Source of the DNA: Rhododendron vialii
Taxonomy: Eukaryota > Streptophyta > Magnoliopsida > Ericales > Ericaceae
DNA: 64,000 bases
Assembly: GCF_030253575.1 (NCBI RefSeq)
Contig: NC_080557.1
Location: forward strand, 44,344,501-44,408,500
Direction: 5' to 3'
Shown piece after piece: positions 1-64,000 of the stretch. Numbering within the stretch: the first letter of the stretch is position 1; the number at the start of each line of letters is the position of its first letter. Under the pieces are notes generated by a model that was not told where the DNA came from, did not search any database, and was given only the letters and a program-made list of their open reading frames with translations. A program made the position numbers and the translations under genes.

Positions 1-492
1 ATTAAAAAAATCACACAATTCAACGGTCAAAAAATTTCTCGGCACAGACGCACACGAGTTTTCCGAACAGATGAGGTCTGACCCAAAACACACATAAGAA
101 AATAAGAAAACCTTGTCTTCGAGGTAGCTTCACTACTGTCTTTACGTGAACCTTTTCTCTTCTTTTTTTCAGGTGGAAACTTAAAAGTAAAAGTCGTCCC
201 TTCCAATTGGTCCCATTGGAAATTAATTAAAGTCTAGTCTTCATGGCGACCGAGCTGTTAGTCCAATTCCAACAACGAACAGAATGGGGCTTTGCTAATC
301 CATATGTAGAAAGAAATTCCTGAATCTCTGATTGATTGGTTTAAATACTGGACTTCACTGCGTTAAAACCGGACTTGTTCAGTTTTTTCCTTTCTCACCA
401 ATCGTCAAAGAGGATCAAATCGAGGTTCTAAATACCATACTGTCTAGAATGCCAATTTTTCGACTAGTACAGCAGCTACCGGTAGTAAGATA
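1..492. other. Left edge, no gene recognised
   Basis: AT-rich sequence with only short open frames of poor composition. I recognise no exon, RNA gene or transposon end. Sequence similar to unit 2 begins at about 493, so this stretch lies just outside the tandem duplication. Confidence 0.5.
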
Positions 493-957
493 TCGGATAC
501 CGTTTCCGATTTGTTACTATTGGTGTTCTTTCCCACATCGAAGAATTTAATATAGCATATGCATCTATCAAAAGAAAAATAAATTAAAAAGCAGTCTTGT
601 ATTAATTAATTGATATTGACCGGTACTAGCAGATATTGACCGATACAGAAAGAGAAAAATAAATGGTAGCAGCGTAACAATAGCGGGAGTATAGAATTAC
701 ACGTAGCGAGTTTCGAGCGTAGCGGCCGTAAATTTTTAGCGCAAGTGATCGAAGTTGTGACTAGTGAGGTGTGTATATCCTCGAACCGCACAAAAAATGG
801 ATTACAAGGCAATTGGTCAACAAGCATGCAAATTTTGGTATCACTTGCATATGAAGTGTAACAACATTGGATGAACAAAAATCCGATACGTAGGGGCGTT
901 CCCATGTGCAAGTGTGCAACTTAACCGTTCTGGTTGAATTCTAAGGATCTTTCATTT

Positions 958-1127
958 GAGAATAAATTCTTTACACCGCCGGTGTAAACATTTGTTTCCT
1001 CCAAATCAATTGCATTGCGCCACGTCGCCATATTTTATTAATTGGGACCACTATTTTTCACGTGTCGCAATGCAATTGATTTGGAGGAAATAAATGTTTA
1101 CACCGGCGGTGTAAAGAATTTATTCGC
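958..1127. mobile_element. MULE-type MITE, 170 bp, 9-bp target duplication
   Basis: Arms of about 60 bp form a near-perfect inverted repeat starting GAGAATAAATTCTTTACACC on the left and, in reverse complement, GCGAATAAATTCTTTACACC on the right. The direct repeats CTTTCATTT at 949-957 and 1128-1136 are a 9-bp target duplication, which is typical of Mutator-like elements. Unit 2 has the empty site near 8870 (GGATCTTTCATT followed by the matching downstream sequence). It has no coding capacity. Confidence 0.9.
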
Positions 1128-2699
1128 CTTTCATTTACCTGATCGCTACAAAACAAAACCTTTTTTGAACTCTTGAAACGGAACAAAAGAAATTTTTAGA
1201 GGTTAAATATTAAGGTGGTTAAATGAAAATGAGTCATAGTTGAAGGGGATTTAATGTAATTTTCCCTAAAAATAAATTATATGCCTCTCGTGGAAATGCT
1301 TTTCCCATGCGTGGGATTATCCATTTTTTAATGAATCCTTAGTAATGGAATTTGGATCCTCGTCTGCATTCACAGATTGCCTCATTTATTTCTGCCGCAC
1401 AGCCCAAAAAGTGATCCGACAAAAGTCCTCGTTGGTTTTGAAATTTTATTTATAAGTAATGAGTGCAGAAAAAAATAAAATAATAATTGACAATAAAGAT
1501 ATAAAATGATTGAAAAGAAATATAAAGAAAAATAAAAATAATAATTAAAAATAATAATAATAAATAGTATAATTCAAAATAAAAAAATCCTTAAACGAAC
1601 AGAGTCTAGTCCGATATAGAAACGTGACACAATCTTTTTAATGCTTTGCAGAGCGTGTAAAAGACAAATTAAAGGTGGAAAATTCCAAAAAAGTGGCCAA
1701 AGCATGTTATAATGCTTCCCTGTCACTTGGCATGGGTTTGCCAACATTATAGTCGCTCATTGCGGCCTTGTTTTGCCAAAAGCTGATTTTAACCCCAATC
1801 TTCTAAACTCATACGAGTATCTACCGAATTGGGAGAGGTGCTGTCAGTTGTGCACACTCGGACCGTTAATCTCGGCAATTAATGGTTGATATATATTTTT
1901 TAATTTTGGCCGGTCATAAATGACTTTCATGGTAAAAGTTTTTTTTTTAATTTGGACCATTGATTGCCGAAATCAATGGTTCCAGATGCACACAACATGG
2001 TGTTCTACACCGTTGCACAACATCTGTAACGCCTCGAATTTTGGGTACGTTAAATAAACATTTTATTGATAGAATCAAATGGAGTCTGGCTCTTATTACA
2101 TCATAATTCTCATAAGAGTACTTTTAAACAAACAAGGAGGGAACTAGGGTTCCTAACTACTGCTCCGCTTCCTCCTCCATCCGGGCTAGCTCTTCGGCTC
2201 CAAAGGCCTCCAAGGTGTAAAGTTCACCCTGTTCAACTACAAAGTCTGACACATTATACCAGCGTCGCCACCGATATAATATGCCAGGGTCACCAAAAAG
2301 GCAACACCGTGAGCTACGAAAGCTCAATAGAAAAATTCTTACCCGCTAACCCATAACTTACAAACAACAGGTTATACTAAAACATCGATTTCCACATGAT
2401 ACGTGTATACACAGCTACAAAAGACAATATCAATAACACATCCGCAATCGTTATATAACTATCGTTGGTGTCCAAGATTCTTCGAGTTTCTCCTACGCAA
2501 CTCATCGTAGACCGTGTCTCCATTTTCCGTTTCTCAAAAACCAAATCAAAAATTCCCAAAATCCGTTTGTTTAACACACCCAACCTCGGTTCCGCCGTTT
2601 CGGGTTCCCGAGTATCCTCACAATGGTTTCGCCGTCCCGGGTTCCCATTGGCACACAAAACTTGCATTGGCTCCTCTCCGCGGATAACCAAGCCATATT

Positions 2700-2950
2700 A
2701 CCAATGAGGCTACCACGTCCGGCCGCATTGACAATCTTCACAATGGGCTACCAAGTCCGGCCACATTGTGGTTTTCACAATCCACGCAATGGGCTACCAA
2801 GTCCGGCCATATTACGAGTTTTCATACACACAACGGGCTACCAAGTCCGGCCACGTTGCAGTTTTCACAATCCACGGGATGGGCTACCACGTCCGGCCAC
2901 ATCGCGGGTTTTCATATACACAATGGACTACCAAGTCCGGCCACATTGCG
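2700..2950 (+). repeat. Six-copy tandem repeat inside the LTR-like element
   Basis: The core GGCTACCAAGTCCGGCC starts near 2708, 2746, 2792, 2836, 2882 and 2926. After the first interval the spacing alternates 46, 44, 46, 44, so the true unit is a 90-bp dimer with two alternating spacers (TTTTCACAATCCACG type and TTTTCATACACA type). The open frames across it are products of the repeat, not genes. Confidence 0.9.
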
Positions 2951-4006
2951 GTTTCAAAACACATCTCATCATTATCCACACCCTAGGTGTCATATTTCTA
3001 CTTTCTCGATTCTCGTGTTTCGTTACATGCAAAGACTCCGCGGTAAGACAAAAATAAGCATGAATCATTCTAACAAGATCATCCAATTCTATATTACTTA
3101 TCACGCTTAATCACCACTTATAGCATAACGCCACATGTACGGACGCCCTTGAAGTGTATCACTTATGCTTTATTCAAAGCACAACGCCACATGTACGGAT
3201 GCCTTTGGAGTGAAATCACTTATGCTTTATCACACCACAAATAATACAAGCAATTCATATACGCATTAATCATCTTAAAGATCAAAATACAAATACTTAT
3301 AAACAACGATAAGTTCTATCAATTTAAAACAACAACGTTATACTTGAGTAAGTAAATAGGAAGTAAGTAAGGATTTTCTTACCGTTCTTCTAGGCGGTAG
3401 TAACGGCTTACGGACGGTAATCGGCGGTCGGACGGAGTAACTTCCTACGGTATGCTTCCGGTAGCTTCAAAAGAGAAAGATTTCTCTCAAAACCTAATCT
3501 TGACTAACACTACTCTACTTTATGGATCGAAGGGTGGTCGAGTGGCGGCTTAGGTTGAGTTTCTTGAAGAACTCAAGAACACTCAAGAACAAAGTAAGAA
3601 CAAAAGAAAGAACAAAAAAAGAACACAATTTTTCTAGAGAGAGAAGTTGCTAGGTGAAGGTATGTGTTGAAATGCTTGGAATGGCTTGCTATTTATAGGC
3701 CAAGGCATGCCCTCTTCCTCTCTCCCAAGGCCGGCCCCCCTCTCTCTCTCTCTCTCCCTCAAATTTTGACACATGGCAAGCAATCTTGAAAGATCAAGGT
3801 CTAAATCCTAGGCTTGCATGGCTAAGATTTGTCCTTGAATGGATTATAGAAGATTTGGAGACAATGGTACAAGATTTTATTTTAAACAAAGCATAGAAGT
3901 ACAATGGAGAGTTATGTTTGGTTAGGAAGAAGATTTACCCAAGGATTTAAAAGATGTAGGAAAGATCATGGAAGATCAAGGAAGGTACAACCAATCTTCT
4001 TCTTCT

Positions 4007-4009
<3 letters not shown>

Positions 4010-4043
<34 letters not shown>

Positions 4044-4047
4044 CCCT

Positions 4048-4084
<37 letters not shown>
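4010..4084 (+). repeat. Compound microsatellite (CT)n-(AC)n
   Basis: (CT)16 at 4010-4041 is followed, after a short C-rich spacer, by (AC)17 at 4051-4084 and an (AT) run. It lies within the LTR-like element. Confidence 0.95.
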
Positions 4085-4099
<15 letters not shown>

Positions 4100-5392
4100 A
4101 ACAAGAAGAATAAGTAAAAAGTACCAAAGTACTAGATTTACCAAATCAAATACCCAATAAAGAATTTCAATAAGGCACATGTTCGATTTAAATAAATAAA
4201 CTAGTGTACTAATGTACTCTAGGAATATCAACTCCCTATTAAACTAATCCAATTGAGTACAAAACCCCAATAGAAAATAATAAAAGAGTACTTTTAAGAA
4301 TCTTAGGCCTTAAAGGCTACTAAGGCTAATAAATACTTTCATAATAAAATATTATATACTTTATCACATGGGGTTTAAGAAAAAGACTAATTTAATAAAC
4401 CCATGTACTTGTTGGAAAGATTAAGCCTTTTACCCAATGGATAATAAATTCTTTAACTTTTATTGTCCAATGGACAAAAGTTAAAAGGAAACTTTTATAT
4501 AATCAAAGTCCTTTAAAGCATGTGACAAAAGCCCTATATTTAAATATAGGTGTGGTACCAAGTACCTCAATTAAATAAAAAGGCTAGGATTCTCCCCATT
4601 AGTTTATAATAGAGTACAAGTACTAGTTTAATCAATAAAGTACTTTAGAAATCTAGGGTTTAGATATACCCCAATAGTTTAATGCATAAAATCACATGAA
4701 AAATCCATACTTGATTATTTTAAACAAACTTTGTACTTTGTTGGAAGATTTGGGCTATTACCCAATGGATAATAATTTCCCTAGCATGTAAAGACCAATG
4801 GATAAAAGAAATACAAGTACTTTTATGCTTAAAATAAGATTTGAAAAAACTATATGTACTTTTAGTCAAAAGCTTATTGTCCAATGGACAAAAAAATTAC
4901 CCTAGCATTATGAACCAATGGGTAAAGGCAAAAGTTTCAAAAGGTCCAAAAGGTTTATCTAGTAATTAGGTGAGTTGGTTGCTCGATTCCTCCAACTAGT
5001 CGGTTAGAAACCAACTAAATTGATCAAGTAGGGTTTCTAGTCGAGAGTTAAACAATGACCAAAATTTAACTACAACGAAAATTAACAAGAATCATATAGT
5101 CACTCAAGAGAAAATAAGTAATTCAAATAAAATTCAAATATTGAACGAAATTTTTATTGACCAAAATTCAGGGGCGTTACAGCATCATCCCTATTATGGG
5201 TAGACAGTACTGCTTATTATAATTTGATCGCTGAAGATGGTTTGTTCTCTTGGGATCTCAAAATATCTATTCTTCTTTCTATGCACGGTCTCAAGTAAAT
5301 TTATCTCTATTGATTACTCTAATTCTTCTATCTATTTTTTTTTCACTCATTACCTGAAAACCCTTGCTCAAAACTCATAGTATCAAAACAAA

Positions 5393-6638
5393 CACGTTGT
5401 TTTAATACTTACACTGAAATGTAAAATTTGTACCGAGAAGGGTTAAAATGTATTTCATTTTATAGATGTTTCCGTGATTGGTTTGAACTTTGCGTATAGG
5501 GGATTGCTTTGATGACCAACTTACACGCACCTCTATTAATTGCTGAAAGACCAGTCACACCTTCTACTAACAAGGGGTCTTACTTAAAGCTGAAACAAAA
5601 CTGTGTATAAACTGGATTCAAAAGCGATTACGAAATAAACAAATTAACCCTCTTACAAATCATGCATGTATGGCATTTTCTCATAAGGCAAAAATACCCT
5701 CTTACACGTTTTAATAATTACACTGAAATATAAAATTTGTACCGAGAAGGGTTAAAATGTATTTCATTTTATAGATGTTTCCGTGATTGGTTTGAACTTT
5801 GCATATATGGGATTGTTTTGATGATCAACTTACACGCGCACCTTGATTAATTCCTGAAAGACCAGTCACACTGTCTACTAACGAGGGGTCTTACTTAAAG
5901 CTGAAACAAAACTGTGTATAAACTGGATTCAAAAGCGATTACGAAATAAACAAGTTAACCCTCTTACAAATCATGCATGTATGGCATTTTCTCAGAGGCA
6001 AAAATACCCTCTTACACGTTGTTTTAATACTTACACTGAAATGTAAAATTTGTACCGAGAAGGGTTAAAATGTATTTCATTTTATAGATGTTTCCGTGAT
6101 TGGTTTGAACTTTGCATATAGGGGATTGCTTTGATGACCAACTTACACGCACGTCGATTAATTCCTGAAAAACCAGTCACACCGTCTACTAACGAGGGGT
6201 CTTATTTAAAGCTGGAACAAAACTGTGTATAAACTGGATTCAAAAGCGATTACGAAATAAACAAGTTAACCCTCTTACAAATCATGCATGTATGACATTT
6301 TCTCAAAAGGCAAAAATGCCCTCTTACACGTTGTTTTAATACTTACACTAAAATGTAAAATTTAATTTGTACCGAGAAGGGCTAAAATGTATGTCATTTT
6401 ATAGATGTTTCCGTGATTGGTTTGAACTTTGCATATATGGGATTGCTTTGATGACCAATTTACACGCACCTCGATTAATTCCTGAAAAACCAGTCACACC
6501 ATCTACTAACGAGGGGTCTTATTTAAAGTTGAAACAAAATATTGTATAAACTGAATTAAGAAGCGATTACGAAATAAACAAGTTTAACCCTCTTACAAGT
6601 CATGCATGTATGGCATTTTCTCAGAAGGCAAAAATATC
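5393..6638 (+). repeat. Four-copy tandem array, 311-bp monomer
   Basis: The monomer start ACACGTT is at about 5393, 5704, 6014 and 6325, giving spacings of 311, 310 and 311. Each copy carries GAAGGGTTAAAATG, ATGTTTCCGTGATTGG and AATCATGCATGTATG. Unit 2 has a single copy of this block (about 9846-10101, resuming at about 10689), so amplification happened in unit 1 after the duplication. A smaller 60-bp doublet containing GTCGAGGCAAAAACTC follows at about 6780-6900. Confidence 0.9.
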
Positions 6639-7711
6639 CTGGTATTGTTGTGGGGATGAGGTGGAAGTAAGTGAGACTCTCGACCTGATGACCCAACCTC
6701 GGTGCCCTAACCACTAGTTTGTTTGGCTGCTGTATGTGAGAGTCTCACAGTGAGATCAATGTCACGGTCTATTAAAAAGAGCTTGAAGTCGAGGCAAAAA
6801 CTCGTATGAATTGATCAGATATGAAAATGAGTAGCACGAGCTTAGTTGGAGTCGAGGCAAAAACTCGTATGAATTGACCCAACATGAAAATGGGTAGCAC
6901 ACAAGTGAGAGTGAAATCTCAAACTAAAGACTTCTTGAAGCTCCCAATTGTCAATTAACAACCGAGACCAAAGGTTTTGTAATCCTCTGTAGTATTTGGT
7001 TTGTCTGTCTTCAAGTGAAACAGAGAACTAGTCATACAGCTCCTGAACTAAAGCTCTGGATCACTGTGCATGTCTGCAGTTCCTTATTTAAATTGAGTTC
7101 ACGTTGTATCTTTTGCCTTCGGTATTTTTTATCAGAACTTATTTTTTGTAAATTTGTTGGGATTAATCGTTTGTCTTGACGAGAGGAATCAGAAAATAAA
7201 ACATAAGTTCAACAAAAATTCAGGATAGACGAACAAAATACCGAAACGAAAAATACAGAAACTATTAGCGCGAACTCATGTTTTCTTGAAAACATGTGGT
7301 CATCTACACTTCCTGCTTGGCAAAGGACCAGACATTTTACTCATGGTTTTTCAGGGAATTGAAGTACAGCATGATCGAAGATTTACATTGCTTGAGTGAA
7401 CTCAGATCAAGATATCTATTTTATGAGCTTCAACTACAAGAGCATTGAAGACAAAAAGCAATTCAAACTCATCATAACCAACCTTTAAAAGCTTCATCTA
7501 CAAAGATTTAACGCTTAAAAAGCAATTCTAAATTCTCATTAGTCCGGAGTCCTCGGTAATCAGGCCGTGTGCGTCTAGTGTTCACTTCTTAACATCCGCA
7601 AACTCAATCTAAGGTGGATCGACCTTCAAGCATTACCCTCGTCAAGTTTACGTTACATCATATCCCAGAAAAATTCATATTCGTAAGAGAAAAACCAAGA
7701 AAGGGTAACGA

Positions 7712-7904
7712 TCACGCATTATGCTTTGCAGAACCTGGTGGCAAGAAGGTTTCCCACCAGCCACTCTCATATTTTGGATACGGCGCCACCCATTTTTCTG
7801 GCTTCTCAAAATCTAGATCGACAGGATTATATGCCAATGCTTCTGCCAGGCTATCTGCTTCGAAGCTTTCTACTAGAACTCTATCCAGCCTTAACTTCAT
7901 GAAC
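7712..7904 (-). pseudogene. Second (distal) copy of YCF54 last exon
   Basis: This 193-nt exon copy encodes 63 residues starting FMKLRLDRV and ending ETFLPPGSAKHNA, followed by TGA. It is nearly identical to the exon at 11678-11870 (for example V for S, Y for S and G for C). The frame is open, so it is not obviously dead. It lies about 4 kb beyond the proximal copy's stop, and its acceptor side has been altered by the U6 insertion at 7908-7939. The G-phase acceptor CCAG at 7905-7908 is still present, but the original one now sits 44 bp upstream. It could be an alternative terminal exon or simply a relic; I favour relic. Confidence 0.8.
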
Positions 7905-7907
7905 CTG

Positions 7908-7939
7908 GTCCCTTCGGGGACATCCGATAAAATTGGAAC
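7908..7939 (+). pseudogene. U6 snRNA 5' fragment, tailless retropseudogene
   Basis: These 32 nt match the 5' end of plant U6 snRNA as I remember it, beginning GTCCCTTCGGGGACATCC and stopping after TTGGAAC. They are flanked by the direct repeat TTCATGAACCTG at 7896-7907 and 7940-7951. Unit 2 has only one copy of that repeat and no U6 sequence (11862-11873). There is no poly(A), no U6 3' half, and no upstream USE/TATA promoter. This looks like a target-primed insertion of 3'-truncated U6 RNA. Confidence 0.88.
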
Positions 7940-9019
7940 TTCATGAACCTGTTCAGCCACATAATCATGCATCAACTTTCGTGCTTGCTAAAATAAGGTT
8001 ACATACATTTAATCCTTTGTTTTGATCCTCGTGATCTTTTCCCTTCACAAATATCTCCATAAATCAATGATCTATACACAGCCAATGGATTCAGTTAAGT
8101 AAACTGGGACACTAGAAGCCTCTTTGCAAGAGTAAGTGATATAACGTCTTAAGTTTACAAGTGCATCTTTTTTCTTTTCAATAAGATGAACAGAGATGTG
8201 TATTCTCACAATCAGGAAACACAACAGGCATCTCACAAGGGTAAAACACACCACAGACCCCAGAAGAAGACAGACGAAGAAGAATTAGTGGATGCAATGG
8301 TCGATGAACTTTTCCTGAAATACCATAGTTTGTCTATATTTTAGCTACAATGCCCTTGCCCAGATTGCTTAACAGATGTTTGGTACATTTTCATTTTCCT
8401 TAGATACATTTTTTGCCTACTTTACGTGCTTTTAGTAAAATAAACAATAAGAAGTTAATCCGATACCGTTTCCTTTTTTTTACTATTAGTGTTATTTCCC
8501 ACATCAAAGAATTTAATATATATAGCATATGCATCTATGAAAAGAAAAATAAATTTAAAAGCAATCCGGTATTAATTAACTAGTACTAACCGGTACCAGC
8601 CGGTATTGACCGATACAGAAAGAGAAAAATAAATGGTAGTAGCATAACAATAGCGGGAGTATAGAATTACACGTAGTGAGTTTCCAGTGTAGCGGCTGTA
8701 AATTTTTAGCGCAAGTGATCGTAGTCGTGACTAGTGAGGTGTACATGCATGTATATCCTCGAACCGCACAAAAAATGGATTACAAGGCAATTGGTCAACA
8801 AGCATGCAAATTTTGGTATCACTTGCATATGAAGTGTAACAACATCGAATGAACAAAAATAAGGATCTTTCATTCTTACCCGATCGCTACAAAACAAAAC
8901 CTTTTTTGAACTCTTGAAACGGACCAAAAGAAATTTTTAGAGGTTATAAACATTAAGGTGGTTAAATGAAAATGAGTCATGGTTGAAGAGGGTTTAATGT
9001 AATTTTCACTAAAAATAAA

Positions 9020-9346
9020 GGGTGCCGCTATTCGCAACCCTTTATTTATTTTCTCCTATAGCCCACTACATTTCGGTAAATAGTTGTTGAAAATCATACA
9101 TAACATTTCGGTAAATAGCTGGTGAAAACAAAATTATATGAAGTAACTACATGTCGAAAATATGTTCAATTTTCGGTAAACAACTGCGGAACATACATTT
9201 TCGGTAAAAAACTGTTGAAAAAAATATTGTATTTTGGTAATTGGATGCTGAAAATATATCTCAATATCGGTAACTAACTGTCGAGTACAATTGAAAATTT
9301 TTAACAGGCTATGAGAGAAAATAAAGAGCTGCAAATAGTAGCTCCC
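9020..9346. mobile_element. MITE of 327 bp, 8-bp target duplication
   Basis: The left end GGGTGCCGCTATTCGCAACC and the right end (reverse complement GGGAGCTACTATTTGCAGCT) form imperfect TIRs that run on through TTTATT and TTTTCTC to ATAGCC, about 45 bp. AAAATAAA is present on both sides (9012-9019 and 9347-9354). Unit 1 has the uninterrupted site near 1268-1282. The 8-bp duplication suggests a hAT-type element. The interior is built of diverged copies of a TTTCGGTAAATAGCTGTTGAAA-like motif about 35 bp apart. Confidence 0.8.
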
Positions 9347-10100
9347 AAAATAAATTATAGTAGTGCCTCTCGTGGGAATGCTTTTCCCATGCGTGGGATT
9401 ATCGATTTTTTTAAATGAATCCTAAAGTAATGGAATTTAGATACTCGTCTGCATTCACAGATTGCCTCATTTTATTTCTGCGGCACAGCCCAAAAAGTGT
9501 TCCGACAATATGTGATTTAATTAGTCCGAGATAGAAACGTGACACAATGTTTTTTCATTGCTTTCCAAAGCATGAAAAGGACAAAATAATGAACCTGGGT
9601 AGGTGTTATGCACACTCGGACTGTTGATTTAGGTCCGTTGATTGTCGAAATTAACGGTTCGGATGCGCACAATATTGTGCTGTGCACCCCTGCACAGCAT
9701 CATTCTTACTATGGGTAGATGGTACTACTTATTATAATTTCATCTCTCTGTGTTCACGGTCTTTCTCTCTATTGATTACTCTAATCCTTGTATCTATTTA
9801 TCTTCGCTCATTACCTAAAAACCCTCATTCAAAACTCACATCAAAACAACCATGTTTTCTAAATACACCGAAATGTACTAAAATTTGTACCAAGAAGGGT
9901 TAAAATGTATTTTACAGATGTTTCCATGATTGGTTTGAACTTTGCATACAGGGGATTGTTTCTATGACCAGTTTACACGTGGTTCGATTAATTATTGAAA
10001 GACCAGTCCCATCATCTACTAAGGAGGGATCTCATTTCAAGTCAAAACAAAGCTCTATATAAACTGAATTCATAAGAGATTACAAAAGAAACAAACCCTC

Positions 10101-10688
10101 TAAGGCTGGAAGCAACTACCAATGAGAGACACTTTGAGCATAACCCATCTCATAGCTTATCTTCTTCTTCTTATTTTTTTTTTCCCTCTTTTTTACGAAC
10201 AAGATCAACCAGTGATATTAATACAAAAATAAAGTATAACGAAAACAGCAAAACAAAATACTACAACAACAACAACAAAACAAAAATAAAGAAAAGCCGC
10301 GTGAAACCAGACGCCGGAGCCAGACCCATCATCTCATAGCTTATCTTGAGCCCATTAACGTAGCAAGTAAGGGATTGGCTTTATCGTTCCGATCAAAAAT
10401 AAAAAAAACAAGAGGTGTTTATCACCCAGTTACCACCGCCAGCAAAAAGTTCTTTAGAATTTCGGGATTAGCCAAAATCCGCTGTAATCGGCCCAGACAC
10501 CCGATTATTTTAAAAAATATATCTTGAACCCTTTTTTCCCGAACTCATCTTGTAGCCATTTCAAACGTCAGTTTCTGGAAATAGTCAGTGGGCATTCGAT
10601 TAAGGAATAGCTCAAATCAAGAACCCCACAACTTAATCGATTAATTCTAGGCCTTCGTCTTTTGTGACGTGACAGTAGATTCACTGAC
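10101..10688. other. Unit-2-specific insert, unidentified
   Basis: Relative to unit 1, sequence continuity breaks between the CAAACCCTCT motif and ACAAATCATGCATG, with about 590 bp in between. It contains a T-rich run at about 10173-10195 and A-rich tracts, which could be the end of a retroelement in minus orientation. I see no coding frame or clear terminal repeats. Confidence 0.5.
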
Positions 10689-11677
10689 AAATCATGCATG
10701 TATAGCATTTCCTCAGAAGGCAAAAATATCCTGGCATTGTTGTGGGGATGAGGTGGAAGTAAGTGAGACTCTCGACCTGATGACCCAACCTCGGTGCCCT
10801 AACCACCAGTTTGGTTTGGCTGCGGTAAGTGAGACCAATGTTATGTCACGGTCCATTAACAAGAGCTTACTTGAAGTCGAGGCAAAAACTCATATAAATT
10901 GACCCGACATGGAAATTGGTAGCACGCGAGTGAGAGTGGAATCTCAAACTAAAGACTTCTTGAAGCTCCCAATCGTCAGTTGACTACCGAGAGCAAAGGT
11001 TTTGTAATCCTCTGTAGTATTTGGTTTGTCTGTCTTCAATTGAAACAGAGAACTAGTCAGAAAAGCTCTGGATCACTATGCAGAGCTCACGTTACATCTT
11101 TTGCCTTGGTATTTTTGACTAAAACTTACTTTTCATATTTTTGTTGAGATTAATCATTTGTCTTTACGAGAGGAATAGGAAAATAAAACATGAGTTCAAC
11201 AAAAATTCAGAAAAGACGAACAAAATACAAAAACTATTAGCGCGAACTCATGTTTTCTTGAAAACATGTGGTCATCTCCACTTCCTGCTCGGCAAAGGAC
11301 CAGACATTTTACTCTTGGTTTTTCAGGGAAAGTAAAGTATGGTCGAAGATTTACATTGCTTGAGTTAACTCAGATCAAGATATCTATTTTATGAGCTTCA
11401 ACTACAAGAGCATTCAAGACAAAAATCAATTCCAACTCATCATAACCAACTTTTAAAAGCTTCATCAACAAAGATTCAACGCTTAAAAAGCAATTCTAAA
11501 TTCTCATTAGTCCGCATAATCTCCTCAGTAATCTGGTTGTGTGCTTCTAGTATTCACTTCTTAACAACCGCTTACTCAATCTAAGGTGGATTGACCTTTA
11601 CGCATTACCCTCGTCAAGTTTACATTACATCCCAGAAAATTCATCTTCGTAAGAGAAAAACCAAGAAAGGATAACAA

Positions 11678-14600
11678 TCACGCATTATGCTTTGCAGAAC
11701 ATGGTGGCAAGAAGGTTTCCCACCAGCCACTCTCATATTTTGGATACGGTGCCACCCATTTTTCTGGCTTCTCAAAATCTAGATCGACAGGATTAGATGC
11801 CAATGCTTCTGCCAGACTATCTGCTTCGAAGCTTTCTGATAGAACTCTATCCAGCCTTAACTTCATGAACCTGTGCAGCCACATAATCATGCATCAACTT
11901 TCATGCTTGCTAAAATAAGGTTAAATACATTTAAGCCTTTGCTTTGATCCTCGTATCTTTTCCCTTCTCAAATATCTCCATAAATTCATGATCTAAACAC
12001 AGCCAATGGATTCAGTTAAGTAAACTAGGACACTAGATCTTTGCAAGAGAAAGGGGTACAACGTCTAAGTTAACAAGTGCATCATCTTTTTTCTTTTCAA
12101 CAAGACGAACAGAGATGTGTATTCTCACAATCAGGAAACACAACAGGCATTTCATAAGAGTAAAACACACCACAGACCCCGGAAGTAGACAGACGAAGAA
12201 GATTTAGTGGGTGCAATGCTCGATTAACTTTTCCTGAAATACCATAGTTTGTCTTTGTTAGCTACAATGCACTTGCCCAAACTGCTTAACAGATGTTTGG
12301 TACATTTTCATTTTCCTTGTTTACATTTTTTGCCTACTTTACATGCTTTTAGTAAAATAACCAATAAGAAGTTAAAATAACCCAACGTTTTTTATTCTTA
12401 TATAAAAAATTAAATAATCGTAAAATTGTTTGGGATTTAGTATTGTTTTCCAAAAAAAAAAAATCAGGAACAGTGACACGCACTTTTCATTTTGTTTTAC
12501 AGGATATGAGAGAATGAAAACAGAAACCGGAAAACAAAACCCAACATGCACTTTTCAATTTTCCTGGTCATCTGACTATGGGCCAATGCAGTCTATAGTG
12601 CCATACCCAGAATTTTTAAAAATCATCAAAATTTGTTTATACGGGAAGCAGACCCTTAACCTGCTAGTCCAACACGGGCAAAATATGAGGGAATCTGGGG
12701 AAATAGAGAATGAATAAACAACAAACTGAAGGGGAGTACTTACGTGATCCATGTACCATTGGTTGAAACAAGAGCAACAGCAGGTCTCTTCAGTCGCCCG
12801 GCAATTTTGGGAAATTTTTCCAGGAACTTGGGTTCAATCACAAGCCAGAAGTCCTGCTCTTTGTTTCGCTCTCCATAAAGTCGAAGCCGCTCAAACAACT
12901 GCTCCTGGAAGTGCTCCTCTTCATCCAGCATGAACTTTGCATTTGCTACCACAAAATAGTACTTGGTGCTCGTCTGTTGCTGCATCTCAAGACAAGCAAG
13001 GCACGTCAATTTGGCAATTCAGTAAACAATATATACATGAGAATTTTCATTTGTGCGCATGATACACTGCCTTCCAGAGGGCCCACGCACACTCTACAAG
13101 CTGAATGGTTCTACTTATATACTCAATAAGTTAGTTGACATCCCTTTCTAGAAGCGACATATTTTTAGTGTCATCAAGGCCTGGCCCAAAGAGGATAATA
13201 TTGTTATGAACCTATGGTTTAGATGATTGATTGATATCAGAGCAGGACCTGCATTACATTGTCAGGGTCAAGTGGTATGAGCCATCTCTAAAGTCTGTAC
13301 AAACCACCCTTGAGTCCCCCAAGTAGAAAAAAGTGTTGCATATAACTGAGGTCACAGCCGTCTTGGCAAAGCCGTTTATGAAAGCCTCGAGAGTTGAGAC
13401 CCCAGTCTTAAAGGTGATATTAGTGTTATGATTCTGGTGGTGATATTATGAATTAGAGCAAGTCAGATGGGAAGATTTGGGCCACATTTTTTAGTTCTTT
13501 ATTTTTGCACTCGATAACTACCAAGGGAAATGCTACTGACAACCCACGTTATCGCCAAAAACCACGACAGGCACAAGAAAATGCTCGAAATGGTTGAATT
13601 ATGCTTTGACATGTGTAAAAGTGATTGGGAATGTGTAAAGAGCTAAGAAGCATGCCATTTCTATGGAGGAGCAGTGGGCATGTCAAGCACTAACACTCTT
13701 CGTACTCTCCACTCTCCGCGGAGGAGCAGTAGCGTGTCAAGCACTAACACTCTTCATACTCTCCACTCTCCGCATGTCCAACACTTCTGTCACAGGTGTC
13801 CTAATTAGAGACCTAGATCATATTATCAGACACTTCACTGACACTTCTGGAACTATTCATCTAATGTGACAAATCAACTCAGAATAACAATGTTCTGCAT
13901 TCCATGGAATGCAATTTGTCCACTCTATATTTAGTTTGAAATATCTATAAGATGCATATCCACATGTCCATTTCAATATTTAGCAATCATTTCAAATCCT
14001 ATAAAATGCATTTTTTATGTGAATGATATGTGAGTGACATACGATACCTAATTGTCCACTATTTTGTTGCATATCCACTGCTACCTTTAAAACAGCTTCA
14101 TACGATGGAGCTTTAATTTGTAAAAACACTTTGAAAGAACCAGGTGTCTTTTCTTGCATATCCTGCATATTTCATTTAAACATCAACATGACAGCTCCTC
14201 CGTATCACATCATGTGTTTGTTTGTGTGCTATTTTCCTCCCATTACCAATGTTTAACATCTACAATGTGGCATTCATGAGAAGTGGATCAAACTGGAAAT
14301 CAAGTTACACAGGAAACACAAACATTCATCCGCCTCACAGCATCAACAACTCGACGTAATATCCTGCCAACGGATGTCAATGAAACCAAATGGGTAATCA
14401 AAAAATTAAGCACATGTTTGGCTATTCAATCGTCATCACAATACAACTACTCAATCAACGTATATTACTGCTAAATTGGTCATTCAACTAGAAGTAATAT
14501 CAGCAAATGAAAGGAAAATTTTTTTTCCGGTAAATGAAAGGGTAATTCATAACACTAATAGTCTAATAATACCATGAGAACTATAGAGAAAGCGGGATTT

Positions 14601-14863
14601 AAAAAACTGACCTTTTCGGCAGGGCCGGAGGAATCGACGGCGGCAACAGCTGTCTTGACGGAGGTTTCTGTTTCCCAGCTGCCGCCGCCGCCCGTGGCGG
14701 TGGTGGTGGAGATAATCCTCGGTTTGAGCAAATTTTGTGGCGATGAGGACCATAATGACACCGGTTGGGTTCGCTGGAGGCGCATTCGGCTGGTGTTTGT
14801 GGGCGAAATTACTCCCAAGGCGGCTAACGAGGTCGAATTTAGGGTTGCTGCTGAAGTTAACAT
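11678..14863 (-). CDS. YCF54: YCF54-like protein, Mg-protoporphyrin ester cyclase factor
   Basis: Three exons: 14863-14612, 12979-12744 and 11870-11678, with GT-AG introns, giving 226 aa. Exon 1 (84 aa) is Ser/Thr/Ala-rich and looks like a plastid transit peptide. The mature part has the Ycf54 hallmarks: KYYFVVANAKFMLDEEEHF, ERNKEQDFWLVIEPKFLE, RPAVALVSTNGTWIT, FMKLRLDRVL and PYPKYESGWWETFLP. In cyanobacteria and plants Ycf54 is needed for the aerobic cyclase step that makes protochlorophyllide (known for the family). The gene is head-to-head with FHIT, about 850 bp apart. Its last exon is duplicated 4 kb downstream. A 55-bp doublet lies in intron 1. The start is the only Met that gives a targeting peptide in frame with the GT donor. 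Confidence 0.93.
13665..13774. repeat. 55-bp tandem doublet in YCF54 intron 1
   Basis: Two copies of a block starting GGAGGAGCAGT and ending CACTCTCCGC, at about 13665 and 13720, with few differences. The open frame across it is a repeat product. Confidence 0.85.
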
Positions 14864-15713
14864 TGCTACCCGTAGTAGAGAAAAGCAGTTGAAATTCTAT
14901 TCCCCGGATTATACACGGCTTTGTTCAATGGCCGAGCCTCCTCGGGTGGTGAAGATAATGGGAAACGGATAGGATAGTGTCAGCAGATGGAAGTAGCGAT
15001 ACCCAAGACAGAGATGATTCTCTCTCTCTCTTAACTCTCCCTTCTCCCTCTCTCTATATTTTCTCGCTCAAGTCTAGACGACGAGAGTGGCACCAGAGGG
15101 AATCCGGAAACTGAACCACCAACCTTATCTATGGTTTTCTCTCTCCTTTATCTCATCAATGGTTAAATCCACTTTTCAGTTCGGGGGAAAATACTTTATA
15201 GGTACCATAATTTTGTCGAAATTATACCAACCTCCCCAACAGTTAGAAACTTTAGAACAAACAACTTTGGTTACTACATCTACATGCATAATTCGGTACA
15301 CAACTGTGTCCGGAACCATTGATGCACATAAACCATATGCATCTAATAGTACCGGACATGGTTGTGTTCCTAGATTTTTGGGGCAGAAATTAGGAGTACA
15401 ATAGAACAAATTAAATAGCATTGGGTTTGCCAATTTGGAACTGTAAACGAACTGAACTGCTTATAAGCAATTGTCAGCTCGACTAGTATAGTGATTGAGC
15501 AAAGCTCAAGTTTCTTTTAAAGCTCACGAAGTAAACGAGCCGAACTTAATACTTTAAAGCTCAACATCAATTCGAATCCGCTGGGGTCAGAGTCTCAACT
15601 CGAAAAAAGCTCGACTTGTTTACAAAATCAACCGAGCTCTACGCCAATTTTTTGACTCGTTTGCGACCCGTTTTACGGGTCACCCGCCACGAAAAGTACT
15701 CCTATCAAACGTA
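14864..15713. promoter_or_regulatory. Divergent promoter region between YCF54 and FHIT
   Basis: The start codons face away from each other across about 850 bp, so both promoters must lie here. It holds a (CT)-rich tract at about 15018-15056 and a stretch with GAGCTC/AAGCTC-rich words at about 15470-15660. I see no convincing TATA box that can be assigned to either gene. Open frames such as 15087-15404 have no recognisable domain. Confidence 0.6.
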
Positions 15714-18700
15714 ATGGTAAAGGCCTTGAAGGTGCTCGTGCCCTCTCTCTCCTCCTCCGCCTTCAGGAGCTTCAATTCACTCTGCTCCTCCGCTACCCTC
15801 CGCCACATCGCCGCCGCCGCAGTCACCAGCAACAACAAGTCCGCCTTGAATCATCATTCAGTCATCGCCAGAGCTTCGTCTACGTACACACGGTCCAAGG
15901 TAAGCACGCATCGAACAACTTCGGTTTCTTTCACCTCCTTTTGGGAAATTGTATCGATTTCCGTTGTATTGAGCATGGAAATGAACAGATGGAATCGGAG
16001 CATTATACGTTTGGACCGTACAAAATCTCTTTCAAGGAAGTGTTCTACTCCACTGATCTATCGTACGCCATGGTCAACCTCCGCCCTGTTTTGCCTGGTA
16101 AACCCTACTTACCTATACACAAAAACACATACTAAATCACTCTTTTTTTCTTTTTTTTTATTACATCTCTTATGATCGTACCTTTCGTTGACATTCCCGT
16201 AACCTTGCAAGTGGAGTGGTTGGCAACATGCACTCCCGTGCATTTGACTAGGATTCAAACCTTACTTACTTGGTTTTGGCCGAGCAAAAAAAACATTCCC
16301 GCGACCTTTTAGGGTTTTGCTATGCTATAATGGTTCTCTGTGAACATATATTTTGTATTGCGCTTTACGGTTTAAATTTGTAGTTTGACCTGTCAACTAG
16401 ATGTATTCTAGTGTCATGTATGTATACAGTTCGGTGTGCAGGCCGCAGGGTAATATTTTAGGTACTCAAAAAAAAGTTCACACAGTAGTCCTCTATAGTC
16501 TCTGGAACTTATGAATGATTTGAACACTAGGATATCGAGAATGAAAACGAAAGGATAATCAATGTGAAGTTCATTTATATTTTTCTATGACCAACTTGTA
16601 TCTGTGACTCATTTGATTTCAAGGCATATAGAGCAATTGTATTGTGTTATTACCTTCTTCTGTGTTCTAATTTTTATAATTATAGGTGTTGAGTCTGTAC
16701 ATTCAACTTAGTTGTCATTAAGTTTTTTGATGCATCTTTGATGTAGTGTAGCTGTTAACTTTTTCACTCATTTATTTGGGATAAGACATATTCCCTTGTT
16801 TTTTATTGTTTTCATTCATTTGTTTCAGTGATCTATTTAGTTGGGTTTAATTAATTTCTATTTTCTTCTGCAGGTCATATCCTTTTTTGGCTACATTTTA
16901 GAGTTGGATAGTTGGATGTTTGGTGGAAGTGACTTACTGAGGTCATTTGCGCGCACGCACACACATGTTTTTACTTCTGCATGAGCAAACAAGAAATAAA
17001 AGAAGTATTATCTGAAATAAGTTAAATACTATGTTTTCTTCTGATCCTTTGTCAAAGGCTTGCTTGCAAGATTGATGCTATGTAATGTATGTATTGATGG
17101 GCTCTTCAAATTCACTGCACCACAGTGAGTTCAAGTAGGTGTTTAAAGGGCGCATATCTGTTTACAATAGGAAATGCGCAAATGACATGACTTAGTGCTC
17201 AGGAAGTGATTATTGTGTTTGTATAATAGTAAATGTTGACTGCAATATGGCACCAAGGTAGTCAGAGCGTAAACTTTATTTTCTATACAGTTGATTCCCG
17301 GATGGAGTTATTCCAGCAATTTTGGGACTTTCATAGAATCCTTTGAGTGGAGTTTGATGTGTTACATTTGGTCTTTTGTTTCTTCCCCAAATAATCCATA
17401 TGGGCAGCACCCCATTGGTACATATTTCTGGAGTATGTTTACTTATCCAGTTATCCCCCTTTTTTTGGGGATATGGTAGTAAGTACTTTTTCCAATTCTT
17501 CCCTGCATTAAGCATATAATGAAAGTTGAACTTGTTTGCGGTATGTGGGCATATGTATTAGCACTGTGCACTTTCATTCTGGTGGTCGTCATATTTTTAC
17601 CTGTCTCTGACGTTCTGCTTAAGCCGTTGATTGAATACATTAGACGCAAAGATATGGCCTTAATCCATTTATGGATATTTTCAACTTTGAGCGGTTGGTT
17701 GACTTGACATTCTTTACATGTGCTTGTCTGCCCAAGGCGTGAAGTGAAGCGCTTTGCTGATCTCACTGCTGAGGAGACTAGTGATCTATGGCTTACTGCG
17801 CAGAAGATTGGTAAACGACTGGAGCAACACCACAAAGCATCGTCACTAACGTTTACTATCCAAGTAAGATGGTTGCAATTTACTATTTCAAAATGTTTAG
17901 CGAGTCTTTTTATTCGTCTCTTTGCTGTTTCTTTTTTTTTTTTTTTTTTTCTGTAAGCTCTTTGCTGTTTCTTGGATCTGTTGTTTTGAAGATGTGGTTT
18001 TTCCTCCCGAGCTTATTTTCCTCGATTAGGATATTAGAACTACAAACAAGAGGTTCTGTTACCTTCCTTCACCTCTCCCCTCCTTCCCTGCTAGTGGCAG
18101 TGTGACATAATTGCCTTTTTTGAACCAAAGCATGGCTTGAACATGACAAACAAAATTCAGATGTCCTGATTGAAAATTGTATTTGACCTATTGAGCTGTC
18201 TTAATTGTAAAGTTGCCCATGCGAAATTGTTCCTCATGCAAATGACTGTTCAGGCATATAGCTGCATCAGGATGGAACCATTTTGATTTCAAATGTAGTC
18301 AAATGGACCACTTTAGGTGATTTACAGCACTAATGTTACTCTTTACGAAGCAGATAGTCTTTTTTTTTTTGGTACTTCAGAAGTTGAAGCAGATAGTCTT
18401 TGCTTTATTGAGATAGTGTCATTTTGGGTACACTATTGGTTTTAGATAGTTTTTTCCTTGTGTTATGTTTATGCGATTACTTTGTCTTGAAAGTTAGAAT
18501 TGTGAGTTATTTTCTATCATTTTACTTAGAGACTGCAATATCAGATTAACAAATTAGCAAATTTACTGTTGTTTAACCGACCACATGGCTTGTTTGGTAT
18601 TGTGGTAAAATCTGTCTATCAAGATTGAAAATCAAAAGTGTGAGTGATCGGTTTCATATGATGCCGGAGGTTATGCCCCTAGGTTGACAGGGCCAACCTT

Positions 18701-19625
18701 GGCCGTTGGCTTTTGGAAATTAAGATGTGTCTGGGATTGAGAAGTCTATGGTATCATGTCTGAGTAGTCATCTTATTCTTATTACATCCTGCTCATTGGC
18801 CCTAGAATTCATATGCAAACTTCTTTATCATATTACCGTCTTCCCTTTCAAAGACTTCATATATGATTCAGAAATGGGAGCCATCGCCATGTGAAAATAT
18901 ATGAAAAACTAAAGGTTTCAAGGTTAGCATCTACATGCACATTGCTTGTGGCTTTTGCCTCCCTGTGATGAAACTGCCCTCAACTCAAGATTGGTAGGGA
19001 ACTTTAAAAGGTAGTATGTTCATAGGTTATTGCCCTAGTAAATCCAATAATTTGGAAACTGTTATCCAGTTTGTGCTGCACCACAGCTGATCGCCATTGA
19101 CCTGAATAACTGGCGCTGCATTATTTGTTTGCTTTGGAGTTCACTAACAAAGAGAATGCGGATTTTGGGGTCTCCTCTGGATATTTGAATTGATTCGTTT
19201 CATTTTTAGTTGTTGGTTACTGCAACTGCTGCTGCCATTTCTTCAATCCTGTATGATTTATGTCATATTGGTCTTAACTTCTTGATTTTTGCTGGCATCT
19301 TAGGATGGTCCCCAGGCTGGACAATCCGTCCCTCATGTTCATATCCATATACTTCCTCGTAAAGGTGGAGACTTTCAGGAAAATGATGAGATCTACGATG
19401 CTGTAAGACCTAATGCTTCCTTCAATTCTTGCATATCGGATAGTTTTCCGTGAACTGGAAATTCTTAAAAAAATTGACTTGATTGTCTGGCTTTTATTCA
19501 CGATGTAGATTGATGGTAAGGAGAAGGAACTAAAGCAGAATCTTGACTTGGATAAGGAAAGGAAAGACAGGAGCTTCGAGGAGATGGCTGAAGAGGCAGA
19601 AGAATATAGAAGGCTTCTCTCATAG
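15714..19625 (+). CDS. FHIT: FHIT-type bis(5'-adenosyl)-triphosphatase (HIT family)
   Basis: Six exons: 15714-15899, 15989-16097, 16874-16876 (3 nt), 17718-17863, 19304-19402 and 19509-19625, giving 219 aa. Residues 1-62 are Ser/Ala/Arg-rich like an organelle-targeting peptide. The HIT domain follows: [60 protein letters not shown], then [20 protein letters not shown]. The triad motif HVHIHIL is at about 159-165; its middle His is the catalytic nucleophile of the family, which hydrolyses Ap3A/Ap4A-type dinucleotides. The C-terminus is a charged helix ([18 protein letters not shown]). The conserved LPGHVLV is rebuilt only if the 3-nt exon and the AT-AC intron are used. It is divergent with YCF54 and convergent with MCU. 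Confidence 0.94.
16207..16292 (+). mobile_element. tRNA-derived SINE (short copy) in FHIT intron 2
   Basis: Begins GCAAGTGGAGTGGTTGGCAA and ends TTTTGGCCGAGC plus A8, the same layout as the SINE at 35931-36057. It is flanked by a 16-bp target duplication ACATTCCCGTAACCTT (16191-16206) and ACATTCCCGCGACCTT (16293-16308). A B-box-like GGATTCAAACC is present. It looks like the plant Au SINE family, by memory only. Confidence 0.85.
16874..16876 (+). other. FHIT: Predicted 3-nt microexon (GTC) of FHIT
   Basis: The upstream intron ends CTATTTTCTTCTGCAG at 16873. The bases GTC follow, and the U12-type donor ATATCCTTTT starts at 16877. Exon 2 ends with the single base G, so G+GT gives Gly, and C plus AT from exon 4 gives His. 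This restores the family motif LPGHVLVCP exactly. No AG acceptor upstream of exon 4 keeps the frame open. Confidence 0.85.
16877..17717 (+). other. FHIT: U12-type AT-AC intron of FHIT
   Basis: The donor ATATCCTTTT is an exact match to the U12 AT-AC 5' splice-site consensus. The 3' end is CATTCTTTAC. A branch-like TGACTTGAC (consensus TTCCTTRAC, 7 of 9) has its A at 17707, 10 nt before the last intron base, which is the usual U12 spacing. There is no polypyrimidine tract before the acceptor, as expected for this class. Confidence 0.9.
18347..18400 (-). mobile_element. Tiny retro-insert with 15-bp target duplication
   Basis: The 15-mer GAAGCAGATAGTCTT occurs at 18347-18361 and 18386-18400 and brackets 24 bp made of a T run plus GGTACTTCAGAAGTT. 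This is what a severely 5'-truncated, poly(A)-tailed insertion in minus orientation looks like. It lies in FHIT intron 4. Confidence 0.7.
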
Positions 19626-20120
19626 ATATCTTAGTGTTGATTGGCGATGCGAAATGTAATTGACCGATGCATGTTGGCTAACACTATTGTTTAAATGATT
19701 ATAATGATCCGATCAGATGCAATATATGCATCGCCGGAACATGACCTGCATCCGGGCGTTATTATTAATTGAAAATTTCTATTTTCTTTTCTTAAAAATA
19801 TTACGGTGCAGTTGAATCTAAATTTCTGCTTGAATTAGTATGGGGAATGTAGATTCTTTGGACGACACTTTCTTTAGGATGTCATGCACGTTTTGCCAAT
19901 GTTTTGAACATCTTGTTAACAAATTCCCACGGGCTGGATACCCAAAGTTAGATCCCTTTGACATAGCAGTAAACGTTGGATCAAAGATGATATTGGATGC
20001 ACTGTAGCAATGCGTTAGCGGAATTAATTTTTGACAAGCAATGTTTTCTTGAAAGTTGACATCGTTTTGATAATGTTTTCTGGGAAGTTCACTACATAAT
20101 GTTTTCTGGGAAGTTCACTA

Positions 20121-20154
<34 letters not shown>

Positions 20155-20671
20155 GCAGTGCAATGACGACGTCAATAGATGGTATTCAACAGTAAGTAAA
20201 TTACTCAGTAACAGAGTTTCCCATTGCCAAATCGCATATAGTTCCCAGTTTAACATTTCATGAGAGTCTGTACTCAATTGAACACATTTCACGGATCAAG
20301 TAAGATTGTCATATCTCGGTCAGAGTAAAATTTTAACCTATGAATACTGGCCCATCTCCCAGTTCAGTAAAGTATAGTTCATGGATGGAAGTTTGAAACG
20401 CGGTGTTAGGATGCCAGTGGATGGTCCGAAACATATATTTGGCCCCCTCAGATAATAGGAGGGGGGTTGGGTGATGATGACTATACGGTAAAACTTAGGT
20501 TATATTTGGATCAATGATTTGGAAAAGGAAAAGACAAGTGAGACAGAAAAGTTTAAGATCTAACAGCTCACAAAGGTTAGATCTGCAACTTTTCCTTTCC
20601 CTCTTCTAAATACTTGATCCAAGTACAGCCTTAACGAAAATGTCAAAAAACAAGAACTTTCGTTCCAAAAC
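19626..20671. other. Convergent FHIT/MCU 3' region
   Basis: No gene. It holds the 3' UTRs of FHIT (from the left) and MCU (from the right). A 25-bp block containing TTTTCTGGGAAGTTCACTAC is repeated in tandem at about 20070-20121 and is followed by (TC)15 at 20123-20152. Confidence 0.7.
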
Positions 20672-23654
20672 CTAATGTAACGCATCTTCCGGATCCAATT
20701 CCACCCCTATCCTTTGTTTCACAAAGGCAGTGTGATGATCTAGGGGACACTTGCACTTCTTCCGTAACTCAATGAACCTGTTGACATCAAAATTCTGCCT
20801 CTTGATGAGCTTCCTCTGACGAGACAGAAAAAGCCTCTTCATGAAGTCTTGGTAAGTAGGGTCTCTTGACGTAAACATGAAATAGGCATAACCTATGACT
20901 ATGCCGGTGGTGGTGGTGAAAAATGCAATAGGCTCCATAATATCCCACGAGAATTCCCAAAATGTCAGGCGGAAGAAGAGGCCAACCTGTACGATGGCTA
21001 ACCCTAGCCCTGACCACAGGATACGTCTGACCTGCTTATGTGCCAGCATGTCAATTTTTTCTTTACTCTCCTGAAGCTGCCGCAGCTCGTCCCTCATGGG
21101 GTCATCATCAGGTGTGAGAGCAAGGGGCACTGCTCTTCTAACCAGATCCACCACCTGAATATGTTAAAGGAAAGAGAGAATGGAGATCAATTCAAGTATA
21201 ACTGAAATAGAATGGCAAAACTGAAACTTCCTAGAATACAATCTATGTTGTAAGCCTCACGGCCCTCACTCAAATGCCAATTGACATCAGGTCAATAGCT
21301 CAAGATGACCAACAGAGCAAAGGAAATTCAAGTAGTTGAAATACTGATTGAACCACAGTACCACACCATCTATTGGCAAATATTTTATTTCAAGAGCCTA
21401 AGAGGTACAGATATCAGACAACAGATGGAGAGAGTAATTGTGGAAAGAGTAAAGCTACAAGAAGAAGTTGGATGGAAGAGGGAAAATAATCACATAATAA
21501 TAAATTGGTAAGTAATTGAATATGGTAGTACAGAAATGGCATGTAGGGATGAGGAGTTATAACTGAAACAATGAAAGTCATTGTGCGAAATATACAGGTT
21601 CAGATACACCAATGATATTTTTCAGTCTGCTCTATCAATGGTACATGGTTTAAGCTCGTGTCATCATGTATTTGCTCACTACATGACTCACACTCCTAGT
21701 TATCTTCCCCTGAACTAGATGAAACAAATGGGGATTCTACGATTTGCTCTAAGCTTTTCTTGAATGGAGAAAAAGATAAGCAAGCAGTAGTCAGCTGCTC
21801 CATTACACATCATGTCTTGGTAGAACATCAATTTATATCACCGGAAAACCAACACAGATACAATATTACTATATTAGTGACTCAGCACATAGACAACAGC
21901 AAGAGCCTTATTTCACTACTCACTAGATTCATGTTAGGTAATACAGTTCTTCACCATCAAACCAATAGTACATGCAACAATATCCAATTCGGAAGCCAAT
22001 CATCAAGTAACATTCATTATATTGACGTGATCATATGTCAATCCTTTGATAACGTTACAACTTCAAAATACAATCCACTAATCAATATGATGCAATGCAT
22101 TCCAAAAACATCAAATTGAAACGAACTAAGCCAATACTATCGCTATGTATTCAAATCTACAAAGAAGCTTTGATGGTTCCATGGGGAAAAAAAAAAATTT
22201 AAAAATCAGTGAGTATCAAAAGAAAGCAACTCAGAAAATGCAGGATGAGCATGTCCAAAGTGTGCACCTAATAGAGAAAGGTTGATAAGATCTGCACTTC
22301 CTAATTTTGATTAGCTTCATTGAATTTTTATCATTAGATTTTCTTCTCTCTTTCTTTTGGTAACTACCATTAGATTTTCTTTATCCAGTTAGCTTCATTG
22401 AACTATTAACCTAAATTGTTAGGCAAGCATCCTTGTTCTCAAAACTAGAGCAGGAGAAAGAGCCTGTCATCAGTTATTTTCACCTTTTAGGCAATAAATG
22501 GTTCAATTGAATGAAGCTCAAACATGAATGGTCGTTTCCTTAGAATGCTCATTTCGATTTCTAAACAAAAGAATTTACATTATAAATGGAATCATCATCC
22601 ACGTATCGAGATGAATGTCCATTCCATTGGGAGGCCAAGGAATGATTGATTTACAAATTCATTCCACCCAAACCAAACAAGATCTTAAGATTAACAGGAG
22701 AAATAGTAGAGGGGTACAGATAAAAAGCGGGAATCACCTTCCCTCTGCAGCCCCAAACAAAGACAAAGACCCCACAAATCCCAGATACATTCCCTGACTT
22801 CCTCAACTTTTCCCACTAAACACGAAAATTCCCCAACAAGCTCTCTCACTCACACACACACAAACACACAGACCAAAAAAAAGAAAAAAGAAGAAGCTAA
22901 GTTTTAATGATATAACAACCACCAAAAATTCACTGATAAGTACAGGTGCAAGATAGGCCGAGAGAACATGAAAAGGAAAGAGATCCAAGAGTTGTTCTTT
23001 TTCCAAAGGCACTCAACTGTTCTCGATATGTTCGTATAAAATAAGCTGTTTAAGATGAAAGAAGAGGTTGGACGCTCAAATCTCTTGGAGGCATAATTTT
23101 TTTTTTTTTTTTTTATCAGCCTCTACAAGGCATAATATTGAGAATACTCATTGAATGAGCAATTCAACAAGAGAGCTATGAACATCGAAATGCCGCTGAA
23201 AAGTCCACACACACACGGATGAATTTACCTTATCGGGATGAAGATAGACCTTATCTCTGAACAAAAGCACAACCCCAGCCTCATCCAGAATCCTCGCAAA
23301 CGCCACCGCCTCGTCCCTCGATTTCGCAACCCCCAAGCTCTCGCACGCCTCCAGAAGCTCCGAATAGCAAATCACCTCCTTCCCCTCCGTCCCCAACAAC
23401 TTCATCTTCAACGCCTCCACATTCACCAGTCTCATCAGCTTCTTCGCCTCCCCGTACGATATCCCCTCCTCTCCTCCTCCCCCTCCGCCTCCGCCTCCTC
23501 CACCGCCGGACGAGAATGGCGCCGCCGATTTGGCGGCGGAAAGGCAACCACAGGCTCCGAACGGAGTCCTGAACCCTAACGGCGGCTTCGGCCTGTAACG
23601 GACCGCAGCGGCCATGCTCTGCTTCAACAAAATACTACACGATGATCTCCACAT
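20672..23654 (-). CDS. MCU: Mitochondrial calcium uniporter (MCU) family
   Basis: Two exons, 23654-23229 and 21154-20672, with a GT-AG intron in phase 0, giving 302 aa. The N-terminus is basic and Ser-rich with a 12-Gly run and is a plausible mitochondrial presequence. The regulatory/coiled-coil region has [20 protein letters not shown] and [20 protein letters not shown]. Two membrane segments, about [18 protein letters not shown] and [19 protein letters not shown], flank the selectivity motif WDIME (about 212-216), whose acidic residues bind Ca2+ in the family. It acts in the inner mitochondrial membrane. A (GA)n tract at 23795-23823 lies in the likely 5' leader. The two-exon layout is, as I recall, usual for plant MCUs. 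Confidence 0.95.
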
Positions 23655-24239
23655 CGTTGCAACTCCACCAACTCCCGTATCTATGTTTTGTGTGTGTATG
23701 TATTTGTGTGTTAGAATGCGTTTTCTCCCTCTATGTTTAGGACCATAACCTAGCCATTAACTGTCTTTGAGCGCCTCAGATCTCGTTTCCGTTGGAGAGA
23801 GAGATAGAGAGAGAGAGAGAGAGTTATGGGGTTGGGGAGAGAGAGAGAGTTATGGGGTGGGGCGAAAAAACAGGGCGGACCAAGAACAACAAAAAGGGCT
23901 ATTGCTGCCATTGTTTATGTACTACTAGTACTGTTTAAACGGACACACGGGGTTTCCACAAAATAGACCGCGTAATGGGCCGCCAACCGTCACCATTCTG
24001 TGAGAATACCACGGAAACGGGCCCTGCCTGAAGATCGAAGAGCCGGACCGGGGGATGCGCCAGCAGCATTTTCTGCCGAGCGGATGCGAAGCGGCCGAGC
24101 GGGCCGTACACCTTAGTACGGATAACTCGGATCGAATCTGAGAACATACAAATTTGAGCTGTCCGTTGCTCAGTTAGGATTCGAGCCGTCGATTGCCGAG
24201 ATGATTAGCCGCTCATTGCTTTGCTGGATGCCCCATTGC
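23655..24239. other. MCU upstream region
   Basis: Likely MCU 5' leader and promoter. (GA)n tracts lie at 23795-23823 and about 23837-23850 (CT in the sense of MCU). Beyond about 23930 the sequence is GC-richer without a recognisable gene. Confidence 0.5.
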
Positions 24240-24580
24240 TTTCTCTGCTATGAGACACCAATGTATACTGCGTTTTGTGGGACCCACTTCGGAGTCCTGT
24301 ACAAATGATCTGGGCCGTTCAATTTTTTATAAGAAAATTTTTCATGCTCCTTGCAGAAAATCAGCTTATCGGGATATCAGTAAACGCCTGTCGGTTTTTC
24401 CTCAATTTTATGTCATCAAATTGGCGCGTATAATCGATTAAGCCTTTACCGATATTTGACAGAGCTGATTTTTTTACAGCGATCCTTACAAAAATGTTTT
24501 AAACAAATAATGCGGCTCCAATTAAGACTCCGAAGTGAGTCCCATGAAATGCGGTTTACATGCGGTGTATATAATTCATC
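24240..24580. mobile_element. Fold-back MITE-like element
   Basis: Left-arm words GGGACCCACTTCGGAGTC and AAATGATCTGGGCCG pair with right-arm GACTCCGAAGTGAGTCCC and AATGCGGCTCCAATT. The centre contains TATCGGGATATCAGTAAACG facing CTTTACCGATATTTGAC. It shares the central TTTACCGATAT words with 55092-55470 and 33560-33760, so it is probably one family. Exact ends are uncertain. Confidence 0.6.
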
Positions 24581-24967
24581 GGTCTTAGTTTATTTGTTCA
24601 ATTTGGGAATCTAGTTTATTAAAGACACATAATAATAATAACAACAATTTAAAAAGTAGAACCTTTCCCAAATGTTCTTCAATTCAAATTGTACTTAACA
24701 CTTCAAATCAATAAAAATGTAAGATGATATTTTTGTAGGACTTTTTTAGATTTAAAATAAAATGGACAAGTAATTTGGGACATTGAAAAGTTAAGACATG
24801 AACAAACCAAATAAGACGAAAGGAGTAATTTTCGAGGCCCTTTTTTTTATTTTGATATCCGTGGTAAAAGTTTAAAAAAAATTGTGCATAATTGACTACT
24901 TTGGTTATACTAGTGATTTTCAAAGAGAATTTTCCCAAGTTGAAATTCAGTAACTCTTAATTTCGCT

Positions 24968-25203
24968 CATTGGATCCGGCTCCTCTCTAATCCATATTTT
25001 GGACTAGAGAAAACAATCCTCATCGGAACCGTTCATTGGTACATTCTATGGTTCAAATTTTCTCATACGCTTTGACCGGTAAAAACACACTCTTACCGGT
25101 AAAAGAGTAAAAAATACATTCAAGCCGTCGATTGCAGCAAATGAACATCCCGACGAGGATTGTTTCCTCAGGTCCAAAACATGAACCAGAGAGGATTCAT
25201 TCT
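24968..25203. mobile_element. Fold-back MITE-like element
   Basis: Left GGCTCCTCTCTAATCC...TTTTGGACTAGAGAAAACAATCCTCATCGG faces right CGACGAGGATTGTTTCCTCAGGTCCAAAAC...AGAGAGGATTCATT as imperfect inverted arms of about 55 bp. No coding capacity. The target duplication is not resolved. Confidence 0.6.
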
Positions 25204-26829
25204 CTAGCTCAATAATATCACAAGAAAGGGCATCACTTAATATTTTAGGTCTAGGCCCCTAAGAAAGAAAGGGCCTCACAATAAAAGTTAGGACCGCACC
25301 GCCCTGCGTGTGCTATGAGTTGTAAAATAGGGCAAATTTGTTACTAGTCTTCATCATCATCATGTAGAGTAAAATAGGTAACCTAGAGGCTAGAGAAGAG
25401 GAAGCTTCCCTCTGGGCATGTGAAGCTGTTCCAAATATATAACTACTCCTACCTTTTGCGGGATTAGTTTCCTTTTCGAAATGGCAACCAAATTGATTTT
25501 GTAGTAGTAAAATTGCATTTTAAGGTAAAGACGTACGGCTGTTAATGAGCCCAGTTGGGTTGAATGATGGACACCCTTTGCTTCAGTTTCATTTTAATTC
25601 CTGAAAATGTTATCAAATGTAGTATAATTTACTGTATTTATCTATTGAACTCGAAAAACATTAATAGAGTCAATTACAAGTTAGTATAAGTTTGTACAGT
25701 AAGTTTATTGAACCGAGTTCGAACCGAGCTAAGAAATCAACGAGCTTTTTACGCATGCTTTGACTTTGTTTGTTTACTTAACAAGTGAATCTAGGATGAA
25801 CTTTCAATAATCGAAGCAAAAATCGAGAGCATAATTCATTGTTCACCAGGTAGTAGGCGAGGACACAAGGCCCTGATTGTGCCTTCAATTTAGGTCTTGT
25901 CCCGAACTTTTGAACCGTTCACTATTTAGAGCTAGACATGAACGACCCCATAAATCAATCAAGTGGCTGATTGAAGCTAACAATCTTGTTGTGGGCTCTT
26001 TAAATTGAATTTGTTGTTATTTTACTGAAGAAAAAACATGATATGTATACTGGGTTCTGTTCGATTTACTTGATTTTTTACGGAGTTATTGTATGCATCT
26101 AGGTCTACAAGTGAACAACTGGCCCTGTGAAGGTACCTTCCTCGGCTGATTTTTGTAAATCTTGTAGGTGAGGACAGAGTGCCCTGCAACGGCACAACAG
26201 GCTCCTGTGCCTTGGATTCAAGTCTCATTCCGAGCTCAAAAATATAATTTGAACTGTTAAGTGTTCAGAACTAGAGAAGAAGAACGACCCCGTAAACAAA
26301 TAAGTCAATCGGGCATCAATAGCTTACTCATCAAATCAAATTATTAAGTTCGATTGACTTAATTTCCATGGGTATGATGTACGCATCAATGTCTACAAAT
26401 GAGTGGCTTGGATCACATTTTTTAGCTATGACACAAGTAGGATGCCTAGACTTTATGAAAAGTTTGGTAGAAAAACTTTTTGAGGGTAAAACGTTAAAAA
26501 CACAAAAGAGATCTATAAATTGAAGAAGCTGATTTAATTTTCAAAATGTTCCTAACACCTCCACTGATGCTGGTAAAACCCGTCACCAATCCATAAGCCA
26601 AATTTATGAATAAACCATCCAGGAAGGCACCTTCACAAAACAGCTTAATTTATGAATAAAGATAATTTTTAAATTTATCCTTTTTGGGGGTAAAATTTTT
26701 AAATACTCACAGTCCTTCCAAGAAAGGCATTTCAGGCAGCAGTACCTTTTACCAAGGGACATTCAATGTATCATGCCAAATGAAAAGGACCTCAAAGCAT
26801 ATTCATAGACATTACATCAAGAAAACCAA

Positions 26830-26860
<31 letters not shown>

Positions 26861-27228
26861 GTACTAAAGGGCAATATATATCTTTAAGGGTATAGACCCA
26901 ATCATACCATTCAAGTTGGTGCCAAGCAAATTCAACCACCACATGACTAGGTACCACAAAAGGTAGGGCAAATGACCATTTCTCTCTTCACAAGAATTTG
27001 GCAGTGTTCTCATATAGTATGAGAGAAGACCTGGGAAACTAAAAGGGTCATTTATAACTATAATATGAACACTAGATGAAATGCATGGCCATCCTTTACT
27101 ATAGCTACCACCTATCTTGTTTCGCCACACTACCTTTCGATCATTGCAATATTCTTCTGAAAACACCCTAAAACAAATGGTAATGGAGATGTACAATGAG
27201 CATCATAGGACTGGACAAGAGTTAATCC
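25204..27228. other. Intergenic, MCU to TLC gene
   Basis: No gene recognised. AT-rich sequence with an (ATT)n microsatellite at about 26829-26860. The part just left of 27229 is the 3' region of the TLC gene. Confidence 0.6.
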
Positions 27229-30200
27229 TTACTCGCGGTGTCTCGCCTTCGAGACAGTTTTCACCAAACCTTTGGTGATTTTCCAAAACCAAAACAGATT
27301 CATCACTGCCAGCATGGGAGGCACTACAAGCAAGCTGTAAAAGCCTAGGGGAAACACTTCCTTTACCTGAAGAAAAAAAAAATTACAACGAAACAAAGTC
27401 AATAATCGGTTCCCCGAGATACAAGTCTATCATCTTAGGCATTGTAGTAACGATACTTGCTACAACTGAATCTAACAGTTTAGTTATATATGCTGTCCTC
27501 CACAGACGACTCTCATTTGACCTCTAGGAAGAAAACTCTGAATTTAAGATGTTTTTCAAGCTTACATCCCCTAATCTGATGTTTGGATCTTGAATTCATC
27601 TAAGGGAAAAGAAATTACCACTGCGTACGTGCTATATATGGGTTAACTACTCAATAAGGGATTTCTATTGACAAATATAAAGTCATTTTCTTCTATTTTT
27701 CCCAACTGAACCAAAGAAGACAAGATTTCATCATTTTTTCCTATCTCACACCCGTTCCATTTTACTTTCCCTCCAAAATCCATGAACTGAAAGGATTTAA
27801 TCAGCTCAAAAGTAAGTACTAAATGATTCACAAGTTCTCAGGGTATGCTTCTGCACCTCATGGTTCAAAAATCAAGATTCTACCCATAAGTCATGGTCAA
27901 AAAAAAATTACATGATGACATCTTTTGGATGACGTAAACGTTTATTGGAAAAACTAGCATCTTACAACATTTTATGTTTGTCACTCGTTTTTTGTAGTGG
28001 CCATCAATTTACCTGATAAAAATGGGTATACATGTGGTAAAAGAAGAAGATAAACAAAAGGATCCTCGCAACCTGAAAGCATCAGAAACTTGTCAGTTAC
28101 CAACTAACCTAATATCATAGAAGCAGAGGAACAGTCATGTATAAACCACATGCCGTATCAGTTTTATTTAATGAATTCAACAACATAGTCAACGCACTAC
28201 AAGCCTCCAGCTGAATGGAAAGTCTCTCTTTGAAGTTGAAACTTGTTGCAGTTGGTTCAAAAACAGGCAGCAAACAACAAACATTCTTCATAAGAACAAC
28301 CAAACTCCTAAAGAGTCTAGCATGTATCCTCTTTCCTATTAAACGTATCACAGTTTTCAAAAACATGCCACAAACTATGAACAGTCTTCGTTAGTATTGC
28401 CGACAGCCTAAAGAGTTTACTTCACTAGCATGAATTGTCCTTCTTATTACACCTATCCTCTTTCCAACTATAACTAATTTCATACACGTAAAATTCCTTC
28501 AAATATAATTACATAAGGGGTTCAAAGCAGCCACTTTAAATTAGATAATATGACTACAAACATTTACTAGAACTAAACATATCAGTTTTTATGTCCTCAT
28601 CAATTTACGTCCATTCAGATACCTCTGCGATCAGACAAGCTAAGCCAAGCCTCCTCAACAGATAAGGAATTTCGTCAGCAATTGAGATATTTTTTCGGAT
28701 AGGGGAAAAATAATTCCAAATCAAGTACAAGGCCAAATTTGAGTTCAATACATATCTTTAAGTATATATTCTGAGTTAATATTTAATAAAAGTAATATCT
28801 TCAAGTATCCCATTTATATTATTTTTATTGTAGTTACAACAAGAAGGATGGACAAGTGTGGGAACTTCAGATCTGCCTCAATTTGGTTTTGAATTGAAGT
28901 TTCCCAAACCCTACCAGTGGGTGAGTATAGGCAGGCTCTGTCTCCATTTGTTAGCATTTCAGCATGCGACAGTATTCAACATTTAGCAAATACAAGTACA
29001 AAGAACCAAGAGTTTGAGGTTCAGTAGACATTACCAACCACATCAGGAACAATGCAACACCATTGAACGTGTAAAGTTTAGAATTCTTCTGACCAGCAAC
29101 ATCCAAATACCTGCATATGTACTCACAGCAATGAGCCAAGATTGTCAACAAAAGGTAAAATAGAGGAACCTCTATCATGTTCACTTACCATCTTAAATTG
29201 ATGAAGGGAGTTGTGCTCTCGGTAAAGAGAACCATTAGTATATAAACCTGTGCTTGGCCGCTTACAAGGGAGAGGAAGATTGAGAACATAGATAGTCCAT
29301 GGTGTAAAACCTATTACAAAATACAAACATAGTTCAGCAACCAGATAGTCACCCATTCCAAAACCATGGACACCAAAGTACTAAACCCCCAAACATGTAA
29401 GCAGCAAGGATATGCTATTTACTAGATTTCAATAGAAAAAACACGGATAGAAGTCAGTAAAACAATATCTTAACAGCAAACAGGATATCTCCGTAGTTCT
29501 GTACTTACGAACTCCAAACCACCCAAAGCTGGGAATTGCCAAACTATCATCGCCAGGTCTGATAAAAAATAGCCAAGGGATATCTGTAAACAATAAAGAC
29601 AAGAGTCCATGAGGGATAGTATAGAAAAAGGATATAAAACAACCAAGACACTTGGTTATATCCTTCATTCCAGATTCATAGTTCCAATAGGAACAGAGCT
29701 TGGGTAGTTGACTGATGCACATTGTTCTAAGATCAAGATCCAATAGAGTTTTACATAGCAATAGAAAGTTAAAACTATCCAGTTTCGACAAGAATGATCA
29801 ATAAATATCCCTTATATAGAACCAAGAGAAACAATGCTATTGTACCCTCCTTTCGAGCTTTTGCTATTCCCTTGTGTTTGTTTCGTTACGCTATAACAAA
29901 TCACTTGTTACCATATGATACCACACACACATCAGTGCTTGCCAATAGTTAAACACCCAAGAGAAATAGGTCTAACTAATCTAACTATCCAAAGTCCTTT
30001 AATAGTAAGTGCCAGGATAATGTTGGTGGACTAAAAGAAAATCAACGATCTTATAATTAGTTCTTATTATAAAGTATAAACAATCAAAACATCTTTTGCT
30101 TCTCACTCAGCCGAAAGTAATTTCACAGTGGCTTCTGCAACAACATACCCCCAATGTGGTATCCGATAAAGTACACCTTCTATCGACAATTAGCTCGGCA

Positions 30201-31240
30201 CGAGAACCCTCATCAAACAGATCTGACAACAGGAGGAGATAGAGAGAAGCAACTGCCACAACAAGGGCATGGAATGTAGAGAAACCCCTGAACAAAAAGA
30301 GCCGCTAGCATTTGAGTTGGCAAAACCACCGAAACATCTATGAACAATGATATCCTACAAAGTTGAATCAACATAGGAAAGCACATCACCTGTTATTCCA
30401 TTCAATTCTTTCCGCATCGTTGAGTTTGGCATATCCATTAAAGAACAAAGGGCTAACTATACCTGTTAATTTGTAAACCTTCAAAAAGCAACATTCACCC
30501 TCTTTAAAAGGTATCAAAGTTGCTAAACAAAAGTATCATGCATTCCCATATTCATTCCCAGGGAATATACTTAAGTAAATAAACTAACCTCTGGAAGCAG
30601 AAACAAATATGGATAAAATGGCAAACATTCAATAAATGAAAAGACCTGATAAACTTGCTTTGCTGAACTTTTGCATGAAGCATATCTCCTTACAAAACGC
30701 TAATCAAAATGGGATGCGTTCCATATACAAGAGAATTTACCAAATGATACTTGGCACTTGCCAGCAATTCTTAAGATCGCTTAGCAAGTAAGAACATTAT
30801 GCTCTGCATTCTCAGTCTGATTTTATTTTAGCAAACACCAAACTATTGAAAAATAACAAATTCCCAAAACTTTGTCCCTTTTCACAAACAAGGGAACAAA
30901 AATTCCCGGTCTCTTCCGTAATCTGTTTCTGCTTCCGTGCCTCCAATCATCACATTTTCCTTCTTTTCTACTAATCACTCTTATCATAACTCATAATTCA
31001 TGCTGCAGCATCTATGTCAACAAAGAAAGCCAAGGTTCAACTTGAAAATATATCACCAAACAGATACCGACGTGAAAAATTCAACCCCTAAGAGCAGTAA
31101 CACGCAATATGGGACCAGATTAAGCGAAAAACACTTACGGTTTGGCACATAAGAATGCCGGCAAAGACGGACAACAACCAGTTGAATTCTTTGCCCGGAC
31201 TTTCATAGTGAAACGGAAAACTCGGCATAACGATTTCCAT
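27229..31240 (-). CDS. TLC-domain membrane protein (TMEM56/TLCD4-like)
   Basis: Eight exons: 31240-31139, 30478-30390, 30287-30149, 29583-29509, 29310-29189, 29110-29035, 28072-28013 and 27366-27229. All introns are GT-AG and phases agree, giving 266 aa. Family hallmarks are in order: RIEWNNRGFSTFHALVV, TTLGISLGYFLSDLAMIVWQ, FPALGGLEFVLHHGLSMFSI, FTESTTPFINLRWYLDVAG, then two more membrane stretches and a basic C-terminus ending KARHRE. The HH pair in VLHHGLS is the conserved TLC histidine site. TRAM-LAG1-CLN8 proteins act in lipid synthesis, sensing or transport in ER-type membranes; the substrate here is unknown. A (GA)14 tract at 31632-31661 lies in the probable 5' leader. Confidence 0.92.
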
Positions 31241-31630
31241 CAACAACTATCTCAGACCAAACTGCACAATAAGGTCACAAAGTTGAAAATCCGAGAAATC
31301 ACCCAACAGACGAAGTAGGCAAGACGGTCAAAATCATCTATATACATACATATGCACAATGTTATCTACATGAATATATACGTATAGGTATGTATTGTGT
31401 ACGTATAGAGGGGGACACTTTACCTTTTTCTGTGAAGAGAATCGGAACGACGAAAGACGACGGAATTCAGAGAGGAGACAGTAACGGCGGCAGCGAGGGG
31501 GTGTGGTTTTATTGCGGAGCAGAGAGGGAGAAGAAGGAACGAAATTGCGAGGTGAAGAATCTCCAGAGGGTTCTAGAATTGGACATGGCAATAGAGACGA
31601 ATGGGAAGCAGAAGAAACGGGATTCGATTC

Positions 31631-31663
<33 letters not shown>

Positions 31664-33559
31664 GTTTTCTGTTTTTTGAAAAAAAACAATTCTTTGTTTT
31701 TCCTGGATGGTTTTTGGATTCTTTTTTTTGGCGTCGGGAGAGTTTGGGACCCACCTCTGAGGCTGGCTAATGAACAAGTGGAGTAATAAAAAACAATTTA
31801 ACTATTTTCGTTCTTTCGTCCATTTATTAAAATTAATTTAATTATTATCATTAGTATGTAGTCTTAGTGGAAACGCACCTTAGGACGGTTGATTTGTGAG
31901 TTTGCTCCCCACATAACTGATTAGGGTTCGATTATTGTGGTCAGACAGTAAGAAAGTAATTTATTGTGAACTCCTTAGTTCCGGTGTAGATAGCTTGTCT
32001 TTGATTGGACCGAATAGGAGATTAATCGAGGTGTGACTAAGCTGGCCCGAACACTCCTGACAAAAGAAAAAACAATACGTACAACAATTACATAAATGAT
32101 AAATACATGTGGTCGCACACACTGATTGTATAGTGTTTGAGATCACCCCACATTTTATGCACGTGTTTGTATAAGGGTGCATTTTGAATACGGTTCTAGA
32201 CTTTTTACAATTGAATCAAACTTTTCAACCGTCCAGTATTTTATTGTAAGAGACGATCTCTGACCGTCTCCAATTACAGTCGTCCAACAAGATCTAAAAA
32301 TTCGAAGCCCTCCAGAAGTAGTACCTTGAAATTTGTGATCGTCGAGATGAAACAGTAATCCAAATTTGTAGAATTGCATGAAAGTCGACCAATCGGGTCC
32401 AATCTAATTATGGACGGACGTTATAGTTTGGCTTGGTAGGTGGGTTTAATTGAAGGGAAAACTGTTACTCCAAGTTAAATTTGGTTCAACTTTAATGTAG
32501 TTGGAGTAATTTTGAGATATTTAAAGGTGTGTTTAAAACTTAATGAGAAGAATAAAGAAAAATGAGGCTTATTTTCTATGAAAGAAAATACTTGTTTTTC
32601 CTGTTGAATTGTACGAGAGAACAGAAAAGGTAAAGCGAAAATTAAACTAATAAAGAAAATACTAAAGCATAACAATAATGCCACAAATAGGGGCTACCGG
32701 CCCTCTCCGACTATTTATCTTTTCCACATGTGTCGGGCCGACACACATGTAAAAAATGAGTGATCGGTAAGAATTTACGTAACATTAAAGTATTCAAGGC
32801 AAAAGACCAGAAAATGGAGTAAAGTTTGACTTTCTGTCGGACTCTCTCTGGCTAAAAACCAAACCAAGGACGATAGCAAAATTTTGGAAAACTTTTCTTC
32901 CCCTTCTTTTGTACTATCTTTCCTTTGAGGTCAAGATGCCATTGATTTTTGTGGAGGAAAATAAGGCAACAATCCGTTTCAAGACGACATTTTACTGGGA
33001 ATGAAGAAGAGCAATAAGGAGCCCATTTTAATCCCAAAAGATCTTGAGCAACCGATACAAACACACTTTTAAAACATATTAGTAAATTCGGATACAATTG
33101 AGTTTGAAACCATTAGATACACATCGATTCACGAACATCTAAAGATTTTGGACACAGTATTATTCGAAGTTGTGTTTAAAAAAGTGATTCTAAACTTTTT
33201 GTCTCTCCAGAATCCGAAGGCGACAACGTTGGTTTGTGGAAGACATCATTCGTTCCTTAGAGACTTTGGATTAGACTAGTTTATTTCATATGAAAGTGTC
33301 GTTTAATCTCAAGTTTAAGCTACCAACTCTCTCTTTTTTCATACTCCATTTATTATCCATAGCTTTTGTTCATCCTTGCAAGAAATACTTCTTATAATAA
33401 CCCACTCGATTTTTTTATTGTACGGAATGGGGATCCTGTTGATCTCAAAGGTCAGCATGTGTGCTGTCTCCAAAAAACGCCGACGTTTTGGTGCAATCAT
33501 TTTATGTCATGTTTGGTACCCATTAAATGGGCGAAAAATTAATGGTGTTGGGATTTTTG
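31241..33559. other. TLC-gene upstream and intergenic
   Basis: 31241 to about 31780 is the likely leader and promoter of the TLC gene, with (GA)14 at 31632-31661 (CT in gene sense). The rest is AT-rich with no recognisable gene. The frames at 31334-31777 on both strands are produced by the microsatellite and show no domain. Confidence 0.6.
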
Positions 33560-33760
33560 TGAGACCCATTACAGGTCCTACAAAAATAATTCAAACCGCA
33601 AGTTATTCTTCAAATATTTTTTTATGAACTCTTGAAAAAAATTAGCATAATCCGATATTGGTAAGAACCGTTTCACAATTCGTAAGATCTTTCAGAAACC
33701 TATGAATTCTGAAACAGCTCTTACCGATATTAGATTGAGCTAAATTTTTTTGGGACACAC
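33560..33760. mobile_element. Possible fold-back element, GATATTGGTAAGA family
   Basis: CCGATATTGGTAAGAACCGTTTCACAATTC-like words on the left face GAATTCTGAAACAGCTCTTACCGATATT on the right. The motif resembles the centres of the elements at 24240-24580 and 55092-55470. Ends are not resolved. Confidence 0.45.
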
Positions 33761-34930
33761 ACAAAGGTCAGCAAGATCCTCCAGTCCAGAAGAATCATAG
33801 TTTGTAGCAATAGAACACGCCACCCACAATTACCAATTATTAAGCAAAGTAAGAATATGCGCTCACGCAAACTCTTTGTTGGCTTAATCAAATAGGAATC
33901 AAATGAACTAGATGTCTAGATGGTATAAACGAGCTAAACGAATCAAGTAGGAGTATTAAATTGGTCAAACGTAGTAATTAAGCTTGAATATATTAAGCTT
34001 AGATTGTTTATCAAGTACGCCGATCTCTATTTATTAAAGGAAAATTCTAAAATTGAGCTGACAATAATAAATATGTGAATGTGTATTAAAAGGTGTATAA
34101 AGTATACAAGAATGCGTGTTTTTCTAGTCTTTTAGTGTATTTATCGTCAGCCCAGTGGGCTGACAATAGCAAGACCGTTTATTAAAAGCTCAACAAGTCA
34201 AACCGTAAGTTGATCAAGCTGTTGTTCGAAACTCTATCTGTTCATGCAACAAACTGATCGGTGCAAGCTTTTAACAAACAAACACAAGTTCAAACTCAAA
34301 TAGCTTGATTCGTTCATCACCCCTGCCATTAGGGTTAAACAACTACAAGAACACCATGTTATCCCCAAGTTACGGACGGCCGACATAGGAAGAAATCTCT
34401 CGTTTCCGGTGGCCTTTTAGTGCTTATTATTCACCTCTTTCCATGTGCTGATTCTGGCATCATAATGCAGCAGCATAGGAGGCAAATCATCAAACATAGT
34501 ATAAGGAAGAACAACAATTCATACCAAATCAAGTGGTAGTTGGCTAACCTCACAAAACAGGGCAAATTATTAAACATCTTTTTTCCATCACTAATGGCAT
34601 GTCATATATGGTATTTATGTCAAAATAAGCCTCCTGTTAATGCAACCACGACAGATTATAACATACTCCACTTCCATTATGGCAAATTCTACAGCTCTAA
34701 AGGAAAAAATGAATAGAAACTCCAAACTGCAAAATCGACGAGTAGGGATGCTACAACTGCCACAGCAGCGCAAATAATGGCAACTCCGGATAAAAAGGTA
34801 CAAAACTGGTTCTTTGATCTGTATCAGAAAGGGAAAAAAAAACAATAAACAAAATACCCCCGACTAAATGCAGAGTTTCTTGCATGGGTGAGCTCAAATG
34901 AAACCGAGGACAGCATCCGAGGCTTTTATA
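33761..34930. other. Intergenic before TOM40 3' end
   Basis: No gene recognised. Includes a stretch rich in AAGCTC/GAGCTA words at about 33930-34320, similar to 15470-15660, probably a dispersed repeat. The right end is the TOM40 3' region. Confidence 0.5.
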
Positions 34931-37900
34931 CTATTCTCCTACAGCCAATCCAACCCCGAATTTGTAGTCTTTCTTCCGGTGATCTATCTGCAAGGCGAAA
35001 TTCAGAAAACTTGCTAAGAAAACTCCGAAGTACAATCACCAGAATACCAAAAACTTCTGCTATCAATATCTCTGTGACTTTTACGAGGAATGCATTTTGC
35101 ACAAATTATCTATATGCAAGAGTAAACACCATTTAACGAACCAATCTAGCGGACCAAGCATCCCTTCATGTAGACTAGCATCACTAGCTGAGGAGTGCAA
35201 TTTTGTTCAAAAGGAGGAGGTGAACATTACCCTCCCTCTTATTGGTTGAAATGGTGTGAGTCCCACCCGTGCAATACACTTTTTGGTAAGCATGACATCA
35301 CTTTGTGGTGGGATCCACACCATTTCAACCAATAGGAAAGAAGGTAATGTTCACCCTCTTTAAGTGGAGGGTGAACAAAACTCAACTCCCAGCTGAGCCA
35401 TTATTTCTATTTATTTACCGAATACTGGAATACACAATCATGTAGTAACATCCATCCACAAATCTCCCATTGAAGAACCCTGAGTTCCCAAGAATCCGCA
35501 TTGTATTTCCCACTTTTAAATATATAACCAGGACAATCTCCTTTCTAGATCATTGAATTTTTTTTTTCTTTTTTTTTTTTTTTTTGATAAGCAATCAAAT
35601 GTATAGAAGAGCATAAACTGATTAAAGAGGATGCAAACGCATGTACAAGAGTGAGATTTAGCCAGTACATATGAAAAGCCCAACAACAAAGGGCTAGGCT
35701 AGGCTAGCTCAAAAGCTGAAAAACGAAAAAGCAAAAAACTACTAGAAATCAACCATGAAGGGAACCAACAATTTGATCCAACCTAGGAGATATGGACCAT
35801 ATTTTTCCAGCAGTACAGGATAGACCAAAAAAACTCCTCAATAAGGATTCTTTGGCTCCTTGGAAATTCCTATTACGCTCTCTCTAAATTAACCACATTA
35901 AACAGAAAGGAGCTAACAATCATGTCTAGTTGCAAGTGGAGTGGTAGCCAAGTGGTAGGCACAATGTACTATCGTGCATTTGAAGGGGTTCAAAGTTCAA
36001 ACCTCACTACCTACTATACTAACAATGTTCGACTTTTTGCCGAGGGAAAAAAAAAAACATGTCTAGTCAATTGAAATGATTTAGGCGTAATAGGAAAGAT
36101 GACCACCACCTCCACCCATGAACCCTGCCTGAACCTTGTTGGGGGCCCCGGAAGTGAGGCAGAAAATTAGAAAGAAACAGTCAGTGGGCACATAGGATTC
36201 TTACCTCTGCAGAAAGAATGAAGTTGAGACCCATACTCAATCGCTCCTCCAGAAAAGTGGACGTGCAGCCATTGGAGTCAACCTTCCCCCTAAGACGGCA
36301 CTGTAACACACACGAAGTAAGTAAGAAGATAACAAGTCAGAACTGTTTGCTTCACCTCAAACTTTACACTGGGTATGCAAATCCAGCTGGATGTCATCAG
36401 CACAGGGGCGCGGATCTCAGACAGGGAACAGTCGAGGCGACAAAAGTAGTTAGGAGAAGAAGATGACGGAACTTTTGAGTTGGCTCTGACTGAATACACT
36501 AATTGTCATTTATGTACAAACTGTAATGTGGTAAATTAATTTTTTACATGTAGACTACTACACAGGTAACTATGTGGCACGGACGGTAGCAATACGCCAT
36601 AGCAGAAGTTACCTGTCGCAATATATAATCATAACCAAAGCTTGCTATGGCTTCTTTTGACAAGTAGTTGTACGTGAAGTCTGATGCCAGAGATACCTGC
36701 ATGGAGAAAAGCTGTTGGAAATGTGATATGATAACTAACCACTAGAAACCATAGGAATACCTCAACTGCCTTACCTTCTCAGACACCTTTTGAACATAGC
36801 TTAGAGCAACCACTCCAGTGCTGGCAACTTGCCCGGTAGCTACCTGCACGCGGAAATTGAATTTGGTTCCATCACATTAGGGCACACTCGTTTAAAGTAA
36901 ATCAAAATCCTTTTTCTTTCCCCATGTCCATCATAATCAGCCATATATGAATGATTACTCCCCCTCCTAACCAACACTCCGACTGTTGGGAAAGATACGA
37001 AAGAGAGGAGGGATAACCAAAAGCCATCTCTTACTTTTTTAGAGCAATGCAAGCAAATAGATAAAATAAATACTCCCTCCGTCCCAAATTGTTTGTCCGG
37101 TCCGCAAAACGGAGACTCAAAAATAATGCATTTCTCTCAAGAAAAAATTCAAATTTTTTTCATAAATTAAAAGAACTCATCGATATCTTGTAAATTATTA
37201 AAAAATTAATTAATTTTTTTAGCAAAAATTATATTATTTTTACGCCCTTGTTTTGCGGACCGGACAAACATTATGGGACGGAGGGAGTATATTTCATGAA
37301 ACATCAACAAAAAATTCAGAGAATACTACTTGAACTAACAGCAGATTATATCAGGTTAGGCACCAACTTTTACCAGAGGGTAAAGAGCCCAACAAACAAA
37401 ATGAAATGAACATGATATACAGGCACTTCCAGCATAATTAAAACACAGAGTTTCTCGAGAAGAATGACCACAGGTGCATTACATTGTCCACTAACAAAAG
37501 ACTCGTTGAGACTTTTGTAGGCAAAGCAAAACTTGCTGTTCTGTTATCGTAGAAACACTACTTCTATTCCTCAAGACCTTTAACAAATACAAATAAATAT
37601 CCATTGATGGTACTGCAGGACAGGTTTGGGAGTACTGTCCTAAAATGAGACCAAATCTAATACAGGGCAGTGGTACATTGGGGAAGCAGCAAACAGCAAT
37701 GGGCAGATACATCTACTTTTGAGACCAAAATTTTCATGTCGAATTTCCAGATCTATACATGTAACAAAATCGGTGAAACTCCAAGAACGGGAAAAAAAAA
37801 AGGGGGGGGGGGGGGTTTGGGGACTGTTCCTGAGGGTGATGAACAGTACCTAAGAATGGTGACAATGCTGGTTTTGGGTTTACTGCAAGTAGGAACCATG

Positions 37901-38728
37901 TTCTTACAAAGTAGACCCTGTGATCCACAACATTTCGGATCATACTAGGGACTTGTCTAACACAAGCCCGTTACAAGGTCTTGGGCAGTAAGTCAACCCC
38001 AAAAGCTGTAGCTCTTGAAGTAAGGGCGCCCTCAAGCTTACATACTACCCAATACATTACTTACATACCCATGCAGAGTGGGATTTCGCTTCACATAGCC
38101 GACATCCCATGTTCATAAGATGGAAGCTCTAGAGTTCGAAGGAAGAAAATAGACATGTAGGTTTCCCCGCTTGTCTACATCAGTTAGATGTAACTGCTCA
38201 AAATGCTGAGGATATTTTCATTGGCCCGCCCTAGCCCTTTTTTTTCTTCTGAATTAGGGCTTTTAGAATTACTTTTTTTTTCCGTATATTGTTTGGTAAG
38301 GGTGCAAGTTTTTGGCTCCTCAAAATACCAAGGAAAGAGATTGATGCAGCATGTCCTGCTGGATTGGGATTTGTGGCACGTGCTATCCTACTGGCTACTA
38401 CCACTATTATTATTTATTCCCAATTACCCACAAATGCACATACGAGATAAGGGAAAAGTAAACAGAAAGGACTTCAAATGGCATGCTAGCCAGGCAGTAG
38501 GGCTGGATTACCATCTTATCTGTGTTGTATCGAGCTGCATAACCAATTCCAGACTTCCGATACTGACCAGCCCAGAATACTTCACCACCCAAAGACAAAT
38601 GTGGGGTGACACTCTGCAAAGAAACAAACCAAAAAAAATAAAAAAACATTATTAAGATGAACTCAAGTCTACAGAACAATGACACCAGCTTCCCATTCTG
38701 AAAGTAAACTTGGGAGAAAGATGTGGAA

Positions 38729-38766
<38 letters not shown>

Positions 38767-41700
38767 GTGGTGGAAGTAAGAAGAAACCATGCATTAGCCT
38801 AAAAAAATTTATGATAAGATGTCAACAGGGATTGCATTCGAGCAAGGATTGCAAAAAACACATCAATCTTGAAAGCCAAACGATGCCTATCACCAAAACA
38901 GCATTATAATCATAGCAGATAAATAAGGCCTGAAAATATATTTTGAAATGCAGATAGCATGCAGCAGAAATATCAGTCATTCTCATGTACCATTTTTCTT
39001 GTTGCCTAAAATAACTCCAAATGCTCCAATAGGTTAATGTCGACTACCACATATGAGAAGAATTCAAACATATTGCAGTACCGTTTGCCCACCAGCTTCA
39101 TAGCCAAACATGCACACTAAATAATGACAATATATACAAGAAAGACCTTTAGAGCAGGGGAAGATGAAAGATCACAACAGTATGAGAATAATCTTCCAAT
39201 ATCTTCATCCCAACACTATAGTTTGAGGAAGCCCTATTAAAACTAAGTAGTCTTTGTTGTCTAGCTCTTCATCTTATGCTTCATTTGTTGGAACAGAAGA
39301 CAACATTTCTGATCTCTATTTAATTATTTCCATTTTATATTGGCAGTGGCAGGATTGGAATTTGGAAATAACATGTTGAATAGATTAGAAGCATGCTGTA
39401 GTAATACTTCACTGAACTTGGGCTCCAACAAAGAACCTACATCCATATACAAGCTTGAACATCCTTCAGTCATACCACAAATAGTTGAGGCCGGGAAAAG
39501 CCAAATCATATTCCAAAAACTGTGTTTCCTTCGTACACGGATGGAAATTAATTCATGGTAAATCGAATGAATCGCTACATGCCTACATCCATCACCAGTC
39601 GGCCAGCTTTGAGAGAGAGAGGGGAGGGGGGAGAGAGAGAGAGTGGAACTGATTTGTACCTGTATATAATTGGCTCCAAATAAGGCACCGTTACCTAGTT
39701 GAAACTGAGTCCTATAGTCTTTACCCTATATGGATGAAAATGAATCAATTAGCAACAGCACCACAACCAAAAGAACCAAAACATGCTCAACAACGAAGAA
39801 GAGTTCCCCTGATAAGTAACAACACGGCAGAAGATTAGAAACAATATGGGACATACAACATGCCTACGCATGTAAAGGCACAAACAAGTAATCAAAAACT
39901 TGTTAACAAGTAGAAGCAATTGACCTTGTAATCAAAATTGGCCATGCCGTGTGACATATGCGGCTCGTTTGAAAGCTGGAAAAGAAACACAAAATGGTCA
40001 CTCCGATAGCTTACGAAGACACAATAATCCCTTAGCACAAAAACCCAAAAATAGAGGAAAGCATCCAACATGTGGCGGTTTATTACTTGAGCATTGGCCT
40101 TCAGAATAAGATTTTCAGACAAATCACACTTCACTCTGGCATTCAGCCTCCCATCTGTCATTATTCTACCAAAAAGCATCAACTGCAGCCAACGTCAATT
40201 GCTCCAGGGTTAGATTGAATTCCTTAAGAATCAATCAACAATAATGCAGCAATATCAGTTGCATACCTTCGGGTCTATAAAGTTAGCACCGAACTCATAG
40301 TGAGAGGTGGGAATCTTAATGACCTCACCAGATTGAGAAGGAACTTCAGTAGGTCCCATTAACACACTAATGAGATTTGGATCAGCATGTAAAGAGGAAT
40401 TAAAAAGGGTGGAGTAGCCAATAAACCACAAAGGAAAGTTTGAAAAAAATACACCTAACAAATAAAATGGAAATGCAGATCCACCTGTGACTGAGTGAAA
40501 ACTTCTGATTGAGTCCTTTGGTAAAATCAAAGCGCAGCCCCTCGAATATTTCAGGCTTTAAGGACACTGCAAAACCAATTCATAAGAGAATAAACATCCA
40601 CATATAAGGAATGGAAAACCCCTCATTCCCTCTTCCAACAAGATATTCTCTTATTAGTTAATTCACTGTAGTAATTGATAGTCATGACTCATGAGTATGA
40701 GACTACAACTGCACTTATTCAAGCTAAGAGAAGCCATTTACCTAGAAAAAACAAGAAGTCTGCTGAAGATTATGATGATATGATCTATTTCACTAAGCAA
40801 CGCAATACTTCCAATTACGTCACTCTCTCTGTAATAAATGCAATCTCAACTCTCGCTTTTCACTTTGGAAGTGCGTTTCTTAGATCAGAAAGCAAAAACA
40901 ATAGCAACTTTCCCTTTTTTTCATCTAGCTTTAAATTTGAGCATCAATATTATCTGGCATATCATATCTCATTTCATCTCGTAAAGCATCTCCACTCCTT
41001 ACTTAAATGTTCACTCAACAGTCACTGGCAGCTCCATGTGTTGATGTGGGTGTTCAAGTGAACACCCTGAAACGACAACTTAAGTTGAGAAATTTAATTT
41101 TAGGCTTTGTTTGAACACTCAGTCATATAGAACGAACACACATCAATTCAGGTGATTCATAATTTCATAATTGAACACCTAATACATTAGCCCAAAACAA
41201 GGTATAGACTCTTAATGATAAAATTAGACAAATAGAGAAAAATTAATCTATTGATATCGGTATCGTTTTTCTGGCTTCTCTCTAAACGACAATCGATGCT
41301 ATATCACCAAAAATAAGAACATATGCTCAAAAAGATCTGTGTAAACATATTCACCACAATTCTTCAAAAGAATGTTAGCAAATCTATCTGCAAGTTTATT
41401 CTTTTTTGGCTCAAAATATAAAAACGTGTTGAGGAAAATCTTATATATTTTTTTATCTTTTAATCGCGCTACTCAGACTAATATATGAATTTTGAGTATA
41501 TATTACTAGTTGGTAGAGCTAGTAGAGTTAAGGTAATTATTGAACACCCTATTCAAAATTCCTAGTGCCGCCTCAACTAAAAAAAAAAGCTTTGACAAAG
41601 AAACACATAACACATATCTCCACTCATTGATCCAAATGTATATTCAAATGACATTTTACCCAAATCAATGGAAACAATCTTTCCCTCAAAATTTTCAAGG

Positions 41701-42646
41701 CCAGTTGGTGGCTAGCAAATTTGCCCCTATGCTGCCATTCATGAAGCATTTACTCATATCAACAAATGTGTCTTTTCCATTAGTGTGCTAGAGCCTAGAG
41801 CTCTCAAACTTCTACTCATATTGAATAAGAAATTGAGTTACGAGCTGGATTGTCTTACCATAATCTATAACCTCATATTCTAATTACGATACGTATAATA
41901 CAACATAATGCATTAGGGGGGCCACTGTCTCATTGGTACTGAAAGCATATATTGCCCAAGGTTAGGAGTGTCTCCAGTACTCCCCCGCCCATGCCCCCAA
42001 TGATTGGGGACTAGATGGGTTCTATCATTATATTGTTTTTTGTATAGTACAGTGTAATGCATGAATTACAGTAAGAAAACATAAAGCAGACATCCTTCTC
42101 GACCTTTCCATTCCAACCAGGGATTTGAATCCCATACCGTATCGCCCTGTACCAGCCGACACGTACTGTTTTAGAGCAAATCCAGTACCCTAGATCTGTT
42201 CTACCATTTCGGCTCACACCTACCGCCCGGTAACGAACTATTTTTAATTCTAAATAAATGCATACATGATGTTCAATTTTTTTTTTCATGTGGACCCATT
42301 AAACTAATTGCAATAAATCTGAAAGGGTACCCAGTATGTCAAACGTACTTGTACCGTACAAGAAGGGAAAACCAATACTCTAGCAGTCTAGCTGGTTACT
42401 GGTGCGGTAATGAGGACCATGATTCCAACTACCTACCATTAAATATAACCGAACAAGACTACGAAATAAGGAATCAAATACAGTAAACGAAATGGCTACA
42501 ATCAGACAATACTAACTCATGGCTTCGCGGTGGATTTCTTCGTAGGGAATAGGGCAAGGCAGGTTCAGGTAATCAACTATCTCCGGCTGGATCACGGTCG
42601 GTTTCGCCGGTGGCATTGCGGCGGCTGGAGGCACGGCGGTGGCCAT
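34931..42646 (-). CDS. TOM40: TOM40, mitochondrial outer-membrane import channel
   Basis: Eleven exons: 42646-42517, 40566-40485, 40366-40267, 40182-40087, 39975-39925, 39725-39660, 38613-38512, 36843-36775, 36696-36613, 36300-36205 and 34987-34931. All are GT-AG and total 933 nt (310 aa, the usual plant length). Hallmarks: [128 protein letters not shown] and [14 protein letters not shown]. It is the Porin_3 beta-barrel that forms the general entry pore for mitochondrial precursors. Introns carry a SINE, a LINE piece, MITEs and a 36-G run. A (GA)n at 42779-42801 lies in the leader. Confidence 0.96.
35187..35394. mobile_element. MITE in TOM40 intron 10
   Basis: The arms are imperfect inverted repeats: left has GGTGAACATTACC then CTTATTGGTTGAAATGGTGT, right has ACACCATTTCAACCAATAG then GGTAATGTTCACC. 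The outer parts (TTTTGTTC near the left end, GAACAAAA near the right) also pair. AGCTGA occurs on both sides, but the target duplication is not certain. Confidence 0.75.
35559..35920 (-). mobile_element. 5'-truncated L1-type LINE remnant
   Basis: In minus orientation the sequence ends in a long A tract (T run at 35559-35585 on plus). Upstream it encodes a degraded C-terminal region with MWLI, a stop where Trp is expected, then [19 protein letters not shown]. This resembles the WRERNRRIF motif after the zinc-binding region of plant LINE reverse transcriptases. It lies in TOM40 intron 10. Confidence 0.75.
35931..36057 (+). mobile_element. tRNA-derived SINE in TOM40 intron 10
   Basis: It is flanked by the direct repeat CATGTCTAGT (35921-35930 and 36058-36067). 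It has a pol III A-box TAGCCAAGTGG at 35945-35955, a B-box-like AGTTCAAACCT at about 35994-36004, and ends TTTTTGCCGAGGG plus an A run. It is the same family as 16207-16292. The layout recalls plant Au SINEs. Confidence 0.9.
37073..37287. mobile_element. Stowaway-type MITE, 215 bp
   Basis: Ends CTCCCTCCGTCCC and GGGACGGAGGGAG, with TA on both sides (37071-37072 and 37288-37289). This is the canonical Stowaway (Tc1/mariner) signature. Inner arms GTTTGTCCGGTCCGCAAAAC and GTTTTGCGGACCGGACAAAC also pair. It lies in TOM40 intron 7. Confidence 0.95.
38730..38765 (+). repeat. Uninterrupted run of 36 G
   Basis: Thirty-six consecutive G on plus (poly-C in the TOM40 transcript), in TOM40 intron 6, about 115 bp upstream of exon 7 in gene sense. 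A second run of 14 G lies at 37802-37815. The length is near the limit of reliable sequencing, so the exact count is doubtful. Confidence 0.8.
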
Positions 42647-43648
42647 TCGTTCGGTTTTCCTTCGTTTCTAGGGTTCGGGACAACAACAGAGATCGAAGTT
42701 CGAAATCGAAGAACGAGGAGAAAGGGGAGGAAAGAAGAAATTGGTCTAGTGGGTCTTTGGGAGTTGGGAGCAGAATTGGAGAGAGAGAGAGAGAGAGAGA
42801 GGCCAAAACCCTCTCAGAATATCTAAACCCCTAGGGCCGGTTGACGAGTTAACTTTTTAACCAAGTCGTGAATTATAGGAGTAGTAGTACTGATATTAAA
42901 AAAATAAAATAAAAAAGCCTCTAGACTCCTTTGTTTTTTTTCCCATTTTTGGTTTGTGTATTTTGTATTTTTTTTTTAAATTTTGTTAGATTCACGTCAT
43001 ATTTATTCAAATTAATTATCCATCTCGATGGGAGGAGGATAAAAAGTAAAAAATTATTATCAAAAGCAAAAAAAAAATCACTAAACTTGAAAAAAATACT
43101 CCAAAATAGTTGTGGTTTTTTTTTGTTTAAAGCATTGTTTTATATGAAATTTTTTTCAACATTTTTTTTACACTCTTCTAATTCCTCGAATCAAAGCGAA
43201 CGATTAGTTCCAAAAATTACAACGAAAAAGCTCAAAAACCAGTCTTAAGCACACAAGAAAATACGTATTCCTATGTACTTTTAATACAAATTCACTGATT
43301 CACACACTTCTTATTGTCAATCCTTTGGGCTGATTTTACAATTTTTGTAAACCCTTTAAATTCCCGTTTATACAAACTAATAATTCATAAAATAAAAAAT
43401 AAAAAAACAATGTAAAACTAACAAATGTGAAAAAATAGACTAGAGACAAAAAGTAATCCGACATTTTTTTCGAGAATTTTTTGATTCGATTGTCAAGGGG
43501 TTCAGATCAACTCACGTGTACTTCAATTAATTTCATGCCCTCAATCCTCCAAGGCACGCTGTTGAGAATTCTGATTACCAAGGAACAAGTCTTAGGAGGA
43601 AATTGGGTGAAAAACTACGGATGCAGATGGCTTAAAGGGCACCATTCA
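42647..43648. other. TOM40 upstream region
   Basis: Leader and promoter of TOM40 with a (GA)n tract at 42779-42801 (CT in gene sense). The rest is AT-rich with no recognised gene. Confidence 0.6.
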
Positions 43649-43887
43649 GGTTCCGTTCCGGAAACCAAAATAAGTCCTTATTTTTTAAGAAGGTAATTTC
43701 AAGCTCAAAAATTATGATCTTATTGAAATCTAAAAATATGCAATATGAATCTTGTTTGGAAGATCTTGATGAGATCTTTTATACGATACAAAAAAATTTG
43801 AAAAATTATTTTTCATTTACTTTATTTTTGAGTTTGAAAATGTGAAATAAGCTGCTTATTTTTTAAGAAGGTTTCTGAAACGGGACC
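43649..43887. mobile_element. Harbinger-like MITE, copy A
   Basis: Ends GGTTCCGTTCCGGAAACC and, in reverse complement, GGTCCCGTTTCAGAAACC. TCA flanks both sides (43646-43648 and 43888-43890). The inner sequence includes CTTATTTTTTAAGAAGG and CAAGCTCAAAA. It belongs to the same family as the copies at 49704, 50292 and 54726. A 3-bp target duplication and GGSCC-type ends fit PIF/Harbinger (Tourist-like). Confidence 0.85.
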
Positions 43888-43936
43888 TCAGTATCCACGG
43901 GTCTCTTGTATCTTTCCAAGGCAACCAAAGAAAATA

Positions 43937-45062
43937 GAGTTATTTTCAAGAACACCGCTTCAACTATCGTTTTGTCAACATGACCCCTTCATGTTTAGAA
44001 CTCATCAATCTTACCTCTTAATTTATCAAAACTCATCAACTACACCCCTCCCCTTATTTCAGTTAAAAACTTTGACGAAAACAAACAAAGACTAAGTTAC
44101 CATTGGTCTTAGAAAGAAAAAGGGTTTGGGACATAAAAATTAAAAAAACACACGCCTCATCTCCATCTCCACACTCCAAAGTCCAAACCCAGATTTCAAC
44201 AAATAACATTAAAAAAAAAAAATCAAACAGAGCATGAGGGTTCCAAAGGCAATGTTGCCATCAACCAGACCACCGGAGATGAGACCTCGAGAGAACTCCT
44301 CGGAGCCAGGCGACGACAGGTTCCGCCCCCATGGCAACTGGTTGAACCGCTCGGTGCTAGTTGACTTGCCAACCACGGGGAGCTCATGGTCGTTCGATTG
44401 GAAGATCTCGAGGCTCGTCGTGGAGCTGAAAGACAGATCCATGGCACCGGCCATCGTGCTCTTCTCTTTCCTTTTCTCTTTTCTTTCTCTTTCTCAGTTC
44501 TAATTTTCCTTTTCAGCTCCATATTTCCAATAAGCAGGTGCAAAGCAACACCGTCGCAGGCCTCCAAGTGGCTGGCGGTGTGTACTTGGGGCTTTTTAGT
44601 GCCCACCGAGCTAGGGTTTTTTTTATGTGATTCACACCAAATGGTTTACAGCTTGCGAGGAGGATACCAAGGAGAAGGGGTGCGGGCCTTTCTTATTTTT
44701 ACCGGAGGAATGAGGGTGGGGCTGGGAAGAAGAATAAGATGGGTGGGGCAATGGAAGTAGGGGTGGCTGGTTTGGAAGGGTTTGGTGGGTTTCTATTTTT
44801 CTGGGTAGGAAAATGGGGAGATGGAGACGGGAGAGAACAATGAGAGAGGGCAGTAGATGAATTTTCCGCCCAAGGCAAGGGCATTTTAGGCTCAAATTTT
44901 GTTTTTCCATCCAACTTAGGTTAAAAGGTTAACATTTCTTAATAGAATTGGACGGAAGGGGTGTAGTTATGAGTTTTGATAGATGAGGAGGTGAGATTGA
45001 TGACATGAGGAGGTCATGTTGACAAAACGTGATAATTGAAGAGTTGTCCTTGAAAATAACCC
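43937..45062. mobile_element. Pack-MULE, 1126 bp, with captured SEC31 fragment
   Basis: Long imperfect TIRs of about 130 bp: left starts GAGTTATTTTCAAGAACA, right (reverse complement) starts GGGTTATTTTCAAGGACA. Both continue through CGTTTTGTCAACATGACC and TATCAAAACTCAT. A perfect 9-bp target duplication AAGAAAATA lies at 43928-43936 and 45063-45071. The interior is not transposase but carries a coding fragment of host SEC31 (44209-44457, minus). This is the definition of a Pack-MULE. It sits between GLYR1 and TOM40. Confidence 0.9.
44209..44457 (-). pseudogene. SEC31 N-terminal exon fragment (captured, broken)
   Basis: The frame reads [40 protein letters not shown], then WGRN and [17 protein letters not shown]. 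It matches the start of the WD40 region of plant COPII coat protein SEC31 as I know it. After GNI the frame runs into FGTLMLCL, whereas a one-base deletion (a T) would explain loss of the expected WNP. So it is a frameshifted partial exon with no start of its own and no downstream exons. It sits entirely inside the Pack-MULE. Confidence 0.85.
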
Positions 45063-45355
45063 AAGAAAATACTAGCAGTGAACACAAATGAGGGAAAGGT
45101 GGAAACAGAACTAAAGGGAAAAAAGCATGTCCACACCTTCTTGCTTCTTATCACCTTTCTTCACTGTATTGTCACCTTCACAAGTTCACGACGACGCCCT
45201 AACGGGATTTCGGAAAATGAAATTCACTTAATTAGACAATCTGAATGACATCACTAATGAAGTACTGCGTCAAATTTTTCCGTTTTGATCCATAGCAGTC
45301 GAAGAGTTTCCTATCGCAGCCAATGTACTTCAGGGCTCGTGTGAATGCATTCATA
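45063..45355. other. GLYR1 3' flank
   Basis: Short stretch between the Pack-MULE and the GLYR1 stop codon; likely GLYR1 3' UTR and terminator region. I cannot assign a poly(A) signal with confidence. Confidence 0.5.
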
Positions 45356-48300
45356 TCAGGATGAACCTTCAGGAAACTTCACAGCCTCAAACACAGCTGA
45401 AAAATCGAGATCTCCCAAACCCATGCTTCTGGCTTTCTTGAATGCCTGCATGCAGTCAACGTCCAGCATTAGTAATTCAGGGGCTGTTAAATTCAATTTA
45501 GATGGATTAATACCTCCCAGTAATTTAAAGTTGTACCAAAGGTTGTTGACATTAAAGAATTTACGAAACATTTAGAGGGTTTTTTCAAGTAAAAACTTGA
45601 AAAAGTTGGCCCAGAATGTAATAATTTTGATCGTAATTAACAATCATTCAAATTTAAACAGGTGGGACACAAAAGATCAACATGAGAGGTGCACATACAC
45701 CACAAATATTTCTCGTTTTGCCAATCAAAAATAATAATTTGTCTCCGTGTTTCAAAATCTAGGTTGGCAGAACAAGTTAATATTTTAGTCTCCACCCCGA
45801 CGACAGGGACTAGCTTTCGCTAAATTTACCTGAAGCCATACAATTTCCACTTTAACAATTTGCGTCTGCTTAGGAAAGAAGGGGAAAAGGAACAACTACC
45901 ACCTACCCTCCAAATCAAGCTGCAGTGGATTCTCAACATAACCTCCATAGGAAGTTCATATTGACTTCTGGTATTCCAATAGTGCAGACCATAAACATTT
46001 TTCTCTCATGAGAATATGGTCTCATACATGGTTACGGAGGGACAAACAGCCTTACCTCATTGGAAGCAGCTGCCACTGGCATTGACACTGAGTTTTCATC
46101 ACCAAGAGCAAGAGCCAATCTCATATCCTTCTGCTGATGTTTCAGAGGAAATGCAGGCGAGTAATTCTTCTGGATCATAGTAGGTCCTTTCATTTTGAAC
46201 ATGGGGTTCGAAATTGCACCCAGATCCTGCCAGAAAGCAAGACATCTAGAGTTAGGTACCCAAAAAAGGAAACAGAAGTCCGAAAAAAATATTGTTTTGT
46301 CTCACCAACACATCAAGAAGAGTTTGGGAGCTAAGTCCACTTTTGTCAGCCAGTATGAGTCCTTCAGAAAATGCATTCATCATACTGCAAAGGAGGAAAC
46401 ATGATTGTAATTGAAAAACTCCATGCTGTACACCGGCACCTTCCTAATTTCTGTCGAAATAGTGTGTGATTCTTGTATGAACTTGCTATGTATACTTCCT
46501 TGTGGACATCATTAAGATGCGGGTCTATGTACTCTGCCCTGCACATAAATAGCTTGCTATATGCAATTCTTGCATCCATGCTTATAATACCAATTAATTC
46601 CTCGTGGAAATTTTTGCTCTGCCATTGATATTACCAATCAGTTGTTTTAGTTGAAGCTAATCACTGGTCTCAGATTTTCCCCAGTCCAGATCAGATGTGG
46701 CTGAGTGTCAATATATTTAGACCATGATTATTACCTCCCCATAATCATGTTGACCACAAGTTTCATTTTTGCTCCATTTCCGACCTTCCCCAAGAAAAAA
46801 GATTTCTTCCCCATGACATCGAAAGCAGGAAGTGCTTCCTCGTACAAGGTCTGCAATTATAAAGAAATTGAATGGTTGAGTGATAATAGGACAACAAATA
46901 CGATACTTTTGAATTCTAAGATTTGTGCTTGGGATAGTCTCTTTGCTATCATTATAAGCCTTATCTGACACTCACCCTTTCATTTGACAATTGCAGTCTC
47001 ACTAGCATAACAACACGAAAAAAGTATGGCTGTGCTTAGGCTTCCTATAAACAAGAATAAAAGAGCCAGACAACTTAATGGTAGGAATAATCCTCGAAAC
47101 AACGCAACTTTGGACCTTTACTAATTAGTGTCCATAAAGTTTACCTTCTCTCCTGCAGCGAGGATTACTAGTTGACCATCTTCAGCAGGCTTTTTGCTAC
47201 CTGAAACTGGAGCTTCAAGGAAATAACCACCCTTTGATGTAATTGCCTGGATATATCAAAAGCAAGCGTGGCACTACTCCTTTAGAACATGGTAATTTCT
47301 CTAGGTAAATAAAGAAGTTACTCTCAACAAATCTACAGATTGCTTTTTTGAAAAATGAAGGAGAATTCCTCGGAGTCTTGTTCATCTATGGATGGACATT
47401 GTGTATTTGTTCACGCTCTTAACAAAAAATTTTGTTTTACATGGTGTTTTCAAATTATCAATGCATCTAGAACAACATGCAACGGCTTTTCTTTTCATCT
47501 CTTCATTTAAAAACAAGTTGTTTGGGTGTGTCTGCAGGTGTTGTGGGGAATTATTGGTGACAGAGGAGACACAGATAACTCCAATCGTATAATTAGAATT
47601 GTTCAAAGAAGAAAAACATAACTACACAGGGATCAAAAGTTTTTCCAAGAAAGGGTTCTGCCATAGAGTAACATGTTATGTCTCTCTAGCTCTCTTTCTC
47701 TTACTCCAACTCATTAGCTAGTGAAAGAAAGAGGTGAAATGAAAACAAAGTGGTAGCCCTGGCACGAATCAAACCTCACTAATTTTCGTAGAAGTGTCAG
47801 AGTCGACAGTTGACATGTCAATGTACCCTTTTCCAGGGCAAATTTGCTCCAGAGCGCCGTCTTTGTCGAAAACAACCTAGGCAATACAAAAATACCTGAG
47901 TTGGAATAGTTAGAATAATAGTTCTACAAGCACAAACTTGATTAAACTAACCGAAAGAGCTGCAGAAGGATCAGACAACATCGCAATTGTGTACTTGCAC
48001 TTCTTGACTACTGCTGCAGGGGTTTCTGCCACTGATGCCCCATGCTCCACCAGCTCATCACACTGCAGTAAAAAAAAATCTTGTGTTGAACAGTTGAGCA
48101 GCATTCAAATAAGTGGTAACCTCTTTTAAGTTCATCAGAACATCCATCGGGATCCAAAAGTGAATAGACCCATTTCTCTTTGAATATTTTTTAGTATTTA
48201 ACTTCGAAAGTTCCTTTAAACATTTAACTGGGCAAGAAAAAAATGATTTTGAAATGGGTACTAATCATATTCTGTGTCTCATAGCTAATTTTTATAATTC

Positions 48301-49516
48301 CATGTGTAATTCAATTCTTTCAATTGTCACTAATTTTTGTCGAACCTCCTGAAAGTAGCAAGCATACGTCAAATTTTGGGAAGAAGGTGACCGGATATCT
48401 AGTGAACCGACTTATTTGGGTCCATGACATTGCAAAGTAGAAACATCATCAAACGCAATTTGACTCTTTGAAAGCAAGTACACGAGACTGAAGCATATCA
48501 GTACTGGCTGTGAGGAAGAAAGCAATTACTAAAACAGAAACACAACCATGTAGAAGAGAGCATTGTGGCCACAGCATATCGAACAAGTGATTTAAGAGAT
48601 GACATACAGGCAAACCACCAACAAATTTATAGAGATTCAATGATCACCTTTCAGTAAATAAGTTATCAAGTTTATCTGTTCAAGTAAAAGAGTAATTCAG
48701 TACAGAATTCGAGTGGTTTCATTGCACAATCATATCCATCAGGTTACCTAATGCATGAATGATACATATTTCTGACAAACAAATCAGACCTGAAAATTTT
48801 CTACCTTCGAGGGACTACTAGTAGAGAATTCAGATGCTCTGGTTGGCTATTGGCCGTAAGAACTTTAGATTGGAATCATCTATACCTTATCTATTTGATT
48901 ATAGGTTCTTTTCATAACCGATATTTGCAGCAACAAGCTAGGTTTAGGACCCATGTGATTGGCTAGATAAGTCGGAAGGCTTACATATCCGCTGGACTAC
49001 GACCAGGAAAGTTGTAGAAGGAATTTCCGCCATCTCGTATACAAAGAATACAACCAAGCTAACTGGTATAAAGCCTGACCTTGCTAATCCTCTCCCTCTC
49101 GGTTCAATGGGATTACTCATCCTATTTGATTATCTACTCCCTCGTGTTAGTGTGGGCAATCAAACATAACCTTGGAACTAAGAAATAGACAATTACTATA
49201 TCATATCAAAAGGCAAAATTTCGAGATTAATCTTTTAGATTCGTGCTCAATTTCCCTCTCAGCCCAATAGGTTTCATCGGCTATATAGCATCAAAGTCAA
49301 ATGGAAAATAAGTACGCAAAAACACAAACACAAACACAAACACAAACACAAACACATGAATACGTACATCTCGATGCAAATCATAAAGCCGGGGAGAGAG
49401 AGTACCCTAGAAAGAGTGCGGTTCCACACAGTGACCTTAAAGCCATGGCGAAGCAAGTTCATAGACATGGCCTTGCCCATTATTCCCAACCCTAAAAACC
49501 CAACCTCCCCCTCCAT
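45356..49516 (-). CDS. GLYR1: Glyoxylate/succinic semialdehyde reductase 1
   Basis: Eight exons: 49516-49406, 48062-47952, 47876-47775, 47246-47145, 46850-46735, 46384-46306, 46226-46056 and 45445-45356. All are GT-AG and in phase, giving 293 aa. It is a beta-hydroxyacid dehydrogenase. The NADPH-binding [16 protein letters not shown] is at the N-terminus, then [11 protein letters not shown], the substrate loop [20 protein letters not shown], the catalytic Lys in [16 protein letters not shown] (Lys about 170), and [20 protein letters not shown]. The family reduces glyoxylate and succinic semialdehyde with NADPH, linking photorespiration and the GABA shunt. The C-terminus here ends VKFPEGSS; I recall SRE at the Arabidopsis end, so targeting may differ. 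The leader has (GA)n in gene sense at about 49528-49546. Confidence 0.96.
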
Positions 49517-49703
49517 TTTCCCCCCCCTCTCTCTCTCTCTCTCTCTGTGTTCAATTTCAATGCGGGCACCCCAAATCCTCTGCTCCACTACAGTGTCCTC
49601 TAAATTATCCCCCGAATCTATCAATAAACTAGTGTTTAGTGCAATGCACAAACCCAAATGGGCCAAATCCTTTTCTATGGAGTATTTTTATACCACAGAT
49701 TTA

Positions 49704-50055
49704 GGCTCTGTTCTAGAAATTTTTTTAAAAAATAAGTACTTATTTTGAAATTTTTCAAAAAAAAAATAAGAAGGGTTGTTCCAGAAAACTCAAATAAGCA
49801 GCTTATTTCACATTTTCAAACTCAAAAATAATGTAAATAAAAAATAATTTTTTAATTTTTTTTGCACCGTATTAAAAATCTCAATGAGATCTATCAAATA
49901 AGATCCATATTGATAGGAAAATTATTTGCGTAAACACATGATTTTTTAGCTTAAAATTGCCTTAACCAAAAAATAAGTATTTACTTCTTATTTTGTGGAA
50001 CAAGCCTTATTATTGAACAAAAAATAAAAACTTATTCAAGTTCTGGAACGGGGCC
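49704..50055. mobile_element. Harbinger-like MITE, copy B (long form)
   Basis: TTA flanks both ends (49701-49703 and 50056-50058). Left end GGCTCTGTTCTAGAAA, right end (reverse complement) GGCCCCGTTCCAGAAC. At 352 bp it is about 110 bp longer than copies A, C and D; the left part holds an extra copy of the end motif (GTTGTTCCAGAAAA...AATAAGCAGCTTATTT), as if nested or duplicated. Confidence 0.8.
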
Positions 50056-50291
50056 TTATAATTGCAACTTCTTTTTCAACCTGACCTGTTGCGTGAGATG
50101 GGCTCAAGAAATTTATATTAAACGTTTGTCCTCCACACCCCTCCATAAGAATATAAGATGACATATTCGTATTTCACGGAAATTAAATAGGGATAAATAT
50201 TTTAAACTTGTGGCTACTGGAGGGTTTATTCGATCATTTATTTTAAGGTTTCAAAATTGACAACGTGAACTAGTCCGGACTACCAAATATA

Positions 50292-50530
50292 GGTCCCGTT
50301 CCAGAAACCTTCTTAAAAAATAAGCAGCTTATTTCACATTTTTAAACTCAAAAATAATGTAAATAAAAAATAATTTTTTAATTTTTTTTACACCATATTA
50401 AAGATCTTGATGAGATATATTAAACAAGATCCATATTGGTAGGAAAATTATTTGTGTAAACACATTATTTTTGAGCTTGAAATTGCCTTCTTAAAAAATA
50501 AGTACTTGTTTTACGTTCCGGAACGGAGCC
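50292..50530. mobile_element. Harbinger-like MITE, copy C
   Basis: ATA flanks both ends (50289-50291 and 50531-50533). Left end GGTCCCGTTCCAGAAACC, right end (reverse complement) GGCTCCGTTCCGGAAC. Length is 239 bp, the same as copy A. Confidence 0.85.
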
Positions 50531-50617
50531 ATAGTATTTTCCATGATGAAGATTGATAGAGTACATGAAACAATTCCATAAAAAGAAAATGAACGTCGGA
50601 ACCGACCATTTTATTTT

Positions 50618-50838
50618 CAAAAATGCTACTTGCACAACCGTTGTGTTGGTTGTGTGTGTAATTCTGACCGTCCAGATGTATTTGGACGGTCTAGATTTAA
50701 AAAAAACTCTTCCATGGATAAGTTTAACTTTTATGAGGAAGAGTTTGAGCGAATCCTGACCATTCATTACAGCCATGGATGGCTAGAGATTGATTGTGTG
50801 TTGTGTTTTACACAACCGTTGTTTGTGTAGCACTTTTG
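50618..50838. mobile_element. MULE-type MITE, 221 bp, 9-bp target duplication
   Basis: Perfect direct repeat TTTTATTTT at 50609-50617 and 50839-50847. TIRs CAAAAATGCTAC on the left and, in reverse complement, CAAAAGTGCTAC on the right, extend through ACAACCGTTGTG-like sequence. The interior has GACCGTCCAGATGTATTTGG facing a weaker partner. The open frames across it are not genes. Confidence 0.88.
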
Positions 50839-51639
50839 TTTTATTTTCATGGAGATTTAAGATTTTCATGGAAAGTGTCATGTACTGTAACATTGTCGTT
50901 CCGGGATTATTGATCACACATGATCACACCATTAGTGTGTGATCTTGGATGGGTAATTTGGATAGACCGATGGGCCTATTCCACCCACTCGTTTCCTCGA
51001 TTCGGAAACATCAGCCAATTTCTCTGACTTTTTTATACTGCTTTATTTCCCTAGCTGGGCGACCGACGTCGTTATATCATGGAGTAATCTGAGAAAAATA
51101 AACCAAATCTAAAAGGGAAAGTTTTCAATACATATTCTAGAAAATAATTTCTAAATCAGATTCGTCACAAACACCCTAACATTTATCGTTGTGATATGGG
51201 AAAGTACTCGGTACACTCTCATTAACGAATTTTCGTGGCTCATTTTACGAATTTTTTTGGCTCGTTTGTGGTTTTTATTTCATGAATTTTATTGGTTATT
51301 GTTATGAATTTTTACAGTAGTGTTTATCAGTTTATGAATTCTTGGGGTGTCGCTTTTGAATTTTGTAGTTAAAACGACGGAATGTGCACACTAATTTTAA
51401 GGGTTGTTTACCTAATGGTCCTAACCTTCTCCTCTTTTTGTTCCGATTTTATAAGGGGGAAAAATATGAGTACGTACATTCATGTACATGCATCACATCA
51501 CATACAAACAAATTGAAAATTTGAGCACTTCATTTTTTTACAAGGTTCATATATCATAATTTTGCGAGGCATTTTTAGATACTAACACAAACATATTTTT
51601 TTAAAAAGATTGAGTTCTTTATATATAATTTAGACTATT

Positions 51640-52120
51640 TATATATTAAAAATATGTTTAAAAATTAAGCGCTCTAATTTTTAATCCGTGTAAAACGGTG
51701 TGAACATCTTATTTTTCTGATCATTTTATCCTAAAGGATCATAATTAACTTTTATCTTCAAGGCTATCATAATCAAATATCTGCTCTAAAGGATCCCAAA
51801 TAAAAAAATAGATTTTTAATTATGATAGCCCTAGAGATAAAAATTAATCATGACTCTTTAGAATAATATGATCAGAAAAATAAGATCTTCATACCAATCC
51901 AAACAGATTGAAAATTCGAGCACTTAATTTTTTAAGAAGGTTTATATACTAAAAAATATGGTTAAAAAAATTAAGTGCTCTAATTTTTAATCTTTTGAAA
52001 CCGGTGCGAAAATCTTATTTTTCTGATCATTTGATCCTAAAGAGTCATAGTTAATTTTTATTTCTAAGGCTCTCATAATCAAGTATCTGGTCTACAGGGT
52101 CCCAAACAGGCTTTACATGG
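51640..52120. mobile_element. Fold-back element with a partial third arm
   Basis: TCTTATTTTTCTGATCAT...AAGGCTATCATAATCAA (from about 51708) faces TTAATTATGATAGCCCT...ATGATCAGAAAAATAAGA (to about 51885). A third copy of the first arm runs from about 51960 to 52120. The outer arms contain GCGCTCTAATTTTTAAT-type words. Ends and target duplication are not resolved. Confidence 0.65.
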
Positions 52121-52476
52121 CATTTTCCGTCCAAATTCATAATTTCTGTTATCTATTGGACTAAATAGGAAACGGTATGATAGTTGAGGGGATGAAATCG
52201 TCAAATTGATAGTTTAGAGAGAAAAAATGTGAATAGTTTAGGGGATAAAAAGGGGAAAAAAAACTCCATTTACAAAAATGAAGCAAATTGGATGTTTTAA
52301 ATGCATTTACCAATATCGAATTGAGTTTTTTTTTTTATAGAGAACCTAAACAAATTATTTTGCACGAAAATAAGCGGCTCCGATCATTTCTTTGGGATCA
52401 AGACGAATCCAAAACCCGCATGTACATGGATGTATTACCTATAGCAATTAGCAAAGCTGAATTTTAGGGTGAGTTC

Positions 52477-52836
52477 TCCTAAACTTTAAAAAAAATTAAG
52501 TTGTTTTGTCCTTATTTGATTTTTTTTTTCCATTTGTTAGTTTTGCACCCAATTTTTGTGGATTATTGATTCGTCTTGACGAGAGGAATCGGAAAAGTAA
52601 ATTTTTTTTCCCTTTTACCCAAATATTTTGAGAAATAACCACTTTTTAGCAAAATAAGTTGATATTTTGCTAAAAAATGGTTATTTTTCCAAAATCCTTG
52701 GGTAAAAGTATTTTTTTTTTCCCGATTCCCCTCGTCAAGACGAATTAATAATTCACAAAAGTTTTACGCAAAACTAACAAATGCGAACAAAATTCAAATA
52801 AGGACAAAACCAACTCAAATTTTTTTAAGCTTAGGA
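52477..52836. mobile_element. 360-bp near-complete inverted repeat
   Basis: The arms pair from TCCTAAACTTTAAAAAAA to the mirrored TTTTTTTAAGCTTAGGA and include CGTCTTGACGAGAGGAATCG facing CGATTCCCCTCGTCAAGACG-like sequence and CCATTTGTTAGTTTTGC facing GCAAAACTAACAAATG. The loop is only about 15-20 nt near 52655-52675. Single arms with the CTTGACGAGAGGAATC motif also occur at about 7177-7191 and 11161-11176. Confidence 0.8.
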
Positions 52837-53255
52837 TTTAAGGGGTGTTGACGCTAATTTTATCAAGGGGTGAACAACTCGAATGCAATATGGATGGAGA
52901 TAAGATTTGAACCATTGAATTACCAAACAGACGGTATCCAAACCGCGCATCACGGTGCTGAACCCCCAATCCGAATGAGGTTCTGAGTTAGTTGCATAGA
53001 AAGCAACAATGACCGAATTTTTCAACACGGTGCAGGTAAGTAGTATACTCGTATCATTTAATGCACGAGGATAGGAAACCTTTTTGGTTTATGAGATTAT
53101 CTTCCTACCTAGAATAGTTAAAGTATAATTTAAGTCTTTCTAATCTAAGAAAAAAAAATCTAACTAACTTTATAGCATCCAAAAAAAGGGAAATAAACGT
53201 CCAGTGTTAACTGTTTAACTACTCTGAACGTTTTAATAGGAGTACTCCATTACAA

Positions 53256-53416
53256 GAGGAAGCGGATCCTCTTTCTCTCCCCGCCTGTCCGACTCCTTCA
53301 CGACGTCGTTTTGGACGGAAAATACGGCAACAAAATAACTTTACGATCATTTACTCCGTATTTGATTCTACGTCGTGAGGAAGTCGGACAGACAGAGTGG
53401 GACAGAGGATCCGTTG
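53256..53416. mobile_element. Small MITE, probable 9-bp target duplication
   Basis: Arms GCGGATCCTCTTTCTC...CTGTCCGACTCCTTCACGACGT and ACGTCGTGAGGAAGTCGGACAG...GACAGAGGATCCGTTG are inverted. Flanks CCATTACAA (53247-53255) and CCATTACGA (53417-53425) differ at one base. Confidence 0.7.
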
Positions 53417-54619
53417 CCATTACGAGAAGCGTAATCGTCATTATCTGGTCCTTGAACAAAATATAACAAGAAAAATAATTTAGTACACACCCCGCCCTTC
53501 TTACGAATTTTTGGGACTCGTTTTATTTTGGGTATACGTCTGTACGGTACATCGTTTACGAATTTTGTGGCTACTTTTACGAAATTTTGTGGTGGTGTTT
53601 ATAAATTTCGTTGTAAAAGAGATTGTGCAATGTCAAAGAAAAGACTCAATGTTATGAATTTATTGGGTTTTGTTTACGAATTTTTGTCGTGTTGCTAATG
53701 CATTTTTTTTTTTATGGCCCAACATAGAAGACGAATTTGTTGGTCTTTGATGACAACATTTTTGTGGTGATTTACGGATTTTTCTGCCTCAAAATACAAA
53801 AGTATTCACTGCAAAGTAAATTTTTATTGGTGTTTACCCTAACCTTGTCCGGTGAGATCATGACATTTATTGTCTTGTTTGGTTCACAACTTGGGAAAAA
53901 AAATTAACTCAAAAAATATTCATTATTTCTATTTTCAATTATTATTCTTATTTTTCTTCCATTTCTTCAATCATTATTCTCATATCTTTCTTTATTCATT
54001 ACTCTTATTTTCAATTATTACCTTAATTTCTCTATCTACTCGTTACCTAAAAATCAAACTCAAAATTTGTTAAAATATCATCTAAACAAAGCATTAATAT
54101 CTTTTAACTAGGAGTATGACAGATGTTAGAGTATCTCCATTGTAATAAACAATTGCGTGTGGATAAGTAAATTTAACAATAATACTCAAAAAATACTCCA
54201 CATTAATAATAAGCAATGTTACAAGTCTTTTAGCAAAGTAACCAAATTCCACATATTTCATAACCAAACTTAACAACTTTTACCAATAACCAAACTCAAA
54301 ACTTTGGAGAATGGCAAGAGGGTAATTTCACATATCAACTCACTTAAATAATTGCTAAAACTCAAAAACACCCTATATTGGAATTGTCTCATCAAGACAA
54401 ATAATTTGATGTGATCGAGTGCGTGATTGGAACTCGTTTGTGATTGGACAAATGTACATTGTGTATTGTGAATTTTTTTTTTATTATGGATGCAAAAATA
54501 ACCAATGTGGAAGTAGAGGTTGTTAAGTTTGATTATAAATTAAATGGATAATCAAATGCTGACGCGATATGTTTTAATTATTATTGCGTATGCTCTTTGT
54601 AATATATTTCCTAGAGTAT

Positions 54620-55086
54620 ACTAGTGCGGAGTATTATATTTTCCGTGGGACAGCGTTGCATATAATAATAAATTTCCATGGAAAGATTAAAGCAGCTTAT
54701 TAATGCTTTCTGACAAAATAAATTAGAGCCCGTTCCAGAACACGAAAAAAGTTTTTATTTTTTAAGAAGGCAATTTCAAGCTCAAATATTATGGACTTAT
54801 TGAAATTTAAAAATATGCAATATAGATCTTGTTTGAAAGAACTCATCGAGATCTTTTATACGATGCAAAAAAAAATTGAAATTTTTTTTTTCATTTACAT
54901 TATTTTTGAGTTTGAAAATGTGAAATAAGCTGCTTATTTTTTAAGAAGGTTTCTGGAACGGGGCCTTAATGTTTTACTAGTTGGTTATGTAGGCCCCAGT
55001 AGTTTCAAATTTCTACAGAACCCTCCCCTGCGGTTTACACGTTTGAGACGTGAAGGATGGAATTGCCCACCTGTATTATCGTCAAC
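54620..55086. repeat. Dispersed direct duplication, copy 1
   Basis: The blocks TTAAAGCAGCTTATTAATG and ACTAGTTGGTTATGTAGGCC, through GGATGGAATTGCCCAC, recur in the same order at about 56085-56372. This copy contains Harbinger-like MITE D (54726-54965); the other copy does not. Confidence 0.85.
54726..54965. mobile_element. Harbinger-like MITE, copy D
   Basis: TTA flanks both sides (54723-54725 and 54966-54968). Left end GAGCCCGTTCCAGAAC, right end (reverse complement) GGCCCCGTTCCAGAAACC. The paralogous empty site in the duplicate near 56171-56183 reads AAAATTAATGTTTTA, with a single TTA. Confidence 0.88.
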
Positions 55087-55091
55087 AAAAT

Positions 55092-55470
55092 TGCTATGGG
55101 TTACTGGGTACACCATTTGGTGTACACCAAATGTACACTGCCTTCTATAGAATTCACTTAGAGATCTCATCTAAATGATCGGAGCCGCTCAACTTTTTCA
55201 AAATATTTTTTTAAGTATCCTTGTAAAAAATAAACTCCATTGGATATCGGTAAATGCTTGATCGATTCTACGCCTGATTTGTTGATAGAAAATTGGGCGT
55301 AGAATTGATCAAGTCTTTACCGATATCTAACGGAGCTGAATTTTTACACCACTACTTAAAAAAATGTTTTAAAAATATTGAGCGGATCTGATCATTTGTG
55401 TGGGACCCTTAAGTGGATCCCATAGAAGGAGGTGTACACTTGATGTACACAAAATGGTGTACCCATAGCA
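55092..55470. mobile_element. Fold-back MITE-like element, about 379 bp
   Basis: Left end TGCTATGGGTTACTGGGTAC then ACCATTTGGTGTACACC; right end (reverse complement) TGCTATGGGTACACCATTTTG. The arms also pair through CCTTCTATAG and GATATCGGTAAATGCTTGAT facing ATCAAGTCTTTACCGATATC. Related to 24240-24580. Confidence 0.75.
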
Positions 55471-57318
55471 GGTTACAAGCTGAAGCAAATACCATTGTCC
55501 AAAAAATTTGCTTTTTCATTAACAGGGAAAGGCATTCTAAAATTTTTGGTCATGTCGGTCGGTAAGTCGGTCATTCTCTGCGGTGGGTATATCGACATGA
55601 GATAATTGACATTTATGTCGTCTTGACGGCCAATGACAGGGGTGTATGCGGGTCGGGTTTGGCCCTGAACCCGACTAACATCATTTTTGGCTCCGAACCT
55701 GAATTAAACAAGTAGTAAGAACCGTCTGCGAGCTCGAATTTTTAACGTCGGGTCGGGTCCGGCCAAAACCGAACTAATCTATGTGAATTGGTCGGGTCGG
55801 GTAAAAAACACAGCACCCCGAACCGAAATCTAACTTTTAACAGAAAATGAACCAGTACCCGACCGAACCACATGTTCGGCCTTGCCCGAGACCCTTCGGG
55901 TCAGGTCGGGTTACAGGTTTTTTGCACACCTTTAACCAATGACATATTTTGATAATTAATACCCGTCAAAGACATTTTCAGCGTTAATAAATGTTCTTAG
56001 ATTTTCATTGGTGGATATTAATTATCTAAAAAAGTCAAGGGCCGTTATTTTCCCTAGTAATAAATACCTTTCGTCAAATAATGTACTATTATATTTTGCG
56101 TGGGAGTGCGTTGCATATAATAATTTCCCATATATAGAAGGTTAAAGCAGCTTATTAATGTATTTATGACAAAATTAATGTTTTACGTGTCGGGAACGTG
56201 TGGTGTACGCTAAGCAAAATACGTTTAAGGGGAAAATGCATTTACTCCAATGAGATTTCACTAGTTGGTTATGTAGGCCCCAGTAGTTTCAAATTTCTAC
56301 AGAACCCTCCCCTGCAGTTTACATGTTTGATGCGTGAAGGATGGAATTGCCCACTTGTATTATAGTCAAAATAGGAACATGCCATAATTGGTGCTATATA
56401 GTAGATACCTCCATGCTACCTACAATTGACTCATTAGCATCTCCGAACATGACTTTAAATCCAAACTGAAGTAGAAATAGTAACTTTTGACGTTTTCGCT
56501 TAGATCCAATTATGATGCCGATGGAGTGTCAAATCCATCGAGGATTTGGTTGCATACCATTTGTTTCACAATTTGACTGCTCGTGCTATATCTACTTTTG
56601 GCCTGGTGGAAGTAAAAAGAGAGAGGGTATTTTGATACGTTAAGTACGTGGAATTCGACATCAACGCTTGAGATAAAGGTTTTGTTTGTATCAAATGTTA
56701 GAGATGTCTCAAACATTTTCCAAAGGCTGATGTGATAATTTGATAGTTGCTTGACTACCATCATAATTGTCATCACAATTTAACAACCACTTCTTGTTAT
56801 GCTGAATCTATTGTCCATAAAGTATTTATTAGTATTTTTATTTAACCTACAATTCAGCCAAATACAAACTACCATTAGAAAGCACTAAAACGAAATTAAT
56901 AAAAACACAAAAACACTTGCACACCACTATCATCGCCGCCCCATCTGCCATTGCAAATCACTCATTACCTAGTTCAATACTATTACGATATAAGCAAAAA
57001 CACCTTTTTCTTTCAAAATACTTATTGTCTAGTCGTCAAATCATTCACACTGGGTTCTGAAAAAGACACTGGCTGGGTAGAATCTTGCATGTTTTTCATA
57101 CTGAAGAGGTCTATCTACCTAACCCCCAAAACTCAGAGGAGATTATTGTAATTTACCCATTCTGAACCCACGTATTCCAAAAATAAAACTTCAAATTCTT
57201 ATTTATCCTTCTGTCTCTCCCAGTCCCCTGTTCCCCTGTACAAGGGGTTGTCTACCTGCCACATTTAAAAATTTGTAATTATATCTCTCTCTCTCTCTGC
57301 CACATTTAAAAATTTGTA

Positions 57319-57369
<51 letters not shown>

Positions 57370-57732
57370 GTCCTTCACCATTGCCGTTGATTCAGCTGCC
57401 AGTTGATTTTATCTTTCCTTTGTTCTCTTGCCATTGTTTCTCTCTCCTCTCCAGCTTTTTAGTTGAAAAGAAGGTACACAACATGCTTCTGAATATATTC
57501 AAGCACTAGTAAAACGCATAAAACTGACATTGAGAGAAAAAAAGATACGCATGCCTCCTTTCATATATTCCCTAAATTCCGTTCAAAGAGAATCTGAAGT
57601 GGCGTGAGATTGACAGGAGACACGCCCAAATTTTAGTCGGGTGGGTAGGTGTTAGAAGATAGAGAGTTGTAATAGAAGTGGTGGGTATAGGATTGAATTT
57701 TTTACCTTTTTTGGTGGGGATAGAAAATTTGA
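55471..57732. other. Intergenic and MLO upstream region
   Basis: No gene recognised. Contains the second copy of the dispersed duplication (about 56085-56372) and a G/C-richer stretch with repeated GGGTCGG words (about 55630-55920). Near the MLO start it has GCCACATTTAAAAATTTGTAA twice (57254 and 57299) and (CT)n at 57321-57367. The last few hundred bases are the likely MLO promoter and leader. Confidence 0.6.
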
Positions 57733-60700
57733 ATGGCCGGCGGCGGGGAAGGCGAATCGACGACCACTTTGGAGTTCACTCCCACGTGGGTTGTTGCCTG
57801 TGTCTGCACTCTCATTGTCGGCATTTCCCTCGCCGTCGAACGCGCGATTCACTACACCGGCAAGGCATGCTCTCTTTCTCTCTCTCTCTCTAAACAAACA
57901 TAAATATATATACATGTGCAGTTCTTTCTATCTCTTATCTCGTACCCATCTGATAATGAACATAGATTATTGCAGTATCTGAAGAAGAAGAGCCAAAAAT
58001 CCCTCTTCGAAGCTCTCCAGAAAGTTAAAGAAGGTGCCATTCCCTTCTGAATTCTCCCCCCCCGCCCCCCCCACCCCTCTTTTTCAGGCCTTTTGGTGAG
58101 ATTTTTGTACTTTTCTTTCCATTTCTCGCTTAAGTGCAAAAATGGTGAGATTTGTCGAGAAATTATTTTTATGCTTCTCTCCGAAGATCCTAAATGAGTT
58201 CTTTGGCAAGAATATCTCTCCCTTTGGATGGAGAGGTTTCATGAGAAGAAGAAAGGAAAGGGTTATAGTTTCTTGTGAAATCACTCATTTGGATTGAGCA
58301 TTTTGGTGAGAAATGGAGAGAAAGAAATAAAAAAATAAAAAATAAAAAAACTTTTTTGATCCGCCCTTTCCCGTTTCTCACCAAATCTCACCATTTTTGG
58401 TGAGAATGGTGAGATTTGGTGAGAAAGGCTCCCCTTTCCCATCCTTTCTCACCATCATAGGGGAAACTTGTTTTGTTTCCCTTATCAAATCCCTCAATCC
58501 AAAGGGGCTGTTCGTTTCATTAAGTTTAGGGGATCCATCTTTGCTGGTTTTTGACGGAGTCATATATCTGCTTATAATCACGTGCATTTGCTTTTGTTCA
58601 ATGTCTAATTAGCTTTGGTGATGTATGGATGGATGTGTGAATGGTTGCAGAGTTGATGCTTTTAGGGTTCATATCGCTACTTCTGACTGTATTCCAAAAC
58701 CCTATAACCAAGATATGTGTAAACGAGGGGGTAATCCTTCACCTCCTTCCTTGTAAGTTGTCATCATCAGAATCAGAAAGCAAAGGGGAACCTTTTTCTA
58801 ACAGTACCGAAATAACTTCCCATATTGGACGTTTGCTCGCGGAAGGATCGCAAGTGACTGGTTACTGTGCTGCTAAGGTGACCCAACTACCTTTCATCGT
58901 CCGTAAATGCGTACATGCGATGAATGTTAAAATTCATTTGTTTATGTAGTCCAAAGAACCTGCACAATAACACATATTCTGGTTTTATGGGAGCCATCAT
59001 TGAGGGTTTCCATTTATAGATATCCATATCTGTAGTTTCTGCATATTTGCTTGTTTAATCTGTCTGTAGCAGTATATCTCCATGTCTGTACATATCAGTA
59101 GCAGTATAACCATTTATGGAAGCCATCATTTATGGTTTTCATATATAGATATCCATAATTGTAGCAGTATATCTCCATGTCTGTGCATAGTTGCTTTTTT
59201 AGTCTGTCTGTAGCTGTTTTTATCTGGGTAAAATTTACATCTGGTTGCCCTAATCACTGACAGATAAGGGTAAAAACGATTTAAGCAAAAAAAAATTGTA
59301 TTTTCATTACTGTGGATTGCAAAGCTCAATACGCATTTGTAGGGCTTCAGAGAACTGTATTTATGTACGAGGCCTCCTTTGAATTCGCATTGACTGTAGC
59401 AATATATATATTTCATGTGCTGCAAATTTTAGGAATGTCATGATCTGTTGGAAGTGGGTTAACCTAATTGTTGGGGCCAAAGACACAACATGCGATTGGT
59501 GTTGGCAGTGTTGATGAGGAATTGTAGCAATATATATCATGTGCTGCAAATTTTAGGAATGTCATGATCTGTTTGGAAGTAGGTTAACGTAATTGTTGGG
59601 GCCAAAGTCAGCATGTAATTGGTGGTTGATGAGGAATGGTGCAGGAGGTGATTATGCTTGCTTTCGTTGCCTTTTCTTTTCCTTTGTTTGGCTTCTTTTT
59701 TTTTTTTTTGTGTGTGTGTGCTTGTTTTGGGGGGTGGAAGTAAATTTCCCAATCATGCCATGTCTTGAACCTAAAAACCATGGAAATTGACAATAACACA
59801 AAATTTAAAAGATGAAAACTTGTGAAGGTCAATCTTAAAGTTATACATGCAGAATTTTAGGGCGAATAATTAAATTTTGTGCTCATTTCTAAAAGGTTTT
59901 GTGACAATGTACTCAAAACACTTTCTTTTCTTGGTGATAAATTTTTTAGTTTGTGTGATCTAACTGTGCTTCATTTTCGTGCCCCCTCTACTCTGAATTC
60001 CTGAATCTGCCACTGCTGGTGGTGTTGTGTGGTGGTGAATGTTGATGGATCCTTCCAGAAAGATACAAAATTGAATTTGCGGAGTCAACATTGAATGGAT
60101 TGTGTTGGGGAAGATCTTGCTGTTTGGCAGTTGAATAGAATTGTTAGAGGCGTGTCCAATAGTATTCCTAAAGCATTGTAGCGCATGTCTAGTTTTCTTT
60201 TTAATTGTATCATTCAGAGAGTAACGAGGAGCACATCGCTCATGTAGTACATGTAAGAAGTCTGTCAGGTGCCCTTGTCTGATTATAATTATTTTGCTCA
60301 AAGCCTTTAGTATTTAGTAACACCAGTTTGAATCTTGTATTGTCAGTGATGGTGTTGACAAGTCTTAATAGACTCTTGACTGCATGTCTACTAAGGTGCT
60401 AGAGTTGATGTGAAGCTGTGTAGCGAAGATGAGAACATTAGATTATAGCAATAGCTGGCACATGTAAGGTTGAAATCCTTGGAATGTTTACAAGTTTTGT
60501 GTTCGAAAATTATTCATTGATGTTCAACCTTCCCTCTGCAGCCTTTTCAGGCCTACTTTCTAATTCACTGCAATTTTGAATCATTACATTCCCATGTCCC
60601 AGCATCCTTTTTTGCATTTTTGTTTAACTGCATCAACCTTTTACCATGTGAGTTACAATGGGTAGTGGTATGCAATATCAGAAGAAAGCAATGACGTATC

Positions 60701-63700
60701 TTTTGGCCAATTAAACTACGTCTGATATAAACGTAGACCGAAAGGAAATGAATATGTTCTTTCCAAAGAATTCTCACATTCCCCAGGAATTGACTATTCC
60801 TGTGGTCAATTCCTGCTTTTAGGGGGTGGTTTGCTGCTTGCAGGGAAAGTGGGATGAGTCAGGGCTATCGGAAACTGGCTTGCGTTATCGTCTTAGATGC
60901 TTTGCTGACAGAGAATTATCCCTATTGTGTTGATGTCACAAATAGTTCTGACCTCATACCTAATACCTATGATGTGGATTGTGTTGGAACATGTTTATGG
61001 AGTATATTTTGTACTACACTACTTGGTGTTTTGTTCCACCATAAGTTGATTAAGTTCTTATTCAGACTGTTATCTTTGTTGCACATGAAGATCCTCAAGT
61101 TTAATTATTAAATTTGCATCCTTTTCTTTTGTTTTTCGTCCTACAGAATAAGGTCCAATTGGTGTCTGTTGAAGCATTGCATCATTTACATATATTTATC
61201 TTCGTGCTAGCCATTGTCCATGTCACCTTCAATGCTCTCACAGTTGTATTTGGAGGCGCAAAGGTGAGTATGTTATTTCTTTTTTCTTTTTTCCCAAGCT
61301 ATGTTTGGTTATGACTTATCTACTTTTTTAAGCTTCTGCTGTAACTTTTTTGTTCATCATGACATAGATCCGTGAATGGAAACATTGGGAAGACTCCATT
61401 GCAAAAGAAAATTATGAAACAGAAAAAGGTGAGAGTTATCGTCCCGTTAAAGCTTACCTTAATTTACTTTTTCTCTGACCATTTTCATGAATTAGTAAGC
61501 CCATGCTATGCAAGTATGCAGTTAACATTATATTTGCTTTTCTCTTAAGAGTATGTCACTAAATGTTCAACATAATCAACATGGATTATAGATCAATGTA
61601 AGATAACCTAATTTAGCAATATAAGGTCTAGGTTTACAGATTCAAGTTGAAAACTTTTGGTAGTTATTTTGCTTCTGCTGTTGTTTTTAGAATTGTGGAA
61701 GAAATAAACCGTGAGAAAAGGAGGAAAGAAAATAAAAGGGAGTGAGTCATGATTTTGGCATAAGACAGTGAAGGTAGCCGATTGTTTGGAGTTTAACTGC
61801 TTTCATCCTGTGCCATATGTAAAACTTACTACCATCTTGTGCATAATACTTCTAATCTGCGCCCTTTATTGTGCAGTTTTGGGACCAAAGATCACTCATG
61901 TCCATCAACATGACTTCATCAAGGGTCGCTTTTGGGGTATTGGCAAAAATTCAGCTTTTTTGGGCTGGCTGGTAAGTTCTTACCTTCTCGTTCTATGATC
62001 GGTCGTCCACTTCGCAAAAAATTGTACTCCGTATCATTGTTTGACATCACTGCAGACCCTGTATCCCACAATTGCTTATAGTATGTTCGGTTTGAGAGAT
62101 AGATACAGAAAATTTATTGCGGAGCGTGTGCAGGGGTTTTGAGACTCAAACCGGTTCCTCCTAATGTATTGGTTTCTCCTTTATACTTATTTTCTTAAAT
62201 GGTAGAAGTTCAACGTGATATGACACATCCTGAGTTGGTTGAGGCTTGAACTCCACATGCAGTTAAGTTTTTTCTTTCAGTGTCTGGTCTAAAGGAATTA
62301 ACGGGTTACACTTCAGCTGGTAACCCATCACCATACTCAGAAATTCCAGTTTTCCCCCAAGATTGATGAAGGTGGAAGTTGATCCTTGGATTGAACTACA
62401 GAGAGATGTACAGTGTGACTGACACCAATGAGGGAAAGACTTTCATTCACCAGCCTTTCTTACTGAGGCTTGTAGAGTCTAAATATAATTTTTTTTTGGT
62501 AAAAGAGATTTTATTACCAAAAAAGGAGACAAGATACAAAGGGAAACAAAGGGGCATACCCCTGACTACATCACAAAAAGCAGACCCAAACTACACAAAA
62601 AAAAAAAAAAAAAAAACAGAAACCTGGGCTATATGATCAAAGCAAAATTTTCCCAGAAATATTTCAGGCTTTACAAAGGTCTCGATTAACACTATTGCTG
62701 CCCTCTTTTTGCCAAGAACAGACTCTATACCGAACATCAAGAACAAGCTGCTCCATAGTGCCTTCAAGATTAGGGTGTTTGTTGCCAAAAATGCACTCAT
62801 TCCTAGCCTTCCATATATAATACACAGAACCAGCCATGGCTAACTTGTACAGCGCTGAAGGAAAACCCTTTATCTTCAGATGATGGATTGCCCAGGCTAT
62901 CTCCTGATCCCACTCTACTGGACCCGACGAACTCTCAAAGTTTTCAAGGATTCGGGACCAAATTTGGGATGAGAATGAACAAGTGAAGAATAAGTGCCCA
63001 TGAGACTCAGCCACACTACCACACAGTACACACATAGGATCCACTACCAATCTCCAGGATAGGAGTCTATCCTTAGTTGAAAGCCTGCCCCAACATACTA
63101 GCCACATAATGAGAGCCCATCTGGGTATGTTTTGTTTGAACCAAACAATTGAAGCCCAAGGCACCTTTGGACTGGGAGTTCTCAGAGCCTCCCTAGCAGA
63201 TTTGACAGAATATGTACCAGTAGAAGCAGAAACCCAAACTACAGATCCTCAATTGAGATGTTAGGCCTCAAGGTATGGGGAGTACTCCCCATGATCTGCA
63301 TTATAGCCCTATTACGTTGCCTAGGCCAATGCCAATCCTCATTATGAATGATTGATGAAACTTTTGCAAGGAGGGAACTCCCAACATTCCTTACAATAGC
63401 CTCCCCAAACACCTTATAAAGAGGACTCTGTATGCCAGTTGTCCAACCAAAGAAAAGTTTTTCTCCCATTGCCAACCACGTACCTGATAAGATGAACAGG
63501 TCAGCATTGACCGTTTGTTGATGTTTTACAAAATTACGACCGTATGGTTTATATTTGCATGCTGAAACATGTAAAGATTCACTTGATATTCTGAACCATG
63601 TAAGTCGAGAAATGACAATGAATTTTGTCTTCAAAAAAGAAAAGGTTGGCATGGCATTATCTTTGCCCACAAGTTCAGAGCTGGGATAGAACTTCCTCCA

Positions 63701-64000
63701 ATTGTCATCCGGTCATAGCTGAACAGGCAGACATGACAGACAATCTTAATTACAGCCCTTAAAGATGTCTGGGTCACCCTCTCGAGATCTGCTAAACTTT
63801 TGAGTCATGGTCACGAACCAAATCAATCTGGGGAACATTTCCCTTGCTCCAAATTTCTACAAGGATCCTTCACGAGCAGGACCCAGGCCCTTTAACACGA
63901 TTAGCTTCAGGAGAGACTGAGATCAAGATCTTAACTTACCTTATTTCGGTTCACATCCAGTCCCACTCATTATCAATTCTTCGTCCCTGACCGTTTGGAC
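57733..64000 (+). CDS. MLO: MLO-family membrane protein, 5' part (runs off window)
   Basis: Six exons are visible: 57733-57864, 57976-58033, 58651-58877, 61147-61263, 61368-61428 and 61877-61971 (230 aa so far, phases consistent). Hallmarks: LEFTPTWVVACVCTLIVGIS, VERAIHYTGKYLKKKSQKSL, FEALQKVKEELMLLGFISLL, CAAKNKVQLVSVEALHHLHI, FIFVLAIVHVTFNAL, then IREWKHWEDSIAKENYETEK and ITHVHQHDFI. MLO proteins are plant-specific seven-transmembrane proteins with a C-terminal calmodulin-binding site (outside the window), reported as Ca2+ channels; some clades control powdery-mildew susceptibility. The HVHQH stretch reminds me of the MLO1/13/15 clade, but I am unsure. Later exons (from HSFLKQF-type sequence) were not found before 64000. 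The last visible intron holds a LINE. Confidence 0.94.
57865..57975 (+). other. MLO: Likely GC-AG intron 1 of MLO
   Basis: The protein must join TGK to YLKKK. The only boundary that does so is AAG|GCATGC at 57864/57865 and TTGCAG|TATCTG at 57975/57976. No usable GT donor exists within the needed few bases. GC-AG is the commonest non-canonical U2 class. Confidence 0.8.
58374..58426. repeat. Perfect 22-bp palindrome with 9-nt loop
   Basis: The arm starting TTTCTCACCAAATCTCACC (58374-58395) is repeated exactly in inverse orientation at 58405-58426 around a 9-nt loop. It lies in MLO intron 2 among several more GGTGAGA/TCTCACC words (about 58090-58460). Confidence 0.9.
59396..59638 (+). repeat. 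Tandem doublet of about 125 bp in MLO intron 3
   Basis: Blocks starting TGTAGCAATATATAT and containing CATGTGCTGCAAATTTTAGG, TTAACCTAATTG and GGGGCCAAAG occur twice (about 59396 and 59523), each ending in TTGATGAGGAAT. A related duplication of TAGCAGTATATCTCCATGTC occurs at about 59070 and 59163. Confidence 0.85.
62489..63490 (-). mobile_element. Dead L1-type LINE, reverse-transcriptase C-terminal part
   Basis: In minus orientation it ends with GGTAATAAAATCTC...ACC and an A tract (T run at 62489-62497). It encodes a zf-RVT region: RYVVGNGRKTFLWLDNWH, then YKVFGEAIVRNVGSSLLAKV, VVWVSASTGTYSVKSAREAL, and the zinc-binding-like CVLCGSVAESHGHLFFTC followed by WKARNECIFGNK. Frames change near ESS/PLYK (about 63420) and near EDL/VVW (about 63242), so it is inactive. 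It is 5'-truncated; the sequence beyond 63490 is not recognisable LINE. It lies in an MLO intron, opposite to the gene. Confidence 0.88.
63491..64000. other. MLO intron to window end, unidentified
   Basis: No MLO exon, LINE domain or RNA gene could be recognised here. It may be further MLO intron or an older repeat. Confidence 0.4.

Follow-up and report, generated by a model that had tools for sequence, protein, structure and literature searches.

A probable three-nucleotide exon between a U2-type and a U12-type intron in a Rhododendron FHIT gene

The trinucleotide GTC at positions 16874-16876 of a 64-kb stretch of Rhododendron vialii DNA (the window, meaning here the whole stretch that was analysed) is, judging from the sequence, probably a real and constitutive exon of a FHIT gene. 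The arrangement of this candidate exon between an upstream U2-type GT-AG intron and a downstream U12-type AT-AC intron had been proposed in an original prediction made from the DNA letters, and it is supported by the sequence. We consider it quite likely that the explanation developed below is correct as a whole, namely that GTC is a real exon, that two different spliceosomes are used to join it to its neighbors, that the two introns are removed successively in an order that is left open, and that skipping of the exon is blocked. All of the positions given in the original prediction, including the end of exon 2 at G/GTAAAC and the placement of GTC, were confirmed (Table 1).

Table 1. Features of the FHIT gene, with positions counted from the first letter of the window
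Feature	Position	Strand	Length	Remarks
FHIT exon 1	15714..15899	+		62-aa N-terminal extension, phase 0
FHIT exon 2	15989..16097	+	109 nt	ends CCTG, phase 1; donor G/GTAAAC; placed by translation and FHIT protein match
U2-type GT-AG intron	16098..16873	+	776 nt	GTAAAC ... TTTTCTTCTGCAG
3-nt exon GTC (probable)	16874..16876	+	3 nt	codon positions 2-3 of Gly and position 1 of His in PGHVLVCP
U12-type AT-AC intron	16877..17717	+	841 nt	phase 1; donor ATATCCTTTT (exact); TTTAC at the 3' end
Candidate U12 branch region	17695..17708	+		TTGGTTGAC overlaps TGACTTGAC
FHIT exon 4	17718..17863	+	146 nt	starts ATGTGCTTG
FHIT exon 5	19304..19402	+	99 nt	carries the HVHIH histidine triad
FHIT exon 6	19509..19625	+		includes the stop codon

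The FHIT gene is complete on the plus strand (15714-19625), and its six exons yield an open frame for a 219-aa protein when GTC is included. The identity of this protein is evident from its HIT domain (Pfam HIT, 4.4e-29) and from the presence of the motifs PGHVLVCP, QDGPQAGQ, and HVHIH, in that order. When the 62-residue N-terminal extension is removed, the best PDB chains are 9uch (Bis(5'-adenosyl)-triphosphatase; 3e-45) and 1fhi (fragile histidine triad protein; 6e-42). Three NCBIfam families also matched the protein, all of them under their own curated cut-offs. It is the only FHIT locus found in the genome (532.6 Mb, 13 contigs), where the four matches with E <= 0.001 are all exons of this same gene. 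Scans of the viral_contigs and genome_contigs collections revealed no relative.

The least certain junction in the gene model is that of exon 1. The frame of this exon is open into the conserved Met at 15989 and its donor is AAG/GTAAGC, and the acceptor CAG is preceded by a 17-nt stretch with 29% pyrimidine. The 62-aa extension that exon 1 contributes is rich in Ser and Ala and continues in frame into the conserved start Met, which, when judged by eye, suggests an organelle-targeting peptide. Other features were also observed in the window. A gene for a mitochondrial calcium uniporter (20672-21163, minus strand; Pfam MCU, 1.5e-49) lies just 3' of FHIT on the opposite strand. A direct duplication of ~1.3 kb (7112-8458 and 11099-12375) has a spacing of about 3.9-4.0 kb and blocks that are 83-96% identical. 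Elsewhere there is an open frame at 58641-58949 that matches the Mlo family (Pfam, 2.2e-15), the start of an NAD_binding_2 (6-phosphogluconate dehydrogenase-like) gene at 49274-49687 on the minus strand (5.4e-10), and a retroelement remnant with a zf-RVT domain at 62664-63248, also on the minus strand (7.7e-24).

The need for GTC becomes apparent when the ends of the flanking exons are compared. Exon 2 ends ...TTTTGCCTG at 16097 and is followed by GTAAACCC. Farther downstream, CTTCTGCAG terminates at 16873 and ATATCCTTTTTT begins at 16877, and GTC lies directly 3' of TTTTCTTCTGCAG and directly 5' of ATATCCTTTT. Because exon 2 ends with CCTG and exon 4 starts with ATGTGCTTG, the residues P-G-H-V-L-V-C-P can only be encoded if GNC is placed between these two exons. 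PGHVLVCP is identical in both of the PDB FHIT chains aligned, and within the window it is reached solely via GTC. We assume that the intron position might be common to human FHIT, where it would fall between c.103 and c.104. This assumption was not used as evidence, and the literature searched held nothing on a position shared with the human gene.

An enumeration of possible joins bears out the claim that GTC alone restores the conserved residues. When a single middle exon was allowed, 746 models stayed in frame without a stop. The one with GTC ranks first alone (score 350 versus 342 for the next), and none of the others equals it. It had also been claimed that exon 2 cannot be joined directly to exon 4, and in the range tried we indeed found no canonical join of this type that keeps the conserved residues. 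The six best direct joins listed with GT/GC-AG or AT-AC/AG ends all lose HVLVCP, and the two direct joins that yield the same protein have intron ends AA..TA or TA..TT. An alternative reading is that exons 2 and 4 are bridged in some other way, by a different small exon or via a non-canonical junction, and that the layout around GTC is coincidental. In favor of this reading, the enumeration spanned donors at 16070-16130, acceptors at 17690-17750, and a single middle exon of 1-150 nt only, and there is a weak alternative, AGC at 17266-17268, whose U12-like donor has two mismatches and which would give PEHVLVCP. However, GTC is the only one of the 746 models to combine the top score with PGHVLVCP, and the chance expectation for an AG-GNC-RTATCCTTT arrangement is as low as 5.6e-5 in the 1620-nt interval, as estimated with a first-order Markov model of that interval. 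We therefore regard this alternative as very improbable. Looser arrangements are expected more often under the same Markov model for the 1620 nt, with 0.0016 for AG-NNN-RTATCCTTT and 0.048 for AG and RTATCCTTT set 1-30 nt apart. The oligomer YTNYTGCAGNNNATATCCTTTT, made from the GTC site, has one match in the 532.6-Mb genome and none on the reverse strand, and its backwards control has none on either. This single match shows only that the GTC site is not a repeated motif.

A second alternative is that the gene is dead or mis-assembled, in which case the exons would be relics that are not spliced at all. Expression of the FHIT locus is presumed here, which leaves some room for this possibility. 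Regardless, all five introns have recognisable ends and the 219-aa frame is open across them. The HIT domain is likewise whole, this is the sole FHIT copy found, and the sequence from 14000 to 20500 is free of N. Given these observations, it is hard to credit that the gene has decayed or been wrongly assembled, and we rate this the least probable of the alternatives considered.

The intron upstream of GTC has the hallmarks of the U2 type, with a GT donor, an AG end, and a tract of 17 nt ahead of the terminal CAG that is 82% pyrimidine. Within it, at 16189-16293, lies a short dispersed repeat that shares 77-93% identity over parts with at least 21 other places, and which looks like a SINE fragment when named by eye. 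We considered whether the whole intron might be a recent transposon insertion, but the matches beyond the locus, at the 21 other places listed, involve only this interior stretch (query 92-196). Among the genome matches listed for the downstream intron, only its own place was found, which argues against its being a repeat. Very common words were skipped in the repeat searches with both introns, and rarity is thus not proven by them.

At its 3' end the downstream intron reads ...TTGACTTGACATTCTTTAC up to 17717, directly before ATGTGCTTG at 17718, and it exhibits an exact match to the U12-type donor ATATCCTTT at 16877 together with the terminal TTTAC. The exact RTATCCTTT sequence is found once on the plus strand of the 64-kb window, at this very donor. 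It is also found once on the minus strand, at 29635, where it is assigned to no gene and is probably a chance occurrence. A typical U12 branch site, TTCCTTRAY, would be expected about 10-16 nt before the exon, and the two candidates in the FHIT intron agree with this in position. The original prediction had paired the TTTAC acceptor with a branch-like TGACTTGAC, and although the acceptor stands at 17717, the branch site is less clear-cut than had been supposed. The candidate TGACTTGAC (17700-17708, A at -11) has two mismatches to TTCCTTRAC, and the overlapping TTGGTTGAC (17695-17703, A at -16) likewise has two and is equal in quality. At the upstream purine position both have G, and the entire 841-nt intron contains no site with 0-1 mismatch to TTCCTTRAY. 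Simulated intron ends attain a branch of this quality by chance in 3.6% of cases, and the candidates constitute weak support for U12 identity.

Pairing energies with the minor-spliceosome RNAs were likewise considered as proof of U12 identity, and were set aside because they are ordinary and not discriminating. The energy of the FHIT U12 donor with the 5' end of U11 is matched or bettered by 8.5% of plus-strand 18-mers, and 72% of the sampled 24-mers of the window do as well as the FHIT branch region in pairing with U12. Plant U12 introns have been reported to splice better with A at the branch purine position (PMC5932401, available text). Because both FHIT candidates have G at this position, removal of the U12 intron may be inefficient.

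The genome appears to be equipped for such an intron. Matches above the Rfam cut-offs were obtained for U6atac (5 of the 5 listed), U11 (7 of the 7 listed), and U12 (6 of the 8 listed), and each of these three families had matches in 0 of 14 control genomes. U4atac gave no Rfam match in the genome, a zero result that does not show absence. Thus, three of the four snRNAs specific to the minor spliceosome are matched, and the genome also carries an AT-AC intron in a CBP20-like gene, which served as a control. Of 11 matches to human CBP20, the best two, which both lie on contig C5, represent this gene. Its U12 intron (G000:C5:9870629-9871630, 1002 nt) joins DYDPG/RGGYGK, and has the donor ATATCCTTT, the branch TTCCTTAAT with no mismatches and A at -11, and an AC end. 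AT-AC ends have been published for plant CBP20 (PMC5932401, available text). The CBP20-like intron resembles the U12 intron of FHIT in its AT-AC ends, its ATATCCTTT donor, its considerable length, and its residence in the same genome. It differs in having a perfect branch rather than one with two mismatches, and a 3-nt exon is not among the features described for CBP20 in the available portion of that same paper.

If GTC is an exon, then the major spliceosome would join exon 2 to GTC and the minor spliceosome would join GTC to exon 4, with each intron being defined across its own length. Because the two splice sites of GTC are only 3 nt apart, it is unlikely that both are occupied simultaneously, and the introns are most likely removed in succession. 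The original prediction went further by proposing that splicing must begin with the U12 intron, which would fuse GTC to exon 4 and allow the minor spliceosome to set the order and to gate expression. However, the argument offered for this order is symmetric. Removal of the U12 intron first would leave GTC plus exon 4 as a normal 149-nt exon with an intact U2 acceptor, and removal of the U2 intron first would leave exon 2 plus GTC as a normal 112-nt exon with an intact U12 donor at its end. The sequence does not preclude the latter route, and we consider a forced U12-first order to be improbable.

Published data on other small exons give this proposal some encouragement. For 69 Arabidopsis microexons examined by sequencing reads, the downstream intron was the first to be removed, without exception, in 16 and the upstream intron in 4, and of the 49 with both orders, 32 were richer in downstream-first reads (PMC8831610, available text). 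A 9-nt exon of potato invertase is reported to be spliced downstream-first (cited in the available text of PMC4674806), and the SRRM4-dependent microexons of human cells are strongly downstream-first in 58% of cases and upstream-first in 26% (PMC10250204, available text). But the 49 of 69 plant microexons that exhibit both orders indicate that order is a tendency and not a rule. Moreover, the two orders were about equal among the human control microexons, and the human microexons with a downstream-first order had weaker 3' splice sites, unlike the pyrimidine-rich acceptor of GTC (PMC10250204, available text). Minor introns have also been described in a review as slower or less efficient (PMC8329584, available text), and the weak branch of the FHIT intron suggests a slow U12 step. 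The slowness of minor introns and the branch G where A is better both point to removal of the U12 intron last. Set against the published downstream-first lean, these considerations leave the U12-first and U2-first orders about equally probable. Both routes would be chemically open, and a mixture of the two is most likely.

The consequences of incomplete splicing can be read from the translations. The frame reaches a stop 12 codons after PG if the U2 intron is retained, and 11 codons after PGH if the U12 intron is. With an early stop following from the retention of either one, a correct FHIT mRNA should depend on both spliceosomes. Skipping of GTC keeps the frame and would give PDVLVCP, but this event would have to join the donor of a U2 intron to the acceptor of a U12 intron. 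Such a pair is not expected to be spliced together, and skipping should thus be blocked. Splicing failure should then appear as the retention of one intron with an early stop, and not as the deletion of one residue. We infer from the sequence the splicing as drawn here, the order of the introns, and any gating of expression. On the same footing, it is plausible that the minor spliceosome gates FHIT expression.

A more ambitious view is that GTC is an obligatory hand-over point, where the two spliceosomes are mutually exclusive across 3 nt, two consecutive reactions must take place, and there is no skipping route because the outer sites are incompatible. We put this forward tentatively and hold it to be doubtful. 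Were it true, FHIT output would follow the activity of the minor spliceosome, and one splicing intermediate would dominate. Where a single spliceosome excises both introns, it is difficult to test whether the splice sites of a tiny exon exclude each other. The FHIT introns appear to belong to different machines, which would make each step separately blockable and the intermediates readable. If the hand-over arrangement is old, then microexons flanked by U12 introns might form an unseen class. The large survey of plant microexons kept only GT-AG and GC-AG introns (PMC8831610, available text), and microexons flanked by AT-AC introns would consequently have been missed and the genes that carry them mis-annotated. 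Surveys of this kind cannot find the AT-AC members of such a class. The terms FHIT, histidine triad, and AT5G58240 are absent from the main text of that survey.

Several components of this arrangement are already known from the available portions of earlier reports. These include exons of 1 and 3 nt (PMC4674806; PMC8831610; PMC7392893), genes that use both spliceosomes (PMC8034651), and U2/U12 twintrons (PMC3564746). What appears to be new in FHIT, on the evidence of its splice sites, is the presence of one flanking intron from each spliceosome, since a microexon flanked in this manner was not found among the matches listed in the open-licence PMC literature. The available portions of PMC12409088, PMC2426677, PMC4667643, PMC13149111, PMC10639083, and PMC6600660 describe no microexon that adjoins a U12 intron, and that of PMC9491579 gives the gene as a list entry only, without a microexon beside a U12 intron.

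The closest known systems, as described in the available text of the papers cited, each share some aspects of the FHIT arrangement. The 1-nt microexons of APC11 in Arabidopsis and of VPS55 in land plants are likewise ultra-short internal exons of conserved plant genes whose proteins need them, and separate splicing steps have been argued for them (PMC4674806; PMC8831610). The APC11 exon was confirmed via cDNA and reporter constructs, and its authors also argue for the stepwise removal of the introns around the single nucleotide (PMC4674806). However, the flanks of the APC11 exon are described as GT and AG, and those in the survey that includes VPS55 as GT-AG or GC-AG, whereas GTC in FHIT has one flank of the AT-AC U12 type (PMC4674806; PMC8831610). 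Micro-exon 8 of Drosophila homothorax is a 3-bp coding exon, the same size as GTC, but it is an alternative form of an overlapping 48-bp exon, and the main text makes no mention of U12 (PMC7392893). Genes subject to exon bridging by U11-59K and U2AF have, like FHIT, a U12 5' splice site downstream of a U2 3' splice site. Their bridge is described as forming across the exon (PMC8034651), and an exon of 3 nt would leave little room for it. Finally, the U2/U12 twintrons, including those of prospero and of vertebrate genes, resemble FHIT in bringing both spliceosomes to almost the same position in a gene (PMC3564746). The introns of a twintron compete over the same interval (PMC3564746), whereas those of FHIT lie next to each other without a base in common, each with its own sites. 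They are consecutive rather than overlapping, and both must be removed.
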